From Shimia sp. SK013 (GTDB lineage: Bacteria > Pseudomonadota > Alphaproteobacteria > Rhodobacterales > Rhodobacteraceae): 64,000 nt of DNA. A program made the position numbers and the translations under genes. The notes beneath the pieces are model-generated. The model was not told where the DNA came from, made no database searches, and was given only the letters and a program-made list of their open reading frames with translations. The stretch spans positions 310,001-374,000 of the forward strand of contig NZ_LAJH01000009.1 in NCBI RefSeq assembly GCF_001292625.1, given 5' to 3'. Below are positions 1 to 64,000 of the stretch, piece after piece. The first letter of the stretch is position 1; each line of letters starts with the position of its first letter.

Positions 1-519
1 CTGACCCGCAACGAAGCCATTTTGGAGCTGACTGGAGATGATGCCGTGGCACATGTGGCCGGCGCCTGTCTGGGTGATGGTGATTTCCACCACGACGATA
101 CGGTGTTTGTGACCCATGACGCGGTGAACTGTGAAAGCCGTCAGGTATATAAAAAAGTGCTGCGCAATGGCGCGACCGGTGTGTTTCAAGGCAAAATCCT
201 TGTGCAACCCGGCGCTCAGAAAACCGATGGCTATCAGATAAGCCAATCGCTTTTGCTTGATGAAGACAGCCAGTTTCTCGCCAAGCCTGAGCTTGAGATC
301 TACGCCGATGACGTGGCGTGTTCGCACGGCTCTACCTCGGGTGCGATCGATGAGGATGCGTTGTTTTATTTGCGCGCGCGCGGTGTTCCAAAAGACATCG
401 CCACGGATCTGATGGTTCTGTCGTTTGTCGCCGAGGCCGTTGACGAAATCGAAAATGAAGACTTGCGTGACGAAATCCTTGCACGGCTTGAAGGCTGGCT
501 GGAACGGCGGCGCGACTGA
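1..519 (+). CDS. sufD: SufD, Fe-S scaffold subunit (5' end outside window)
   Basis: The frame is open from base 1 to the TGA at 517-519, so about 172 C-terminal residues are visible and the start lies upstream of the window. SufD is known to work with SufB and the ATPase SufC as the cytosolic scaffold on which Fe-S clusters are assembled. The visible part has the SufB/SufD beta-helix core (KKVLRNGATGVFQGKI) and the conserved CSHGSTSGAIDEDALFYL segment, whose His is a key SufD residue in E. coli. The stop overlaps the next start (TGATG), and sufS follows two genes later, which supports a suf operon. Confidence 0.93.
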   Translation: MTRNEAILELTGDDAVAHVAGACLGDGDFHHDDTVFVTHDAVNCESRQVYKKVLRNGATGVFQGKILVQPGAQKTDGYQISQSLLLDEDSQFLAKPELEIYADDVACSHGSTSGAIDEDALFYLRARGVPKDIATDLMVLSFVAEAVDEIENEDLRDEILARLEGWLERRRD

Positions 520-1001
520 TGCCGGTCGTTCGCGACATCGCAGCAACTTACCGTGGGCCACACAAAGTTGTGGCCCGCCTTTTGGCCATGGGCGAGCGTG
601 AGGACCGTGCATTTGTGATCCTTATGGCGGCTTGTGTGGTGACCTTTATAGGGCAGTGGCCGCGGCTGGCCCGCGAAGCGCATGTGACCGGCCAAGAGCT
701 TAACCCGTTGTTGGGTGGCACGCTCATGGCGTGGCTCTTTATTGCGCCGCTTTTGGCCTACGCGTTGGCTTTTGCAATTCATTTTGTTTTCCGCGCATTG
801 CGCCGCAAACAAACGCCCTATGGATCCCGTGTCGCGCTGTTCTGGGCCATGCTGGCTGCATCGCCCTTGATCTTGCTTCACGGCCTTGTGGCTGGCTTCA
901 TCGGCGAGGGGATTCAATTGTCGATTGTCGGCCTGGTCTGGCTGGTCTGTTTTCTGTGGTTTTGGATGTCCGGCATGTTGCAGGCCGGAAAAGGGATCTG
1001 A
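519..1001 (+). CDS. YIP1 family membrane protein (first of a pair)
   Basis: This 160-residue protein has about four hydrophobic segments (roughly residues 33-50, 72-95, 108-125 and 135-155) and resembles YIP1-domain membrane proteins. Its ATG overlaps the sufD stop and its TGA overlaps the next ATG, so translation is probably coupled through sufD and both YIP1 genes. No catalytic motif is seen and the function is unknown. Its place inside the suf operon is the only hint: a membrane role connected with Fe-S assembly is possible but unproven. Confidence 0.72.
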   Translation: MPVVRDIAATYRGPHKVVARLLAMGEREDRAFVILMAACVVTFIGQWPRLAREAHVTGQELNPLLGGTLMAWLFIAPLLAYALAFAIHFVFRALRRKQTPYGSRVALFWAMLAASPLILLHGLVAGFIGEGIQLSIVGLVWLVCFLWFWMSGMLQAGKGI

Positions 1002-1582
1002 TGAAAAAGCAATTGATACAACTGTTTGGCCTGACAATCCGTGATCCGGCGCAGGCGGCGCAGGTTCTGTCTAACATACGATTTGACCGTATGACGGGTT
1101 GGACCATTCTGGCGCTGGCTGTAACGCTGAACACGCTGGTCTACTTCCTGTCGATTACCCTGTTTCCCGCACCTGTCGAGATGTCTATTCCGCTTTTGAG
1201 CCAACCCTATCTGGTTTGGTTCATGCTGGGCTCCTCCACGGTCATTTTTGTTTTTGCCTTCTATTGGGTTGGCCATAGCCTTGGTGGTCGGGCGTCGTTT
1301 GACACCATTTTGCTGATGGTCGGGTGGCTGCAATACATGCGGCTTGCCGTGCAAGTTGCATCCCTTGTCCTGATGATCCTGTCGCCATCGCTTGCCCAGA
1401 TGTTTGTTATGGCTGCTGGCCTATACGGCGTTTGGATTTTGCTCAACTATCTGAAAGAAGCACATGGTTTTGAAACCTTTGGCAAAGCCATTGGCGTGAT
1501 TGTCTTGTCCGCTGTGGGCTTGACTGTCGGGCTGTCTGTTTTCCTTTCTTTGTTCACCGCAACCGTCATTGGAATGTCCTGA
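1001..1582 (+). CDS. YIP1 family membrane protein (second of a pair)
   Basis: This 193-residue protein has a short cytosolic start (MKKQLIQLFGLTIRDPAQA) followed by a YIP1-type arrangement of about five membrane segments. The open frame extends upstream into the previous gene, but the ATG at 1001 is preferred because it overlaps the preceding stop as ATGA and begins with the amphipathic segment typical of the family. It is probably a diverged paralogue or partner of the preceding protein. SufS starts one base after its stop. No enzymatic function can be assigned. Confidence 0.77.
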   Translation: MKKQLIQLFGLTIRDPAQAAQVLSNIRFDRMTGWTILALAVTLNTLVYFLSITLFPAPVEMSIPLLSQPYLVWFMLGSSTVIFVFAFYWVGHSLGGRASFDTILLMVGWLQYMRLAVQVASLVLMILSPSLAQMFVMAAGLYGVWILLNYLKEAHGFETFGKAIGVIVLSAVGLTVGLSVFLSLFTATVIGMS

Positions 1583-1583
1583 G

Positions 1584-2804
1584 ATGTATGATGTTCACAA
1601 AATTCGCGCTGATTTTCCGATCCTGTCCAGGGAGGTGAATAACAAGCCGCTGGTCTATCTCGACAACGGTGCATCTGCGCAAAAGCCGCAGGTGGTGATT
1701 GACGCGATCACGCAGGCGTATTCGATGGAATATGCTAATGTTCACAGGGGTTTGCACTACCTTTCTAATCTGGCGACAGACAAGTATGAGGCTGTGCGTG
1801 GCACCATTGCAAAGTTCCTGAACGCCGCCAGCGAATACGAAATTGTGCTGAATTCGGGCACGACAGAGGGCATCAATATGGTGGCCTACGGTTGGGCCAT
1901 GCCACGTATGCAAGCAGGCGACGAGATCGTGCTGTCCGTGATGGAGCATCACGCCAATATCGTACCTTGGCATTTTCTGCGCGAACGTCAGGGCGTGGTG
2001 ATCAAATGGGTGGATGTCGACAGCACCGGCGCGCTTGATCCGCAAGCCGTGATCGATGCGATTGGTCCAAAAACCAAGTTGGTGGCCGTAACGCAGTGTT
2101 CCAACGTTTTGGGCACGATGGTCGACGTTAAGGCAATCACAGCTGGTGCGCATGCCGTGGGAGTGCCGGTTCTCGTGGATGGCTCGCAAGGGTCGGTTCA
2201 CGCGCCTGTCGATGTGCAAGACATTGATTGTGATTTCTACGCCATCACGGGCCACAAACTGTACGGTCCATCAGGATCCGGCGCGATCTTCTGCAAAGCC
2301 GAGCGTATGGCGGAGATGCGTCCGTTTATCGGCGGGGGGGATATGATCAAGGAGGTCTCTAAGGAGGCTGTGATCTATAACGATCCGCCGATGATGTTTG
2401 AGGCAGGAACGCCGGGGATTGTACAGACAATCGGGTTTGGTGTGGCGCTGCAGTACTTGATGGACCTGGGGATGGACAACGTCGCCAGACATGAGGCGGG
2501 CTTGCGCGACTATGCGGCCCAAAAATTTGCCGGGCTGAATTGGATGCAGGTGCAAGGCACCACATCTGACAAAGCCGCGATCTTTAGCTTTACGCTCGAC
2601 GGGGCAGGGCATGCGCATGACATCTCGACCATTCTGGACAAGAAGGGCGTCGCTGTGCGCGCGGGCCACCACTGCGCCGGCCCCTTGATGGAGCATCTTG
2701 GCGTCAGCGCCACCTGCCGGGCCAGCTTTGGCCTGTACAACACCGAACAGGAAGTTGACGTTCTGATCGACGCGCTTCATCTGGCGCACGAGTTGTTTGC
2801 CTGA
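1584..2804 (+). CDS. sufS: SufS, cysteine desulfurase (group II)
   Basis: The 406-residue product is a PLP enzyme that takes sulfur from L-cysteine and passes it on for Fe-S assembly. The PLP lysine is K225 in [11 protein letters not shown], and the persulfide cysteine is C364 in [11 protein letters not shown], at nearly the same positions as in E. coli SufS. The start at 1584 is chosen because the protein then begins [16 protein letters not shown] as in homologues; an in-frame upstream start would overlap the YIP1 gene. No SufE or SufU is seen in the window. A hairpin follows the stop. Confidence 0.96.
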
Positions 2805-2811
2805 ACCAATC

Positions 2812-2839
2812 TTGGCCGCGATTTTGCGATTGCGGCCAA
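2812..2839 (+). terminator. Stem-loop after sufS
   Basis: A perfect 8-bp stem, TTGGCCGC (2812-2819) and GCGGCCAA (2832-2839), lies eight bases after the sufS stop. It has no T-tract, so it is either a weak or factor-assisted terminator or a 3'-end-protecting hairpin. The proposed tRNA-Arg -35 element overlaps its 3' arm. Confidence 0.45.
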
Positions 2840-2858
2840 AGGCTCCTGTGGATATAGA
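2830..2858 (+). promoter_or_regulatory. Candidate sigma70-type promoter of tRNA-Arg
   Basis: TTGCGG (2830-2835) and TATAGA (2853-2858) are 17 bp apart, and the -10 box ends nine bases before the tRNA 5' end. Spacing and position fit a tRNA promoter. The assignment is by eye only. Confidence 0.45.
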
Positions 2859-2867
2859 GCCAATGAC

Positions 2868-2944
2868 GCACCCATAGCTCAGCTGGATAGAGTGTCGCCC
2901 TCCGAAGGCGAAGGTCGAAGGTTCGAATCCTTCTGGGTGCGCCA
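2868..2944 (+). tRNA. tRNA-Arg, anticodon CCG
   Basis: This folds as a 77-nt cloverleaf. The acceptor stem is GCACCCA with TGGGTGC, followed by discriminator G and an encoded CCA. The anticodon stem TCGCC/GGCGA holds the loop CTCCGAA, giving anticodon CCG (reads CGG). The T arm is GAAGG-TTCGAAT-CCTTC. The D stem has one G-U wobble at its base. Confidence 0.95.
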
Positions 2945-3001
2945 TTTTCCTTTGACTTGAACCGTTTGGCAGGCATTTTGGTCTTTACCAAAAGGATAGA
3001 C

Positions 3002-4306
3002 ATGTCGAGGTCTTTGCAAAAACTCATTACGGCCGAACTCGGAGCGAGGGACAAGCGTGACTTTGTTCAACTGTGCTTGTCCGCTGGATTGCGCATGCCA
3101 TCGACCTGGCAGTTCGGCCAGATTGAGCATGCATTGAGAGCACCGAATGTCCCGGATGTTTTGGAACAATTTGATGCCTGTGCCTTTGGCAGAGCGGTAC
3201 AGGGCTTGGATCAGGTGGCCGCAAGCGGTGACACATTGTTCGTGGCGCCGCGAAATAGCTTACCCAATTGGCGCGATCGGTTTGGCGACACGCAATCTTT
3301 TGCGGCGTTGGAAGAGTTGCCATCGATCCTAAGGGGGCGGCAGGCCGTAGAGCCTCAAAACGTGGTAGGTGACCGGGTGAGTTTTATCATTCCCGTCGTT
3401 CATCCAAGCGGGGGAAATATTAAAGACTACAACGCGGTAGAGTGGTTGCTTAAGCAAACCATTCGCTCCTGCCTGTCGCAATCTCACGACGACATTTCGG
3501 TCATTGTGATGTGCCACAAAATCCCAGCGTGGGGCGATGCGATGGGATCGAAGGTGACTTTTGTTCTGCTGGGCGATGGTCCGGAGTGGACCGAAAACGT
3601 TTTGGATGTACGCGAGGACAAGGGCAAGAAACACCTGTTAGGCGCGCACCTGGCGCTCACCAATCATCGGGCGCGGGCGGTGATGTTCTTGGACGGCGAC
3701 GATTTGGTGCGTCGTGATTTTGCGCAGCAGGCTTTGTCGGCGATGGGACAATCCGACGAAGGATTGGTTGTGACCCGCGGCTTTCATGCTGCGCTTCAAA
3801 CCAATGGCGCAGGATTCTCTCTGACTGCTGCATTGCGCATCGACGAGTTCCACCACACCTGTGGCAGTTGCCGCATCTTTCTTGCCGAAATGCTTGCCGA
3901 CAGGATAAATCGATGGTGGCCAGATTTTCTTTCACTGCCGCTGTTTGACGATACGGCGACGCTTTACACCCCTGACTTTGCGCGATTTTTGGACAAGGCG
4001 AAAAACAGCGCTGAAAACGAATTTGGCCTGTTGCGCGTCTTGGGTCGGCACGCTGCGCAGTCGATGGTTGCGGAGTTGACCCCGTGGCGGTCTCCGCTGG
4101 TGGCCAAAGGATGCGGGCACGGCAATCACGATGGCCCGCGCAAGGGCGATGTACACTGGAAACGCTGTGTCGGTGCGGCCGATCTGGCGGAATTTGCCGA
4201 TGATTTCGCACTTGATCCGGCAGAGTTAGCGATGGAAGCAGACAGCAAAATGACCTTGTACGCGCGCGCCATTGCGCCGTTCAATTTGATAAAGCGCCTG
4301 ATCTGA
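3002..4306 (+). CDS. Glycosyltransferase family 2-like protein
   Basis: The 434-residue protein has an N-terminal part with no recognised domain and a GT-A-like core from about residue 115 (VSFIIPVVHPSGG) with an aspartate-rich motif FLDGDDLVRRDF resembling the metal/nucleotide-sugar DxD motif. It has no signal peptide or membrane segment, so it is probably a cytosolic enzyme. The start at 3002 is preferred over an upstream in-frame codon because AAAGGA lies just before it. Downstream is an ABC-type membrane domain gene. Acceptor and sugar donor cannot be inferred. Confidence 0.68.
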   Translation: MSRSLQKLITAELGARDKRDFVQLCLSAGLRMPSTWQFGQIEHALRAPNVPDVLEQFDACAFGRAVQGLDQVAASGDTLFVAPRNSLPNWRDRFGDTQSFAALEELPSILRGRQAVEPQNVVGDRVSFIIPVVHPSGGNIKDYNAVEWLLKQTIRSCLSQSHDDISVIVMCHKIPAWGDAMGSKVTFVLLGDGPEWTENVLDVREDKGKKHLLGAHLALTNHRARAVMFLDGDDLVRRDFAQQALSAMGQSDEGLVVTRGFHAALQTNGAGFSLTAALRIDEFHHTCGSCRIFLAEMLADRINRWWPDFLSLPLFDDTATLYTPDFARFLDKAKNSAENEFGLLRVLGRHAAQSMVAELTPWRSPLVAKGCGHGNHDGPRKGDVHWKRCVGAADLAEFADDFALDPAELAMEADSKMTLYARAIAPFNLIKRLI

Positions 4307-4381
4307 TTGGACACGCCGACCGTGGCTGGCTTTTCCGCCAAAGCGTGAAATAGTGAACTCACAAGAAAAGGATGGCGATCT

Positions 4382-5335
4382 ATGTGGGACCTTTATGCGC
4401 GAATTTGGCGCAACACCGGACGGGCACAGCTGACACTTGTGGTGCTTTCGCTGATCGTGGCCGCACTGGCCGCCGCACCGTTGCAGTTCCAGAAAGACAT
4501 TATCAACAGTCTTGGGCCGGATTTGGAAATCGCTCAGCTGCTCTGGCTCTGTGGTGGCTATTTGGCGGTGATCATTGTCACCAACATCTTCAAATTTGCG
4601 CTCAACTACAAAAGTTCCGTTCTCGGCGAAGACATCATTCGTCGCATCCGAGCCAGTATCTATGGCGCCCACCATAACCCTGACACCAAACGAAAACCAA
4701 ACACCGGCACATTGGCCACGATCATCGCGGCCGAGGCCGAGGAAGTGGGGCGCTTTGTGGGACAGGCCGTGGCGAACCCGCTTTTGCAGGTCGGCACATT
4801 GGTATCTGTGGTCAGTTATGTCGCCGCAACGCAGCCCTATCTTGGTGGTTTTCTGGTCTTAATCATCCTGCCGCAGGCCGCGATTGTTTTGGTCCTGCAG
4901 GAGCGGGTGAACCGGCGCGTAAAAGAGCGCACCATTGTGTTGCGACAGGCGTCTTCCGACATTTCCGAAGAAGAGGTGCAAAACATTCATCACGTGCAGG
5001 AAAAGATCCTGCAGGATTTTGACCAAATCTTCCTCACTCGGCGGGGTATTTTCAAACTCAAACTGTCGATGAAGATGGCCATGAACGTCATCAGCGGCAT
5101 CGGCCTTGTGGGCATCTTATTGATCGGCGGCTTGTTGATGCGCGAAGGCCTGTCCGACGTCGGCACAGTGGTTGCGGCAATTTCAGCGTTGGAGCGGATC
5201 AACGGGCCTTGGCGGCTGTTGTTGAACTTTTACAAGGAGTTGAGTGCAGCGCGGGTGAAATTCGAGTTGATACTCAAGTCAAGCGATGCCTTTGATCAGC
5301 CAAAACCAGTGACAGTAACAAAAAAGGCGTCCTAA
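4382..5335 (+). CDS. ABC transporter transmembrane-domain protein without an ATPase domain
   Basis: The 317-residue protein matches the membrane half of ABC exporters: hydrophobic segments near residues 15-32, 52-75, 130-150, 155-172 and 240-260, with long helical intracellular loops. It stops where the linker to the nucleotide-binding domain would begin (KELSAARVKFELILKSS), and no Walker A, signature or Walker B motif follows in any frame. AAGGA at 4368-4372 supports the start. It may pair with an ATPase encoded elsewhere, or be a stand-alone derivative. Its stop codon lies in the loop of a terminator-like hairpin. Confidence 0.7.
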   Translation: MWDLYARIWRNTGRAQLTLVVLSLIVAALAAAPLQFQKDIINSLGPDLEIAQLLWLCGGYLAVIIVTNIFKFALNYKSSVLGEDIIRRIRASIYGAHHNPDTKRKPNTGTLATIIAAEAEEVGRFVGQAVANPLLQVGTLVSVVSYVAATQPYLGGFLVLIILPQAAIVLVLQERVNRRVKERTIVLRQASSDISEEEVQNIHHVQEKILQDFDQIFLTRRGIFKLKLSMKMAMNVISGIGLVGILLIGGLLMREGLSDVGTVVAAISALERINGPWRLLLNFYKELSAARVKFELILKSSDAFDQPKPVTVTKKAS

Positions 5336-5345
5336 AAGGACGCCT
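5325..5345 (-). terminator. Rho-independent terminator of the DUF882 gene
   Basis: AGGCGTCC (5325-5332) and GGACGCCT (5338-5345) form the stem. On the plus strand it is preceded by an A-run, which becomes a U-run for minus-strand transcripts, so it serves the DUF882 gene best. The TAA of the convergent ABC-type gene is part of the loop. Confidence 0.8.
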
Positions 5346-5370
5346 CTCAAATTGGACAGGGTAGGGTGCC

Positions 5371-5940
5371 TTACCGGCCCCAATTGCGAATAGGCCCACA
5401 ATCCATGTGCACAAAATTTGATCCGGAATAACGTCCGACACCACCAGCGCGACATGCTGAGGCGGCTTTGGCCATCTGGTTCACCGAACGCGATGAGAGG
5501 CGGAGGTCAGCCGCCTTACCGGTCATATGCAACGAATTCTTGGCAACACCGCGCGACCGCGACCGCAGCATGGCGTTGGTCGCCGGGCTTCGGTAACCGG
5601 ACAGCAACATGTAAGGTTCGCTAACATCCATAAGGTTATGGGACGCCGCCATAATGTCGATGGTGCGTGTGTCGATCGAAATCACATCATTGGACCGCCA
5701 GTCACGCATGAATGCGTTGATCTCTTTCACGGCGTCTTTGATGTATTTGCCTTCGACCCAATAAATTGTGTCCAGGCGTTCGCCCGTGCGGCCGGAGTAC
5801 ATGCGGATACGTCGGATATCGCCGCCGCCACGCAGAAAACCTGCTGCGTTGGAATATGTCGGTGCAGCTACGAGTGCGGTTGCTGCAAAGGCGCCCAATA
5901 CCGCGCGCCTAGAAATGCTCGAAGAGCTGTTATCAATCAT
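5371..5940 (-). CDS. Tat-exported DUF882 (YcbK-like, peptidase M15 type) protein
   Basis: The 189-residue product starts MIDNSSSSISRRAVLGAF, a twin-arginine signal followed by a hydrophobic stretch and an AxA-like cleavage region near residue 33. The mature part is the DUF882 fold, related to zinc D-Ala-D-Ala peptidases: SLHMTGKAADLRL and NFVHMDCGPIRNWG carry the conserved His and Asp ligands. Related enzymes cut peptidoglycan cross-links. The open frame extends further upstream, but the Tat signal fixes the start at 5940. It diverges from an L,D-transpeptidase gene, which suggests a shared cell-wall role. Confidence 0.87.
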   Translation of the reverse strand: MIDNSSSSISRRAVLGAFAATALVAAPTYSNAAGFLRGGGDIRRIRMYSGRTGERLDTIYWVEGKYIKDAVKEINAFMRDWRSNDVISIDTRTIDIMAASHNLMDVSEPYMLLSGYRSPATNAMLRSRSRGVAKNSLHMTGKAADLRLSSRSVNQMAKAASACRAGGVGRYSGSNFVHMDCGPIRNWGR

Positions 5941-6325
5941 AGTTTCAGCGCCTGTCCCGTCGCTTGCCTGTTGCTGCGATGTTACGCAGCTCGTGAACCA
6001 TCCCCACAGATGTCGGAAATTTATGACACACATGGATTCATGCTCCAAGAACTGTTTTCCACTTGATTTGCATACTGACCGAATTAGGCGAAAAATTGCT
6101 TAACAGGTGGCAATACGCTCATATAGGGGCCTCTGGCGCACAAACTGTTCGCTAAATGTTCTATAAAATTGACGACATGCAGCGCTTTTGACGGGTTTCC
6201 GGGCCACACTTTTCAGGGGGTTTGTGGTTTGAAGAAGTTGTGATTAGACAGCAAGTACGCAGTTAATGATGGTAGACCAAACAAACCGCCAAGCTGCGGA
6301 CATAAAACAGTTCGAGGGTCAAAAT
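5941..6325. other. Divergent intergenic region between two cell-wall genes
   Basis: These 385 bases separate the DUF882 start from the preferred L,D-transpeptidase start and must hold both promoters. A TATAAA box lies near 6164 without a convincing -35, and GAGGG at 6314-6318 is the ribosome site of the plus gene. No convincing extra gene or operator dyad is seen. Confidence 0.5.
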
Positions 6326-7933
6326 ATGTTGTTAGGGTTCCAACGCCACGTTGTGTCCAAAATCGGTGCAGCGCTTCTTGCGGGGACAGTTTTGACAGCC
6401 AGTCCGGCCGTCGCGTTTCCAGTATTCAAACAGGCCGTCGCGGAGGCTGCTGCGCACAATTCGAGTGTCGCCGCCTATTATAGGTCGGTCCAGTATGACG
6501 CCGTTTGGACCGCAGAGACCGAGATTTCCCGCGAGCGACGCAAAGCTTTGATCCGCGCTTTGGCCAATTCTGATGAGCATGGGTTGCCTGCTGCGCGTTA
6601 CGATGTGGACGCATTGGTAGGCCAAATGGCGGCGGCACGGTCGCGCCGGGATTTGGGCCTTGTCGAAGTGGCGATGACGCAGATCTATCTTAAGTACGCG
6701 CGTGATTTGACGTCCGGCATGTTGGTGCCCTCAAAAATCGACGACGGCTTGGTGCGCAAAATTGCCTATCGCGACAAACAAGAGCTGATGGACTCGTTTG
6801 TGGCGTCCCAGGATCCAAACGGCTTTATGCAAGGATTGGCGCCTCAGACCCCTGAATACCTGCGGCTTAAGAAAGAACGCCTGCGCCTTGAGGGGCTGAT
6901 TGCCTCGGGAGGTTGGGGTGCACAGGTTCCCAGCGGAAAATACGAACCCGGCGACTCAGGTGCATCTGTGACGATGCTGCGCGACCGGCTGATTGCATTG
7001 GGCTTTATGCAACGCTCGTCTTCCGCCAGTTATGATCGCACGATGGAAAAGGCTGTTCAGGCTTTTCAAATTGCCCACGGACTTGAGGCCGACGGCGTTT
7101 CCGGCAAAGGAACAATCGAAGAAATCAACCGCAGCCCCGAGCACAGGCTAAAGTCGGTTATGGTCGCAATGGAGCGGGAACGCTGGTTGGACAGGTCGAT
7201 TGAGGGACGTGAAATCCTCGTTAATCTGGCCGACTTTACCGCCAAAATTTTTGACGACGGCAAACTGACGTTCCGCACTCGATCGGTTGTTGGGAAAAAC
7301 CAATCAGACCGCCGCAGCCCGGAATTTTCGGATACGATGGAGCATATGGTCATCAATCCAACGTGGAATGTGCCGCGTTCGATCGCTACCAAGGAATACC
7401 TGCCGATGCTGCAGAACAACCCAAATGCGGTTGGGTATTTGCGTCTGGTGAACGCGCGTGGACAGACCGTTGATCGCAGTGAGGTGGACTTTAGCCAATT
7501 CTCCACGCGCAACTTCCCGTTTGACATGAAACAGGCACCGGGCAACCGCAATGCGTTGGGGCTGGTGAAGTTTATGTTCCCCAACAAACACAACATCTAT
7601 TTGCACGACACCCCACAAAAGGCACTGTTTGCCCGTGAAACACGCGCTTACAGCCACGGGTGTATTCGCCTGCAACAGCCCTTTGATTTCGCCTATGCCC
7701 TGCTTGCAAAGCAGGAAGAGAACCCAAAGGAATTCTTTCATTCACGTTTGAAAACTGGACGTGAAACCAGAGTTGATCTTGAGGTCAACATTCCCGTTCA
7801 CATCATTTACCGCACGGCCTACACCGAGGCCAAAGGGCCGGTGCAATACCGCCGTGATGTTTACGGTCGGGATGCCAAAATCTGGAAAGCGCTGGCCAAT
7901 GAAGGGGTGGCATTGCCGGGTCAACAGGGATAA
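6326..7933 (+). CDS. L,D-transpeptidase, YcbB/LdtD-like
   Basis: This exported enzyme of 535 residues would form 3-3 cross-links in peptidoglycan. A Sec signal covers about residues 1-30 ([20 protein letters not shown] then a cleavage region SPAVAFP). A scaffold region follows, then a peptidoglycan-binding domain (about 205-268, with [10 protein letters not shown] and [11 protein letters not shown]), then the YkuD catalytic domain with YSHGCIRL, where C446 is the nucleophile. The start at 6326 has GAGGG seven bases upstream and begins directly with the signal; an ATG at 6266 would add 20 residues with no good ribosome site. Confidence 0.93.
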
Positions 7934-7938
7934 ATAGC

Positions 7939-7958
7939 CCCCGGAGTGCATCCCGGGG
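7939..7958 (+). promoter_or_regulatory. Stem-loop overlapping the lpxD ribosome-binding site
   Basis: CCCCGG (7939-7944) pairs with CCGGGG (7953-7958) around an 8-base loop. The 3' arm contains most of the GGGGAG Shine-Dalgarno sequence (7955-7960) of lpxD, whose ATG is at 7966, so folding could limit lpxD translation. It has no T-tract and is not a normal terminator. Confidence 0.5.
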
Positions 7959-7965
7959 AGAACCC

Positions 7966-9057
7966 ATGACATACACCGTACATGAGATTGCAAAAGCCTT
8001 GGACTGCGAGGCTTTCGGTAACATCGACATCGTAGTTGAACGTGTTGCGGAACCAGCAAGCGCCAGTTCCACCGATTTGGCCTTGCTGACCAATCCAAAA
8101 TTTGCGGACGGCCTTTCGCAGGGCCAGGCAAGGGTCGCGATGCTCTGGCCCGGCGCTGACTGGCAAGCCATGGGGCTGGAGGCGGCGATCATCCCAACAC
8201 GTGGGCGATACGCCATGTCCGGTCTTTCCGAAATGATGGACCTTGGACAGCATTATGCGCCGGGCATCCATCCAACGGCACAGATTGATACAACCGCCGA
8301 GATCGGCGCCGATGTGCAAATCGGCCAATTTGTGGTGATCGGCCCGCGGGCCCGCATCGGTTCAAACTGTGTGATCGGACCGTTTTGCCATATTGGTGCG
8401 GACTGCGATTTGGGCGATGACGCGTTTTTGCGCGACCATGTTTCGATTGGCGCGCGGGTTTCTATCGGCGCACGTTTTCGTGCCCAACCCGGCGCGCGGG
8501 TCGGTGCCGATGGCATGTCATTCGTGACACCTGAGGAATCCGGGGTGGAAAAAGCCCGCGAAAGCCTCGGGGATCAAGGTGAAGTGCACAGCCAGACCTG
8601 GGCGCGCATTCATTCGTTGGGCGCCGTCACGATCGGGGATGACGTGGAAATTGGCGCAAACACCTGTATCGATTATGGCACCATACGTGACACGCGTATC
8701 GGCAACGGCACCAAGATCGACAATCTCGTGCACATTGCGCACAACGTAACGGTTGGCCACGATTGTCTTTTTGCCGCTCAGTCAGGCATCGCCGGATCAA
8801 CGGTGATTGGCAACAACGTGGTTTTCGGCGGCCAAGTTGGCGTGACCGACAATACCACTATCGGTGACAACGTTATTGCCGGAGGCGGCACCAAGATCCT
8901 GACCAAAGTCGCAGCGGGACAGGTGATGTTGGGTTACCCTGCCGTCAAGATGGACACCAATCTGGAAATGTACAAAAGCCTACGCAGATTGCCACGATTT
9001 ATGAAACAGATGGCGGAGCTTCAAAAATCTGTTTCCAAACGTGGGTCCAATGACTAA
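7966..9057 (+). CDS. lpxD: LpxD, UDP-3-O-(3-hydroxyacyl)glucosamine N-acyltransferase
   Basis: The 363-residue protein carries out the third step of lipid A synthesis, moving a 3-hydroxyacyl chain from ACP to UDP-3-O-acylglucosamine. It has the N-terminal uridine-binding domain, then a left-handed beta-helix of hexapeptide repeats from about residue 100 to 325, with the catalytic-type [14 protein letters not shown] segment. The C-terminal helix ends the protein. It is not beside lpxA, fabZ or lpxB here; instead an ACP and a ketoacyl synthase gene follow, hinting that the three act together in lipid A acylation. Confidence 0.95.
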
Positions 9058-9086
9058 ATCGAGTCGAGGCTTGGAAAGGATATCAC

Positions 9087-9344
9087 ATGAGCATTCAAGA
9101 CAAGGTTATTGAAATCATTGCAGAACAGGCGGTTTTGGAACCTTCGGATGTGACCCTTGAAAGTACCCTCGAAGACCTAGGGATCGACAGTCTTGGTCTT
9201 GTAGAGAGCATTTTCGCAATTGAAGAAGCTTTTGATATATCTGTGCCGTTCAATGCCAATGAACCAAGCGCCAGCGATTTTGACATCTCATCGGTCGCGA
9301 GCATCATTTCCGGAATCCAGTCACTGGTTTCGGAGCAGGCCTAA
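9087..9344 (+). CDS. Acyl carrier protein, specialised type
   Basis: This 85-residue acidic protein is an ACP. The phosphopantetheine serine is S35 in LEDLGIDSLGLVE, and the flanking helices have the expected pattern (IFAIEEAFDISVPF). It lies 29 bases after lpxD and 36 before a ketoacyl synthase, so it is probably not the housekeeping fatty-acid ACP, which normally sits with fabF and fabD. In rhizobia a dedicated ACP (AcpXL) carries very long acyl chains for lipid A. A similar role is possible here but not shown. Confidence 0.9.
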   Translation: MSIQDKVIEIIAEQAVLEPSDVTLESTLEDLGIDSLGLVESIFAIEEAFDISVPFNANEPSASDFDISSVASIISGIQSLVSEQA

Positions 9345-9380
9345 AATCACACGCAGAACTGCGTGGGCAGGGATAACACT

Positions 9381-10589
9381 ATGAAACGGGTGGTAATCAC
9401 CGGAGCAGGAACGGTCAACGCGCTTGGCCACAATGTTGATCAAACGCTAGAGGCAATGCGCGAAGGGCGCTGTGGCATTGGGCCTTTGGACCTTCGAGAT
9501 GTTGAACGGCTTGCGGTCCAAATTGGCGCGCAAGTACAGGATTTCGAGTCTGAGAAGCTGTTTAACCGCCAACAGATAGCGCTGTTTGACCGCTTCACAC
9601 AGTTTGCTCTCGTCGCAGCGCGCGAGGCCATTGGTCAGTCAGGCTTGGAATTCCACGGCGATCTCGCCGCCAAATCAGGCGTTGTGTTTGGCAATTCCGG
9701 CGGCGGTATGCAGACGCTCGATGAAAACTACCGCACCGTGTATGAGGACGGCAAAAACCGGGTGCACCCGTTTGTGGTGCCCAAGTTGATGAACAATGCG
9801 GCTGCCAGCCACGTTAGCATGGAATTCAACCTCAAGGGACCCAGTTTTACGGTGGCGTCCGCCTGTGCCAGCTCCAACCACGCGATGGCGCAAGCTTTTC
9901 AGATGGTTCAAAGCGGCATGTCTCCGGTGATGATCACAGGTGGCGCGGAGTCGATGTTGTGTTTTGGCGGGGTCAAAGCTTGGGAAGGGTTGCGCGTTAT
10001 GTCCAAAGACGCATGCCGGCCGTTTTCAGCCAATCGCAATGGCATGGTGCAAGGCGAAGGGGCTGGTGCTTTTGTTTTTGAGGAACTCGAGCACGCAAAG
10101 GCCCGTGGTGCCGACGTCCTCGCCGAAATCGTGGGTTTTGCCATGAGTTCAGACGCCGCAGACATTGTGATGCCATCCAAGCAGGGCGCGGCGCGCGCGA
10201 TTTCCGGCGCACTGGAAAATGCCAGACTAAACCGCGAGGACGTAGGCTATATCAATGCGCACGGCACAGGCACAGCCGCCAACGACAAAACCGAATGCAG
10301 CGCTGTTGCGGATGTGTTTGGCCCGCACGCTGATGCTTTGATGATGTCGTCCACCAAATCCATGCACGGTCACCTGATTGGTGGTACCGGTGCAGTAGAG
10401 TTGTTGGCCTGTATTATGGCGGTGCGTGATGGCATTGTTGCCCCAACGATCGGCTACGAAGAAGCAGACCCGGAATGCGCCATTGACGTGGTGCCCAACG
10501 AAGCCCGCGACGCCAACGTCGAAGTTGCACTGAGCAACGCGTTTGCATTTGGCGGGTTGAACGCAGTGCTCGCACTTCGTCGGTTCTGA
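9381..10589 (+). CDS. Beta-ketoacyl-ACP synthase II-like enzyme (FabF family)
   Basis: The 402-residue condensing enzyme adds two carbons to an acyl-ACP. The thiolase-fold triad is visible: C162 in VASACASSNHA, H294 in INAHGTGTAAND and H331 in MHGHLIGGTGAVE. The start at 9381 follows an AGGGA ribosome site and gives MKRVVITGAGTVNALGHNVD, as in FabF proteins. It ends the lpxD-ACP operon, which is closed by a strong terminator, so its likely substrate is bound to the neighbouring ACP. Housekeeping FabF elsewhere in the genome is expected. Confidence 0.92.
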   Translation: MKRVVITGAGTVNALGHNVDQTLEAMREGRCGIGPLDLRDVERLAVQIGAQVQDFESEKLFNRQQIALFDRFTQFALVAAREAIGQSGLEFHGDLAAKSGVVFGNSGGGMQTLDENYRTVYEDGKNRVHPFVVPKLMNNAAASHVSMEFNLKGPSFTVASACASSNHAMAQAFQMVQSGMSPVMITGGAESMLCFGGVKAWEGLRVMSKDACRPFSANRNGMVQGEGAGAFVFEELEHAKARGADVLAEIVGFAMSSDAADIVMPSKQGAARAISGALENARLNREDVGYINAHGTGTAANDKTECSAVADVFGPHADALMMSSTKSMHGHLIGGTGAVELLACIMAVRDGIVAPTIGYEEADPECAIDVVPNEARDANVEVALSNAFAFGGLNAVLALRRF

Positions 10590-10606
10590 TCAGTTACCCA
10601 AATAAA

Positions 10607-10633
10607 AAAGCCGCCTCAGGAGTGGGCGGCTTT
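10607..10633. terminator. Bidirectional terminator between the ketoacyl synthase and ialB-like genes
   Basis: AAAGCCGCC (10607-10615) pairs with GGCGGCTTT (10625-10633), with A-rich and T-rich flanks on both sides. It sits between convergent genes and can serve both. Confidence 0.88.
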
Positions 10634-10658
10634 CTCTTTATTTGAAAAGACTTAAGGA

Positions 10659-11255
10659 TCAGTTTGGAACCGGAACGGCGTTGTCAAAGGCATTGGTGAA
10701 GCCTTTCAACGACATCGTGACTGTTACGATCTGATCTGGCGCAGCGGCGGGAACAATCACGATTGACGCCTCGGTACCGGCCTTAAGCGCTGCGATATCT
10801 TCTTCGGTCAATCCAACGCGCGAGATGCAGCCAACTTGGTTGCAAAAGGCAAACGGGTATCGCTGCGCATTCACACCATCAACCGTGATGGTCAATTGCG
10901 TAGGAAGAAGGGTTTCAAGCGGCACGATGATGGTCGCGCCGGCCACTGCGGTCCCATCAGGGACAGGCAGCTTGAACAGTGTTATCTCCGACAGAGGGCT
11001 GCCGTTTTGATCCTTCATCAACTGGTACAAACGGCAAGGGCGGGGTTCAGGACCGTCCTTGGCGCACTGAAGGTCCCAATCGCCGTGAATTACCGACGTG
11101 ACATCTGCGGCCGTGCCGGTTGGAGCTTGCGGCGCTTGTTCGACCTTTTGGCCAACAGACAGCGAACCGTCTGACAGTGATCCAACCTGTGCAAAGGCCG
11201 GACCAGAAAAGACCGCGAAAACCGCGGCAACGAGGAGGTGGTAAAACTTGGGCAT
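10659..11255 (-). CDS. Exported IalB (invasion-associated locus B) family protein
   Basis: The 198-residue product begins MPKFYHLLVAAVFAVFSGPAFAQ, a Sec signal with AFA-Q cleavage. The mature protein has the IalB pattern: HGDWDLQCAKDG at the start, paired cysteines (C-K-D and PCRLYQ; CNQVGCIS) and a beta-rich body. Bartonella IalB is linked to erythrocyte invasion, but the family is common in free-living Rhodobacteraceae, where its role is unknown. The ATG at 11255 is chosen over one five codons upstream because GGGA lies at good spacing before it. Confidence 0.85.
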   Translation of the reverse strand: MPKFYHLLVAAVFAVFSGPAFAQVGSLSDGSLSVGQKVEQAPQAPTGTAADVTSVIHGDWDLQCAKDGPEPRPCRLYQLMKDQNGSPLSEITLFKLPVPDGTAVAGATIIVPLETLLPTQLTITVDGVNAQRYPFAFCNQVGCISRVGLTEEDIAALKAGTEASIVIVPAAAPDQIVTVTMSLKGFTNAFDNAVPVPN

Positions 11256-11708
11256 GAGATTTCCCATCAATAGCGTGAAGTTGTGTTCCGATTAGCATGC
11301 CCTTCATCGAATGTCAGAAAAAAGCGCAACAAAGATCGAGAGGGCGTCCGGGATTTCTATACTCGGAAATAAGATGCCTGCAAAAGACGCCGGTTGTTGG
11401 AATAAAAAAAGGGGCCCACAAGGTGGGCCCCTTTTAATTTCACTCCCCGTCGGACTGGCCGACTTATTCATTGCAGGGAAGCTACGAATTTATTTACGAA
11501 CCGTCAACAGCAAGTTTCGGATTTTTCATTGGGATTTCGATAGGTTACTTGTTAACGAATTTGTCGCCCTATCTTGTGCAATTCAACACGGATGAAGGTT
11601 TCAGCCTGATTGGGCTATGCGGATTGAGGGCTGGCGACGGCGACCAACCCGGCCTATCTTGGCAATAAGCCGAAAGGCCAACAAAGATATTCAAAACCGG
11701 GGACGGAT
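11256..11708. other. Intergenic region with an orphan terminator
   Basis: This 453-base stretch lies between the divergent ialB-like and DUF853 genes. It contains a very strong hairpin terminator (11407-11435) that follows no annotated gene on either strand. Upstream of it, CCGGG/CTCGG and GGCGTC/GACGCC can pair inside 11340-11392, so an untranslated RNA is possible. Short open frames here lack ribosome sites and gene-like composition. Confidence 0.5.
11407..11435. terminator. Orphan Rho-independent terminator
   Basis: AAAAGGGGCCCAC (11407-11419) pairs perfectly with GTGGGCCCCTTTT (11423-11435) around a 3-base loop. It would work in both directions, but no coding gene ends here. Confidence 0.88.
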
Positions 11709-13256
11709 ATGGACGGCAAAGTATTTATCGGCGGCGGCGGCGAAGGCTATAAGGACAAGCAGGGTCTGTCGCTCAAATATGCGAACCGGCACGGCCTTAT
11801 TGCAGGGGCCACCGGAACCGGCAAAACTGTGACTTTGCAAATTCTCGCCGAAGGCTTTGCCAACGCGGGCGTTCCTGTGTTCCTGTCCGACGTGAAAGGT
11901 GATCTTTCGGGGCTGGCGGCTGCGGGCAGCGAGACGTTTAAACTGCATCAGGCGTTTACCGATCGCGCCGAACAGATCGGGTTTGATGACTATATCTATG
12001 AGTCTTTTCCGGTCACGTTCTGGGATTTGTTTGGCGATCGGGGGCATCCGGTGCGCACCACTGTGTCGGAAATGGGCCCGCTGTTGTTGGCGCGTCTTAT
12101 GGAACTGACCGAGGCGCAGGAAGGTGTTCTTAACATTGCGTTCCGATTGGCAGACCAAAAAGGGTTGCCGTTGCTGGACCTGAAGGACCTGCAATCCCTA
12201 TTGGTTTGGCTTGGTGAAAACCGGGGCGAAATTGCGTTGCGCTATGGCAATGTGTCCGTGCATTCCATTGGCGCCATTCAACGGCGCCTTCTGGTGTTGG
12301 AAAATCAGGGGGCGAGCAATTTGTTTGGCGAGCCGGCGCTGGATTTGATGGACATCATGCATGTGGGTGCCGACGGACGGGGACAGATCAATGTGCTGGC
12401 AGCCGACAAGCTGATGGGTGCGCCGCGTCTTTACGCAACCTTCCTGCTGTGGCTCTTGTCTGAACTTTTTGAGGAGTTGCCCGAAGTTGGTGATTCCGAC
12501 AAACCCAAGTTGGTCTTCTTTTTCGATGAGGCGCATTTGTTGTTTGACGGCGCGCCCAAGGCCTTGGTCGACAAGGTTGAACAGGTCGCGCGTTTGATCC
12601 GCTCCAAAGGGGTGGGGGTGTATTTCGTCACGCAAAACCCCGACGATATTCCCGAAGACATCCTTGGCCAGCTTGGCAATCGCGTCCAACACGCGCTGCG
12701 CGCCTTTACTGCGCGCGACCGCAAAGCGTTGAAAATGGCGTCTGAAACCTATCGACCCAACCCTCGTTTTGACACCGAAGCAGCGATCCGAGAAGTCGGG
12801 GTCGGGGAGGCCGTGACATCGATGCTGATGAAAAAAGGTGTTCCGGGTATTGTGGAACGCACACTGATCCGCCCGCCGAGCTCACAACTTGGCCCGCTTG
12901 GTCTTTCAGAACGACGCGCAGTGATGGCGGCCTCGCCAATGGCCGGCAAATACGATCAATTGAAAGACCGACGCTCCGCCTATGAAATTTTAAAAGAGCG
13001 GGCGGACAAGGCGGCGGCGGCGGCGCAAGACGCTGAGGCCAAAGAAGAAGAGATGAGCGTGGCAGAGCGTGAATTTTCCTCGGCACGACGGTACTCAGGT
13101 GCGCGTGTGCGGCGGTCATCGTCGCGCACTTTGCGCGTCAGAGCCGATGATACGTTTGGCGAGGCCATGACCAAGATGGTTGTGAAGGAATTGTCCGGTA
13201 CCACAGGCCGGCGCATTGTGCGCGGCGTGTTGGGCGGCTTGTTCAAGGGACGTTGA
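11709..13256 (+). CDS. DUF853/HerA-like P-loop ATPase (YjgR type)
   Basis: The 515-residue protein has a Walker A motif GATGTGKT (about residues 33-40) and a Walker B region [15 protein letters not shown], with the arrangement of HerA/FtsK-like ATPases in the DUF853 family. The C-terminal 90 residues are rich in Ala, Glu, Arg and Ser and look flexible. The family is assumed to act on DNA or as a translocase, but no clear function is established. It is transcribed alone and ends at a strong terminator. Confidence 0.87.
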
Positions 13257-13282
13257 TTGCGCCACCGAACTATTTAACAACA

Positions 13283-13312
13283 AAAAAGGGCGCCCCGTGG
13301 GACGCCCTTTTT
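13283..13312. terminator. Bidirectional terminator between DUF853 and livM
   Basis: AAAAAGGGCG (13283-13292) pairs with CGCCCTTTTT (13303-13312). It separates the convergent genes and ends three bases before the livM stop. Confidence 0.88.
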
Positions 13313-13314
13313 CT

Positions 13315-14664
13315 TTATTTCTCCGGGATAAGACCCCTTGGACTGAACCTGAGCACCAAGAGCAAGATCACGCCCATGGTCAACAAGCGCATATGCGCAG
13401 CACTGTCGATCAGATGCTTCTTGAGCCCGCTGCCTTCAGCCATGCCGGATGTGATCAACTGCATCAACCACAGGCCCATAGGTTCAACCTGAACCCACAA
13501 GAACCAGATTAGAAAGCCACCCAGCACAGCGCCAAGGTTGTTGCCGGACCCGCCAACAATCACCATCACCCAGATCAGGAAGGTATAGCGCAGCGGCTGA
13601 TATGTGCCGGGGGTCAGCTGACCGTCCAGTGTCGTCATCATCGCGCCGCCAATGCCGCACACAGCCGAGCCGAGTACAAAGATTTGCAGATGACGGTTGG
13701 TGACGTCTTTGCCCATGGCCTCGGCCGCGACTTCGTTGTCACGGATCGCGCGCATCATGCGGCCCCAAGGACTTTTCAAGGCGAGCTGTGCCATCACAAA
13801 GATTAGAACCAGCACAACAGCGAACAGAACCGAGTAGTTGAGTTTCACAAAGATCGACGAGGCTGTAGTTGGATCCAGACCAAGTCCTTCTGCTCGGCTT
13901 ACAAAGGAAGTTGTGGCCTGCAAAGTGATTTCGTATGGACCTGGTCGCGGTATACCACTTACATTCTTCACTCCCCGTGCCAGCCAGTCTTCGTTTTTCA
14001 TCACGGCAATGATGATCTCGGCGATGCCCAGCGTCGCAATCGCCAGGTAATCTGACCGCAGACCCAACGCCGTCTTACCAATCAACCAGGCCACACCAGC
14101 GGCCAGCAGACCGCCCATTGGCCAGGCGACGAGAACAAAATAATCTGGCCGTGGCAACTCGTCCGCTGTTCGGCCTAGTGCCCAGAAATTCAGGCCGCCC
14201 AGGTTGCCTTGCAGCGCAGGGTTGATGGCTTCGACCGCTTCCACAGCGGGATCAAAGATGCCGCGATAGATGAAGAACCCGATTGCAAGAATGGCCACGG
14301 TTGCGATGTTGCGCGCGCGACCCGCCGCCATGCGTTGGCGCACCATGACGGTGCCAATGATGGTGCCAGCCCCCGCAAGCAGAGCGATGACAATGCGCCA
14401 CCCGCCCGCACTCCAGGCACCTTCAACAGGGGCCGCGGATGTCAGAACCACGGCCAAGCCGCCAAGCGCCACAAAGCCCATGACACCAACGTTGAACAGT
14501 CCGGCAAAGCCCCATTGCAGGTTCACACCCAGCGCCATGATGGCCGAAATCAGCCCCATGTTGAGAATGAGCAACGCGACGTTCCAGCTTTGCATAAATC
14601 CGGTCAACGCGATCATCGCAAAGACCAGCACGAAAAGAACGGTATTTTTCACAGGTTCGCTCAT
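13315..14664 (-). CDS. livM: LivM-type branched-chain amino acid ABC permease
   Basis: The 449-residue inner membrane protein belongs to the LivM family, the second permease of HAAT importers. It has about ten membrane segments and the typical LQWGFAGLFNVGVMGFVALGG motif, plus the cytoplasmic coupling region GRMMRAIRDNEVAAEAMGKD. It is longer than E. coli LivM mostly because of extra residues between early helices. Its start overlaps the livH stop by four bases, so the two permeases are translationally coupled. Substrate specificity cannot be read from the permease. Confidence 0.93.
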   Translation of the reverse strand: MSEPVKNTVLFVLVFAMIALTGFMQSWNVALLILNMGLISAIMALGVNLQWGFAGLFNVGVMGFVALGGLAVVLTSAAPVEGAWSAGGWRIVIALLAGAGTIIGTVMVRQRMAAGRARNIATVAILAIGFFIYRGIFDPAVEAVEAINPALQGNLGGLNFWALGRTADELPRPDYFVLVAWPMGGLLAAGVAWLIGKTALGLRSDYLAIATLGIAEIIIAVMKNEDWLARGVKNVSGIPRPGPYEITLQATTSFVSRAEGLGLDPTTASSIFVKLNYSVLFAVVLVLIFVMAQLALKSPWGRMMRAIRDNEVAAEAMGKDVTNRHLQIFVLGSAVCGIGGAMMTTLDGQLTPGTYQPLRYTFLIWVMVIVGGSGNNLGAVLGGFLIWFLWVQVEPMGLWLMQLITSGMAEGSGLKKHLIDSAAHMRLLTMGVILLLVLRFSPRGLIPEK

Positions 14665-15671
14665 ACCGATTTCCCCTTAAACAGGCCCGTCGGCTTAAAC
14701 AGCAGAACCACAATCAGGATCACAAAGCTGACGGCAAATTTATAGTCTGTGCTGAGAAGCTGCACGAGGCTGGAGGGTTCCAGATTTTCGGGCATCAAAT
14801 ATTTCAACACTTTCTTCCAAGCATAGGTGATTGTGACCTCGCTAAAGGCAATCACGAACCCACCGGCGATGGCGCCAAGCGGGCTGCCAAGACCGCCGAC
14901 AATCGCTGACGCAAAGATCGGCAGCAAAAGCTGGAAGTAGACAAAGGGTTTGAAGGATTTATCCAGACCGTAAAGCACACCGGCGGTGGTCGCGAGAGCG
15001 GCCACGATCAACCATGTGTACATTACCACGCGTTCGGGGTTGATGCCGGAGAGCAGCGCCAGATCTTCGTTGTCTGAATAGGCGCGCATGGATTTACCGG
15101 TGCGCGTGCGGTTCAGGAACCAGAACAGCAACACCACACAGATGATCGCCACCACAACCGTGATGCCTTGCGTGGTTTTGATCGCCAGACCTTCCTTAAG
15201 GCCCGTCATCGCCTTGAACTCGCGAACCGAGATGATGAACCGCTCGCCATCTGCGAACTTTTGATCGTTCGGCCCAATGATAAAGCGCACCAGACCGTTC
15301 ATGATGAACATCACGCCCATCGACACGATCACAAGGATCACGGGTTTGGCCTTTTGTTCTCGATAGAACCGATAGACCACGCGATCGGTGATAAGCATCA
15401 AAGCCATGGTGCCAAGAATGGCAAAGGGCAGGGCAAGCAGGGCGGTCGGTAGAACGCCAAAGCTCATACCCATCGACTGGAACCACCAGGTGATCAGCAC
15501 GGCAAGCATGGCGCCAAACGCCATGGTGTCGCCATGGGCAAAGTTGGAGAACCGCAGGATGCCGTAGATCAGCGTCACCCCCAGCGCGCCAAGCGCGAGC
15601 TGACTGCCGTAGGCAATCGCGGGGATGATGACAAAGTTGGAAAGCGCCACAATGGCGTTAAGGAAGTCCAT
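14661..15671 (-). CDS. livH: LivH-type branched-chain amino acid ABC permease
   Basis: The product has 336 residues, about eight membrane segments and LivH hallmarks: GALGVTLIYGILRFSNFAHG near the N-terminus and a coupling loop with MRAYSDNEDLALLSGIN. The start at 15671 gives MDFLNAIVALSNF and forms a TAATG junction with the stop of the small lipoprotein gene upstream. The upstream in-frame start would lie within that gene. It forms the membrane channel with LivM. Confidence 0.93.
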   Translation of the reverse strand: MDFLNAIVALSNFVIIPAIAYGSQLALGALGVTLIYGILRFSNFAHGDTMAFGAMLAVLITWWFQSMGMSFGVLPTALLALPFAILGTMALMLITDRVVYRFYREQKAKPVILVIVSMGVMFIMNGLVRFIIGPNDQKFADGERFIISVREFKAMTGLKEGLAIKTTQGITVVVAIICVVLLFWFLNRTRTGKSMRAYSDNEDLALLSGINPERVVMYTWLIVAALATTAGVLYGLDKSFKPFVYFQLLLPIFASAIVGGLGSPLGAIAGGFVIAFSEVTITYAWKKVLKYLMPENLEPSSLVQLLSTDYKFAVSFVILIVVLLFKPTGLFKGKSV

Positions 15672-16036
15672 TAGTTCAACACCTCGCATGTGCCAGTCAT
15701 GAACACGAAGTCATTTCCGGCTGAGGAAACATACGCACCGCGTCCAGAAGTCTGAACGGTGATGTACGTGTCAGTATCGGTCCCAGCAAAACGCAACTCT
15801 TCGCTGCCTTTCAACTGCTGAAAACACTCCATACCGTCGCTGCCTTCAAAGCTTGCGACCAGCGGGCAATCGTCACCCACGTTTTCGTCCCACACTCGCA
15901 GCGTTTGAGTGCCGCTGCTAAGGTTGGACTCCACTTGGCAAGTAACCAAATAGTCCGTGGCACCCACTGTGGAGCAAGACGACAACAAGGCAATTGCGGC
16001 TGCTGGGAGAGCTGTATTCTGAAGATGTGCTTGCAT
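15671..16036 (-). CDS. Small putative lipoprotein inside the liv operon
   Basis: The 121-residue product has a hydrophobic N-terminus ending in a lipobox-like LLSSCS, so Cys-21 could be lipid-modified after signal peptidase II cleavage. The N-region lacks Lys or Arg, which is unusual. The rest is beta-rich with three more cysteines (VTCQV, DDCPLV, GTCEVLN), and no family is recognised. It is three bases from the livF stop and overlaps livH at TAATG, so it is co-expressed with the transporter. A periplasmic accessory role is possible; nothing supports a specific function. Confidence 0.66.
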   Translation of the reverse strand: MQAHLQNTALPAAAIALLSSCSTVGATDYLVTCQVESNLSSGTQTLRVWDENVGDDCPLVASFEGSDGMECFQQLKGSEELRFAGTDTDTYITVQTSGRGAYVSSAGNDFVFMTGTCEVLN

Positions 16037-16039
16037 CAA

Positions 16040-16867
16040 TCAGCCCCCCAAGAACGACTTGCGGACTTCTTCGTCCGCGAGCAGGTCTTTGCCAGTGCCA
16101 GTAAAGGCATTGCGCCCCTGAACCAGCACATAGCCTTTGTCGGCAATTTCCAACGCCTGACGGGCGTTTTGTTCGACCATCAGGATCGGAATGCCGGTGC
16201 GGCTGACCTCGATGATGCGGTCAAACAATTCGTCCATCACGATGGGCGACACGCCTGCGGTCGGCTCATCCAGCATCAGAACCTTTGGCTGGGTCATCAA
16301 CGCGCGGCCCACGGCCACCTGTTGACGCTGACCACCTGACAGCTCGCCCGCAGGCTGGTTGCGCTTGTCCTTAAGGATCGGGAACAGGCCATAGATCTGC
16401 TCCATTGTGTCGGCAAAATCATCCTTGCGAATGAACGCGCCCATTTCGAGGTTTTCTTCGACCGTCATGGAGCCAAAGATATTGTTGGTCTGCGGCACAA
16501 ACCCCATGCCTTTTGACACGCGCACTTGCGGGCTGAGATTGGTGATGTCTTCACCATCCAGCCGCACCGAGCCTTGGCGCAGGTTCAGCATGCCAAACAC
16601 AGCTTTCATGCCCGTAGATTTGCCAGCACCGTTCGGGCCAACAATCACGGCAATCTCGCCCGGGTTCACGGCAATCGTGCAGTCATGCAGGATGTCCGGC
16701 CCGTCTTTGCCATAGCCACCGGTCATGCTGTCGCCGACCAGAAACGCGTCTGTTGTGTTCATTTCTTTGCCAGTCCCGACAGCAGGAGTCATCTCTCCGC
16801 CGCCTTTGGGATTGGTGATCGAGGCATCTTTGTTGCCACGATCGTCTTGATACGGATTGCCCGTCAT
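16040..16867 (-). CDS. livF: LivF-type ABC ATPase
   Basis: This 275-residue cytosolic ATPase powers the Liv importer. Walker A is GPNGAGKST, the signature ELSGGQRQQ, and Walker B VLMLDEPTAGVSP. The first 40 or so residues are polar, not part of the ATPase fold, and absent from E. coli LivF. The ATG at 16867 has GGGGAG six bases upstream, so the extension is probably real; an internal Met at about residue 36 is the alternative. It follows livG after 64 bases. Confidence 0.93.
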   Translation of the reverse strand: MTGNPYQDDRGNKDASITNPKGGGEMTPAVGTGKEMNTTDAFLVGDSMTGGYGKDGPDILHDCTIAVNPGEIAVIVGPNGAGKSTGMKAVFGMLNLRQGSVRLDGEDITNLSPQVRVSKGMGFVPQTNNIFGSMTVEENLEMGAFIRKDDFADTMEQIYGLFPILKDKRNQPAGELSGGQRQQVAVGRALMTQPKVLMLDEPTAGVSPIVMDELFDRIIEVSRTGIPILMVEQNARQALEIADKGYVLVQGRNAFTGTGKDLLADEEVRKSFLGG

Positions 16868-16931
16868 CACTCACTCCCCGCTGAATTTGCACTGTCGCTT
16901 TGCAGCCGTTTTACCGACGTTCTGCAGCGTC

Positions 16932-17714
16932 TCATGCGTTCAGCTTTTCCTTGTTTTTAAGCCCGGTGCCGAGGTACGCCTCGATCACCTGTTCATTGGC
17001 CTTGATCTCATCCAACGTGCCTTGGGCAAGCACTTTGCCCTCGGCCATACAGATCACCGGATCGCAAAGGCGGCCGATGAAATCCATGTCGTGTTCGATC
17101 ACCACAAAGGTATAATTGCGCTCTTTGTTGAGCCGGATAATCGCATCGCCAATGGTGTTCAGCAGCGTGCGGTTCACACCCGCGCCGACCTCGTCCAAGA
17201 ACACGATCTTGGCGTCCACCATCATCGTGCGGCCAAGTTCCAGAAGCTTCTTCTGACCACCGGAGACCTGACCGGCCTTGTGGTCGGAAAGATGTTCAAT
17301 GGTAAGAAATTCAAGCACTTCGTCGGCCTTGGCCCGCAATGCGCGCTCCTCATCCGCGATGCGTTTGCGGCCAAACCATGTGTTCCAAAGCGTTTCACCA
17401 GATTGCGCGCCGGGCACCATCATCAGGTTTTCGCGGCAGCTCATCGAGCTGAATTCATGCGCGATCTGGAACGTCCGCAGCAGGCCCTTGTGAAAAAGTG
17501 TGTGCGGCGGCAGTCCAGTGATGTCTTCGCCGTCCATGGTCACGCGACCGGACGTTGGTTCAAGAACGCCAGCGATTACATTGAAAAGAGTGGTTTTTCC
17601 GGCACCGTTTGGACCGATGAGACCGGTGATGGATCCCGGTTCGATACGAAGGCTGGCACCGTCAACAGCACGAAAGCCCCCAAAATGTTTGTGAACGTCT
17701 TCAACGACGATCAT
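16932..17714 (-). CDS. livG: LivG-type ABC ATPase
   Basis: The 260-residue ATPase is the second nucleotide-binding subunit of the importer. Walker A is GPNGAGKTT, the signature QVSGGQKKLLELG, and Walker B KIVFLDEVGAGVN, with the LivG-type NRTLLNTIGDAI and EHDMDFIGRLCD segments. In Walker B the usual proline after Glu is Val. A terminator-like hairpin lies between it and the binding-protein gene upstream, which probably lowers transporter expression relative to the binding protein. Confidence 0.93.
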   Translation of the reverse strand: MIVVEDVHKHFGGFRAVDGASLRIEPGSITGLIGPNGAGKTTLFNVIAGVLEPTSGRVTMDGEDITGLPPHTLFHKGLLRTFQIAHEFSSMSCRENLMMVPGAQSGETLWNTWFGRKRIADEERALRAKADEVLEFLTIEHLSDHKAGQVSGGQKKLLELGRTMMVDAKIVFLDEVGAGVNRTLLNTIGDAIIRLNKERNYTFVVIEHDMDFIGRLCDPVICMAEGKVLAQGTLDEIKANEQVIEAYLGTGLKNKEKLNA

Positions 17715-17757
17715 GTTACACCCCCTGCACAGTTCATTGCTGCGCGTTATATATTGA

Positions 17758-17786
17758 AAAACAGCCCGGACAAGCCGGGCTGTTTT
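17758..17786 (-). terminator. Attenuating terminator between the binding-protein gene and livG
   Basis: AAAACAGCCCGG (17758-17769) pairs with CCGGGCTGTTTT (17775-17786). On the minus strand it follows the binding-protein gene and precedes livG, with a U-tract. Partial read-through would give more binding protein than membrane complex. Confidence 0.82.
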
Positions 17787-17807
17787 CGAGTTCGGATCAG
17801 TAAGCGA

Positions 17808-18995
17808 TTAGCGGTACTTAGCCGTGGTAATTGCGCCGCCGTCGATGACGATCTGGCGGTAGTTACCAGCCGACTCACCTGCGCCGATCAGCTCAACAGC
17901 AGTTGCACCGACATAGTCGATTTCACCGCCACCAGCGATAATTTCCAGCGCTTTGGCCAGCTCACCAGGGAAGATCTGCTCGCCGGGTGCGTTAGCAACA
18001 TCCATGACTTTGCCTTTGTAGTCAGCTGGGTCAGAAGAGCCTGCCGCCTGCATCGCCAGCATCATCAGAGCTGCCGCGTCATAGCTTTCTGGTGTGAAAG
18101 GCGAGGTTGCGTCAAACGCGCCAGCGACCAGTTCTTCGAACTTGGCGGCACCTGCGCTGTCAGTGCCAGGGTGCTGACCGGTGGAGCCTTCGATTTCGTC
18201 GCCGAAGTTCTCTTCCAGTTTGGCGCCGATCATGCCGTCAGGGAAGTGGAACGTGTCAAACGCACCAGAGTCAATCGCGGCACGAACGATGCCGGAACCA
18301 CCTTGGTCCACATAACCCGCGACAACCAGACGATCACCACCAGCGGAAGCCAGCGCACCAACTTCAGCCGAGTAGTCGGCTTTGCCATCTTCGTGGGCTG
18401 CGTTGATTGTCACTGTACCACCAGCCGCTTCGAACGCAGCCTGGAACGCATCAGCAAGACCCTTGCCGTAGTCGTTGTTGGTGTAAGTGACGGCAACTTC
18501 TTTGATGCCTTCTTCCATCAGAACCTCGGTCATGACCACGCCTTGACGCGCATCCGAAGGTGCGGTGCGGAAGAACAAACCGTTGTCTTCGTTGTTCATG
18601 TGGCTCAAGCCTGGAGACGTCGCCGAAGGAGAGATCATCACAACACCGTTGGCCAGCGCCACGTTGTTCAGGATCGCACCAGTCACACCGGAGCAGTCCG
18701 CGCCCATGATGCCTTTTACGCCATCTGATGTGATCAGACGTTCGGCTGCGGCCGAAGCAGCGGCGGCGTCAACACAGGTGGAGTCAGCACGCACAGGCAT
18801 AACAGTAGAACCGCCCAGCAGCTTGCCGCTGTCGGAAACTTCTTTCATCGCCAGTTCAGCGCCGTCCGCCATGGAGGGCGTTAGAGATTCAATCGGGCCG
18901 GTAAAGCCCAGAATGATGCCCAGTTTGATGTCTTCGGCCGATGCGGCCCCTGCGATTAGCGCGGTCGCTGCCGTCGCCATAAGCATTTTTTTCAT
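17808..18995 (-). CDS. Periplasmic binding protein of the Liv-type importer
   Basis: The 395-residue product has a Sec signal (MKKMLMATAATALIAGAASA, cleavage before EDIKLG) and the type I periplasmic binding fold of LivJ/LivK proteins, with GFTGPIESLTPSMADGAELA and GADCSGVTGAIL near the ligand site. It captures the substrate for LivHMGF. The start at 18995 has GGGAG upstream and begins directly with the signal. Branched-chain amino acids are the default guess, but this family also binds urea, amides and aromatic acids. Confidence 0.92.
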   Translation of the reverse strand: MKKMLMATAATALIAGAASAEDIKLGIILGFTGPIESLTPSMADGAELAMKEVSDSGKLLGGSTVMPVRADSTCVDAAAASAAAERLITSDGVKGIMGADCSGVTGAILNNVALANGVVMISPSATSPGLSHMNNEDNGLFFRTAPSDARQGVVMTEVLMEEGIKEVAVTYTNNDYGKGLADAFQAAFEAAGGTVTINAAHEDGKADYSAEVGALASAGGDRLVVAGYVDQGGSGIVRAAIDSGAFDTFHFPDGMIGAKLEENFGDEIEGSTGQHPGTDSAGAAKFEELVAGAFDATSPFTPESYDAAALMMLAMQAAGSSDPADYKGKVMDVANAPGEQIFPGELAKALEIIAGGGEIDYVGATAVELIGAGESAGNYRQIVIDGGAITTAKYR

Positions 18996-19149
18996 TTTTA
19001 CACTCCCGTTTCGTTTTTTAACTGCCGCGAGCCTAAGCGGGGAGTTTTCAAAAGAAAAGAGGCAACTGCCCAAAACTTGATCACACGAGGCAGGTGTTTG
19101 ATGCTACCGTTTTAGGAGTTGCCGAAGGCCTCTAAATGGGTGGTTAATT

Positions 19150-20256
19150 ATGTCATATTTCAAATACTTATATCGATGTCTTTTAGTGACGGTGTTCTCG
19201 GCTTTTGTGACGCCAATGGCGAGTGACGCGGCGGAAGCAATGACCTTTGAAGCTGTGGTAACCAAACTCAAGACACCTTGGAGTTTTGGATTCCTTCCAG
19301 ACGGCGGCCTTTTAATCACGGAGCTTGGCGGGAAGCTGATCCATATCGGCCCAAACGGAGGACGCAGCACAATTGCCGGCGTGCCCAAATCGCAGACCAA
19401 AGGGCAGGGTGGTTTGCTGGATGTGTTGGTACCGCGTGATTTTGAACAGCGGCGGGAAATTTTTTTAACCTTCGCGAAAAAGCAGCCAAACGGCGAAGGC
19501 ACTGCGGTCGCACGCGGTCAATTGAACGTAGACGCTAAGCGCTTGTCGAATGTGAAGGTGATCTTTGAGATCAGCGAGGGCAGCAGCGGTGGGCGTCATT
19601 TTGGCAGCCGATTGGTCGAAGCTAATGATGGCACGCTTTTTGTCTCTGTCGGGGATCGCGGAGATCGTCCCTCTGCCCAGGATCTTGACCGTCACAACGG
19701 GTCAATCTTGCGTATCACCCGAAGCGGTGATCCGGCATCTGGCAATCCGTATCTTGGGCGCAGCGACGCGCGGGATGAAACCTGGTCCTTCGGGCATCGC
19801 AATCCACAAGGTATGGCGCTGGATCTTGAGGGACTGCTTTGGGCCGTTGAACACGGCGCCAAGGGCGGCGATGAAGTCAACCAAATCGAAAAAGGCGCAA
19901 ATTACGGGTGGCCTGTGATATCATATGGCCAGCATTATTCAGGTGGCAAAATTGGCGAAGGCACCAGTAAAGCGGGCATGAAGCAACCCGCACATTATTG
20001 GGATCCTTCCATCGCGCCTTCGGGCATGATGATCTATTCTGGCAAGTTGTGGCCGAAGTGGCGGGGCCACATGTTCGTGGGTAGCCTCAAGTTTGACTAC
20101 ATCTCCGTGCTGTGTTGTTCAAACCTAACCGAAACAGACCAAATCAAATCCAATGAGACCAAACGCGTGCGCGATATTCGTGAAGGTCCTGAGGGCGGTA
20201 TATGGTTTTTGTCAGAAGATCGCGGAACGCTTTACCGAATGAGACCAACCCCGTAA
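19150..20256 (+). CDS. Exported PQQ-dependent aldose/sugar dehydrogenase (YliI type)
   Basis: The 368-residue protein has an N-terminal signal (to about residue 28) and the six-bladed GSDH fold: TPWSFGFLPDGGLLITE, GRHFGSRL, SVGDRGDRPSAQD, SFGHRNPQGMAL, EHGAKGGDEVN and NYGWPVISYGQHYSG match the PQQ- and calcium-binding blades of soluble aldose sugar dehydrogenases. It would oxidise aldoses in the periplasm if PQQ is available; no PQQ biosynthesis gene is in the window. It diverges from the liv operon and is followed by a small secreted protein. Confidence 0.9.
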   Translation: MSYFKYLYRCLLVTVFSAFVTPMASDAAEAMTFEAVVTKLKTPWSFGFLPDGGLLITELGGKLIHIGPNGGRSTIAGVPKSQTKGQGGLLDVLVPRDFEQRREIFLTFAKKQPNGEGTAVARGQLNVDAKRLSNVKVIFEISEGSSGGRHFGSRLVEANDGTLFVSVGDRGDRPSAQDLDRHNGSILRITRSGDPASGNPYLGRSDARDETWSFGHRNPQGMALDLEGLLWAVEHGAKGGDEVNQIEKGANYGWPVISYGQHYSGGKIGEGTSKAGMKQPAHYWDPSIAPSGMMIYSGKLWPKWRGHMFVGSLKFDYISVLCCSNLTETDQIKSNETKRVRDIREGPEGGIWFLSEDRGTLYRMRPTP

Positions 20257-20294
20257 TGTTTCAGAACAATCAATTGACCAAATTGGAAATTCCC

Positions 20295-20714
20295 ATGCTC
20301 AGAATTCTTGCCGTGATCTTGGCCAGCGCCCTTTTGGTGCCAAACACCGGCGGTGCACAAACAAACCAGCGCACCCAGTTCAATGAAGGTCTGGCCAATT
20401 TCAACGAGTTGGTGATGCAACGTAAGATCGGCGATGCCATCGACTTGATCCGGACTGATCTTAACATGAGCGCTGAAGAGCGCGGGGCCATCAACAGCCA
20501 GATGCAACTGTTCTTTGAAGAAGATTTTTTGGGATCTGCGACGGTGCGTTCGCAAGCACTCAAAAACGGCTTCCGGCAGGAGCTTTTGTCATATTGGACG
20601 TCTGACGGCGACTATCTTTATATCTATCTTTTCATGCATTCGCGGGAAAACATCCGCAAGATTTTGGACATCAGATATGATTTGGATTTCCACGACTTAA
20701 ACGCATTGTTCTGA
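20295..20714 (+). CDS. Small exported protein of unknown function
   Basis: The 139-residue product starts MLRILAVILASALLVPNTGG, a Sec signal, and the mature part is mostly helical and acidic with no cysteines after the signal. No family is recognised. The frame extends upstream into the sugar dehydrogenase gene, but the start at 20295 is supported by the signal peptide. It lies 38 bases after that gene and probably shares its transcript. Its stop abuts that of the convergent GlxA-type gene with no terminator between. Confidence 0.7.
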   Translation: MLRILAVILASALLVPNTGGAQTNQRTQFNEGLANFNELVMQRKIGDAIDLIRTDLNMSAEERGAINSQMQLFFEEDFLGSATVRSQALKNGFRQELLSYWTSDGDYLYIYLFMHSRENIRKILDIRYDLDFHDLNALF

Positions 20715-21716
20715 CTAAATCGAAAGCCGTGCCGATTGCGTGCCACGCTCGCGATACGGCGTGGTTTCGTAATGCGCACGGTAGCATTTTGAGAAATGGC
20801 TGGGCGAGGCAAACCCACAGGCCAAGGCCACGTTGATCACGCTCATATCGGTTTGCATCAACAGATTACGCGCCTTTTGCAGCCGCAACTCCATGTAATA
20901 GCGTTTCGGAGAGCGGTTCAGATATCGGCGGAACAACCGTTCCAGCTGACGGGTGGACATGCCAACCTCTTTGGCCAACAACGACGGGCTTATCGGTTCT
21001 TCGATGTTGGTTTCCATCATCTGGATAACCATGCTCAGCTTTGGGTGGCGCACGCCGATGCGGGTTGGCACCGACAGGCGTTGCGTGTCCTGATCTGTGC
21101 GGATCGAGCTATAAATCTGCTGATCCGCAACCCAATTGGCGATCTCATCACCAAGATCCTTGGCGATGATCTGCAAAAACAGATCAATCGACGACGTTCC
21201 ACCAGCGGTGGTCATCCGGTTTCCATCGATGGTGAACACCGATTTGGACAGCTCTACATCTTCAAACTCTTCACTAAAGCTGTCTTGATTTTCCCAGTGG
21301 ATGGTCGCGCGCTTGCCATCAAGCAATCCAGCTTTTGCCATGGTAAATGACGCGGTGCAAAGGCCAGCGATCGAAGGCCCTTTTCGAGCCTCGCGACGCA
21401 ACCAGTTCAAAAGACGTTTGGTAGTGGCCGCCTGAATGTTTATCCCGCCACACAAGACAATGGTGTCGTCCCGACGGGTTTCGCCAAGCTCTTCGTCCAG
21501 TTTGAACTCGGTTTCGGTGGAGCAAGACACCGAGTCACCATTTTCGCCAGCCAGCACCCAAGAATAGTGTTTGCGGCCCAATCTTCGATTGGCGAGACGC
21601 AGACAATCCACCGCCGAGGCAAAGCTTAGGAGGGTAAAATCATTCAAAAGCACAAACACAAAGCGTTTTGGCTTCTGATCTCCCGTAGAAATATTTGTCA
21701 TGGAAGTGTCTGACAT
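20715..21716 (-). CDS. GlxA family AraC-type regulator with DJ-1/PfpI-like domain
   Basis: The 333-residue protein has an N-terminal class I amidotransferase-like domain (about 18-185, with AGLCTASFTMAKAGLLDG around the nucleophile elbow) and a C-terminal AraC double HTH (about 225-325, LAKEVGMSTRQLERLFRR and ALACGFASPSHFSKCYR). It resembles GbdR-type regulators of glycine betaine and carnitine catabolism in pseudomonads, but no such genes are adjacent. It diverges from the DAHP synthase gene, and two TAGCGCTA palindromes lie in the shared region. Confidence 0.88.
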   Translation of the reverse strand: MSDTSMTNISTGDQKPKRFVFVLLNDFTLLSFASAVDCLRLANRRLGRKHYSWVLAGENGDSVSCSTETEFKLDEELGETRRDDTIVLCGGINIQAATTKRLLNWLRREARKGPSIAGLCTASFTMAKAGLLDGKRATIHWENQDSFSEEFEDVELSKSVFTIDGNRMTTAGGTSSIDLFLQIIAKDLGDEIANWVADQQIYSSIRTDQDTQRLSVPTRIGVRHPKLSMVIQMMETNIEEPISPSLLAKEVGMSTRQLERLFRRYLNRSPKRYYMELRLQKARNLLMQTDMSVINVALACGFASPSHFSKCYRAHYETTPYRERGTQSARLSI

Positions 21717-21774
21717 TTAAGCCTTTTCCCCTGCAAGGCGACAGAGCCCCTCAGCCCGGTCTAGGCAACGACTT

Positions 21775-21826
21775 TAGCGCTATAAACGCAGGTGCAGTCA
21801 AGAGCCGAATTTAGCATATAGCGCTA
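21775..21826. promoter_or_regulatory. Paired TAGCGCTA palindromes in a divergent promoter
   Basis: The 8-bp palindrome TAGCGCTA occurs at 21775-21782 and 21819-21826, 44 bp apart (about four helical turns). The second copy is within a perfect 10-bp ATAGCGCTAT. They lie between the GlxA-type regulator and DAHP synthase starts and could be operator sites. The binding protein is unknown. Confidence 0.45.
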
Positions 21827-21880
21827 TCATAAACCCACATGTATAACGCGGGCTCTGACTGTCTAATTGGAGTAAAGACA

Positions 21881-23248
21881 ATGGCTGAATGGCAGAAATC
21901 TGACTGGCGCAACAAGCCCCGGATCCAGATGCCTGAGTATATGGATGAAGCAGCGCTGAAGGCCGTCGAGGCCAAGCTCTCCAGCTATCCACCATTGGTC
22001 TTTGCCGGAGAGGCGCGCCGCCTGAAAGCCCAACTGGGTGCCGCGTCTCGCGGTGAGGCCTTTTTGTTGCAGGGTGGGGACTGCGCCGAGAGTTTTGAAC
22101 AGTTCTCTGCCGATGGCATCCGCGACACGTTCAAAGTGATGCTTCAGATGGCGATGGTGCTGACCTATGGCGCCAAGGTTCCGGTTGTGAAAGTGGGCCG
22201 TATGGCGGGTCAATTCGCCAAACCGCGCTCTGCGCCAATGGAAACTGTTGATGGCGTTGACCTGCCCAGCTATCGCGGCGACATCATTAACGAGCTGGCC
22301 TTCACGCCTGAATCCCGCATACCCGACCCCCAAAAAATGCTTCAGGCCTACACGCAGGCCGCAGCCACGCTGAACCTGTTGCGCGCATTTTCAACGGGTG
22401 GCTACGCAGATGTGCATCAGGTGCATGCCTGGACGCTTGGGTTTACCGAGGGAGAAAAGGCCGAGACATACCGCGATATGGCCAACCGTATCAGCGATAC
22501 CTTGGATTTCATGCGCGCTGCTGGTGTGACGTCGGACAAGATGCATTCGCTGCAAACTGTGGATTTCTACACAAGTCATGAATCGCTCTTGCTGGAATAT
22601 GAAGAGGCGCTGACGCGTCTGGATTCAACATCGGGCAAATGGCTCGCTGGGTCTGGTCACATGATCTGGATCGGCGACCGCACCCGTCAACCAGACGGTG
22701 CCCACGTGGAATTTGCACGCGGGGTTCAAAACCCGATTGGCCTGAAATGTGGCCCAACTACAACTGCTGAGGACCTCAAGGTTCTGATGGAAAAGCTGAA
22801 CCCGGAAAACGAGGCTGGTCGACTGACCTTGATCGCGCGTTTTGGCGCCGGCTCTGTCGGAGAGCACCTTCCCCGGTTGATCAAAGCCGTCAAGGAAGAG
22901 GGCGCAAATGTGCTTTGGACCTGTGACGCGATGCACGGCAACACAATCAAATCGGCCACGGGGTACAAAACCCGTCCGTTTGAAAGCGTGCTGCGCGAAG
23001 TTCGGGAATTCTTTGGTGTCCACAAGGCTGAAGGTACCATACCGGGCGGCGTGCATTTCGAGATGACGGGTCAAGATGTCACCGAATGCACAGGCGGCGT
23101 TCGTGCGGTGACCGACGAAGATCTGTCAGCCCGCTATCACACCGCGTGTGATCCGCGGTTGAACGCGTCGCAGTCTTTGGAACTGGCCTTCTTGGTGGCT
23201 GAAGAGCTTTCGGCGATGAATGAAACGCGGCAAGCCGCCGCCGTCTAA
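21881..23248 (+). CDS. Class II (plant-type) DAHP synthase
   Basis: The 455-residue enzyme condenses phosphoenolpyruvate and erythrose 4-phosphate, the first step of the shikimate pathway. The class II pattern is clear: [15 protein letters not shown] at the start, [42 protein letters not shown]-like [12 protein letters not shown], and [10 protein letters not shown]. The start at 21881 has GGAG nine bases upstream. It is a single-gene unit with its own terminator. No other aromatic amino acid gene is nearby. Confidence 0.95.
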
Positions 23249-23272
23249 CATCGCTATCAAAGCAGAAACAAA

Positions 23273-23302
23273 AAAGGCGCCTCATTTTATTGAGGCGCCT
23301 TT
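23273..23302. terminator. Terminator of the DAHP synthase gene
   Basis: AAAGGCGCCTCA (23273-23284) pairs with TGAGGCGCCTTT (23291-23302) with T-rich bases following on plus. It is one of two terminators between the convergent genes. Confidence 0.9.
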
Positions 23303-23333
23303 TCCTTTTGGGCCACCGCGCGTTTCCAAAAAT

Positions 23334-23376
23334 AGAAAAGGGCGGAGTGCCATGTCCAGTGGCTCCGCCCTTTTCT
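23334..23376. terminator. Terminator of the PAS-domain gene
   Basis: AGAAAAGGGCGGAG (23334-23347) pairs perfectly with CTCCGCCCTTTTCT (23363-23376). The A-rich plus flank upstream gives a U-tract for minus transcripts, so it fits the gene ending at 23402, though it can act in both directions. Confidence 0.87.
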
Positions 23377-23401
23377 GTACGACACTTATGCCTTCTGGCT
23401 G

Positions 23402-24073
23402 TTAAGTATCAGACACAACCAATCTAAGATGCGCATGCCGGGTGGCCACCGTGCTGGCCTGACGCTCATCCGCTGAAAGCGCTTTTTGCCGATCCACTAA
23501 AGTGACCGGACGCGCGGAAAGGCGCTCGGCCAAACCGTCGTCTTTGACGCTGACGTCGTGCAAAAGGCTTTCCGTGAGGTCAAAGCGGGTCGGTCCATTC
23601 CTACCAATTTCGAACACTGAAACAGCCCCAAGAACACGGTTGATCTCGCCGGAATCACTGCGCAAGGGCAGGAGAAGCATAGACGCCCGTTTGCCGTTCT
23701 TGCGGAAACCGCGCGACGTCGACAATTCAAGTCGCGCAGTCGCGGGGCCTGCAAAGACCTGTTCCAGAATTTCCGCGAACTCTTCGCGGCTTTCTTCGGA
23801 AATGATCGACGCGATTGGCATTCCGCGCATGTCCATGCCTTGTAGATCTGTGAGCGTGCTGCAAGAAACCCGAAGCTTTCCGACACCTGGCGCTAACCGC
23901 TCCAGAATGAAAGCGTGCCGCAGCATGCGTTGAACCGAACGTGGATCAACATCGGAGCGGTAAGGCACGGTCTTTCCACGTCGGAGACCGCTCCAATAGT
24001 CCTCCATTCGGTCGAGAACCAGCGCACCATCTCGCCCATTTTCGACTGATAAATCGCTTACAGTTTTATCCAT
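23402..24073 (-). CDS. PAS-domain protein (PAS_5 family), no output domain
   Basis: The 223-residue protein has a single PAS_5-type domain at about residues 20-165 (YWSGLRRGKTVPYRSDVDP is the usual opening of this alphaproteobacterial family) and a short C-terminal tail rich in Arg and His. It has no kinase, HTH or membrane segment, so it may be a cytosolic sensor or adaptor working through protein contact. The ATG at 24073 is preceded by GGGA at good spacing. It is a stand-alone gene. Confidence 0.78.
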   Translation of the reverse strand: MDKTVSDLSVENGRDGALVLDRMEDYWSGLRRGKTVPYRSDVDPRSVQRMLRHAFILERLAPGVGKLRVSCSTLTDLQGMDMRGMPIASIISEESREEFAEILEQVFAGPATARLELSTSRGFRKNGKRASMLLLPLRSDSGEINRVLGAVSVFEIGRNGPTRFDLTESLLHDVSVKDDGLAERLSARPVTLVDRQKALSADERQASTVATRHAHLRLVVSDT

Positions 24074-24287
24074 AGTTAAATTCCCGACCAATTGCACACA
24101 TGGATCGCGTCAAAAAGAGCGACTAATTATTCCACGAGACATCCCCCGATGCCCTTTATGTTTAATAAGATTTTTCCCAATTTGCGATAAAAAGCCATTG
24201 TAATGGTTAACTGATAGCATGCGACATTGCTCTAAGTCGACCAATGCCTTTAGGTATCAAGTAATCAACGGACAAAAGGAGAAGTCC

Positions 24288-25178
24288 ATGTTGCATTCGA
24301 TGACCGGTTTTGCGGCCCTCAAAGGTGAGGAAGACGGATACACGTGGGCGTGGGATTTGCGCAGCGTGAATGCCAAAGGATTGGACATCCGTTTGCGCAT
24401 GCCGGATTGGATCGAAGGACTTGAAGCGGTCGTGAAGGGCGCATTGTCAAAGTCTTTGGGGAGGGGCTCTGTAAACCTCAATCTGCGTGTAAACAAAGGC
24501 GATGAGCAGGGCACACTCGCCGTAAACGAACAGCAGCTACAGGCCGTGATCCAAGCTCTGCAAGTTGTCGAAACTACAGCCATGGACCAGGGGGTGGCTT
24601 TGCAGCCCTCGCGCGCATCAGATCTGATGGCGGTGCGTGGCGTTTTGGAAAATGTAGCTCCGGACAGCGGACAGAAAAAATTGTTGGGCGCGCTCGCTGC
24701 GCAGCTTCCGGACTTGATTTCAAGCTTTGTCGAAATGCGTCAAGCCGAGGGTCAGTCCCTTTATGACGTGCTCATGGAACAAGTGAGTCAAATTGAAATT
24801 TTAACTAAATCCGCGTCGGTTGCGGCCGAATCCCGGCGCCAATCCACTGCGAAAACGCTGCGCGAAAACCTTGCGCGGGTAATGGAAAACACCGAGGGCG
24901 CCGATGAAGCGCGCGTTGCACAGGAACTTGCGATGATTGCGGTGAAATCCGATGTAATGGAGGAACTAGACCGTCTGCATGCGCATGTTGGCGCCGCGAG
25001 AACGTTGCTCGCCACCGAAGGACCGATCGGCCGCAAACTCGATTTTCTGATGCAGGAATTCAATCGTGAGGCCAATACCCTGTGCTCCAAGGCGCAATCA
25101 GTGGATTTGACTCAAATTGGTCTGGACCTCAAAGCCGTGATCGATCAGATGCGCGAACAGGTTCAAAACGTGGAATAG
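24288..25178 (+). CDS. yicC: YicC family protein (endoribonuclease)
   Basis: The 296-residue protein begins MLHSMTGFA, the signature start of YicC/YloC proteins, and has the C-terminal domain with [16 protein letters not shown]. coli YicC has been described as an endoribonuclease taking part in RNA decay. The start at 24288 follows AAGGAG. It is four bases before gmk; the yicC-gmk pair is widely conserved. Confidence 0.93.
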
Positions 25179-25182
25179 AAAC

Positions 25183-25824
25183 ATGACACAGAGACGCGGG
25201 CTCCTAATTATTCTGTCGTCGCCGTCCGGCGCGGGCAAATCGACTTTGGCAAAACGGCTGATGACTTGGGATTCTGGCCTTAGTTTTTCGGTTTCCGCAA
25301 CCACCCGCCAGCCACGACCGGGCGAAGAGAATGGGCGAGACTACGTTTTCCTTTCCGAGGACGACTTCAAAACACAGGTTTCCGAGAACCAGATGCTTGA
25401 ACATGCGCACGTGTTTGGCAACTTTTATGGGTCTCCCGCGGGACCGGTTAAAGACACAATCGAAGCAGGTAATGACGTGCTTTTTGACGTTGACTGGCAG
25501 GGTGAGCAGCAAATCCGCAATTCCGATTTGGGCAAACATGCGCTTTCGATTTTCATTTTGCCGCCGTCAATTGAAGAGTTGCACCGCCGTCTGGTGTCGC
25601 GTGCGCAAGACAGCGAAGACGTGATCGCCAAGCGCATGCTCAAAAGTTGGGACGAAATCAGCCACTGGGGCGCATATGACTATGTCTTGATCAACGACAA
25701 TCTGGACGCCACGGAGGCGCAGCTCAAGACCATTATCACGGCTGAGCGCATGCGGCGGGAACAACAACCCGCCGTTCAATCACATGTGCGGGACTTGCAG
25801 GACCAGTTTCAGGAGATGCCATAA
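25183..25824 (+). CDS. gmk: Guanylate kinase
   Basis: The 213-residue enzyme phosphorylates GMP to GDP. It has the P-loop [10 protein letters not shown] at the N-terminus, the GMP-binding segment [17 protein letters not shown] and the lid region with FGNFYGSP. Its TAA overlaps the ATG of the next gene (TAATG), so it is co-translated with the gamma carbonic anhydrase-like gene. Confidence 0.96.
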
Positions 25825-26351
25825 TGCCAATTTACGAACTTGATCGTGTGGCGCCTTCCATAGATCCAAATTCGTGGGTGGCGCCCGATGCCAATGTCAT
25901 TGGCAACGTGGTGCTTGAGGCTCAAACCTCTGTGTGGTTTGGCTGCACTCTGCGGGGCGACAATGAAACAATTCACATCGGCGCCGGATCCAATGTTCAA
26001 GAGAACACTGTCATGCACACAGACCCCGGTTTTGCTCTGACCATCGGTACAAATTGCACGATCGGCCACAAGGCCATGCTGCACGGCTGTACGGTTGGCG
26101 ATGGCAGCCTGATTGGCATGGGTGCCACGGTTCTGAACGGGGCCAAGATTGGTAAAAACTGTCTGATTGGGGCAGGGGCCCTGATCACCGAAGGCAAAGA
26201 GATTCCAGACGGCAGTTTGGTGATGGGCGCGCCGGGCAAAGTTGTACGCCAACTTGATGATCAGGCGATACAGGGCCTGCAGATGTCTGCCCTGCATTAC
26301 CAAAACAATGCGCGGCGCTTTTCCGGTGGGCTGCGTCACATTGCCGATTAA
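25824..26351 (+). CDS. Gamma carbonic anhydrase-like hexapeptide protein
   Basis: The 175-residue protein is a left-handed beta-helix of hexapeptide repeats with the three metal-ligand histidines of the gamma-CA family at H65, H82 and H87 ([17 protein letters not shown]). It probably forms a trimer with metal sites between subunits. Family members include YrdA and PaaY-type proteins; many have weak or no measured carbonic anhydrase activity. It is the last gene of the yicC-gmk unit. Confidence 0.88.
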
Positions 26352-26367
26352 ACGCAATGTGTGCCGA

Positions 26368-26385
26368 CTGTCATAATTTTGTTGA
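26368..26385 (+). promoter_or_regulatory. Candidate Pho box before phoR
   Basis: CTGTCATAATTTTGTTGA matches the PhoB-box layout: the first repeat CTGTCAT is exact and the second (TTGTTGA) is poor. It lies about 55 bases before the phoR start. It suggests that phoR has its own PhoB-responsive promoter, but it is weaker than the site before pstS. Confidence 0.5.
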
Positions 26386-26438
26386 AAAGGACACGTCTGG
26401 TTTGCGTTAAAAGCAACGTAACCGAGACAACTGACCCA

Positions 26439-27470
26439 ATGACCGAGAACTTCAACGCCTCCGTCCTAGAAGCTGTGCCGTTACCGGCTTTCTTTGTGGA
26501 TGCCGACGGCCGTGTTACCGCCGCAAACGCGCGCGCGGTTGAACTACAGCCACAGGCCAGCGAGAACCGGCCGCTTATTCTGGTTTTTCGACAACCTGCG
26601 TTAAACGACGCGGTGGAAAAATGCCTTCGAACGCGTCAGCAGCAGCGAAGTCTGTATCTACACAACGACGGGCGTCAGGAGCACCGATACGAAGTGCTGT
26701 GTTCTCCGGTCGAAGGCGGCGGCGGTATAGTCTGTTTTCGTGACGTCACAGAAGAGCGCCAACTGGACCAGATGCGGCGGGACTTTGTGGCAAATGTCAG
26801 CCATGAGTTGCGTACGCCTTTGACGGCCATTCTGGGCTTTATCGAAACGCTTCAAGGACCGGCGAAAAACGATCCCGTTGCTCAGGAACGCTTTCTGACC
26901 ACGATGTCCAACGAAGCAAGCCGCATGAATCGTTTGGTTGGCGATCTGCTTTCGCTGAGCAAAGTCGAAGAAGTTTCCCGAATGCGACCGACCGATCCAG
27001 TGGATCTGTGCCGCATTGTGAACGCGTCAGTTCAAAACCTATCGCCTTTGGCAGAAGAAAATCGATCCGCACTGACTTTCGAGAACGAAAATAGCGACCA
27101 AACTGTGCTTGGCGATTCTGACCAATTGCTTCAGGTGGTTACGAACCTCATTGAAAACGCAATAAAATATGGTGGGCAAGGAACCAATGTCACCTTGTCT
27201 CTGAGTGAACTGCCACGGGTTCTTGGGGTGCGCGGTCCCGCTGTCCGGCTAACGATTCGCGACAACGGGCCGGGAATCGATGAGATTCACCTGCCGCGCC
27301 TCACAGAACGGTTCTACAGGATAGATTCCCACAGATCTCGCGAGAAAGGCGGCACAGGATTGGGCCTCGCGATCGTAAAACACATCATCCACCGCCATCG
27401 GGGTCGCCTTGAGATTGAAAGTGTTCTTGGGGAAGGTACCGAGATAAGTGTTTTCTTACCGGTTCATTGA
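26439..27470 (+). CDS. phoR: PhoR, phosphate-regulon sensor kinase (no membrane segment)
   Basis: The 343-residue kinase has a PAS domain (about 8-105), HisKA with the phosphorylated H122 in FVANVSHELRTPL, and HATPase_c with N-box LIENAIKYGG and G-boxes DNGPGID and GGTGLGLAIVKH. In the phosphate system it phosphorylates PhoB when phosphate is low. No transmembrane segment is visible, unlike E. coli PhoR, so it probably associates with the Pst-PhoU complex through its PAS domain. The start at 26439 is chosen from the PAS alignment; its ribosome site is weak. Confidence 0.93.
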   Translation: MTENFNASVLEAVPLPAFFVDADGRVTAANARAVELQPQASENRPLILVFRQPALNDAVEKCLRTRQQQRSLYLHNDGRQEHRYEVLCSPVEGGGGIVCFRDVTEERQLDQMRRDFVANVSHELRTPLTAILGFIETLQGPAKNDPVAQERFLTTMSNEASRMNRLVGDLLSLSKVEEVSRMRPTDPVDLCRIVNASVQNLSPLAEENRSALTFENENSDQTVLGDSDQLLQVVTNLIENAIKYGGQGTNVTLSLSELPRVLGVRGPAVRLTIRDNGPGIDEIHLPRLTERFYRIDSHRSREKGGTGLGLAIVKHIIHRHRGRLEIESVLGEGTEISVFLPVH

Positions 27471-27493
27471 CGATTTTCCGCCGACCTCCGGAA

Positions 27494-27522
27494 CTGTCAT
27501 ATTGCTGTTACATGCGTGTCAC
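27494..27522 (+). promoter_or_regulatory. Pho box before pstS (three repeats)
   Basis: CTGTCAT (27494-27500), CTGTTAC (27505-27511) and GTGTCAC (27516-27522) are 7-bp direct repeats each separated by exactly 4 bp, the 11-bp period of PhoB binding sites. It lies 77 bases before the pstS ATG. This strongly indicates PhoB control of pstSCAB-phoU-phoB. Confidence 0.88.
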
Positions 27523-27598
27523 AAAAGCTTTGTTTAGGAGGCTTACTTCGGCCACCAAGGCTGTCGCCCGACAGTCACGAACAATTGGAGTTACACAT

Positions 27599-28609
27599 AT
27601 GTCCGTCAAACTGACCGCTTCGGCCATCGCCGTTGCAGCCATCGCCGCTACATCGGTCGCCGCTCGTGATCAGGTTCAGATCGCTGGATCGTCGACCGTT
27701 CTGCCATACGCCACAATCGTTGCCGAAGCATTCGGTGAGAACTTCGAATTTCCAACACCCGTTGTTGAAGGTGGCGGTTCCGGTGCTGGCCGTAAGAAAA
27801 TGTGCGAAGGCGTTGGCCCTAACACCATCGACATCGCGAACTCTTCTTCGCGCATCAAACAGTCCGACATCGATCTGTGCGGAACCAATGGTGTGAACGA
27901 CATCATGGAAGTGCGCTTTGGCTATGACGGCATCGTGTTCGCATCCGACATCAACGGCCCGTCCTTCGCCTTCACTCCGGCTGACTGGTTCAATGCCATC
28001 GCCAAGGAAGTTGTCGTAGACGGCAAGCTGGTTGCCAACCCAAACAAAACTTGGGCCGACGCCAATGCCGACCTGCCTGCCAACAATATCCTGGCTTTCA
28101 TCCCGGGTACCAAGCACGGCACACGCGAAGTGTTCGACAAAAAAGTTCTGGAAGCTGGCTGTAAAGCAACCGGCGCTCTGGAACTGCTGGGCGACAAGAA
28201 AGCATGTCACGCGTTGCGCACCGACGGCCTGTCTGTCGACATCGACGGTGATTACACCGAAACTCTGGCCCGTCTGGACGCCAACAAAAACGCCATCGGT
28301 GTCTTTGGTCTGTCATTCTACCAGAACAACACAGACAAGCTGATTGTTGCGACAATGGACGACATTACTCCGTCGACTGAAACCGTTGCGTCCGGCGAAT
28401 ACCCTGTGTCCCGTCCGCTGTTCTTCTACGTGAAGAAAGCGCACCTGGGTGTGATCCCTGGCCTGCAGGAATACATCGACTTCTTCGTATCTGACGACAT
28501 GGCTGGCCCTGATGGCCCGCTGGCAGAGTATGGTCTGGTTTCCGATCCGGAACTGGCCGCAACTCAGGAAATGGTTGCCAACGGCACACCAATGGCTCCG
28601 TTGAACTAA
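27599..28609 (+). CDS. pstS: PstS, periplasmic phosphate-binding protein
   Basis: The 336-residue protein has a Sec signal ending near residue 22 (SVAARDQVQ) and the PstS ligand segments IAGSSTVLPYA, EGGGSGAGRKKMCEG, SSSRIKQSDID and PGTKHGTREVFDKK, which carry the phosphate-binding Ser, Arg and Asp residues. It is of the longer alphaproteobacterial type, with two cysteine-containing insertions. The start at 27599 has TTGGAG upstream. It is the first gene after the Pho box and would be the most abundant product of the operon. Confidence 0.96.
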   Translation: MSVKLTASAIAVAAIAATSVAARDQVQIAGSSTVLPYATIVAEAFGENFEFPTPVVEGGGSGAGRKKMCEGVGPNTIDIANSSSRIKQSDIDLCGTNGVNDIMEVRFGYDGIVFASDINGPSFAFTPADWFNAIAKEVVVDGKLVANPNKTWADANADLPANNILAFIPGTKHGTREVFDKKVLEAGCKATGALELLGDKKACHALRTDGLSVDIDGDYTETLARLDANKNAIGVFGLSFYQNNTDKLIVATMDDITPSTETVASGEYPVSRPLFFYVKKAHLGVIPGLQEYIDFFVSDDMAGPDGPLAEYGLVSDPELAATQEMVANGTPMAPLN

Positions 28610-28624
28610 GCGAGCAATGATCAC

Positions 28625-28654
28625 GATGGCGCCCCTGCAAATGGGGGCGCCATC
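28625..28654 (+). other. Intercistronic stem-loop between pstS and pstC
   Basis: GATGGCGCCCC (28625-28635) and GGGGCGCCATC (28644-28654) form a perfect 11-bp stem with no T-tract. It probably protects the pstS 3' end from exonucleases, or partly stops transcription, giving more PstS than permease. Confidence 0.7.
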
Positions 28655-28687
28655 ACTCGACACCACCTTACTGCGTATGGAGTTAAG

Positions 28688-30148
28688 ATGAGCGCCGGTC
28701 TTGTAATTCTCGCCGTCGTCGCTGTTGCGACCGTCGGCTTTTTTGTTGGGAGAGCGAAATCTCTCAGCACAGCAGGTGGCGATATTCGCCAGTTGCATTC
28801 CCTGCCGAGCTATTACGGACAAGCGACGTTTCTGTTCGCAGCCGTTCCCGCGCTCTTGGTGACCTTTGCGTGGCTGATTTTGCAACCAATGTTTGTCGAA
28901 AGCCAAATCTCCGGCATGATCGTTTCTGGGGACATCGCCGAAGGCAGTTCGCGCACGCTGGTAATGGCGGATGTGCGCCGGATTGCAAATGGCCTCGATG
29001 TTGCTGTGACAGCTGGAAAGCTGAGCGAAACTGGCATCGAAAAGCTAAACACCGCGTCCACCGATGTGCGCGCATTGTTGGCAGAGGTTGGTGTGGCTGT
29101 GGCCTCGGACGTGCAGCAGAATATTCTGGCTGCCGCGAAAGAGTTCCGAATTTTGACCAGCACGCTGCGGGTTGCAATGGCCGTCGTCGCACTTGCTCTG
29201 AGTGTGTTGGGTCTTGTTTTTGCTTTGACCCGTATTAAGCCGGAATACCGTGCGCGCAATGTTTCAGAACAAGCCGTCAAGGCGCTGCTGATCTTGTCGT
29301 CTCTCGTTGCGATCCTGACCACTGTAGGCATCATCGCATCGCTGGTTTTTGAAACGCTGCACTTCTTCCAACTGTATCCCGCCAAAGACTTTTTCTTTAA
29401 CCTGACCTGGAACCCGCAGTTCACCGGCGGCTCTGACCTTGGGTTTATTCCTCTTCTCTGGGGGACGCTCTACGTCTCTTTTGTGGCGCTTGTGTTTGCC
29501 GTGCCAATCGGCTTGTTCGTCGCAGTTTATTTGTCCGAATACGCGACCAATAGAGTGCGCTCGATTGTGAAGCCGGCCGTCGAAATTCTCGCGGGCATCC
29601 CGACGATTGTTTATGGTCTTTTCGCACTAATCACGGTGGGGCCCTTGTTGCGAGACTATTTCGCGCAACCTTTGGGACTTGGGCAGTCGTCTTCTTCCGT
29701 TCTGACCGCTGGTATCGTTATGGGCATCATGTTGATCCCCTTTGTGTCTTCGCTGTCCGATGACGTGATCAATGCGGTTCCACAAGCAATGCGCGATGGG
29801 TCCTACGGCCTTGGGGCAACGCAATCGGAAACCGTAAAACAAGTGATCATACCGGCGGCTTTGCCGGGCATCGTCGGCGCCATTCTTTTGGCGGCCTCGC
29901 GCGCCATTGGCGAGACGATGATTGTGGTCATGGGGGCAGGGGCCGCGGCCAAGCTCAGCCTCAATCCGCTTGAGGCCATGACCACCATCACAGTAAAAAT
30001 CGTCAGCCAGCTGACCGGTGATACCGAGTTCGCCAGCCCTGAAACGCTGGTTGCATTCGCACTTGGCCTTTCACTTTTTGTCCTGACGCTTGGACTTAAC
30101 GTTCTCGCGCTTTACATCGTTCGCAAGTACCGGGAGCAGTACGAATGA
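28688..30148 (+). CDS. pstC: PstC, phosphate ABC permease
   Basis: The 486-residue permease has an extra N-terminal region (about 1-190) with three hydrophobic segments and a periplasmic stretch, typical of the long alphaproteobacterial PstC, followed by the MetI-like permease core with GIPTIVYGLFAL and the coupling motif QAMRDGSYGLGATQSETVKQ. It forms the channel with PstA. Its TGA overlaps the pstA start as ATGA. Confidence 0.94.
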   Translation: MSAGLVILAVVAVATVGFFVGRAKSLSTAGGDIRQLHSLPSYYGQATFLFAAVPALLVTFAWLILQPMFVESQISGMIVSGDIAEGSSRTLVMADVRRIANGLDVAVTAGKLSETGIEKLNTASTDVRALLAEVGVAVASDVQQNILAAAKEFRILTSTLRVAMAVVALALSVLGLVFALTRIKPEYRARNVSEQAVKALLILSSLVAILTTVGIIASLVFETLHFFQLYPAKDFFFNLTWNPQFTGGSDLGFIPLLWGTLYVSFVALVFAVPIGLFVAVYLSEYATNRVRSIVKPAVEILAGIPTIVYGLFALITVGPLLRDYFAQPLGLGQSSSSVLTAGIVMGIMLIPFVSSLSDDVINAVPQAMRDGSYGLGATQSETVKQVIIPAALPGIVGAILLAASRAIGETMIVVMGAGAAAKLSLNPLEAMTTITVKIVSQLTGDTEFASPETLVAFALGLSLFVLTLGLNVLALYIVRKYREQYE

Positions 30149-31473
30149 CCGACGTTTCACCCACTTCGTCACTTCTCACTGTCGACGACCGTACGCGTCG
30201 CCGCAACGCTGCCGAAAAACGGTTTCGCGTGTACGGTGTAATCGCCATTGTGTTGGCAATGCTGGCGCTCGCTGGTCTGATGACATCAATTCTGAGCAAC
30301 GGCTTGTCGGCCTTCAAACAGACCTTTGTCACGCTGGAGATCTACCTCGATCCGGCCAAGCTGGACAAAGACGGATCCCGCGATCTTGACAAGATCCGCA
30401 AGGTTTCGACGTTTGGATATGCGCCACTGATCAAGAATTCGTTGCAAACACAAATGGACTCGCCCGGCATGGCCGTTGAGGGTCTGAAAGCCAAAGACGC
30501 GGCCAAGATGGTGTCTAAAGAGGCCGCCGCTGAGATGCGTCGGTTCGTGTTGAATAACCCGGACATGATTGGCGAAACCGTCAGCTTCAAGTTTCTCACC
30601 TCTGGCCGCATTGACGGCTATTACAAGGGCCGGGTTACGATGGAGAGCGCGGAGCGCGACAGCAACATTTCTCCTGAACAACTGATGTTCGCCGATAAGC
30701 TTAAAGACGCGGGCCTTTTGAAAACGTCCTTCAACTGGGGATTTCTTACGCGAGCGGACGCTTCGGAGAACCGTCCCGAGGCCGCGGGTCTTGGCGTCGC
30801 TATTCTGGGCTCACTTTACATGATGGGCGTGGTGCTCTTTCTGACGCTGCCAATCGGGGTGGCTGCTTCGATCTATCTCGAGGAATTTGCTCCCAGAAAC
30901 TGGTTTACCGACATTGTCGAGGTCAACATCTCAAACCTCGCGGCGGTCCCGTCGATCGTGTTTGGTATTCTCGGCCTTGCGATTTTCATCAACTTCGCAG
31001 GACTGCCGCAATCGGCGCCCATCGTGGGTGGCCTCGTGCTGACATTGATGACGTTGCCGACGATTATCATCTCAACACGTGCATCGCTCAAGGCCGTGCC
31101 GCCATCGATCCGAGATGCAGCATTGGGGGTAGGGGCCTCCAAGATGCAAGCGGTCTTCCACCACGTTTTGCCTCTGGCTGCACCGGGCATCTTGACCGGC
31201 ACCATTATCGGGCTTGCGCAGGCACTTGGTGAAACGGCGCCACTTCTGTTGATCGGGATGGTCGCCTTTGTCCGCGAGTTCCCGGGCGCGCCACCAGAAG
31301 GTCTGTTTGATCCTGCCGCCGCATTGCCGGTTCAGGTTTATAACTGGACACAACGCGCCGACCCGGCCTTTGCGGAGCGCGCCTCCGGGGCCATTATTGT
31401 GCTACTGGTATTCCTGCTGTTTATGAATGCCATCGCTATCATCTTGCGCCGCCGCTTTGAGCGCCGCTGGTAA
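30145..31473 (+). CDS. pstA: PstA, phosphate ABC permease
   Basis: The 442-residue permease has the N-terminal DUF3333-type region (one membrane segment near residues 28-50 and a large periplasmic loop to about 210) and a C-terminal MetI-like domain with AVPSIVFGILGLAIF and the coupling motif SIRDAALGVGASKMQAVFHH. It pairs with PstC; the four-base overlap of their genes supports equal synthesis. Confidence 0.94.
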   Translation: MTDVSPTSSLLTVDDRTRRRNAAEKRFRVYGVIAIVLAMLALAGLMTSILSNGLSAFKQTFVTLEIYLDPAKLDKDGSRDLDKIRKVSTFGYAPLIKNSLQTQMDSPGMAVEGLKAKDAAKMVSKEAAAEMRRFVLNNPDMIGETVSFKFLTSGRIDGYYKGRVTMESAERDSNISPEQLMFADKLKDAGLLKTSFNWGFLTRADASENRPEAAGLGVAILGSLYMMGVVLFLTLPIGVAASIYLEEFAPRNWFTDIVEVNISNLAAVPSIVFGILGLAIFINFAGLPQSAPIVGGLVLTLMTLPTIIISTRASLKAVPPSIRDAALGVGASKMQAVFHHVLPLAAPGILTGTIIGLAQALGETAPLLLIGMVAFVREFPGAPPEGLFDPAAALPVQVYNWTQRADPAFAERASGAIIVLLVFLLFMNAIAIILRRRFERRW

Positions 31474-31491
31474 GCTTAGGAAAATCAAGAC

Positions 31492-32289
31492 ATGTATGAC
31501 GCACCAATTTTGGGGGATGCCGTGAATCAGAAGACAACAAAAATCTCTGCTCGCGATGTGCAAGTGTACTACGGCGACACGCACGCTATCAAAGATGTGA
31601 ACGTGGATATTGACGCCAAGACGGTCACGGCTTTCATCGGCCCGTCGGGGTGTGGCAAGTCAACTTTCTTGCGCTGTATCAATCGGATGAACGACACAAT
31701 TGACGTGTGCCGCGTTGTGGGCGACATCAAGATCGACAACGAGGACATCTACGACAAACGTGTGGATCCTGTTCAGTTGCGGGCCAAAGTGGGCATGGTT
31801 TTCCAAAAACCAAACCCGTTCCCGAAGTCGATCTATGACAACATCGCGTACGGTCCCAGAATTCACGGCCTTGCCAATAGCAAAGCGGATCTTGATGTTA
31901 TCGTTGAAAAGTCCCTGCGTCGCGGTGCCATCTGGGACGAGGTCAAAGATCGCCTTGATGCTCCGGGCACTGGACTGTCTGGCGGTCAGCAACAGCGTTT
32001 GTGTATCGCACGCGCCGTGGCGACGGAACCCGAAGTCCTGTTGATGGATGAGCCATGCTCGGCACTTGATCCCATTGCGACAGCACAGGTTGAAGAACTT
32101 ATTGATGAGCTGCGCAATCAGTTCTCAGTAGTGATCGTCACGCACTCCATGCAGCAAGCCGCACGGGTGAGTCAAAAAACGGCCTTTTTCCACCTCGGAA
32201 ACCTAGTGGAATACGGCGACACCTCGCAGATATTCACAAACCCGCAAGACGAGCGGACGCAAAACTACATCACTGGCCGGATCGGTTAA
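31492..32289 (+). CDS. pstB: PstB, phosphate ABC ATPase
   Basis: The 265-residue ATPase has Walker [11 protein letters not shown]-loop [14 protein letters not shown], signature [15 protein letters not shown] and Walker [14 protein letters not shown], all matching PstB. It powers phosphate import and takes part in signalling to PhoR through PhoU. The first 15 or so residues may be shorter in reality, because a GTG start at 31522 is possible; AGGA lies upstream of the chosen ATG. Confidence 0.96.
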
Positions 32290-32303
32290 GGAGATACCAG
32301 CAA

Positions 32304-33002
32304 ATGCCTGATCAACATATCGTTTCCTCGTTTGACCGTGACCTTGAAGGAATCCAGGCTCACATCATGAAGATGGGTGGCTTGGTCGAAGCCGCCATCG
32401 TCGACGCCTCCCAGGCGCTGCGCGATCAAGACGAAGAACTGTCCGCCGAAGTTATCAAGCGTGATCAAGCAATTGACGCGCTCGATTCACTGATCAACGA
32501 GGAATGTGCCAACTTAATTGCGTTGCGCGCGCCGGCAGCGCTGGATTTACGCGTTGTGCTTTCCGTGATGAAAATCTCAAGCAACCTTGAGCGCATTGGT
32601 GACTACGCCAAGAACCTCGCGAAACGTAACGCAGTGCTGGTTCACATGACTCCCATCGAGGGCGCTCGTGGCGCGTTGCAACGCATGGCACGCGAAGTTC
32701 AGCTAATGCTCAAAGACGTGCTAGACGCGTTTATTATGCGTGACATGGACAAAGCGCAGGAAGTTCTCGAACGAGACCGAGACGTCGATCAAATGTACAA
32801 CGCTTTGTTCCGCGAATTCATCACCTTCATGATGGAGGATCCGCGCCACATCACGCCCTGTATGCATCTTCATTTCATCGCGAAAAACACAGAACGCATG
32901 GGGGACCACGTCACGTCTGTGGCAGAGCAGGTCATCTACCTCGTTTCCGGCAACATGCCAGATGAAAACCGCCCAAAGGCAACGCGCCTCGAAGCAGAAT
33001 GA
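32304..33002 (+). CDS. phoU: PhoU, phosphate signalling regulator
   Basis: The 232-residue protein is all-helical with two PhoU repeats, each with the E/DxxxD metal motif pattern (ERIGDYAKNLAKR and ERMGDHVTSVAEQ). It links the Pst transporter to PhoR and holds the kinase off when phosphate is ample. GGAG lies before the start. It sits between pstB and phoB in one transcript. Confidence 0.95.
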   Translation: MPDQHIVSSFDRDLEGIQAHIMKMGGLVEAAIVDASQALRDQDEELSAEVIKRDQAIDALDSLINEECANLIALRAPAALDLRVVLSVMKISSNLERIGDYAKNLAKRNAVLVHMTPIEGARGALQRMAREVQLMLKDVLDAFIMRDMDKAQEVLERDRDVDQMYNALFREFITFMMEDPRHITPCMHLHFIAKNTERMGDHVTSVAEQVIYLVSGNMPDENRPKATRLEAE

Positions 33003-33020
33003 CCAAACGGGAAAGTTGTC

Positions 33021-33710
33021 ATGAGTAAAGATCACCCCACAGTTCTGGTTGTCGAAGACGAGCCCGCACAACGCGAAGTTCTGTCCTACAATCTCCAGGC
33101 AGAAGGTTTTTATGTGGAAACGGCACCCGACGGCGACGAAGCTTTGATTGTCGTTCAAGAGGTATGTCCAGATATCATCGTTCTGGACTGGATGTTGCCT
33201 GGAACCTCCGGCATCGAAGTCTGTAGACAACTGAAAACGCGGACCGAGACGGCTGGCATTCCGATTATCATGCTGTCCGCGCGTTCCGAGGAAGTTGACC
33301 GGGTGAGGGGGCTTGAAACCGGCGCTGACGACTACGTCATAAAACCGTATTCCGTTTTGGAACTTATGGCGCGCGTCCGAAACCAATTGCGCCGCGTCCG
33401 ACCGGCGGCCGTCGGACAACGTCTTAAATTTGAAGACATCGAACTCGACGCAGAAACCCATCGCGTCACACGCCGCGAAAAGCAGCTAAAGCTTGGTCCA
33501 ACCGAGTTTCGGCTCTTAACGACATTCATGGAAAAACCGGGGCGTGTCTGGAGCCGCGAACAGCTGCTGGATCGTGTTTGGGGGCGTGACATCTATGTTG
33601 ATAGCCGCACAGTGGACGTCCATATTGGGCGCCTTCGCAAAGCTCTTTGTGCTCAAGGTGGAGAAGATCCTTTGCGCACGGTTCGGGGCGCTGGTTACGC
33701 GCTAGGATGA
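33021..33710 (+). CDS. phoB: PhoB, phosphate-regulon response regulator
   Basis: The 229-residue regulator has a receiver domain with D56 (IVLDWMLPG) and the acidic pocket VVEDEPAQ, and a winged-helix DNA-binding domain of OmpR type (GPTEFRLLTTFMEKPGRVWSR begins it). It is phosphorylated by PhoR and binds Pho boxes such as that before pstS. It closes the operon, so PhoB amplifies its own synthesis. Confidence 0.96.
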   Translation: MSKDHPTVLVVEDEPAQREVLSYNLQAEGFYVETAPDGDEALIVVQEVCPDIIVLDWMLPGTSGIEVCRQLKTRTETAGIPIIMLSARSEEVDRVRGLETGADDYVIKPYSVLELMARVRNQLRRVRPAAVGQRLKFEDIELDAETHRVTRREKQLKLGPTEFRLLTTFMEKPGRVWSREQLLDRVWGRDIYVDSRTVDVHIGRLRKALCAQGGEDPLRTVRGAGYALG

Positions 33711-34113
33711 CTTTGGAACAAAAGTTTTTAACGGGCGTCTCCAATGCAGTTTTAGAGACTTGGACCAGCTTTCCCTGCGGGTAATTTCCACAAATACAAC
33801 AAGTTAATGGCGGTGGTTAAACCAAAGTTTTGCTGTTTCTGTTGCAGGGCAGATTGAGTCATCTGACTTGTTGATGGATACCGTTCCAGGTCACCAGTCA
33901 GGAAACATAGTGCGCATAATAGGTATTATGTTATATTTACATGACCTAAAGTACCGAAAACACCAACGAATTCTACTATGGACAGAGTTGCGCGCTTCCT
34001 CATACTGTTCACCCACCACAAAACCACAGATATTGGCGACTTGTCACAAGTACACACCACTCGGCGTGTCGTTGATATGTCGCGTGTATGAATACTTTGA
34101 AAGACCCATTTGA
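33711..34113. other. AT-rich intergenic region before luxR
   Basis: These 403 bases separate phoB from the LuxR-type gene. A weak GTCTC/GAGAC stem lies at 33737-33759 without a proper T-tract. An AT-rich dyad is at 33915-33930. An open frame covering 33868-34113 has no ribosome site or gene-like composition. Base composition is visibly lower in G+C than in the flanking genes. Confidence 0.5.
33915..33930. repeat. 16-bp dyad upstream of luxR
   Basis: CATAATA and TATTATG are perfect inverted 7-mers with a 2-bp spacer, about 185 bases before the LuxR start. It may be an operator, but it does not resemble a classic lux box. Confidence 0.4.
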
Positions 34114-34881
34114 ATGAACGAAACGCTCGCCTACATTGAAAATCTGACCCGACACACGCGACTAGAAGAGCTTTGGCCAGAGCACTGCAACTACATGGCC
34201 AAATTCGGCTTTGACCGCATCATTTATGGTTATACCAATTATCGCAGCGGCATGATGGTTGGCGATGTAGATGACTTCTTTATCCTGTCCAATCATGATC
34301 CCGCCTATCTGCACAGGTTTCTTGGCGAAGGCCTGTATTTTCACGGGCCCATGTTTCAGTGGACTTTGAACAATTCTGGAGCCGCCAGCTGGGGAATGGC
34401 GGCCAAAGCGCTAAACGAAGGCGCGCTGAGCGATCAACAGCTAAACGTACTTGAGGTAAACAAGAGTTTTGGAATCCAGGCCGGCTACACAGTCAGCTTC
34501 CCAACGGTTTCTTCGCGCACCAAAGGTGCGATTTCATTGGCGGCACGCAGTGATCTGCCGCAGGCCGACATTGATGAAATGTGGGACAAACACGGACGGG
34601 AGATCGAACTCATCAACAACGTTGCTCACCTCAAAGTACAGTCCCTGCCCCATGCAAATTCAGAGCGGGAATTAACCAGCCGCCAGCGTGAAGTTCTTGA
34701 ATGGGTCGGCGATGGCAAAACAATTCAAGACATTGCAATGCTGATCGAGCGCACTCCTGCGACTGTTGAAAAGCACCTCAGGTTGGCCCGCGATGCCATG
34801 AATGTAGAGACGACCGCACAAGCCCTGCTCAAAGCGTCATTTATGAAGCAAATATATCTTCTTGAAGCGCCGCGACCCTGA
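34114..34881 (+). CDS. LuxR-type regulator with autoinducer-binding domain (solo)
   Basis: The 255-residue protein has an N-terminal autoinducer-binding-like domain (about 15-165) and a C-terminal GerE/LuxR HTH (about 185-245, LTSRQREVLEWVGDGKTIQDIA and TPATVEKHLRLA). No luxI-type gene is in the window. By eye, three pocket residues that are nearly invariant in AHL receptors are replaced: Trp57 to Tyr, Tyr61 to Phe and Asp70 to Gly in the YFHGPMFQW region (TraR numbering). It may bind another ligand or none. Confidence 0.88.
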   Translation: MNETLAYIENLTRHTRLEELWPEHCNYMAKFGFDRIIYGYTNYRSGMMVGDVDDFFILSNHDPAYLHRFLGEGLYFHGPMFQWTLNNSGAASWGMAAKALNEGALSDQQLNVLEVNKSFGIQAGYTVSFPTVSSRTKGAISLAARSDLPQADIDEMWDKHGREIELINNVAHLKVQSLPHANSERELTSRQREVLEWVGDGKTIQDIAMLIERTPATVEKHLRLARDAMNVETTAQALLKASFMKQIYLLEAPRP

Positions 34882-34981
34882 TTTTTTTGTTAGTAAGGTA
34901 ACCCTGACTTGCCCAATTAGCCCACACAATGGCAAACTGAAACAGTTCCGTGAGTGGTGGCTTTGGCCTTTGGAACATATC

Positions 34982-35154
34982 AGAGCGGATCTTCGCAATA
35001 TCGAAGCTCTCTGTTTTGACCGGTAAATCCCGGACGTCAGTCTGAAGATTAATTTTGGTTTTCAGGCTGGCAATTTTCGGTGGTCTCCCCATCCCCATGT
35101 TTTGGAGACCGAGAAAAAGAGACGGCGCCGTCCTCAGGATGGCGTCGTTTTTTT
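34982..35154 (+). ncRNA. Candidate small RNA or structured luxR 3' UTR
   Basis: Four hairpins lie in series: 34982-35010 (AGAGC with GCTCT, TTCG with CGAA); 35038-35069 (CAGTCTGAA with TTCAGGCTG, one G-U); 35082-35110 (GGTCTCC with GGAGACC); and 35121-35149 (13-bp stem GACGGCGCCGTCC with GGATGGCGTCGTT), followed by seven T residues. The last is a Rho-independent terminator 240 bases beyond the luxR stop. No clear promoter is seen, so a processed or long luxR 3' UTR is the alternative. The 5' end is uncertain. Confidence 0.42.
35121..35154 (+). terminator. Rho-independent terminator, plus strand
   Basis: The 13-bp stem (35121-35133 with 35137-35149, some G-U pairs) has a TCA loop and T7 tail. 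It ends the luxR transcript or the candidate sRNA. Confidence 0.85.
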
Positions 35155-35190
35155 GACGCTTAAACCAAGGTTCCCTTGAGTTTCTCGAAA

Positions 35191-35219
35191 AAAGGGCCAG
35201 TTCAGCGAACCGGCCCTTT
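35191..35219 (-). terminator. Terminator of the rpsB-tsf operon
   Basis: AAAGGGCC (35191-35198) with GGCCCTTT (35212-35219), extended by GTTC/GAAC, lies 23 bases after the tsf stop on the minus strand, with a U-rich tail. Confidence 0.85.
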
Positions 35220-35241
35220 CTATTGCGCTTTTAAGGCAAGA

Positions 35242-36117
35242 TTAGCCTTGAGCAGCTTTTGCCACTTCTGCAGCAAAATCTTCTTCTTTTTTCTCGATGC
35301 CCTCGCCCACTTCCATGCGGACGTAACCGACGATTTCTGCACCCGCTTCTTTGGCGGCGGCTTCAACGGTCAAGTCAGGGTTGATCACGAAGTTTTGGCC
35401 CAACAGGGTCACTTCGGACATGAATTTCTTCATGCGGCCAACGATCATTTTCTCGATCACCTGCTCCGGCTTACCGGATTCACGGGCGATCTCGATTTGA
35501 ACATTGCGTTCTTTTTCAACAATGGTCGCGTCCAGGTCTGCTTCGGACAACGACTGCGGGTTTGCAGCAGCAATGTGCATCGCTACTTGCTTACCAAAGG
35601 CTTCGTCGCCACCTTTCAGCGCAACCAGAACGCCGATTTTGCCCATGCCGTCGGTGGCCGGGTTGTGAACATAAGAAGTCACAACGTCGCCTTCCACAGT
35701 CGCCATGCGACGTACGGACATGTTTTCACCAATAGTCGCAACCGCGTCGGTAACAGTTTCTTCAACGGTCTTGCCGCCCAAATCTGCCGCTTTCAGCGCG
35801 TCAACGTCAGACACGTTAACCGCAGCGCCAGCAATCGCGGAAACCATCGACTGGAAGTCTGCATTTTTGCCAACAAAATCGGTTTCAGAGTTAACCTCAA
35901 CTGCAACACCTTTGCCGCCGTCAACTTTAACGGCCACAAGGCCCTCAGCCGCGGTGCGACCGGATTTCTTGGCCGCTTTCGCCAGACCTTTGGTGCGCAA
36001 CCAATCGATTGCTGCCTCTTGGTCACCATCATTTTCGGTCAACGCTTTTTTCGCGTCCATCATACCTGCGCCGGTCATCTCGCGCAGTTCTTTGACCATA
36101 GCTGCTGTGATCGCCAT
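35242..36117 (-). CDS. tsf: Translation elongation factor Ts
   Basis: The 291-residue factor recharges EF-Tu by exchanging GDP for GTP. It begins [26 protein letters not shown], with the TDF-like motif [14 protein letters not shown], both characteristic of EF-Ts. The ribosome site GGAGAG precedes the ATG. It follows rpsB after 67 bases, the usual bacterial order. Confidence 0.97.
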
Positions 36118-36184
36118 TTTTGGCTCTCCTCGTCAGAATTGGATATACGAGGGCGGGCTATACCCTGCCCCCGTGTAAGAATTG

Positions 36185-36967
36185 TTACGCTTCGGCTTCT
36201 GCAGCCGGTGCTTCTTCTGCAACGACTTCTTCAACCGGTGCTTCTTCGAATGCGCCAAGATCAACGCCTGCTGCGCCCATCTGTGCGGTCATGCCGTCGA
36301 GAGCCGAACGGGCTGCCAGATCGCAATACAAAGCGATAGCGCGTGCCGCGTCGTCATTGCCAGGAATGATATAGTCAACGCCATCGGGGCTGCAGTTGGT
36401 GTCAACGATCGCCACAACAGGGATGCCCAGCTTGTTGGCTTCTGCAATTGCCAGAGCTTCTTTTTTCACGTCGATAACGAACAGCAGGTCAGGAACACCG
36501 CCCATGTCGCGGATACCGCCCAGCGACGCTTGCAGTTTCTCCTGGTCACGTTCCATGCCCAGACGTTCTTTTTTGGTCAGGCCATCGGCGCCCGATTCCA
36601 TTTTCTCGTCGATTTCTTTCAGCCGGTTGATCGACTGGGAAACGGTTTTCCAGTTGGTCAATGTGCCGCCGAGCCAACGGTGGTTCATGTAGTACTGAGC
36701 CGACTTTTCAGCCGCGTCTGCAATCGGTGCAGCTGCCTGACGCTTGGTGCCAACGAACAGAACGCGGCCGCCTTTTGCAACCGTTTCACGGATTGCGTTC
36801 AGTGCAGCGTCCAGCATTGGAACGGTTTGGGTCAGGTCGAGAATGTGGATGCCGTTGCGCGAACCGTAGATGAACTCGCCCATGCGGGGGTTCCAACGTT
36901 GCGTCTGGTGGCCAAAGTGAACGCCAGCTTCCAGCAGCTGACGCATGGAGAACTCAGGAAGAGCCAT
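36185..36967 (-). CDS. rpsB: 30S ribosomal protein S2
   Basis: The 260-residue protein starts [20 protein letters not shown] and contains the S2 signatures [17 protein letters not shown] and [14 protein letters not shown]. The C-terminus has an acidic, Ala- and Glu-rich tail of about 25 residues, typical for alphaproteobacteria. AAGGAA lies upstream of the start. Expression is probably controlled from the leader at 36968-37095. Confidence 0.97.
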
Positions 36968-37096
36968 GCTTGTATTTCCTTTTCCGGTTTACGCCTTGGC
37001 GGGGAGAAGTGAGAGCGGATGCTCCAACCGGCGGACTGACAGGGATGTCTCCCCTGCGCGAGCCCAAACCCCGCCTGCGGGTTTGAATGTCGCGCG

Positions 37097-37123
37097 TCTA
37101 TACGAGGAACTTGGGCGGTGCAA
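37097..37123 (-). promoter_or_regulatory. Candidate rpsB promoter
   Basis: On the minus strand TTGCAC (37118-37123) and TATAGA (37097-37102) are 15 bp apart, somewhat short. The resulting leader of about 120 bases has a stable hairpin of CAAACCC with GGGTTTG near 37065-37086, a possible site for S2 feedback control. Confidence 0.38.
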
Positions 37124-37250
37124 CCCGCAATCGCAGCTTGTTCTGAATTTACGAACATCTCGTGACGCCGCGTTCCAAAATCTGCAAAATTTTCACATTG
37201 CCACAGGTGTTTTGTACAGTTCACACAGACATCCCTCAAGGAGCCTTTCC

Positions 37251-37859
37251 ATGATCCGTTTGCATCACCTTAACAAGTCTCGGTCTCTGCGCATTATGTG
37301 GCTGCTCGAAGAGATAGGCGTCGACTACGATCTTTTGGCCTACCACCGCAACAAACAGACGCGGCTGGCCCCGCCAGAGCTGCGCGAGGTGCACCCTCTG
37401 GGCAAGTCACCCGTCATTGAAATGGACGGGCGTGTGATTGCGGAATCCGCCGCCATAGTGGAGATGGTCTGCGCCAAACACGCGCCTCAAATGATCCCGG
37501 AACAAGGCACGATGTCTTATGTCGATCATTTGGAGCTCATGCATTTCGCGGAAGGGTCCGCCATGCTGCCGCCGCTTTTGGGGCTGTATACCTCAATTCT
37601 AGGAGACGCCGCCGCGCCCTTGCAGCCGCGTATCACCTCCGAGATGCACAATCACTTTTCTTATATGGACAGCCAACTGCGCCCCTCCGGACACTTTGTG
37701 TTAGACGATCTTTCGGCGGTGGATGTGATGATGATCTTTCCGGCAGAAATCGCGGTGCGTGGCGAGGGCGCAAAACAGTACCCAGCGCTGGCAAGCTTCG
37801 TGGAAGCGATACACGCCCGGCCTGCTTATCAGCGGGCGCAGGCCCACGACAACGGCTAG
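37251..37859 (+). CDS. Glutathione S-transferase family protein
   Basis: The 202-residue protein has the N-terminal thioredoxin-like GST domain (LHHLNKSRSLRIMWLLEEIG, then GKSPVIEMDGRVIAESAAIVE, the glutathione gamma-Glu site) and a helical C-terminal domain. The start at 37251 has AAGGAG nine bases upstream; the longer frame runs into the rpsB leader. Its substrate is unknown. Its 3' end overlaps the convergent olsA stop by four bases, with no terminator between. Confidence 0.9.
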   Translation: MIRLHHLNKSRSLRIMWLLEEIGVDYDLLAYHRNKQTRLAPPELREVHPLGKSPVIEMDGRVIAESAAIVEMVCAKHAPQMIPEQGTMSYVDHLELMHFAEGSAMLPPLLGLYTSILGDAAAPLQPRITSEMHNHFSYMDSQLRPSGHFVLDDLSAVDVMMIFPAEIAVRGEGAKQYPALASFVEAIHARPAYQRAQAHDNG

Positions 37860-38680
37860 GCTTTTGACACCAAAGCGCCGCGGACCTTTTGCTCCGCGGC
37901 CTCTGCCAATGCCTTGCGGCTGTCAAAATCGGCGACCCTCAGTTCTTCGTGATAGACCACGACGACATGACCTTGCCGGCGAGCTCCCAAAGTCACCAAA
38001 AGATGTGGTCCAAAACCCATGTCTCCCCACCATCCGTAAAACCGCGCATCTTCGCCTTTCGGAGCGATGTAGCGCACGGTCACTGGTTGAATGTGCATCT
38101 CATCATGCAATCGCGCGTCGAAAAAGGCTGCGAAAAGCGTTGATTTGAATGGCAAAACACGTTGCCCATCGGTGCTGGTGCCTTCAGGGAAAAACAGCAA
38201 TTTGTGTCCCGCCAGGAGCCGGTCTTCAAAAACCCGTTTTTGCGCGGCGGCCTCGCGGCGGTCCCTGTTGATAAACACTGTCCCGGTGGCCCGCGCCAAC
38301 CAGCCGATACCCGGCCATTTGGCCACCTCTGCTTTGGAAACAAAATAAACGTTTTTGCGGGCATTCAGCGTGAAGATATCCAGCCACGAGCTGTGATTTG
38401 CCACAACAGCCCCGCGGAGGGTCATTGGCGTTCCCTTTGAAGAAAATCCGATCCCAAGAATGCGGAAAGCCGCGCGGCAGACAAACCGTGTGATATACGG
38501 CGTCCAGGGTCGACGCAGACCATACATCGGCGCCTCAAACATGCGCACCAAAAGCAACAGCATCAAGCAGCCAAAAACCAATATTCCCAAAGGTACACCG
38601 CGCAGGATAACGCGAATCCAGCCTCCTAGGTTCAGGGGTTTGTGCGGCAAATACCCCTCTGGGCCCTCCCAGGTACTCAC
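37856..38680 (-). CDS. olsA: OlsA, lyso-ornithine lipid O-acyltransferase
   Basis: The 274-residue membrane-bound acyltransferase has one hydrophobic helix (about 25-48) and the PlsC motifs NHSSWLD (catalytic His-Asp), FINRDRR and FFPEGTST. Alone it could be a 1-acylglycerol-3-phosphate acyltransferase, but it follows olsB with a four-base overlap, the arrangement of the olsBA operon that makes ornithine lipid in Rhodobacter and rhizobia. It would add the second acyl chain to lyso-ornithine lipid. Confidence 0.87.
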   Translation of the reverse strand: MSTWEGPEGYLPHKPLNLGGWIRVILRGVPLGILVFGCLMLLLLVRMFEAPMYGLRRPWTPYITRFVCRAAFRILGIGFSSKGTPMTLRGAVVANHSSWLDIFTLNARKNVYFVSKAEVAKWPGIGWLARATGTVFINRDRREAAAQKRVFEDRLLAGHKLLFFPEGTSTDGQRVLPFKSTLFAAFFDARLHDEMHIQPVTVRYIAPKGEDARFYGWWGDMGFGPHLLVTLGARRQGHVVVVYHEELRVADFDSRKALAEAAEQKVRGALVSKA

Positions 38681-39456
38681 GCGGGGCGCGCCTTTGTATA
38701 AAGCGCGCGGTTTTTCTCATTCATGCGGGCTGTGTCCAGTATCAGACACACATCTGTGGTGTTGAACGCACGGTCCACAAAGGCCCCCTCGCCCACAAAA
38801 CCGCCCAACCGCAAATATGCTTTGATCAATGCCGGTACTTCCAACATCGCCGCGCGCCGGTCGATCTGATCTTCGGCCACCAAATCCATGCTCTGAAAAT
38901 GCTGCGGCTGTGTACGTGTGCGAATGTCTTTTGGCGCCAGGTGCCGCGTGTGCAACAAAGACAGTGGTTGCGCCAGCGCGTGCACATCTGTGCCATGAAA
39001 ACTCGCGACGCCAAACAAAATCTCGACGTCATGTTCCGCAACATAAGCTGCCAGCGCCGACCACAGATGAAACATCGCGATTCCGCCGCGATAGTCCGGC
39101 AACAAGCATGACCGACCGAGCTCCATCAACTTGCGACCTGACGCCTTTAGCTTGCTAAGGTCGTATTCATCTTCAGAGTAAAACTGCCCCATTTTTAGGG
39201 CCATGTCCTGGCGCAAAAGGCGATAAACGCCCACGACTTTATCCAAAGGATCGCACCCAAGCGCGCGATCAATCAAAATCATGTGGTCATAAAAAGGATC
39301 AAACTTGTCTTGCTCAAGCCGTGCGTCGTGATCGACCATTGCACCGCCGCCACCCAATTCTTCGACGAAGACCCGATAACGCAATCTTTGCGCAGCGTTC
39401 AGATCTTCGTCCGAGCTGGCAAGTCTCACTTCAAAATCAGGGGTATGTGCGGTCAT
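38677..39456 (-). CDS. olsB: OlsB, L-ornithine N-alpha-acyltransferase
   Basis: The 259-residue GNAT-fold protein has the OlsB pattern: LRYRVFVEELGGGG, DHDARLEQDKFDPFYDHMI, ELGRSCLLPDYRGG (acceptor/CoA region) and LFGVASFHGTD. It would transfer a 3-hydroxyacyl chain from ACP to ornithine, the first step of ornithine lipid synthesis. It overlaps olsA. A GCCGCG/CGCGGC hairpin is in its 5' leader (39481-39501). No Pho box is seen before it. Confidence 0.9.
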   Translation of the reverse strand: MTAHTPDFEVRLASSDEDLNAAQRLRYRVFVEELGGGGAMVDHDARLEQDKFDPFYDHMILIDRALGCDPLDKVVGVYRLLRQDMALKMGQFYSEDEYDLSKLKASGRKLMELGRSCLLPDYRGGIAMFHLWSALAAYVAEHDVEILFGVASFHGTDVHALAQPLSLLHTRHLAPKDIRTRTQPQHFQSMDLVAEDQIDRRAAMLEVPALIKAYLRLGGFVGEGAFVDRAFNTTDVCLILDTARMNEKNRALYTKARPA

Positions 39457-39591
39457 GGTACTGCTATTGCGCCTCTTGTTGCCGCGTTTTTTAGGCGCGG
39501 CATTGCCTTAAATCAACCAAGCTGGCAGAAATGGGAAAAATCCCGCCGGCAGTTGACGCCTACCGGCACACGTGAACTAAATCTTAACTTG

Positions 39592-39774
39592 TTAATCCTC
39601 ATTTACCACTAACAGCACCACGCGACTGCCGTTGATGACCACTTTGCCCACCTCGCGGAAATTCACGGTGATTTTTCCACCGATGTTGGACTGCACCTGA
39701 CCTACACCCCAATCGGGTTCGGTCGGATGGGTGACCAGCGCACCGGGTTCAAGAAAGGCATTGAGTTCGTCCAT
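39592..39774 (-). CDS. DUF3553 family small protein
   Basis: The 60-residue product is a beta-rich, SH3-like module (LVTHPTEPDWGVGQVQS, ITVNFREVGKVVI) of the DUF3553 family, also seen as a domain near the C-terminus of some UvrD/CarD-like proteins. The start at 39774 is chosen because the domain begins directly after it. It is divergent from chpT with only 29 bases between the starts, so promoters must overlap the coding regions. Function unknown. Confidence 0.8.
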   Translation of the reverse strand: MDELNAFLEPGALVTHPTEPDWGVGQVQSNIGGKITVNFREVGKVVINGSRVVLLVVNED

Positions 39775-39803
39775 ACTAAGTCCACGCATCAGGAGTGATG
39801 AGC

Positions 39804-40409
39804 ATGACACATAAACCGGATTTGGCCGCATTGGTAGGCTCCCGCATTTGCCACGACCTGATTAGCCCGATTGGAGCCATCGGCAACGGAATGGAACTTA
39901 TCGAACTTGCCGGGTCCGCCAACGGCCCTGAGCTTGGCTTGATCGGCGAAAGTGTTCAGAACGCCAACGCCAAAATCCGGCTTTTCCGAGTTGCTTTTGG
40001 CCGCGCGTCTGCTGATCAACAGGTGGGTGAGCAAGAAATTCATACCATTTTGGACCATGTGGCCATCGGTGCCCGCATGATAGTGGATTGGACGGTTCAA
40101 GGACACGTCGAACGCACGGAGTTGCGGATGGCGTTCCTGGGACTGCTCTGCTTTGAGACCGCCCTGCCCTTCGGCGGCGTGGTCAGCGTGCAATGTGACG
40201 AAGGCAACTGGCGCCTGACCGGTGAAAGCGAAAAGTTGCGGGTGGATAGTGCCCTGTGGTCCGCTGTTCAGACCGGCAACCTGCCGGAGGACCTCGCGCC
40301 TGCCAAAGTGCAGTTTGGCATGTTGCCTCTTGCGGCTCAGCAAACCGGCCGAAAACTCAGCGCCAACTGGACCGAAACCCAGCTGGAACTGACGTTTTGG
40401 GTGGGTTAG
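39804..40409 (+). CDS. chpT: ChpT, histidine phosphotransferase of the CtrA relay
   Basis: The 201-residue protein has a DHp-like helical hairpin with H17 in [13 protein letters not shown] and a degenerate ATPase-like C-terminal domain, the make-up of ChpT. In alphaproteobacteria ChpT passes phosphate from the hybrid kinase CckA to CtrA and CpdR, controlling cell cycle, motility or gene-transfer-agent functions. AGGAG lies eight bases before the ATG at 39804. Its end overlaps the convergent proA stop. Confidence 0.9.
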
Positions 40410-41671
40410 GCCCGCGTCGTTCCGTTGCCAGTCACCAGATACTTAAAACTGGTTAGTTGCGCCGCGCCGACCGGGCCACGGGCATGCATTTTGCCCGTTG
40501 CGATGCCAATTTCCGCGCCCATGCCGAATTCGCCACCATCGGCAAACTGAGTTGACGCGTTGTGCATCAAGATCGCACTGTCTACGCGTTCAAAAAAGCG
40601 CGCAACCGCCGCTTCGTCCTCGGTCACAATGCAATCGGTGTGATCGGACCCGAACTCGCGGATATGTGCAATCGCACCGTCCAAATCACGCACCACCTTC
40701 GCTGCGATGTGCATATCAAGATACTCTTTGCCCCAATCCTTGTCGGTTGCAGCCACAGTGCCAGCAATACCTTGCAACGGACCATCCGCATGGACCTGAA
40801 CACCCGCGTCAACCAGCATTGAAACAACCTCCGTGCCCAATCCGTCGACAAGGTCTTCGTGAATCAAAAGACATTCCGCTGCGCCACAAATGCCTGTGCG
40901 GCGGGTTTTGGCGTTCAGGACTATTTCCATGGCTTTTTTGGGGTCTGCAGCTTTATCCAAATAGACATGCACAATGCCTTCCAGATGTGCAAACACAGGA
41001 ACGCGGGCTTCACGTTGAACAAGCCCAACCAGTCCCTTGCCGCCACGAGGCACAATCACATCCACATGGTCGGTCATTGTCAGCAGCTCTTTTACAGCCG
41101 CACGATCCCGCGTGGGCACCAACTGAATCGCGGTTAATGGCAAACCAGCAGCACGCAAGCCTTCCAAAAGGCAAGCATGGATAGCACCTGAACTGTGAAA
41201 GCCTTCGGACCCGCCGCGCAAAATCACTGCGTTGCCAGATTTTAAACACAGAGCGCCTGCGTCCGCTGTTACATTGGGTCGGCTTTCATAGATCACGCCG
41301 ACCACACCCAAAGGTGTGCGCACACGACGGATGTTCAAACCAGTGGGTCGCTCCCACTCCTCCAGCACTTCGCCAACCGGATCAGTCTGCGCGGCAACTG
41401 CGCGCAAACCGTCCACAATGCCCTGAATGCGGCTCTCGTCCAGCATCAAACGGTCCATCATCGCGTCCGAAAGGCCCTTGTTGCGTCCAAAATCCAGATC
41501 CTTGGCGTTGGCGGCAATGATGTCGGCGCGCTGTTTCCAGACCGCATCAGCAGCCGCTTCAAGCGCTTTGCGTTTGGCATCTGCCGGGGCGAAGGCCAAT
41601 TCCGCTGCAGCGGCTTTGGCGTTCTGGCCAAGCTCGGTCATCAGGGCGGGGATATCTGCGATGTCGTTCAT
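40406..41671 (-). CDS. proA: ProA, gamma-glutamyl phosphate reductase
   Basis: The 421-residue enzyme of the aldehyde dehydrogenase family reduces glutamyl-5-phosphate with NADPH, the second step of proline synthesis. Motifs include [33 protein letters not shown] and the catalytic cysteine region [15 protein letters not shown]. It follows proB after 81 bases on the minus strand and is the last gene of the obgE-proB-proA unit. Confidence 0.96.
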
Positions 41672-41752
41672 CAGATCGGTCCTTTGCGTTTCGCTTTATG
41701 CTTTCAGAATAAATACATCTGTGCCGATGAGGTTCAGAAAAATAGAGGCAGA

Positions 41753-43908
<2,156 letters not shown>

Positions 43909-43957
43909 TTAGGCATTGTGCCTGATAGCGCGCCGCGCGCTCAGGCTCAATCAGGTT

Positions 43958-44497
43958 TCAGCCCATCTTCAGAGAATAGGTCCACGTTGGCACGTTTGCA
44001 TCGCGAGACACCGAAAAGCTTTCCGCGTCTCCAAGATATTCAAAGCCGCAATTCGTCAAAACCCGCGCTGACGCCGGGTTGTCCTGAAACACACTGGCGA
44101 AAATCGTAGTGCTGTCCAGCGGGTTGGCCGCAATCAAAGTGCGTACCGCCTCAGAGGCAAGACCCGTGTTCCAGAAACCGGGACCAATCCAATACCCGAT
44201 CTCCACTTGACCAACGTCCACACGGGTCAATCCGATCACACCCATGACTTCGGCCTGACCGTCCCGCGATCCGTCAATGGCCCAAACGTCTTCCACACGG
44301 TCCTCGGTCTGCGCACGCAAAATGAATGCTTCCGTGGCACCGGGCGGCAGCGGATGTGGAATGGACGTGGTCATACGTGCCACTCCTTCCTGACCCGCAT
44401 ACATATCGATCAACCCTTGATCTGACCGCCGCAACGGACGCAGCACAAAACGCTCCGCCTCCATCACGGGTTGGTTCACGATGGTATCAAGTTTCAT
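43958..44497 (-). CDS. GNAT acetyltransferase, RimJ/RimL type
   Basis: The 179-residue protein has the GNAT fold of the RimJ/RimL branch: VMEAERFVLRPLRRSDQGLI at the start, VEIGYWIGPGFWNTGLASEAVRTL (truncated here to the acetyl-CoA loop region) and NPASARVLTNCGFEYLG at the end. The ATG at 44497 has GGAGGAG upstream. Its target amine is unknown. It lies between the LysE-type and obgE genes on the same strand. Confidence 0.85.
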   Translation of the reverse strand: MKLDTIVNQPVMEAERFVLRPLRRSDQGLIDMYAGQEGVARMTTSIPHPLPPGATEAFILRAQTEDRVEDVWAIDGSRDGQAEVMGVIGLTRVDVGQVEIGYWIGPGFWNTGLASEAVRTLIAANPLDSTTIFASVFQDNPASARVLTNCGFEYLGDAESFSVSRDANVPTWTYSLKMG

Positions 44498-44510
44498 ACC
44501 ATTCTCCTCC

Positions 44511-45104
44511 TCAGAGTAATACAACAAGAACCGACAGGACGGTCAAAGCCGCCAAGGTCCTCATCAAATACCGCTCCGCAGGGCGTCCTGCGACGAGCTG
44601 TGCGATCCGGTCTCCCCCATACGTCCAGATCGGGTGAAATATTGCCTGCGTCGCTAGCAGACAGATGGCTATGGTCGCTGTGGCTTGCAACGTTGGTGTG
44701 TCGGGGCTCACGAAACTGGTAAAACCTGTGACAATCATTGCCCAAGCTTTAGGGTTCAGTGGATGCACCCAAAGACCGGCCAGAAAACCCGGTGGTTTCT
44801 CTGACGCGCCGCTCTGCGGTGACAACCGCAAATTCGCAACTTTCCAAGCCAACCAACAAATATACGCCACACTGGCCCATTTAAGGGCCTCAAACAGCCA
44901 CGGCATCGTTTCGGCCATAGCCATCAGGCCGAAACCGATGGGCCAGATAATCAACTGTTTGCCAAGCGCAACACCGGCCACAAATGGCAGCGCCGCGACG
45001 AACCCAAAACGCGCGCCGGTAGCCAACAGCGCCATGTTCGCAGGCCCAGGTGTGCCCACCTGGCTTGCGGCAAAAACGGCAAATTGTGCAATGGCGACGC
45101 TCAT
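44511..45104 (-). CDS. LysE/RhtB family amino acid exporter
   Basis: The 197-residue inner membrane protein has about six membrane segments and the LysE/RhtB signature GTPGPANMALLATGARFGF near the start, with HPLNPKAWAMIVTGF in the middle. Family members export amino acids such as lysine, threonine or homoserine lactone; specificity cannot be predicted. Its stop is 13 bases before the GNAT start, suggesting co-transcription. Confidence 0.88.
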   Translation of the reverse strand: MSVAIAQFAVFAASQVGTPGPANMALLATGARFGFVAALPFVAGVALGKQLIIWPIGFGLMAMAETMPWLFEALKWASVAYICWLAWKVANLRLSPQSGASEKPPGFLAGLWVHPLNPKAWAMIVTGFTSFVSPDTPTLQATATIAICLLATQAIFHPIWTYGGDRIAQLVAGRPAERYLMRTLAALTVLSVLVVLL

Positions 45105-45132
45105 CGCGAACCTCTCAGCTCAAAAATAAAAA

Positions 45133-45157
45133 GGGGCCGGCTGTGTCAGCCGGCCCC
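45133..45157 (-). terminator. Terminator of rplU-rpmA
   Basis: GGGGCCGGCTG (45133-45143) and CAGCCGGCCCC (45147-45157) form a perfect 11-bp stem with a TGT loop. On the minus strand it is followed by a U-rich run (from the plus-strand A-tract at 45122-45132) and lies 30 bases after rpmA. Confidence 0.88.
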
Positions 45158-45186
45158 CTAATTGTCTCATTAACCTTAAGGTCGGC

Positions 45187-45456
45187 TTACTCTGCGGCCT
45201 CCGCCAGCGGGAGAACCGAAATAAAGGTGCGGCCCTTGAGGCCTTTGTGGAACTTCACGTTGCCGTCGGTGGTTGCAAAGATGGTGTGATCTTTGCCCAT
45301 GCCCACGCCTTCGCCAGGCCACATCTTTGTGCCACGCTGACGCATGATGATGTTGCCAGAGATGACGCTTTCGCCACCGTATTTCTTCACGCCCAAACGG
45401 CGACCTGCGGAGTCGCGACCGTTACGGGAACTACCACCAGCTTTTTTATGTGCCAT
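45187..45456 (-). CDS. rpmA: 50S ribosomal protein L27
   Basis: The 89-residue protein begins [20 protein letters not shown] and contains the L27 core [20 protein letters not shown]. It lies near the peptidyl transferase centre. It follows rplU by 23 bases in the standard L21-L27 order. Confidence 0.97.
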
Positions 45457-45479
45457 ATCGTTAGTCTCCTATACTTCGC

Positions 45480-46130
45480 TTACTTCGCCAGCTCAGCTGC
45501 TTGTGCAACCCAGCCTTCGCGTTCGATGCGGCCTTTGAACGACAGTTTTTCGTCGAACTCGGCAATATCGGCTTCGCCCCATGCTGCGATCTGAGCAAAA
45601 GTTGTTACGCCAGCGGCGAGCAGCTTTTTCTCAAGTGCCGGGCCAACGCCGGACAGCTTTTTCAGATCGTCCGCGCCCGCAGGTGCTTCGGCTTTCGCTT
45701 CAGCTTTCTTCGGAGCGGCTTTCTTGGCAGCGGCTTTTTTCGGAGCAGCAGCGGCAACAGCCACGGCAGCAACGGAACCGGAACCAATCGCGGCTTTAAC
45801 GTCGGACTTTTCAGAACCTGAGGCCAGAATGTCGGTGATGCGAACCAATGTCAGTTTCTGACGGTGGCCCACGGTACGCTTGGAGCTGTGCTTACGACGA
45901 CGCTTCACGAACTTGATCAGCTTTTCGCCTTTAATCTGGTCGATCACGTCGGCCTGCACGGCAGCGCCGTCAACGAAAGGTGCGCCAACAACGGTTTTGT
46001 CACCGCCAACCATCAGCACGTCGTTGAATTGAATTTTTTCGCCAGCGTCTGCAGCCAGTTTTTCGACACGCAGGATATCACCTGCTTGTACTTTATACTG
46101 TTTGCCGCCGGTCTTGAGGACTGCGAACAT
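45480..46130 (-). CDS. rplU: 50S ribosomal protein L21 with helix-hairpin-helix tail
   Basis: The 216-residue protein is twice the usual L21 length. Residues 1-103 are L21 (MFAVLKTGGKQYKVQAGD, KFVKRRRKHSSKRTVGHRQ). Then comes an Ala/Lys-rich linker (about 125-150), then a helix-hairpin-helix-like domain (LKKLSGVGPALEKKLLAAG and IAAWGEADIAEFDEKL) of the type found after L21 in many Rhodobacteraceae. The tail could bind rRNA or DNA; its role is unknown. Confidence 0.94.
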   Translation of the reverse strand: MFAVLKTGGKQYKVQAGDILRVEKLAADAGEKIQFNDVLMVGGDKTVVGAPFVDGAAVQADVIDQIKGEKLIKFVKRRRKHSSKRTVGHRQKLTLVRITDILASGSEKSDVKAAIGSGSVAAVAVAAAAPKKAAAKKAAPKKAEAKAEAPAGADDLKKLSGVGPALEKKLLAAGVTTFAQIAAWGEADIAEFDEKLSFKGRIEREGWVAQAAELAK

Positions 46131-46280
46131 GTCCTATTTCCTTCGATCTCTCCGCATTCTGTGGCCCCTTTGCCTTTCGGCTCCGGTGTTTTGGCTAAGC
46201 CGCCTCGAACAGCGCGCCCTTTTCGGGCTGTGTGTCAACAAAAACACGGCGCAAAGAACGAACCTCACGCCGAATGCGGG

Positions 46281-46309
46281 CTTATCCGTTGGTTTTCAGG
46301 GTAAGTCAA
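46281..46309 (-). promoter_or_regulatory. Candidate rplU promoter
   Basis: On the minus strand TTGACT (46304-46309) and GATAAG (46281-46286) are exactly 17 bp apart, about 150 bases before the rplU start. It is a good sigma70-type match. Confidence 0.5.
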
Positions 46310-46368
46310 GCCTTAAACGCGGGGGGCCGCCGCCGCCCAACAGGTCGCGCATGTTGCTTGATTAAGCT

Positions 46369-47250
46369 TCAAAGTTCTTGCTGCGGCTGAATCTGCCCCA
46401 TGGCACTTGCCAGAGCTTCAAACCGGTTGGACATGACTTCAAAATGCACGGCATTCATCAATTCGTAAAGTTGCATCATCATCGGGTCCTCCAATGCTTC
46501 GGTATAGGCAGTCAACTCTTCAAGCGAGAATGTCTGATATGTAAAGGCCGCGTTGCGCAACGCGGACTGCTCACGCTCTTGGGCAAACTCTTCCGCACTT
46601 TCCCGAAGCATCGATCTCAAACCGTCTTCATCTGCGCGCAATTCCACAACTCCGGCGTAAGACGCCGCCAGAATAAAGCGCACCTGTATTTCGGCAACCG
46701 CTTGCGATCCAATATCCTGTGGGTCGATGGCAACGTGCATTCGGTTAAAAAGAGCCTCTCTCTGAGCGCCCTCTTCTCCCCAGTTTTTCAGTAACCGGTC
46801 ACCTTCGGCTGTTTTTTCATCGTCATCCGCCAAATGTGACTCATTTTCGACCGTGACCAACCGCTGTCCCAGTTCAGACGCATAAAATGACGCACCATGC
46901 GCGAGAACTTCATCGCTCAACGTGGCTTCCAGAATGTCGGTCGCGCGGGTTTGCATCAGATCCCGGTCGAACACCTTTTTGGACAACAGCGTCCATTCCA
47001 ACCCGAACGCGTCTTCTTCTAACCCCAACATTAAGGGTGCTGTGCTGGCAGAAAGAGCAATGGAATCGATGGCGACATCAAAACCGGTGACCTGAAGAAA
47101 CGCGGTAACCTTGTCACGCTCCGCCGCACGGGTTGATCCGGCGCATAGCAGAACGGTAACAAATGCAACCAAGAATGCGCCCCACAGGATCCGGGACGAC
47201 GGCATTGATTGACGAAACGGGACGGCGCGGGCCTGAACAGAATATGACAT
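46369..47250 (-). CDS. Exported DUF2059 family protein
   Basis: The 293-residue product has an N-terminal region with a hydrophobic helix (about 22-40) ending in a signal-like AGSTRAAERD. The mature part is helical and acidic, and resembles DUF2059 proteins (YTEALEDPMMMQLYELMNA near the C-terminus). The family is periplasmic with no known function. An internal Met at residue 16 could be the start instead, which would give a more compact signal peptide. It is transcribed alone, between rplU and tRNA-Ser. Confidence 0.75.
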   Translation of the reverse strand: MSYSVQARAVPFRQSMPSSRILWGAFLVAFVTVLLCAGSTRAAERDKVTAFLQVTGFDVAIDSIALSASTAPLMLGLEEDAFGLEWTLLSKKVFDRDLMQTRATDILEATLSDEVLAHGASFYASELGQRLVTVENESHLADDDEKTAEGDRLLKNWGEEGAQREALFNRMHVAIDPQDIGSQAVAEIQVRFILAASYAGVVELRADEDGLRSMLRESAEEFAQEREQSALRNAAFTYQTFSLEELTAYTEALEDPMMMQLYELMNAVHFEVMSNRFEALASAMGQIQPQQEL

Positions 47251-47349
47251 TTTCTAAAGCTAGAACATTTACCCGGCAAAACAATGCAAAAGCTGCTTGC
47301 GCCCGATCGCCAAGATGATTAAACGACGCCCTCACCAAGACCCTACCGC

Positions 47350-47439
47350 GGAGAGGTGCCGGAGTGGTCGAACGGGGCGGTCTCGAAAACCGTTGAGCCT
47401 TCACGGGTTCCCAGGGTTCGAATCCCTGTCTCTCCGCCA
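47350..47439 (+). tRNA. tRNA-Ser, anticodon CGA
   Basis: This 90-nt tRNA has the acceptor GGAGAGG with TCTCTCC (one G-U), discriminator G, encoded CCA and the long variable arm of class II tRNAs. The anticodon loop CTCGAAA in stem GCGGT/ACCGT gives CGA (reads UCG). The T loop is TTCGAAT. An integrase remnant starts 133 bases downstream. Confidence 0.96.
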
Positions 47440-47478
47440 CTAACCATCTTATAAAAAACAGCTATTTTAGAATTTACG

Positions 47479-47492
47479 CGTCAAAATTGACG
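47479..47492. repeat. Inverted repeat between tRNA-Ser and the integrase remnant
   Basis: CGTCAA and TTGACG are inverted with a 2-bp spacer, 40 bases past the tRNA. It could be a recombinase or regulator binding site of the former island; this is a guess. Confidence 0.3.
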
Positions 47493-47572
47493 TGAAGTTG
47501 CGCATAACCGACTCTGGGTTAGCGTTACACATCTCTTACACAAAATGACACATGTTGGAGGTGCGTAAAAAA

Positions 47573-47755
47573 ATGGCCGAAAAACACTCGATTCTGGGCG
47601 GTAAAGATCGCGTCTACAAGCGAACCGGCAGCCATGTTTGGCAAAGTTCCGTTTATTTGGGCGGCAAAAACCACCGCGTGAGCAGCACGGTATAAAGTCT
47701 GGCTAGCACTAAGGATTTTGCCGAAGAGTGGGCCTTATCGCCGCGAGGCAAGCAG
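47573..47755 (+). pseudogene. Tyrosine site-specific integrase, N-terminal remnant
   Basis: Frame 47573-47695 encodes 40 residues, starting MAEKHSILGGKDRVYKRTGS and including VWQSSVYLGGKNHRVSS, which look like the arm-type DNA-binding start of tyrosine integrases. After an in-frame TAA at 47693, the same frame continues with SLASTKDFAEEWAL, as expected of these proteins. Similarity then fades; no catalytic domain follows. TTGGAG precedes the ATG. Its place just after tRNA-Ser and its direction away from it fit an island integrase. It is broken and not functional. Confidence 0.72.
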
Positions 47756-48133
47756 CGACACGGGGCGTTGCTGGACGAGCGGAGCTTCGCCTTTTGCCGT
47801 ACATGCGATCTGCGAGTGAGGAAAGCAGCGCGCCAGTGGCCTGAGCTACATTCAATCCTTTCGAATCCGGGTCACTTAATTGCTATCTTCGGCACACAGT
47901 TTTCCTAATCACAGGAGCGGACCACTCCGAATAGGGGAGACTCATCGTTTTTTGTTTCGTCATAATTGGTTAGGCCAAATGCGTGTCTTGCGACCGAAAA
48001 TCCGCGCACGTTGAAGGATCCATTTTGGCATCCGGTACACGGTTTATTCATAAAACAAAGGAATTTTGGCCAGCGATTCGGACTGTGAGCTTTCCAATGC
48101 TTCGGACGAAAATCCCAAAAAGGACCTTTGACT
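47756..48133. other. Non-coding region after the integrase remnant
   Basis: No gene is recognised in these 378 bases. A 9-base piece identical to the tRNA T-arm (TTCGAATCC) lies near 47860, too short to call an attachment-site copy. A minus-strand open frame (47905-48219) overlaps the next gene and is rejected. AAAAAGGA near 48116 is the ribosome site of the next gene. Confidence 0.5.
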
Positions 48134-48862
48134 ATGTTCAAACAATTTGTTGCCTCTACAATTATCGGCTTTGCCTTCGCCACTGGCGGCGCTTCGATCG
48201 CCTCGGCAGAGCCGATCAAGACCTATGCGGCCGTATTGCCTCCATTCTCAATTGGTGAACCTGACCTGCCAGGCATTTCACACGAACTTCTGCTTGAGAT
48301 CAGTGCGCGAACCGACTTGGAATTCGACATTGAATATCTGCCGTTCAAACGTATGACCAAGCAAATCCAAGAAACACCTGACTCCCTTGTGATGACGGCA
48401 CTTCGCAGCCCCGCTCGAGAAGATCTGTTTAATTGGATTGTCGAGGTAATCGTCACAAACGAGGTTTTTGCCACGACATCCAAGCCGGTCAACTCCATTG
48501 AGGAAGCACGGTCTGTTGGCACGGTTACCTCTCTGATGGGGTCGCCAAGGACCAAGCGTCTGAAAGAGGCTGGCATTTCAGAGATAAACGAAGCGGTGGA
48601 CACGCTCACTTCCGCGCGCATGCTCCAAGGGGGGCGCGTAGACGCTTGGTATACCTTTGATCACCGCGCCCGTTTTGTGACAAAAAGTGCAGGCTTTGAC
48701 CCCTCGAGTATTGTCCTTGGAGCGCCGATTAAAAAGGCGCCGATGTGGCTTGCTTCCAATCTGACGTTCGATCCGGAAATCGCCGCTCAGCTAAAGGCTG
48801 CCATTGAAGAGCTTCAGGCAGATGGCACCTACGATGCGATCGTAGCAAAGTATATCCAATAG
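48134..48862 (+). CDS. Periplasmic solute-binding protein (SBP_bac_3-like), orphan
   Basis: The 242-residue product has a Sec signal (to about residue 26, GGASIASAEP) and a type II periplasmic binding fold: YAAVLPPFSIGEPDLPGIS, SLVMTALRSPAREDLFNW, and the C-terminal ELQADGTYDAIVAKYIQ. No permease or ATPase gene is near. Two-component genes follow after about 250 bases, so it may deliver a ligand signal to a sensor instead of feeding a transporter. That link is inference. Confidence 0.83.
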   Translation: MFKQFVASTIIGFAFATGGASIASAEPIKTYAAVLPPFSIGEPDLPGISHELLLEISARTDLEFDIEYLPFKRMTKQIQETPDSLVMTALRSPAREDLFNWIVEVIVTNEVFATTSKPVNSIEEARSVGTVTSLMGSPRTKRLKEAGISEINEAVDTLTSARMLQGGRVDAWYTFDHRARFVTKSAGFDPSSIVLGAPIKKAPMWLASNLTFDPEIAAQLKAAIEELQADGTYDAIVAKYIQ

Positions 48863-48978
48863 AGCGTTCTTAAGCCGCAGCATGCGCAGTGATGACCGCA
48901 AAACGGTTGTCACTGCGTCAGGTGCCCCAAGATTTTTAGACGGCTTTTTGGTAGTTTTGAAACCAAGGAGAGGCGGAT

Positions 48979-49089
48979 ATGAGCGAGGAAATACGGTTTA
49001 CGGACGCGCTCAAACACACCAACAACGTCATGCTGGCGCCCGTCGACTATGAAACAGAACGAAATAAATTGAACGAGGCAGGCGTTTAG
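48979..49089 (+). pseudogene. Possible transposase C-terminal fragment or small ORF
   Basis: The 36-codon frame encodes a peptide ending MLAPVDYETERNKLNEAGV. This ending resembles the C-termini of some IS3-type transposases, as far as can be judged from memory. A strong ribosome-like AAGGAG precedes it, so a genuine small protein is an alternative. No IS ends or other transposase pieces are seen around it. Confidence 0.38.
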
Positions 49090-49114
49090 GAAACTAGGGG
49101 CACCTCAAGACGCG

Positions 49115-49732
49115 CTACTTAAACTTGTCTTCAAGAGCCTGAAGAGCCGCCTGAGTACGGTTCTTAGCGCCGAGTTTTGCGAGGATTTTCTTCACATGGA
49201 GTTTGATTGTTACTTCCTGAAGATCAAGATCCCGAGCAATCTCTTTGTTAGACTTGCCGGCGCACAACCCTCTGAGCGTTTCACGTTCCCGTTCAGTTAG
49301 GCCGCGATAGTCCGTAGAGTTTCCGGGCTGCGCAGCTTCGACGGCCAGATCAAATGGGAAGTATCGCTCGCCGGACAGTACAAAGCGGACTGCGTTCGCC
49401 AGCGATCCCGCCCCCAAGGATTTCGGGAAAAAACCGACGGCTCCAGTTCCCATGGCCTCCTGAGCAACTTCTGGTGTTGCCACGCCTGACATCAACGCAA
49501 ACTTTACCGCAGGGTGTGCAGTTGCTGCGGCCTTCAAACCCGAAAGACCATCCATTCCGGGCATCTGATAATCCAAAATACATAGATCAAAAAGTGTCGC
49601 CCCCGCCAGTTTTTCCATGGATTCACCAAGGCTTGACGCGGTTTCAATCGTGAAACCGTCAGACTGCGCGAGATAGGCTGCGATCGTGTCCCGGACCAAA
49701 TCATGGTCGTCTGCGACTAGTACATTCGCCAC
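49115..49732 (-). CDS. NarL/LuxR-type response regulator
   Basis: The 205-residue regulator has a receiver domain with D54 (LCILDYQMPGMDG) and acidic pocket VADDHD, and a C-terminal GerE HTH (LTERERETLRGLCAGKSNKEIA, truncated at the recognition helix IKLHVKKILAKLG). It is divergent from the sensor gene pair 49893-52908 and is the likely final target of the hybrid kinase through its HPt domain. This pairing is inferred from proximity. Confidence 0.92.
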   Translation of the reverse strand: MANVLVADDHDLVRDTIAAYLAQSDGFTIETASSLGESMEKLAGATLFDLCILDYQMPGMDGLSGLKAAATAHPAVKFALMSGVATPEVAQEAMGTGAVGFFPKSLGAGSLANAVRFVLSGERYFPFDLAVEAAQPGNSTDYRGLTERERETLRGLCAGKSNKEIARDLDLQEVTIKLHVKKILAKLGAKNRTQAALQALEDKFK

Positions 49733-49892
49733 TTCGTTACTCCTTTAACACACCCACCACGTGCAACTATGCCTCGCGAAAGGCGCCCGATCTAGTCCAG
49801 TCGTATACTTAAGTATAGCTCCCTACCCCAATGCTTTCCCACGAGTAGGTTAAATTCTGACAAACCGTTGCTTGCAAACTTGGAGGTGTGCA

Positions 49893-50366
49893 ATGAAGTA
49901 TTCATCGATATTTTCCGTAGTTGCCTCGCTGGTTTTCAGCCCGGGTGTGGTGTTGGCCGAGGGGCATTCAGTAAGCGTTCAGGGACCAGATGGATCGTCC
50001 AGAAAGTTCTCCTTAGAGACCCTGGACAATCTTCCCCAGACATCCTTTGAAACATCGACCATTTGGACCGACGGCGTCGTCGCCTTTTCTGGTGTCTCTT
50101 TGAGCGCCATCTTGGATGAAGCGGGCTTTTCCGGCGCAATCGTAAGAATGTCAGCACTAAATGACTACTCTGTCGATTTTCCAATGGCGGAAATTGGAAA
50201 AGACTATCCGATTGTTGCAACCCGTATGAACGGCACAGAAATGCCGGTGCGCGACAAAGGCCCATACTGGATGGTATTTCCGTATGACGCCGATCCGTCT
50301 TACCGTACAAAAACGGCCTACGCGCGTTCTGTCTGGCAACTAAGCAAACTTTTGGTCATAAAATAA
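49893..50366 (+). CDS. Exported molybdopterin-oxidoreductase-like protein without catalytic cysteine
   Basis: The 157-residue product has a Sec signal (MKYSSIFSVVASLVFSPGVV, cleavage near residue 24) and a small domain resembling the oxidoreductase molybdopterin-binding fold (WTDGVVAFSGVSLSAILDEAG, YWMVFPYDADPSYRTKTAYA). There is no cysteine in the whole protein, so it cannot bind molybdenum through the usual Cys ligand and is probably not an enzyme. It precedes the hybrid kinase by 31 bases. A periplasmic ligand-sensing partner is a reasonable guess. GGAGG precedes the ATG. Confidence 0.77.
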   Translation: MKYSSIFSVVASLVFSPGVVLAEGHSVSVQGPDGSSRKFSLETLDNLPQTSFETSTIWTDGVVAFSGVSLSAILDEAGFSGAIVRMSALNDYSVDFPMAEIGKDYPIVATRMNGTEMPVRDKGPYWMVFPYDADPSYRTKTAYARSVWQLSKLLVIK

Positions 50367-50397
50367 CGTAGGACGTCCACGTAAACGGAATGCCAGC

Positions 50398-52908
50398 TTG
50401 ATAAAACGCTTTGCAATTTATGGGGCTATTTCGGGCCTAACAATCTTGTTGATCCTGCTGTGGTCAGGGCTTCCGGGCCAGCTTCGTGCAATATTGATCG
50501 CTGAAACCGACGACACACAATGGACGGTTTTCCAACTTGAAACCGAATTCGCAAACCTGAGCGTTGCTTTGGCGCAAGCCGAAAACGCTCCTGCACCGGA
50601 CAGTTCAGCGCTTCGTTTTAGGACCGACATTACGCTGAGCCGGGTGAATTTGGTCACCAAAGGATTGGGGCGCGACCTCTGGGTTGAAAGTCCGGAGGCA
50701 CGCGAAATAATTGCGCGGCTCGAAGGTTTCACCAGAGCCTCAACAGCCTTGATCGACAAATTAGGGGATCTTTCCAAACAAGACATTGTCCGCCTTAGCG
50801 CTTTGACCAACAGCCTGCGTCCGGACGTTCGGCGGCTTGCTATTCTCGGAGTGACGCTTGGAACCGAAGCAAAAGAGGCAGAGAGGGTTGCGTTTGCCAA
50901 CCAGCTTCGCGGCGTTGGGTTTTTGGCAATTGTCCTGATTGCCGGCATCGTCGGCGCTCTCCTTTTCCTCGACCGTTTGCTTGTACGTGCCCGCAGCAAA
51001 GACGATGCCTTGCGGGCAACGGCCGATCGATTGTCCTCAACTGTGACCGCGTCACTGGATGGCATCGTGATTTCCAATCAAGCGGGCGAAGTCATTGAAT
51101 TCAACGAAGCCGCTGTTGGCATATTCGGCTGGTCCCGCGTCGAAATTCTAGGTCAAAAAATGTCGGCGACATTTGTTCCGCAACACCATCGATCCGCGCA
51201 CGAAAGCGGTATGGAGCGCTACCTTTCCACAGGGGATCCACACGTAATCGATGCCGGTAGGATCGAGTTGTCCGCTCTGCGTAAATCCGGCGAGGAGTTC
51301 CCTATCGAGCTCAACATCACGTCAACCCAACGGGACGGCGAAAAAGTCTTCATTGCCTACATAAGAGACATCAGCGAGCGCAAAATCAATGAACAGAAAC
51401 TGGTCGAGGCGAGAGATCGGGCTGAGCGCGCGGACAAAGCAAAATCCCAGTTTCTGACGGTGATGAGTCACGAAATGCGCACACCACTGAATGGGATTTT
51501 GGGTGTTCTCGATCTTCTGAAAACGACACCACTGGACAAGAAACAACAACGTTTCGTTCAGGTGGCGGCGGCCTCCGGTGAAATCCTGTTGGAGAATGTG
51601 AACGAGGCCCTCGACATCACCCGCATCGAATCCGGGGTTATGTCGCTGTCTCCCGACGAGTTTTCACTTCGCGCAACGGTTCAACGGGTCGCCGACGTCC
51701 TCCGCACACTGGCAGATGAAAAAGGTCTCTCACTGGAAGTGGACATAGATACCTCAATGAACGGCAGTTTTTTTGGCGATGGCAGTCGGATAAATCAAAT
51801 CCTTACAAATCTAATCGGCAACGCGATCAAGTTCACCGACGAAGGTGGAGTTACTGTTGCGGTTGAGGGTATCCATGGTCCCGAAACAACACTGGTTCGG
51901 ATTAAGGTTCGCGACACAGGAAACGGCATTCCAGCGGACAAGTTTGAGGCCATTTTCGAGGATTTTGTTGCTCTTGCCCGTTCAGAAGGGCGACAAAACA
52001 GAGGCGACGGTCTCGGCCTGTCAATTTCGCGAAAGATTGCGCGCCTGATGGACGGAGATCTGAAAGTCGACAGCCATAACGGCGATGGCAGCACCTTCAC
52101 TCTGTCGGTTCCTCTGCTACGTGTTGCCACCGAATTTTCCGAAACACAGCCTGAGGCGCGTCATGTTTCCTCGGAGATCATTAAGTCGGTTCTTATCGTT
52201 GAAGACAACGCAATCAACCGCTCGGTGCTGCGCGAAATGTTAACCGGCTTTGGGCATGCCGTGACCGAAGCTGACAATGGCCTTGAAGGTTTTAAGAAGG
52301 CACAAGGCACAAAGTTCGATTTGATCATCATGGATATCAGTATGCCCTTCATGGACGGTATTGAGGCAACACGCCGCATCCGTCAGGGAAATGGTCCAAA
52401 TGCCCAAACCTATATTCTTGGTCTGACCGCCCACGGACGGGAGGAATACCGATCAAAATCCAAGACCGCCGGTATGGACGGGTTCTGCACAAAACCGCTC
52501 CGCCTTTCCGAATTGAAGCTCACTCTGTCTGGGATCCGCGAAAACGACCGATCCGGCACCAGTTTGGAGGACCCGATTGCGCTCGAGGTTATTGATGACC
52601 TTCGCAAAGCGCTCGGAGACACGAAAACACAGCAAACGGCAAATCGGTTTTTTGCAGAATTGAAAGAAGGTCTTGGGGCCCTCGCCCAAAAATCACCCAC
52701 CACCGAGGCAACCGTAATATCGGAAATGGTACACAAGCTGCGCGGCTCTGCAGGTTTGTTGGGATTGCAGAGCGTCGAAAACGCATTGGATCGGGCAAGC
52801 TCTATCGAAAAGACTGAGGATTACCTGGCAGCGCTCAAACAAGCACAAACGGAGGCTGATGCAGCCGCCGTTGCCATCAAGTCTTTCCTTTCGCCATCAG
52901 ACGGGTAA
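50398..52908 (+). CDS. Hybrid sensor histidine kinase (PAS-HisKA-HATPase-REC-HPt)
   Basis: The 836-residue inner membrane protein has TM1 (about 7-27), a helical periplasmic domain, TM2 (about 171-192), a PAS domain (about 210-330), HisKA with H358 (SQFLTVMSHEMRTPLNG), HATPase with NLIGNAIKFTDEGG and DTGNGIP, a receiver with D646 (LIIMDISMPFMDG) and a C-terminal HPt with H779 (MVHKLRGSAGLLG). This is the full multistep phosphorelay set. The start is a TTG at 50398; no better codon is in frame. It is probably co-transcribed with the preceding gene. Confidence 0.93.
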   Translation: MIKRFAIYGAISGLTILLILLWSGLPGQLRAILIAETDDTQWTVFQLETEFANLSVALAQAENAPAPDSSALRFRTDITLSRVNLVTKGLGRDLWVESPEAREIIARLEGFTRASTALIDKLGDLSKQDIVRLSALTNSLRPDVRRLAILGVTLGTEAKEAERVAFANQLRGVGFLAIVLIAGIVGALLFLDRLLVRARSKDDALRATADRLSSTVTASLDGIVISNQAGEVIEFNEAAVGIFGWSRVEILGQKMSATFVPQHHRSAHESGMERYLSTGDPHVIDAGRIELSALRKSGEEFPIELNITSTQRDGEKVFIAYIRDISERKINEQKLVEARDRAERADKAKSQFLTVMSHEMRTPLNGILGVLDLLKTTPLDKKQQRFVQVAAASGEILLENVNEALDITRIESGVMSLSPDEFSLRATVQRVADVLRTLADEKGLSLEVDIDTSMNGSFFGDGSRINQILTNLIGNAIKFTDEGGVTVAVEGIHGPETTLVRIKVRDTGNGIPADKFEAIFEDFVALARSEGRQNRGDGLGLSISRKIARLMDGDLKVDSHNGDGSTFTLSVPLLRVATEFSETQPEARHVSSEIIKSVLIVEDNAINRSVLREMLTGFGHAVTEADNGLEGFKKAQGTKFDLIIMDISMPFMDGIEATRRIRQGNGPNAQTYILGLTAHGREEYRSKSKTAGMDGFCTKPLRLSELKLTLSGIRENDRSGTSLEDPIALEVIDDLRKALGDTKTQQTANRFFAELKEGLGALAQKSPTTEATVISEMVHKLRGSAGLLGLQSVENALDRASSIEKTEDYLAALKQAQTEADAAAVAIKSFLSPSDG

Positions 52909-53053
52909 CGCGACTATACTTTAGCATATGCCGCCCATGCTTCAGAACCCGAGAATACTCTTTCACCATCACCCGCGGCGCGGTCGTCTATCATAGTCTG
53001 AACCCATCTTGAAACGCGCTGATAGCGCATTTGAATTTGGGTGAGGTACTCCG

Positions 53054-54265
53054 ATGGGTAAGAATGAAAAACAGATTATTGTGGTCGGCGGCGACGGATT
53101 TTGTGGCTGGCCGACGGCGCTTCATCTTTCGAAGCTTGGTCATAAAGTTACGATTGTCGACAACCTGTCTCGGCGCTGGATCGATGAAAAAATGGGTGCC
53201 GACAGCCTGACACCTATTGCCACTGTAGAAGAGCGTTTGGCGGCTTGGACCGAAGCGACCGGTCTTGTCATCGACTTCGAAAGCATCGACGTAGCGCGCG
53301 AGTTCAACCGGTTTACCGCGCTGCTTGCTTCGGTCAAGCCGGATGCGATTGTCCACTTTGGTGAACAACGTGCGGCGCCCTACTCCATGAAAGGGATCGA
53401 AGAGAAACGCTATACGGTCGACAACAATATTTCCGCCACACACAACATTCTGGCTGCCGTGACCGAACTGGGGATCGACCCACATGTCGTGCACCTTGGC
53501 ACGATGGGTGTGTATGGGTATGACGACGACGGCATCGAAATCCCCGAAGGGTATCTTAACGTTTACATTCCAGGGGATGACCAGCGGATTTACCAGCGTG
53601 ACATTCTGTACCCGACCAATCCTGGCAGCGTCTATCACATGACGAAATCGATGGATCAGATCCTGTTTCAGTTCTACGCAAAAAATGACGGGTTGCGGAT
53701 CACCGATCTTCACCAGGGCATCGTCTGGGGCACGCAAACCGACGAAACAAAGCTCGACCCTCGTTTGGTCAACCGGTTCGATTACGACGGTGATTATGGC
53801 ACGGTTTTGAACCGCTTTTTGATGCAAGCAGTTGTCGGCCACCCGTTGACCGTTCACGGCACCGGCGGGCAAACCCGCGCCTTTATCCACATCAAAGACA
53901 CAGTCCGCTGTATCGCACTGGCCGTGGAAAACCCACCTGCGCCAAATGGCAAGGTCGCCATTTTGAACCAGATGACAGAAACCCACACAGTGCGTGATCT
54001 GGCGATGTTGGTTGCCAAAATTTCAGGTGCAAAGATTGCCAACGTGGACAATCCCCGAAACGAAGCTGCCGAAAACGACCTCCGTGTCTCAAACAAAACT
54101 TTCCTGGATTTGGGCTTGCAGCCAACGACGCTTGCCGATGGTCTGATGGAAGAAACACAGGAGGTTGCAGCGAAGTTCGCTCACAGGTGCATCCACAAAA
54201 TGATCCCATGTGTGTCGACCTGGACCGACAATCAACGCCCCGGCGTGGTTAAGAAAGCGGCCTGA
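53054..54265 (+). CDS. UDP-sulfoquinovose synthase-like SDR (SqdB family)
   Basis: The 403-residue extended SDR matches SqdB: GGDGFCGWPTALHLSKLGH (NAD site), DSLTPIATVEERLAAW, VHFGEQRAAPYSM, YHMTKS with Y194 and K198, DLHQGIVWGTQTDE, RLVNRFDYDGDYGTVLNRF and GHPLTVHGTGGQTRAFIHI. SqdB joins sulfite to a UDP-glucose-derived intermediate to make UDP-sulfoquinovose. Here it is followed by BcsB-like and synthase-like genes, not by the sulfolipid genes sqdC, sqdD or sqdX, so the sugar may go to a polymer or glycan. Relatives acting on other sugars cannot be excluded. Confidence 0.86.
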   Translation: MGKNEKQIIVVGGDGFCGWPTALHLSKLGHKVTIVDNLSRRWIDEKMGADSLTPIATVEERLAAWTEATGLVIDFESIDVAREFNRFTALLASVKPDAIVHFGEQRAAPYSMKGIEEKRYTVDNNISATHNILAAVTELGIDPHVVHLGTMGVYGYDDDGIEIPEGYLNVYIPGDDQRIYQRDILYPTNPGSVYHMTKSMDQILFQFYAKNDGLRITDLHQGIVWGTQTDETKLDPRLVNRFDYDGDYGTVLNRFLMQAVVGHPLTVHGTGGQTRAFIHIKDTVRCIALAVENPPAPNGKVAILNQMTETHTVRDLAMLVAKISGAKIANVDNPRNEAAENDLRVSNKTFLDLGLQPTTLADGLMEETQEVAAKFAHRCIHKMIPCVSTWTDNQRPGVVKKAA

Positions 54266-54345
54266 TACCTGCTTGATCCTTGAGGGCGCTTGGAGGTGCG
54301 CTCAGGGATCTTCCGGTATTTCAGGTAAATGTGTGGTGACCTCAA

Positions 54346-55878
54346 ATGCGATTGATTGGCATGGGCCTCGCTGCTTTCCTTTTGGCTGGCATCGCCCTTT
54401 TTCTCTCACGATCCGAATCCCTGCAACTCGGCACGCGAACGCTTGTCGAAGTCTTTCAGGGTCCCCAATTGCGATTTGAAACCTCGCATCATTCGCCACA
54501 AAGCGCGACAGGGCGATCTCATGTGATCGCTCAGCGCATCAACCCGGATGAGCCTATCATCTTATCCGGCTTACCTGCCTATCAGGGTGCGACGTTTTTT
54601 TTGCCAACGGATTCGCGCCCTACTTCTGGACACCTCCAACTTGATGTGACGGTTCAAGTGCTGGCTGGGGTTGAGGGCGTTCTACGCGTCTCAATCGGAA
54701 ACTCCCGCCGCGCCGATCTGTTGCTGCGTCCAGGAGAGGCAGGGCGTTCTCTCAGGATTGACCTCACCACGGAAGATCTCACGAGAGAGCGGCTGGTCGT
54801 TTCGTTCAGTCTCCAAGGGGAAAGCCCACTCACCCCTTGCGGCAAAGACGAAGGCTTAGAAGCCGTCGTCGAGATCGAAACGACCAGCGCCCTTTTTCTG
54901 GCACTAGACAAACCAACACTCAGTGTTCGGGACCGCGCGAACATGGCGGGCCGTCGGGTGGCATTGCTTTGGAGTAATGACCCCCAGCAGAGCGTCGTGG
55001 CCTTGCTCGCAGCACACGAGTTGTCTGTCTCGGGTTGGGAAGTGCAATTTGGAGGGGGCGCCGACGCAATCAATCCAGAAACCGCGGTCATGGCTTTGCC
55101 TTCAAATGGCCCGACAAAACAGCCCGAATTTGCCTGGTCTGATGCTCTCGCACCGACTAGCTCCGTCTTTGGCCTACGCCGGTTCCAAGGCATGCACTCA
55201 TGGCGGATCCGATACGATTTGATGGAGGCCCAAAATCCGATTCTGCCTGCTGAATTCTCTTTGGACATTGTGCTCGGCGCAATGCTTTTTGAGTCCGGGT
55301 GGCAAGTAACAGTGACACTCAATGGTCGCCTGATTGACCAAGTGCTGTTAAACGCTGGTGCCACAAGACTGACCCGTTCAATTGATTTATCCGACAGCCG
55401 TCCGGCTCGGAAAAACGTCATTGAAATTGTAGCGTGGTCCAGTTCTGAACCAGCAGGAAATTGCAATGAGGGTCCGGTCCTTCTTGCGGAATTGACAAGT
55501 CAAACGGCGCTAATCGCGGGATCAACGTCTTTCTCTGCACCGCTTATGACGGTCCGCAACACGCTTGCACAGGCAGATGGGCGCCAGATTGCCGTCGATA
55601 ATGCGCTGACAGCACCGGAGGCGGAAGTCGCCGTTGCATTGCTGTCCAACGTTTTGCCGGACAGACCACAAACTGAGGACTTGGCGAATGTGCCGACAGT
55701 TCATGTCTTGCCGCGCGGCGCGTCGTTGTCTCGGTGGCAGGTTGCATCAATGGACTCCGTTTGGATGATTTCCTTTGACGAAAACGGAAACGCGTTGGCG
55801 CACATTTTATCGGATTATCGCGGATCCGAGACAACCGCTGTCACTTTACTTGTGGATTTGTCGGAGGTCGCAACATGA
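54346..55878 (+). CDS. BcsB-like periplasmic/membrane-anchored protein
   Basis: The 510-residue protein has an N-terminal hydrophobic anchor or signal (about 5-20) and a beta-rich body with two repeats of jelly-roll type. The pattern resembles the cellulose synthase regulatory subunit BcsB: LLRPGEAGRSLRIDL, then VSFSLQGESPLTPCGK with a conserved cysteine. Unlike BcsB it lacks an obvious C-terminal membrane helix. It overlaps the next gene, a synthase-like GT2, by four bases, as bcsA and bcsB are paired. It probably guides the polymer through the periplasm; similarity is weak. Confidence 0.64.
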   Translation: MRLIGMGLAAFLLAGIALFLSRSESLQLGTRTLVEVFQGPQLRFETSHHSPQSATGRSHVIAQRINPDEPIILSGLPAYQGATFFLPTDSRPTSGHLQLDVTVQVLAGVEGVLRVSIGNSRRADLLLRPGEAGRSLRIDLTTEDLTRERLVVSFSLQGESPLTPCGKDEGLEAVVEIETTSALFLALDKPTLSVRDRANMAGRRVALLWSNDPQQSVVALLAAHELSVSGWEVQFGGGADAINPETAVMALPSNGPTKQPEFAWSDALAPTSSVFGLRRFQGMHSWRIRYDLMEAQNPILPAEFSLDIVLGAMLFESGWQVTVTLNGRLIDQVLLNAGATRLTRSIDLSDSRPARKNVIEIVAWSSSEPAGNCNEGPVLLAELTSQTALIAGSTSFSAPLMTVRNTLAQADGRQIAVDNALTAPEAEVAVALLSNVLPDRPQTEDLANVPTVHVLPRGASLSRWQVASMDSVWMISFDENGNALAHILSDYRGSETTAVTLLVDLSEVAT

Positions 55879-57716
55879 CAACAGAAATCCAAAGCGACAA
55901 TCGCGACCAGATCAGTTTCATCTCAGTTGACAGTGCGCCCAAAAAGTTCGCGGGATTTATCCCGGTCTGGCGCGCGCCCGCCACCCTAGCGGTCTTCACT
56001 TTGATCGCTGCAATGCTTCTTTGGATGGTGAATACTCCCGCGGGCGCGCAGATCTTTCCGAACCGGGATTTTGTGTTTTCTCCCTACGAAGGCAACCATG
56101 CGATTGCGATCCGAATTTTTCTGGTCTCGTTCTATATTGCCTTTGGCTGCTTTAGTTCGGGTACCCTGATCGCCCGCCTGTCCTTTGCGGCAGATATGAC
56201 CATCACTTTCCTCATGATTTGTGGCCTGCTCGACCTTGCAAACCTCTCCGCACAATATTGGCTTAACGTATCATTTTCGTTGCACTTTAGCGCCATAGTC
56301 TCCGGCTTGGTCGGGTTCGCGGTCTATTCCTTTAAGCTACTTGAGCGCGGCTTTATGCCCTCAAGGATCAGAATTGAACACAGAGCCGTCAAATCGACCC
56401 GCGCTGTCATTCGTCTTTCCACCGCCTTATTGGTCGCGTCGATGGTGTCACTTTGGGTCGGATCGATGGATCTCGACGCAGTCAAAACCATGCGGTCCTG
56501 GACACTTCTGGGCGGCATCGGTCCCGGTGTGTTTCTGTTCCTGCCCGTTCTATTCGGGCAACTCTATTTGCTGGCAATCTGGGATATAATGGTGGCAAAA
56601 ACCGTAAAGTACCGTCCGCCGATTTCGGTCGTCGTACCCGCGCATAACGAGCAGTACATTATAGAAGATACTATCCGGGCCATGGACACAGCGGCCAAAC
56701 ACTATGGCGGTGAAGTCCACATTTTGATCATGAATAACAACTCGTCAGATGACACCGAAGGCATCGCCCGCGCGACGCTTGCCGCTTGCGAAGCCGCATC
56801 CGGCAAAGTCATCAATGTCCCCAAACCCGGAAAATCAAATGCCTTAAACGCAGGACTCGATGCGGTTCAGACCGAATTCTTCATCCGTGTGGACGCCGAT
56901 ACTCTTGTTGGTGAAGACAACTTTTCCCGTGCGATGCCTTTCTTTACTGATCCCAGTGTCGGCGTAGTGGGCGGCGTTCCCGTGCCCCCGGGAGGAGCCC
57001 TTTTTGACCGCGCGCGCCTTCTCGAAGTTCAGGTAAAACACGGATTCTATTCAGTCGCCATGGGGGCCGTGAACGGCGTTGTCGGCATTCCGGGCATGTT
57101 CGTTGTCATGCGAACGGAACATCCCAGATATCTTGGCGGATTTGTCGAAGGGATGAACGGCGAAGACACCGACCTCTCTCTCCGGATCGGTGAATTGGGA
57201 TATCACTCTGTCGTTGATCCAAAGTTGCGCTACGTGTCTGAAGTACCGGCCTCATACAAACACATGCGCGAACAGAGAATGCGCTGGTTCCGGTCTGTCT
57301 ATCACATCTCTTCGCGGTGCCGGGATCTGATCTATTCGTCGAACCGATCGTTGCGCGGCAAGGTCATCTTACCCTACATGTTGGTGAATTCGGCCCGTCG
57401 GGCGATGCTTGTTCCGCTCATCATATTTGGCGCTCTGGAGACTCTGTTTGCCTTTAACCCAATGAGCCCGATTGTCTGGCAATCCGTCGTGGCAGTAACA
57501 ACGGGCGCGCCATCGATTGTGGCCATTTGCGCCACCCTACTGAATGGTGTTCCCAAAGGGATAATCGCGCTGCCTGAGTACCTGATTTTCAGAGTGATGC
57601 GGGCCTATTTCACACTTGAATCCATGTTGAGCATTTTGATTGATGTTGACGCGGAAAACCTTGAACGCGCAACAACCCGTGACTTACAAAAATCAGGACC
57701 GGTTGGCATAGCGTAG
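55875..57716 (+). CDS. Membrane processive-type glycosyltransferase (GT2, cellulose-synthase-like)
   Basis: The 613-residue protein has about six N-terminal membrane segments, a GT-A domain from about residue 248 (ISVVVPAHNE), and further C-terminal membrane segments. All synthase motifs are seen: NNNSSDDTEG, DAD at 340-342, GED with D431, and QRMRW at 467-471, the last being the polymer-binding QxxRW-type motif. It has no PilZ domain, unlike BcsA. With the BcsB-like partner and a SqdB-like enzyme it may polymerise and export a special polysaccharide. Confidence 0.87.
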   Translation: MTTEIQSDNRDQISFISVDSAPKKFAGFIPVWRAPATLAVFTLIAAMLLWMVNTPAGAQIFPNRDFVFSPYEGNHAIAIRIFLVSFYIAFGCFSSGTLIARLSFAADMTITFLMICGLLDLANLSAQYWLNVSFSLHFSAIVSGLVGFAVYSFKLLERGFMPSRIRIEHRAVKSTRAVIRLSTALLVASMVSLWVGSMDLDAVKTMRSWTLLGGIGPGVFLFLPVLFGQLYLLAIWDIMVAKTVKYRPPISVVVPAHNEQYIIEDTIRAMDTAAKHYGGEVHILIMNNNSSDDTEGIARATLAACEAASGKVINVPKPGKSNALNAGLDAVQTEFFIRVDADTLVGEDNFSRAMPFFTDPSVGVVGGVPVPPGGALFDRARLLEVQVKHGFYSVAMGAVNGVVGIPGMFVVMRTEHPRYLGGFVEGMNGEDTDLSLRIGELGYHSVVDPKLRYVSEVPASYKHMREQRMRWFRSVYHISSRCRDLIYSSNRSLRGKVILPYMLVNSARRAMLVPLIIFGALETLFAFNPMSPIVWQSVVAVTTGAPSIVAICATLLNGVPKGIIALPEYLIFRVMRAYFTLESMLSILIDVDAENLERATTRDLQKSGPVGIA

Positions 57717-57741
57717 TGCACAAGTGTGCATGGCCAAATGC

Positions 57742-57888
57742 TCAGTTAAGCTGGAACGCGGCGCTGACATGAAATTCATTGGGGCCAACACAGTTTGTAC
57801 AGGGACATGCCGCGTACCAAGCGGCTTGTCTCCGATAAAACCGCCGCGCAAGGGTCTCTGATTTGATGTCGTGGCCCCCTTGTTCCAT
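57742..57888 (-). CDS. Small Cys-rich protein, 48 residues
   Basis: A complete 48-codon frame on the minus strand lies between the GT2 and neuB genes. It encodes MEQGGHDIKSETLARRFYRR then QAAWYAACPCTNC and a short end. The CPCTNC cluster, together with aromatic residues, looks gene-like and could bind a metal. AGAGGA is just upstream, but only two bases from the ATG. No family is recognised. Coding status is uncertain; conservation in relatives would decide it. Confidence 0.42.
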   Translation of the reverse strand: MEQGGHDIKSETLARRFYRRQAAWYAACPCTNCVGPNEFHVSAAFQLN

Positions 57889-58002
57889 GATCCTCTCATC
57901 ATCTCTTTTCTACGTCGGCACCCAACCCGAAAACTTTACACCCTGCGCCATAGCGGCTAGCAGTTCTCTTGACTGCAGCCTTGCTTGACGAAGGAACCGA
58001 CC

Positions 58003-59031
58003 ATGAAAATCGCCCACCGTGAGATCGGACCCAATCAGCCGCCTTTGGTCATTGCCGAAATCGGCATCAACCACGGCGGAGACCTTGCTGTTGCCAAGGA
58101 AATGGCACGTCTTGCGGCGCTTTCGGGCTGCGAGATGATCAAGCACCAGACCCACTTCGTCGAAGATGAAATGACCGATGAAGCCAAGGAGATATTTCCA
58201 CCCAACGCGGATGTATCGATCTGGGACGTCATGGCGCAATGCGCCCTGTCAGCCGAAGACGAACTTGAATTGATGCGCTATTGCCAAGAGCTTGGCATGA
58301 TCTTCATTTCTACGCCGTTTTCGCGCAAAGCCGCCGATTTTCTGGCCGCCGCAGACGTGCCGGCATTTAAAATCGGCTCAGGCGAAGCCGACAACCTTCC
58401 CTTGATCCGCCACATCGCCTCGTTTGGTAAGCCGGTGATCATGTCGACCGGCATGCAAACCATCGAAACCATGCGCCGTTCCGTTGCCATTCTCGAGGAC
58501 GCTGGCATCGACTACGCCTTGCTGGAATGTACAAATCTGTACCCGTCGCCGCCCGAAATTGTGTCCCTGCGCGGGGTAACAGACCTCAAAGAAGCATTCC
58601 CAAACGCCGTCGTCGGGTTTTCCGACCACTCAATCGGCCCGGAAATGGCGCTGGCGTCCGTGGCCTTGGGCGCCTGCATTTTGGAACGCCACTACACAGA
58701 CACTCGCTACCGCGCCGGCCCCGATATCATCAACTCAATGGATCCGTCGGAACTGCGCCACCTTATCGACCGCTCCCGCGAGATCTGGATCGCGGCAAAC
58801 AATCCAAAACAGCGCACTCAGGCCGAAGAGTCGGTTTATGCATTCGCCCGTGCGTCTGTTGTGGCCGACAAAGACCTGCCCGAAGGCCACCTCATCACCG
58901 AAGCCGACATCTGGGCCCGCCGCCCGGGCTCCGGCGAAATTGCGGGGTATGATTTTGACAAAGTGGTCGGCAAGACACTGAACAAAGCCGTGAGCCGTAA
59001 CACTCAGTTGCGCTGGTCGGATTTGGACTAG
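58003..59031 (+). CDS. neuB: NeuB-type nonulosonic acid synthase
   Basis: The 342-residue enzyme condenses phosphoenolpyruvate with a six-carbon amino sugar to make a nine-carbon nonulosonic acid (sialic, legionaminic or similar). The TIM-barrel domain has VIAEIGINHGGD, HQTHFVEDEMT and KIGSGEADNLPLIRHI; the C-terminal SAF (antifreeze-like) domain begins near residue 283. AAGGAA precedes the ATG at 58003. It starts the plus-strand half of the NulO cluster. The product's exact sugar cannot be told from NeuB alone. Confidence 0.93.
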   Translation: MKIAHREIGPNQPPLVIAEIGINHGGDLAVAKEMARLAALSGCEMIKHQTHFVEDEMTDEAKEIFPPNADVSIWDVMAQCALSAEDELELMRYCQELGMIFISTPFSRKAADFLAAADVPAFKIGSGEADNLPLIRHIASFGKPVIMSTGMQTIETMRRSVAILEDAGIDYALLECTNLYPSPPEIVSLRGVTDLKEAFPNAVVGFSDHSIGPEMALASVALGACILERHYTDTRYRAGPDIINSMDPSELRHLIDRSREIWIAANNPKQRTQAEESVYAFARASVVADKDLPEGHLITEADIWARRPGSGEIAGYDFDKVVGKTLNKAVSRNTQLRWSDLD

Positions 59032-59041
59032 GGACTCTGGT

Positions 59042-59161
59042 ATGAGCAAACTAGACGCGTATTGCCGCCACAAAGACTGGCCAGTGATTGCGATGGCCTC
59101 AAATGCCTGTGCGGCTCAGACCGAAAACCATGAGCACGTGAAGAAGCGGACACCGAAATGA
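59042..59161 (+). CDS. Short ORF coupled to the sulfotransferase gene
   Basis: A 39-codon frame starts 11 bases after neuB with GGGA-like bases before the ATG and ends at the sulfotransferase start in an ATGA overlap. The peptide (MSKLDAYCRHKDWPVIAMAS, then polar) has no known family. It may encode a small protein or only serve for translational coupling. Confidence 0.3.
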   Translation: MSKLDAYCRHKDWPVIAMASNACAAQTENHEHVKKRTPK

Positions 59162-59829
59162 TACTGTCGCTGGAATATAATTTTATTTTTTTGCATGTTC
59201 CAAAGACGGCCGGCCAATCGCTCATGGCCGCCCTTCTCCCGTTCAGCAGGGACGCAGACAAAAAATCCCTTTTGCGCCGCTTTTCACGGCGTCTGCCAAT
59301 TCAGGAAGCCGCTGACAAAGCACACTTTAAAGGACATGAAACCGCTCGTGGCTTTATTCGAAAACTTGGCCGGCCAGAGTTCGACCGCTTCAAAACTTTT
59401 GGCGTGGTGCGCAATCCCTACACGCATGCAGTTTCCCATTTTGAATATATGAAACAGTATCGCAACCGTCGGACAGCCGAGAAGGTCGGCGCCATGACGT
59501 TTACCGAATACCTCGAATTTCGCCTTAAACCCGCTTTGCCTACTGAGCATTTTTTTGCGCATTTGCCAGATCAGACGCACTTCGTCGTCGACAGAGACGG
59601 CAAGATCGCGGTCGATCGGTTGTTGCGTTTTGAAACCCTTGACCAAGATTTTTCTGAGGCGGCGGAGTGGCTAGGACTAGACGGGGTTTCCATCGCGCGA
59701 AGCAACGTCACCAAAGCCGCCAAAAAACCCATCACAGACTACTTTGATGATCAAAATCTGGCCTTGATGCACGAGCTTTACCAGCGCGATTTTGACATCT
59801 TAGGGTACGCCCGCGACGTGCCTGTCTAA
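59158..59829 (+). CDS. Sulfotransferase (sulfotransferase_2 family)
   Basis: The 223-residue cytosolic-type enzyme has the PAPS 5'-phosphosulfate loop FLHVPKTAGQSLM and the 3'-phosphate motif FGVVRNPYTHAVSHF. It transfers sulfate from PAPS, most likely to a carbohydrate. Sitting between neuB and neuC it may sulfate a NulO-containing glycan, or act on the polymer of the neighbouring operon. Acceptor unknown. Many relatives in marine Rhodobacteraceae lie in glycan clusters. Confidence 0.86.
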   Translation: MILSLEYNFIFLHVPKTAGQSLMAALLPFSRDADKKSLLRRFSRRLPIQEAADKAHFKGHETARGFIRKLGRPEFDRFKTFGVVRNPYTHAVSHFEYMKQYRNRRTAEKVGAMTFTEYLEFRLKPALPTEHFFAHLPDQTHFVVDRDGKIAVDRLLRFETLDQDFSEAAEWLGLDGVSIARSNVTKAAKKPITDYFDDQNLALMHELYQRDFDILGYARDVPV

Positions 59830-59887
59830 CCAAAGCTATCTCTCAAACGGGCTTGCACACGTCCCAAAACCGCGCCATGAGAATTAC

Positions 59888-61009
59888 ATGACCCGATCAA
59901 TTCTCTTTCTCACTGGCACCCGTGCCGACTTTGGTAAACTGGAACCGCTCGCAGCAGCCCTGCAGGCGGCGGATTTTTCAGTCAGCTATTTCGTCACCGG
60001 CATGCACATGCTGGATCGCTATGGCTTGACCAAGATCGAAGTACACCGTCAACACGGCGCCACGGTGCATGAGTTCCTAAATCAACGCCCTGATGATCCA
60101 CAAGATATCATTCTGGCCAAAACCGTTGTGGGCTTTTCTGACTATGTCACCGAAACCCGTCCGGATCTTGTGGTGGTGCATGGTGATCGCATCGAGGCGC
60201 TTGCGGGGGCCTTGGTGGCAGCGACCAATTACATTCCGTGCGCCCATATTGAGGGCGGCGAAGTGTCTGGCACGATCGACGAGATCTTCCGGCATTGTAA
60301 CACCAAACTGTCCAGCCATCATTTTGTGAGTTCCGAAGACGCCAAGCGCCGGATTATGGCCATGGGAGAACCCGAGGGCTCAATCCATGTAATAGGCTCG
60401 CCAGAGCTGGATTTTCACGCGGCCCCGTCTGGCGTCACTCTGGAGGACGTCAAAGCGCGTTACGAAATTCCGTTTGATGATTTTGGACTGGTGACATTTC
60501 ACCCGGTGACCTCGGAACAAGAAACTATCGGTGCACAGGCTCATGCCCTGTTTAGCGAGCTGGAGGCATCAGGACGGAACTTTGTAGTGATTGCTCCGAA
60601 CAACGATCCGGGCTCCACGGCAATCTTTGCAGAGCTGGATACGCTGCCTACCGACCGGTTCCGGCAATTTCCGTCAATGCGGTTTAATCACTTTTCCGAG
60701 TTGATGAAGACCGCTGCCTGCATGATCGGCAACTCGTCCGCCGGCGTACGCGAAGCACCCTTTCTTGGCCTGCCGTCGCTCGATATCGGCACGCGACAGA
60801 CCAATCGTGCCCAATCGGGATCGGTGGTCACCTGCGCGGCAGACGACCGCGCCGCGATCTCCGACTTTCTAACCACTCAATGGGGCCAACGGCACGCGCC
60901 ACACACAGGTTTCGGCGAAGGTCGCGCTGCGGATCGTTTTGCTGAAATCCTGCAGGACCCGGATTTCTGGGATCAAACGCTGCAAAAAGCCTTCCATGAC
61001 ATCGACTAA
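59888..61009 (+). CDS. neuC: NeuC-type hydrolysing UDP-GlcNAc 2-epimerase
   Basis: The 373-residue GT-B-fold enzyme (LTGTRADFGKLEPLAAAL at the start, HGDRIEALAGALVA, HIEGGEVSGTIDE, GNSSAGVREAPFLGLPSL) converts UDP- or nucleotide-activated GlcNAc derivatives to ManNAc-type sugars, the substrate of NeuB. It may be the legionaminic acid homologue (LegG), which acts on a diNAc sugar. It is the last plus-strand gene of the cluster; its 3' end faces the Gfo/Idh gene. Confidence 0.92.
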   Translation: MTRSILFLTGTRADFGKLEPLAAALQAADFSVSYFVTGMHMLDRYGLTKIEVHRQHGATVHEFLNQRPDDPQDIILAKTVVGFSDYVTETRPDLVVVHGDRIEALAGALVAATNYIPCAHIEGGEVSGTIDEIFRHCNTKLSSHHFVSSEDAKRRIMAMGEPEGSIHVIGSPELDFHAAPSGVTLEDVKARYEIPFDDFGLVTFHPVTSEQETIGAQAHALFSELEASGRNFVVIAPNNDPGSTAIFAELDTLPTDRFRQFPSMRFNHFSELMKTAACMIGNSSAGVREAPFLGLPSLDIGTRQTNRAQSGSVVTCAADDRAAISDFLTTQWGQRHAPHTGFGEGRAADRFAEILQDPDFWDQTLQKAFHDID

Positions 61010-61065
61010 ACGCACCACCAACCTAGCTTAACGAAAGTCACTCCGCCCGATTGGAGCGGTTTGCG

Positions 61066-62001
61066 TCAGCTCATGTCCATATCGACCGCGCCGTTGAACC
61101 GTCGTGTTTCCCAAGCTTTCGCAATCAAGAGACTGCTGTCCCGCATCCGATCAAATCGGGGCATCAAAGGGTTCTCTGACGTTTTCTGACCTCGCACCAG
61201 CGCCACAAAGTCACGCATAATTTCTACGAACATGTCATTTCTATCAAATACATAGGGCGTGACCTTCGTGTCCGCACCGCTTTCAACCCTCATCTCTGGT
61301 TTGAGAAAATCGAGATCGATTACTTCGTCTCTACCCCGCAGTCCCGCGCGCCGTAGCGACACCGGGCTGACGTAATCCATCGCCACGGACCCCACCGCGC
61401 CGCTTGGCGAGGCCAGGTGCAGTCGCGTGGCAAAGTCCACCTCAGGAAAGTTCGTGTGCCCAACACTGTCCACAGCCTGCAGGTGCAAACCCGGCAACAC
61501 TGCCAACGCGAGGTCTATCTCGTGGCTCAGATCCATCAAAACGCCGCCGCCCTCAGGCTCAGCCGCATAACTTCCAGCAAAAGACCAGTTCTCACGCCAT
61601 TGTCGGACATCGTGGCCGATCTCGAAATGAAAGCCATACACTTGGCTCAAATCGCGCGCGGCAAGGTCGCGCACCGCCGGATGATACCGCATCATGAACC
61701 CGACCATTGACCGATCCGCAACCGCCTGCCCCGCGTCGTGAATGGCTTCGGCTTGCGCAACTCGCCACGCCAATGGCTTTTCTGCGTAAAATGGCCAGCC
61801 TTTATCAGCGCACATCTCGATAAGCGAAAGCCGGATCGGCGTTGAGGTGGCGATCACCACCGCTTCGATATCGTCACGCGCTTCAAAAGCTACCTGATCA
61901 AAGCCGCGCCAGCCAATTAACTCGGCTTTCTCGCCCAACGCCTCTAGATTGGCAAAATGCCGTCGCCCGATAGAGCCTGCACCGATGACGGCGATCACCA
62001 T
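61066..62001 (-). CDS. Gfo/Idh/MocA family oxidoreductase
   Basis: The 311-residue protein begins MVIAVIGAGSIGRRHFANLE, a Rossmann NAD(P) site, followed by the EKPLAWRVAQAEA motif of the Gfo/Idh/MocA family and a C-terminal alpha/beta substrate domain. It probably oxidises or reduces a sugar or nucleotide sugar. It overlaps the SDR gene by seven bases and belongs to the minus-strand NulO unit. In Campylobacter legionaminic acid loci similar oxidoreductases are found near neuB and neuC; exact role unclear. Confidence 0.86.
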   Translation of the reverse strand: MVIAVIGAGSIGRRHFANLEALGEKAELIGWRGFDQVAFEARDDIEAVVIATSTPIRLSLIEMCADKGWPFYAEKPLAWRVAQAEAIHDAGQAVADRSMVGFMMRYHPAVRDLAARDLSQVYGFHFEIGHDVRQWRENWSFAGSYAAEPEGGGVLMDLSHEIDLALAVLPGLHLQAVDSVGHTNFPEVDFATRLHLASPSGAVGSVAMDYVSPVSLRRAGLRGRDEVIDLDFLKPEMRVESGADTKVTPYVFDRNDMFVEIMRDFVALVRGQKTSENPLMPRFDRMRDSSLLIAKAWETRRFNGAVDMDMS

Positions 62002-62786
62002 GCGGAAAAGCCACCATCCACGTTGACCATCTGTCCGGTCATGTGCCCCGATTGTTTGCTGGCCAAAAACAGCATGACATCCGCGATTTCATCCGGTTGG
62101 GCCATCCTATTCTGCATGATCAATTCACCGACGCGGCGCTGAAACTCTTCGCTATGTCCATTAAACACCGCACCGGGAGAAATCGTGTTCACCGTTGCGT
62201 CTCGTTGCGCCCAATAACCGGCTAACCAAACTGTCAGACCATGAATACCGGCTTTCGAAACCCCATAGGCACTAAAGTTTTTAAACGGCATGCCCTCATA
62301 AATCGGATGGTGCGCGCCGTTTAACGCATACATAGACGCCACATTGATCAGGCTCGCGGGGTATTTGCCGATAATGTCACGATCCATCTGCCGCGCGATC
62401 ATAAATGCACCCGTCAGATTGGTGCGCATCGTGCGCTCAAAATCGTCCACCGATGTATCCGCAAAGTCCGGAAAAGGCTTGCCAGCCCCCATCAACATCT
62501 CACCAGTAATGGCCGCATTGTTCAGCACGACATTTGGCTTCCAGCCATCGGCCATAACCCTCTGGAAAATGCCCGTTACGGCATTTTCGTCTCCAACATC
62601 AAGATGATAGAAGCCAAAGTTTGGGTTACCGCCATGCGTCTCGACCAAGCTGTCCGCGCGTGGTCCTTCCAGATCTGTGGCCACCACTTTTGCGCCCTGA
62701 TCCAACATGCGTCGCACATAGGTGGATCCCAAAACACCACCTGATCCTGTGATGAAAACCGTGCGTCCGTCCAGTTGATTACCCAT
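61995..62786 (-). CDS. Short-chain dehydrogenase (PtmA-like)
   Basis: The 263-residue classical SDR has FITGSGGVLGSTYVRRML (NAD(P) site), NNAAI and the catalytic Tyr and Lys in SAYGVSKAGIHGL. It resembles PtmA-type SDRs that accompany NulO cytidylyltransferases in Campylobacter legionaminic acid loci; its substrate here is unknown. A GTG two codons upstream is another possible start; the ATG at 62786 has better spacing from GAGG. It follows the neuA-like gene without a gap. Confidence 0.86.
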   Translation of the reverse strand: MGNQLDGRTVFITGSGGVLGSTYVRRMLDQGAKVVATDLEGPRADSLVETHGGNPNFGFYHLDVGDENAVTGIFQRVMADGWKPNVVLNNAAITGEMLMGAGKPFPDFADTSVDDFERTMRTNLTGAFMIARQMDRDIIGKYPASLINVASMYALNGAHHPIYEGMPFKNFSAYGVSKAGIHGLTVWLAGYWAQRDATVNTISPGAVFNGHSEEFQRRVGELIMQNRMAQPDEIADVMLFLASKQSGHMTGQMVNVDGGFSAW

Positions 62787-62788
62787 GC

Positions 62789-63499
62789 TCACTTGTCCTC
62801 ATCTCGTTTCAAAAAGTCCGCCAGCAGAAACTCAACCATGGCAAAATCCAATGGCGAGTCGATGTCGATGCACCTCTCTGCCGGCATCTCAAAAGGCACA
62901 ACGCGGCCCTCATAAATCGTCGACGCATTTCGAAGATAGTCCGGATCCACCACATACGTGCTGGCAGCATGTTCATAAACCGTCGGCGCGGCCTGACGCG
63001 CCCACACGCCTCCTGGCAGGGGTTTTGATACATGCAACGCCCCGGTTTCATCTGGTTCCACCAAATTGAAGTAGGGGTTCTTGCGGGCCTCACAGACACT
63101 CATCACCATGTCAGGCTTGTCATTCTGAAACAGTTTCAATGCACCTGTGATGTCTTCTGGCTGTCGCAAAGGCGACGTGCAATCCAGATCCAGAAATGCG
63201 CTGGCCGTGCGCCCGGCGGCGTTTTGTCCGGCCTCCAAAGCGTGTTGCCAGACACCCCATTTCGGGGCGGCGTCAGTGGCAAGATGTGCCGGCCGCAAAC
63301 CGATGTCCAAGGCACCTTTGGCAACGGCATGCGCGTAAATTTCCTCGTCGTCCGTGGACACCACCACGGCATCCACCATCGGATGCGCAAACAATTGATC
63401 AAGCGACCAGTCGATCAACGGTTTGCCGCCCAATTCCTTAAAGTTTTTCCGCACGACCCCTTTGGAGCCTTTGCGTGCACCGATATGTCCAAGGATCAT
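62789..63499 (-). CDS. neuA: CMP-nonulosonic acid synthetase (NeuA/PtmB-like)
   Basis: The 236-residue cytidylyltransferase activates a nonulosonic acid with CTP for transfer to a glycan. It begins MILGHIGARKGSKGVVRKNF, the nucleotide-binding signature of the family, then GGKPLIDWSLDQLFAHPMVDAVVVSTDDE and LDCTSPLRQPEDITGA. GGAGA precedes the ATG. It heads the minus-strand unit with the SDR and Gfo/Idh genes. No NulO transferase is recognised in the window. Confidence 0.92.
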   Translation of the reverse strand: MILGHIGARKGSKGVVRKNFKELGGKPLIDWSLDQLFAHPMVDAVVVSTDDEEIYAHAVAKGALDIGLRPAHLATDAAPKWGVWQHALEAGQNAAGRTASAFLDLDCTSPLRQPEDITGALKLFQNDKPDMVMSVCEARKNPYFNLVEPDETGALHVSKPLPGGVWARQAAPTVYEHAASTYVVDPDYLRNASTIYEGRVVPFEMPAERCIDIDSPLDFAMVEFLLADFLKRDEDK

Positions 63500-63674
63500 G
63501 CTTGCGTCTCCATTGCATTTGGCCAGCTAATCTAAAGGGCTCATTGTGAAATACGAACCCAAATGCGCCGTTGCAACCGCAATCGCGCGCTCATCACACC
63601 TTGCAGCGACCCGTGCTGAGCACTACATATCCGACCTTACACCAATTCACCAATTCCAGTGCAGGACTGCCACG

Positions 63675-64000
63675 ATGAGTGCCCAAAAAGGAAACCTCGG
63701 CTACAAGCTGTCAGACTACGCAATTCGCGCTTTTCTGGCCGCTGTTAAAGTCCTGCCATATGACACGCGCTTGAGTATGGCTGGCTGGCTGGCCACCAAT
63801 GTGCTTGCTCCCGCAACGGGTAACCGCCAACGCATCCGGGAAAATCTCGCACTGGCGATGCCGGAACTCTCTGAAAAAGAGCGAGAATCCATTGTTAGGC
63901 AGGCACCTCGATCGATGGGTCGGATGCTCATGGAGACTTATTCCGATAAGACATTCCTTGACCGCACTGCAAAGGCGCCGATCTCGGGCCCCGGGAACGC
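63675..64000 (+). CDS. LpxL/HtrB-type lysophospholipid acyltransferase (3' end outside window)
   Basis: The frame starts at the ATG 63675 and is open to the window end, covering about 108 residues: MSAQKGNLGYKLSDYAIRAF, then VKVLPYDTRLSMAG and NRQRIRENLALAMPELSEKE, then RSMGRMLMETYS. This is the N-terminal part of the lauroyl/myristoyl acyltransferase family that adds secondary acyl chains to lipid A. The catalytic HxxxxD/E motif would lie beyond the window. It is divergent from neuA. Confidence 0.85.
   Translation, partial: MSAQKGNLGYKLSDYAIRAFLAAVKVLPYDTRLSMAGWLATNVLAPATGNRQRIRENLALAMPELSEKERESIVRQAPRSMGRMLMETYSDKTFLDRTAKAPISGPGN

Follow-up and report, generated by a model that had tools for sequence, protein, structure and literature searches.

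A PruR-DTB cassette of Shimia sp. SK013 that may couple pterins to polysaccharide genes

Which genes around a cysteine-free Moco-fold protein of Shimia sp. SK013 belong together, and what might they control? We analyzed a 64-kb stretch of this genome (the window), in which the locus studied begins at position 48134 and runs past 52908 (Table 1). An earlier note on this DNA grouped four genes into one unit: those for a solute-binding protein (SBP), a NarL-type regulator, the Moco-fold protein, and a hybrid kinase. The genes are real; the boundaries should be redrawn. The last three genes stay together, the SBP gene drops out, and the unit reaches rightward beyond that description, to about 57716. 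On our best explanation as a whole, the locus is probably a six-gene PruR-DTB cassette composed of the regulator, pruR, the kinase, and genes for SqdB-like, BcsB-like, and GT2 proteins. The earlier note had missed the pterin family, the operators, and the polysaccharide operon. Pfam yielded no match over the cut-off for a 40-aa ORF that follows the tRNA.

Table 1. Features of the locus, in window coordinates
Feature	Position	Strand	Basis
SBP_bac_3 protein, exported	48134..48862		Pfam
Response regulator of NarL/LuxR type (phosphoacceptor D54), proposed to end the phosphorelay	49115..49732	-	Pfam Response_reg E 1.1e-19, GerE E 8.6e-19
Box 1, GTATACTTAAGTATAG, candidate operator in the regulator–pruR intergenic stretch	49803..49818	no strand	palindrome; matrix
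pruR, putatively exported, pterin-binding protein family, SUOX fold, no Cys; pocket N90, Y92, W148	49893..50366	+	PDB match 7kos
DTB-type hybrid kinase: TM, periplasmic helical domain, TM, PAS, HisKA (H358), HATPase, receiver (D646), Hpt-like (H779)	50398..52908	+	Pfam/NCBIfam, residue positions, hydropathy
WX7E motif WTVFQLETE (W42-E50), kinase periplasmic domain	50521..50547	+	motif definition, PMC13259868 section 8
Box 2, CTATACTTTAGCATAT, candidate operator 3′ of the kinase gene and ahead of the polysaccharide operon	52914..52929	no strand	matrix
SqdB-like NDP-sugar epimerase (UDP-sulfoquinovose synthase family, under curated cut-off)	53054..54265	+	NF041015 E 6.9e-99, 331 bits vs cut-off 575
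BcsB-like protein	54346..55878	+	PF03170 E 6.8e-06
Membrane GT2 glycosyltransferase (PgaC/cellulose-synthase-like)	55875..57716	+	PF13641 E 1.1e-20; TIGR03937 E 6.8e-20, under cut-off

Gene order and a repeated palindromic box

We compared PruR loci in sets of 111, 40, and 40 (191 in all, a 40-locus hold-out set included; in 10 of the 40 loci of the first neighbourhood table, pruR was located by tblastn). The regulator lay within 4.5 kb of pruR at 99 of 111 loci (34 of 40 in the hold-out set) and was divergent from it at a distance of at most 600 bp at 75 (26 of 40 in the hold-out set). It is kept together with PruR-DTB in the Rhodobacteraceae and belongs to the cassette; its reading as a NarL-type regulator on the minus strand, with a receiver and a GerE domain, holds. 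The co-occurrence check put forward in the earlier note came out in favor of regulator, PruR, and kinase, which recur together in the Rhodobacteraceae, and against the SBP, which does not recur with them. The same regulator family and box are also present at FIST-kinase loci that lack a nearby pruR.

An SqdB-like gene immediately 3′ of the kinase was found at 16 of 111 loci, and 15 of the 111 had a BcsB-like gene, in every case together with the SqdB-like gene. For the GT2 glycosyltransferase, there was no PilZ among the matches listed. A polymer would presumably be the product of the SqdB-like/BcsB-like/GT2 operon.

Some 96 bp before pruR stands a palindrome of the pattern CTAT[AC]C-N4-G[TG]ATAG. 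It was found there at 91 of 111 loci vs. 23 of 2035 control stretches, a count that is partly circular because the matrix was refined on those same 111 loci; at the other 20 loci, no box was found. In the hold-out set, it stood upstream of pruR at 31 of 40 loci vs. 15 of 1032 control stretches. Box 1 is one of just two matrix matches of at least 10 bits in the whole window. With a matrix built from the box-1 sites of other loci, box 2 ranked second over 16 kb, after box 1 itself, and with a matrix from other loci’s first sites, the site preceding sqdB ranked first or second among about 10,000–17,000 positions at 17 of 17 loci. Ruegeria-type loci have the box in front of other exopolysaccharide genes, and in other clades, extra boxes front chain-length, flippase, export, and WecG/sugar-transferase genes. 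We rejected a terminator role for the boxes: box 1 has divergently transcribed genes on either side, and a scan that listed 12 terminator-like sites picked up neither of the two.

For loci outside the family, box and regulator went together: 3 of the 4 that carry the regulator have the box, as against 0 of the 36 that lack it (P = 4e-4). The association was weak among the 111 loci (P = 0.039) and absent from the hold-out loci (P = 0.60), nearly all of which carry the regulator. Residue 174 of the regulator is mostly Val with CTATAC boxes and mostly Pro with CTATCC boxes, a pattern confounded by ancestry. Genome-wide, 18 of 34 exact-pattern sites fell outside pruR loci, and unrelated genes lay at many of them; in the Shimia sp. 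SK013 genome, a search allowing two mismatches returned 2 places, with the reversed control also giving 4 strand-hits. The regulator would bind the candidate operator and exert control there; both the binding and the sign of that control are inferred.

The genome of Shimia sp. SK013 holds a second complete regulator–PruR–kinase set with its own box, CTATCCTTATGGATAG, and boxes of the same type occur at FIST-kinase loci. Both observations would fit a merely autoregulatory PruR-DTB-regulator set, with a different NarL-family protein of like specificity, for example the one in the second set, acting on the polysaccharide operon and its box. We consider this arrangement unlikely, however: in a congener, exactly the same six genes sit together, along with both boxes, in unrelated surroundings, and every regulator at the 15 loci with a BcsB-like gene is of the window’s clade (57–67% identity).

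The receptor and its kinase

As previously described, the Moco-fold protein has the Oxidored_molyb fold (PF00174, E 2.3e-08) and, over its 157 aa, not a single Cys. Its best PDB match is 7kos, an Agrobacterium tumefaciens chain (E 3.6e-27), with which N90, Y92, and W148 align; the pocket residues are conserved, and the 56-residue spacing between Y92 and W148 equals that between Y104 and W160 (PMC13259868). The model of a relative’s PruR matched PruR structures with Z scores of 19.7–21.5. By family, then, this is a PruR-type pterin-binding protein, having the traits of a class of about 170 aa with a conserved Trp/Tyr/Asn pocket and no Mo-ligating Cys. The N terminus, judged by eye, is hydrophobic and ends in VLAEG. 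The Shimia sp. SK013 protein probably binds a pterin, and the genome contains a candidate PruA-type pteridine reductase. The Pfam match and SUOX fold would equally suit a small Mo enzyme or a molybdopterin-using redox sensor; this reading we rejected as very improbable, since the Cys that would ligate Mo in a SUOX-family molybdoenzyme is absent, and among solved structures the protein is nearest to PruR pterin-binding proteins, including one that holds neopterin.

The kinase gene starts 31 bases past the pruR stop on the same strand, a spacing on which we agree with the earlier note, and with pruR directly upstream, the two form a putative operon. The multistep hybrid architecture was also borne out: PAS, HisKA, HATPase, and receiver domains were found together with an Hpt match below the Pfam cut-off. 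The WX7E motif, which starts at residue 42 and is flanked by a hydrophobic segment on each side, points by its sequence and position to a DcpA-type periplasmic domain. The best NCBIfam model was TMAO_torS (E 2.3e-106; below the equivalog cut-off, as expected), in keeping with a TorS/BaeS-like output. Pfam detected neither GGDEF nor EAL in the kinase, and a partner without either domain excludes the pair from PruR-DcpA. On these domain assignments, the kinase is a DTB-type partner of PruR, and the pair is a PruR-DTB system.

AlphaFold2 was run on single stop-read-through chains of cognate PruR–kinase pairs from relatives. The pTM values, 0.82 for one relative’s pair and 0.75 for that of a distant relative, are only suggestive of a pterin-linked PruR–kinase contact. 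Across 170 pairs, mean mutual information between PruR and the kinase periplasmic domain was 0.282 vs. 0.234 after shuffling (top APC 0.28 vs. 0.18), which is no proof of contact because shared ancestry alone can produce such values. Of the periplasmic sensor complex imagined earlier, the part that pairs the Moco-fold protein with the kinase is well supported as a prediction from sequence and from the relative’s PruR-DTB model, and the part assigned to the SBP is not retained. The SBP_bac_3 gene does lie next to the other genes and has no adjoining transporter gene, as had been noticed, but the idea that it and the Moco-fold protein both serve the kinase as ligand receptors is the least credible of all: an SBP homologue is near none of the PruR loci (0/111, 0/40, and 0/40), turned up (E ≤ 1e-20) in 1 of the 149 genomes of the family, Shimia sp. 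SK013 itself, and is missing from the congener’s six-gene cassette. The SBP was accordingly rejected as a part of the cassette. An SBP-dependent sensor kinase class was also rejected, as no binding protein was found to co-occur with the kinase at the loci compared.

Proposed pathway and known systems

The locus belongs to the PruR-DTB family, its gene order and boxes are conserved, and one box is common to both promoters. In the pathway we propose, periplasmic PruR would bind a reduced pterin and dock on the kinase at the helical domain that the latter exposes to the periplasm. Phosphate would then pass from H358 to D646 to H779 and on to D54 of the divergent NarL-type regulator, in this predicted order. 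The regulator would bind CTAT[AC]C-N4-G[TG]ATAG once in the regulator–pruR intergenic region and once before the SqdB-like/BcsB-like/GT2 operon, and this two-site binding would couple pterin state to surface polysaccharide production. We think it likely that the full chain, from pterin through PruR, kinase phosphorelay, regulator, and operator to the polysaccharide genes, operates in this manner. More tentatively, and with slightly less than even confidence, the six genes may be a transferable, self-contained pterin-to-polysaccharide cassette: a periplasmic pterin (redox) receptor, a phosphorelay kinase, a regulator dedicated to the cassette, and an operon for a sugar-polymer synthase (which may use a sulfoquinovose-type sugar), connected by two copies of one operator, through which extracellular pterins would control a matrix polymer transcriptionally, without c-di-GMP.

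Because PruR-DTB systems have already been published, with Ruegeria pomeroyi WP_011045932.1 among the examples (PMC13259868), the sensor half is of a known type. As described there, these systems share with our locus a two-gene operon, a periplasmic PruR without a Mo-ligating Cys, and a kinase with a DcpA-type periplasmic domain, WX7E, PAS, HisKA, HATPase, and receiver (PMC13259868). PruR-DTB kinases are widespread, and the review by their discoverers, the sole paper found in our literature search on the system, names no output (PMC13259868): “response regulator,” “promoter,” and “exopolysaccharide” have 0 occurrences in the available text, and no regulator, promoter, or exopolysaccharide target is named there for DTB kinases. 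The Shimia locus differs from the systems reviewed in its attached divergent NarL-type regulator, candidate operator, and polysaccharide operon (PMC13259868), and relative to that paper, this output half appears to be new. If our reading is true, the regulator, operator, and target genes that make up the half so far missing from this pathway would be identified for the Rhodobacteraceae, an abundant marine group.

QseG–QseE (9m08), known here from a fold match alone, likewise combines a periplasmic accessory protein with a kinase whose periplasmic domain is helical; its accessory protein is unrelated, however, and the Z score of 11.6 is within the tool’s uninformative range for helical bundles. 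PruR-DcpA of Agrobacterium tumefaciens is nearer, with a pterin receptor of the same family and an output, in that organism, of adhesive polysaccharide and biofilm (PMC13259868). There, DcpA is a GGDEF/EAL-type enzyme acting via c-di-GMP, whereas the Shimia sp. SK013 locus has a kinase and a proposed transcriptional route (PMC13259868). If this holds, pterins would control adhesion polysaccharides through c-di-GMP in Agrobacterium and through transcription at the Shimia sp. SK013 locus, two routes that are unrelated.

A PruR protein and its DTB-type kinase

The window carries a PruR–DTB locus, by family membership and by architecture. The 157-residue product of pruR is apparently exported and contains no cysteine. 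It matches Oxidored_molyb in Pfam (E = 2.3e-08), and its nearest solved chains, 7kos (E = 3.6e-27), 7rkb (3.1e-25), 7kom (2.1e-21), and 7kp2 (2.9e-18), are annotated "pterin binding proteins" or similar. The pterin-binding residues given for A. tumefaciens PruR in PMC13259868, N102, Y104, and W160, align at equal spacing with N90, Y92, and W148; all of 19 family (Rhodobacteraceae) sequences keep Y92 and W148, and nearly all keep N90. As the earlier note stated, the kinase gene starts 31 bases downstream. In the kinase, two hydrophobic segments flank a periplasmic region (∼140 residues) in which WTVFQLETE begins at residue 42; PAS, HisKA, HATPase, receiver, and weak Hpt domains follow.

We sought PruR in 295 family genomes and found it in 171. 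Forty places were fetched from these (L032–L071), mostly the best ranked, although some top-ranked ones close to contig ends were omitted. A few were chosen on other grounds: G001, long open frames of G113 and G217, and the second copies of G210 and of the own genome. The species collection contributed 80 more loci, all named, for a total of 120 loci with 111 distinct PruR proteins. A hold-out set comprised 40 further, lower-ranked family places sharing no PruR with the 111. Across Alphaproteobacteria, PruR occurred in 63 of 385 genomes at E ≤ 1e-8, 4 of them from the window's own family; from the places listed outside the family, 40, mostly of top rank, were taken as class loci. A kinase H-box motif lay downstream of pruR in 105/111 loci, 37/40 hold-out loci, and 21/40 class loci; several remaining class loci were also kinase-like by eye, and none had GGDEF. 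The W-x3-Q-x3-E form of WX7E, sought as an any-frame regular expression, was present in 87/111, 27/40, and 25/40, respectively.

PruR–kinase pairs of two relatives were modelled, each as a single chain: a close one (L139, read through its stop; pTM 0.82, pLDDT 88.6) and a distant one (L203; pTM 0.75, pLDDT 89.9). The PruR part matched PruR crystal structures (Z 19.7–21.5), and the periplasmic kinase part was a helical bundle with no decisive structural match. Because neither model has a PAE or a negative control, they are supportive only.

The solute-binding protein, which the earlier note had included in the sensor, had no match near PruR in the 111 distinct loci, the 40 lower-ranked family loci, or the 40 loci outside the family. 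A homologue at E ≤ 1e-20 was absent from 148 of 149 family genomes, the sole carrier being the own genome, and we rejected the protein as a sensor part on these counts. The own genome holds a paralogue (33%) elsewhere. The gene, private to this genome, directly follows a tRNA-Ser gene. The stretch also includes a 40-residue ORF of no recognised family and may have been inserted at the tRNA.

Features of the locus and of related loci
Feature	Position	Strand
Stretch at tRNA-Ser	47350-48862	
Solute-binding protein	48134-48862	
Six-gene cassette	49115-57716	
NarL-type regulator	49115-49732	minus
Box 1 (regulator–pruR gap)	49803-49818	
pruR	49893-50366	
Hybrid kinase	50398-52908	
Box 2 (before SqdB-like gene)	52914-52929	
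SqdB-like	53054-54265	
BcsB-like	54346-55878	
GT2 synthase	55875-57716	
NeuB-like, sulfotransferase, UDP-GlcNAc 2-epimerase-like	57985-61009	
Second regulator–PruR–kinase set, own genome	L051 8056-8574 (C14 near 168654)	
SDR, own genome	C26:41537-42271	
pruR of congener G690	L309 6836-7309	reverse complement
FIST-domain loci	L291 5337-10067; L292 4192-14599	
Boxes at universal stress protein genes (G240)	L303 4050; L305 4049	

The divergent regulator and a candidate operator

In 75/111 loci and 26/40 hold-out loci, a divergent regulator homologue lay no more than 600 bp from pruR, which bears out its earlier assignment to the locus; at up to 4.5 kb, regardless of orientation, the numbers rose to 99/111 and 34/40. 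Outside the family, the counts were only 1/40 and 4/40. The own genome contains a second full regulator–PruR–kinase set, whose pruR has a box, CTATCCTTATGGATAG, at -91.

Aligned with the intergenic regions of 22 near relatives, those of the window revealed a conserved palindrome before pruR (CTAT[AC]C-N4-G[TG]ATAG, a candidate operator) and a similar one before the next operon. A symmetric matrix derived solely from regulator–pruR sites of other loci placed the pre-SqdB-like site first or second of about 10,000–17,000 positions in 17/17 loci (window plus 16 relatives), the other top rank falling to the regulator–pruR site itself. With a matrix refined on all loci, a box scoring 9 bits or more occurred within 260 bp upstream of pruR in 91/111 loci (median position -96) vs. 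23/2035 random stretches; this count is partly circular, the matrix having been fitted to the same loci, and the hold-out count (31/40 vs. 15/1032 control stretches) therefore matters. Over all 64 kb of the window, this matrix has exactly two matches of at least 10 bits, boxes 1 and 2.

Outside the family, the box was present in 3/4 loci with the regulator vs. 0/36 without (p = 4e-4); within it, the association gave p = 0.039 (111 loci) and p = 0.60 (hold-out) in a test of little power. The exact pattern had 34 sites in 42 genomes vs. 2 for the reversed pattern. Compared with the PruR places of the family search, 14 lay just upstream of pruR, 1 was pre-sqdB, 1 belonged to a pruR locus of the Ruegeria type, and the other 18 were elsewhere. 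A few of the 18 were at polysaccharide genes (pyruvyl transferase, mannose-1-phosphate guanylyltransferase), and many were at unrelated genes or inside frames, so the pattern alone is not specific at genome scale. Two sites in one genome adjoin universal stress protein genes. Genome-wide search also yielded two loci with the same box, FIST-domain and kinase genes, and a NarL-family regulator of the same family (49–52% identity), with no PruR in the fetched stretch; they are apparently a sister signalling system.

Polysaccharide genes and the six-gene cassette

SqdB-like, BcsB-like, and GT2 synthase genes follow the kinase gene in that order. The BcsB-like gene occurred in 15/111 loci, each time with the other two in unchanged order and with a regulator of the window's clade (57–67% identity). 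Ruegeria/Leisingera-type loci have none of the three; a WecG/TagA–sugar transferase fusion and GalU lie between regulator and pruR. Their extra boxes precede chain-length-determinant-like (cluster of 17), flippase-like (8), WecG/sugar transferase (7), and polysaccharide export (7) genes, and 13 SqdB-like genes fall in the clusters of window-type loci. These box-flanking clusters come from 95 frames, some of them antisense artefacts, and one representative of each was named by Pfam/NCBIfam; for the chain-length cluster the name comes only from an NCBIfam match below cut-off. One regulator family and one box thus accompany two different polysaccharide machineries.

Within the window's genus, the BcsB-like gene is found in 2/24 genomes. 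The second, G690, has exactly regulator, PruR, kinase, SqdB-like, BcsB-like, and GT2 genes (80, 62, 75–80, 92, 68, and 90% identity) and both boxes, CTATACTTCAGTATAG and CTATACCTCAGCATAG, in an unrelated neighbourhood where the solute-binding protein and NeuB-like genes are absent; this sets the borders of the unit at 49115 and 57716. By this gene-order comparison, the cassette appears to be a transferable unit. PruR, at 62% vs. 68–92% for the other five, is its least conserved and fastest-changing member, perhaps with a shifted ligand preference. The glycan genes 3′ of the cassette, not in the congener, are probably a separate cluster.

Proposed mechanism and known PruR systems

We infer the ligand, phosphotransfer, DNA binding, and sign of control in the following mechanism. 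A reduced pterin would act through PruR on the periplasmic domain of the kinase, which would signal through an H358-D646-H779-D54 phosphorelay to the NarL-type regulator; acting on boxes 1 and 2, the regulator would control itself and the polysaccharide operon. For ligand supply, the candidate is an SDR of the own genome that carries TGAGKRLG and YTLAK, matching the pteridine-reductase signature described in PMC13259868. Nine of 15 FolM-like matches had a frame holding TGX3XXG, and the diagnostic Arg occurred only in this SDR (24% identity to E. coli FolM).

In the literature searched, with the primary 2024 paper outside its scope, DTB kinases were not linked to any regulator, operator, or exopolysaccharide target, and the terms "response regulator", "promoter", and "exopolysaccharide" do not occur in the 2026 review (PMC13259868). 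The PruR–DTB arrangement itself is published in section 8 of that review, with an example from Ruegeria pomeroyi; the window's pruR and kinase have this arrangement, and the sensor part therefore belongs to an already known type.
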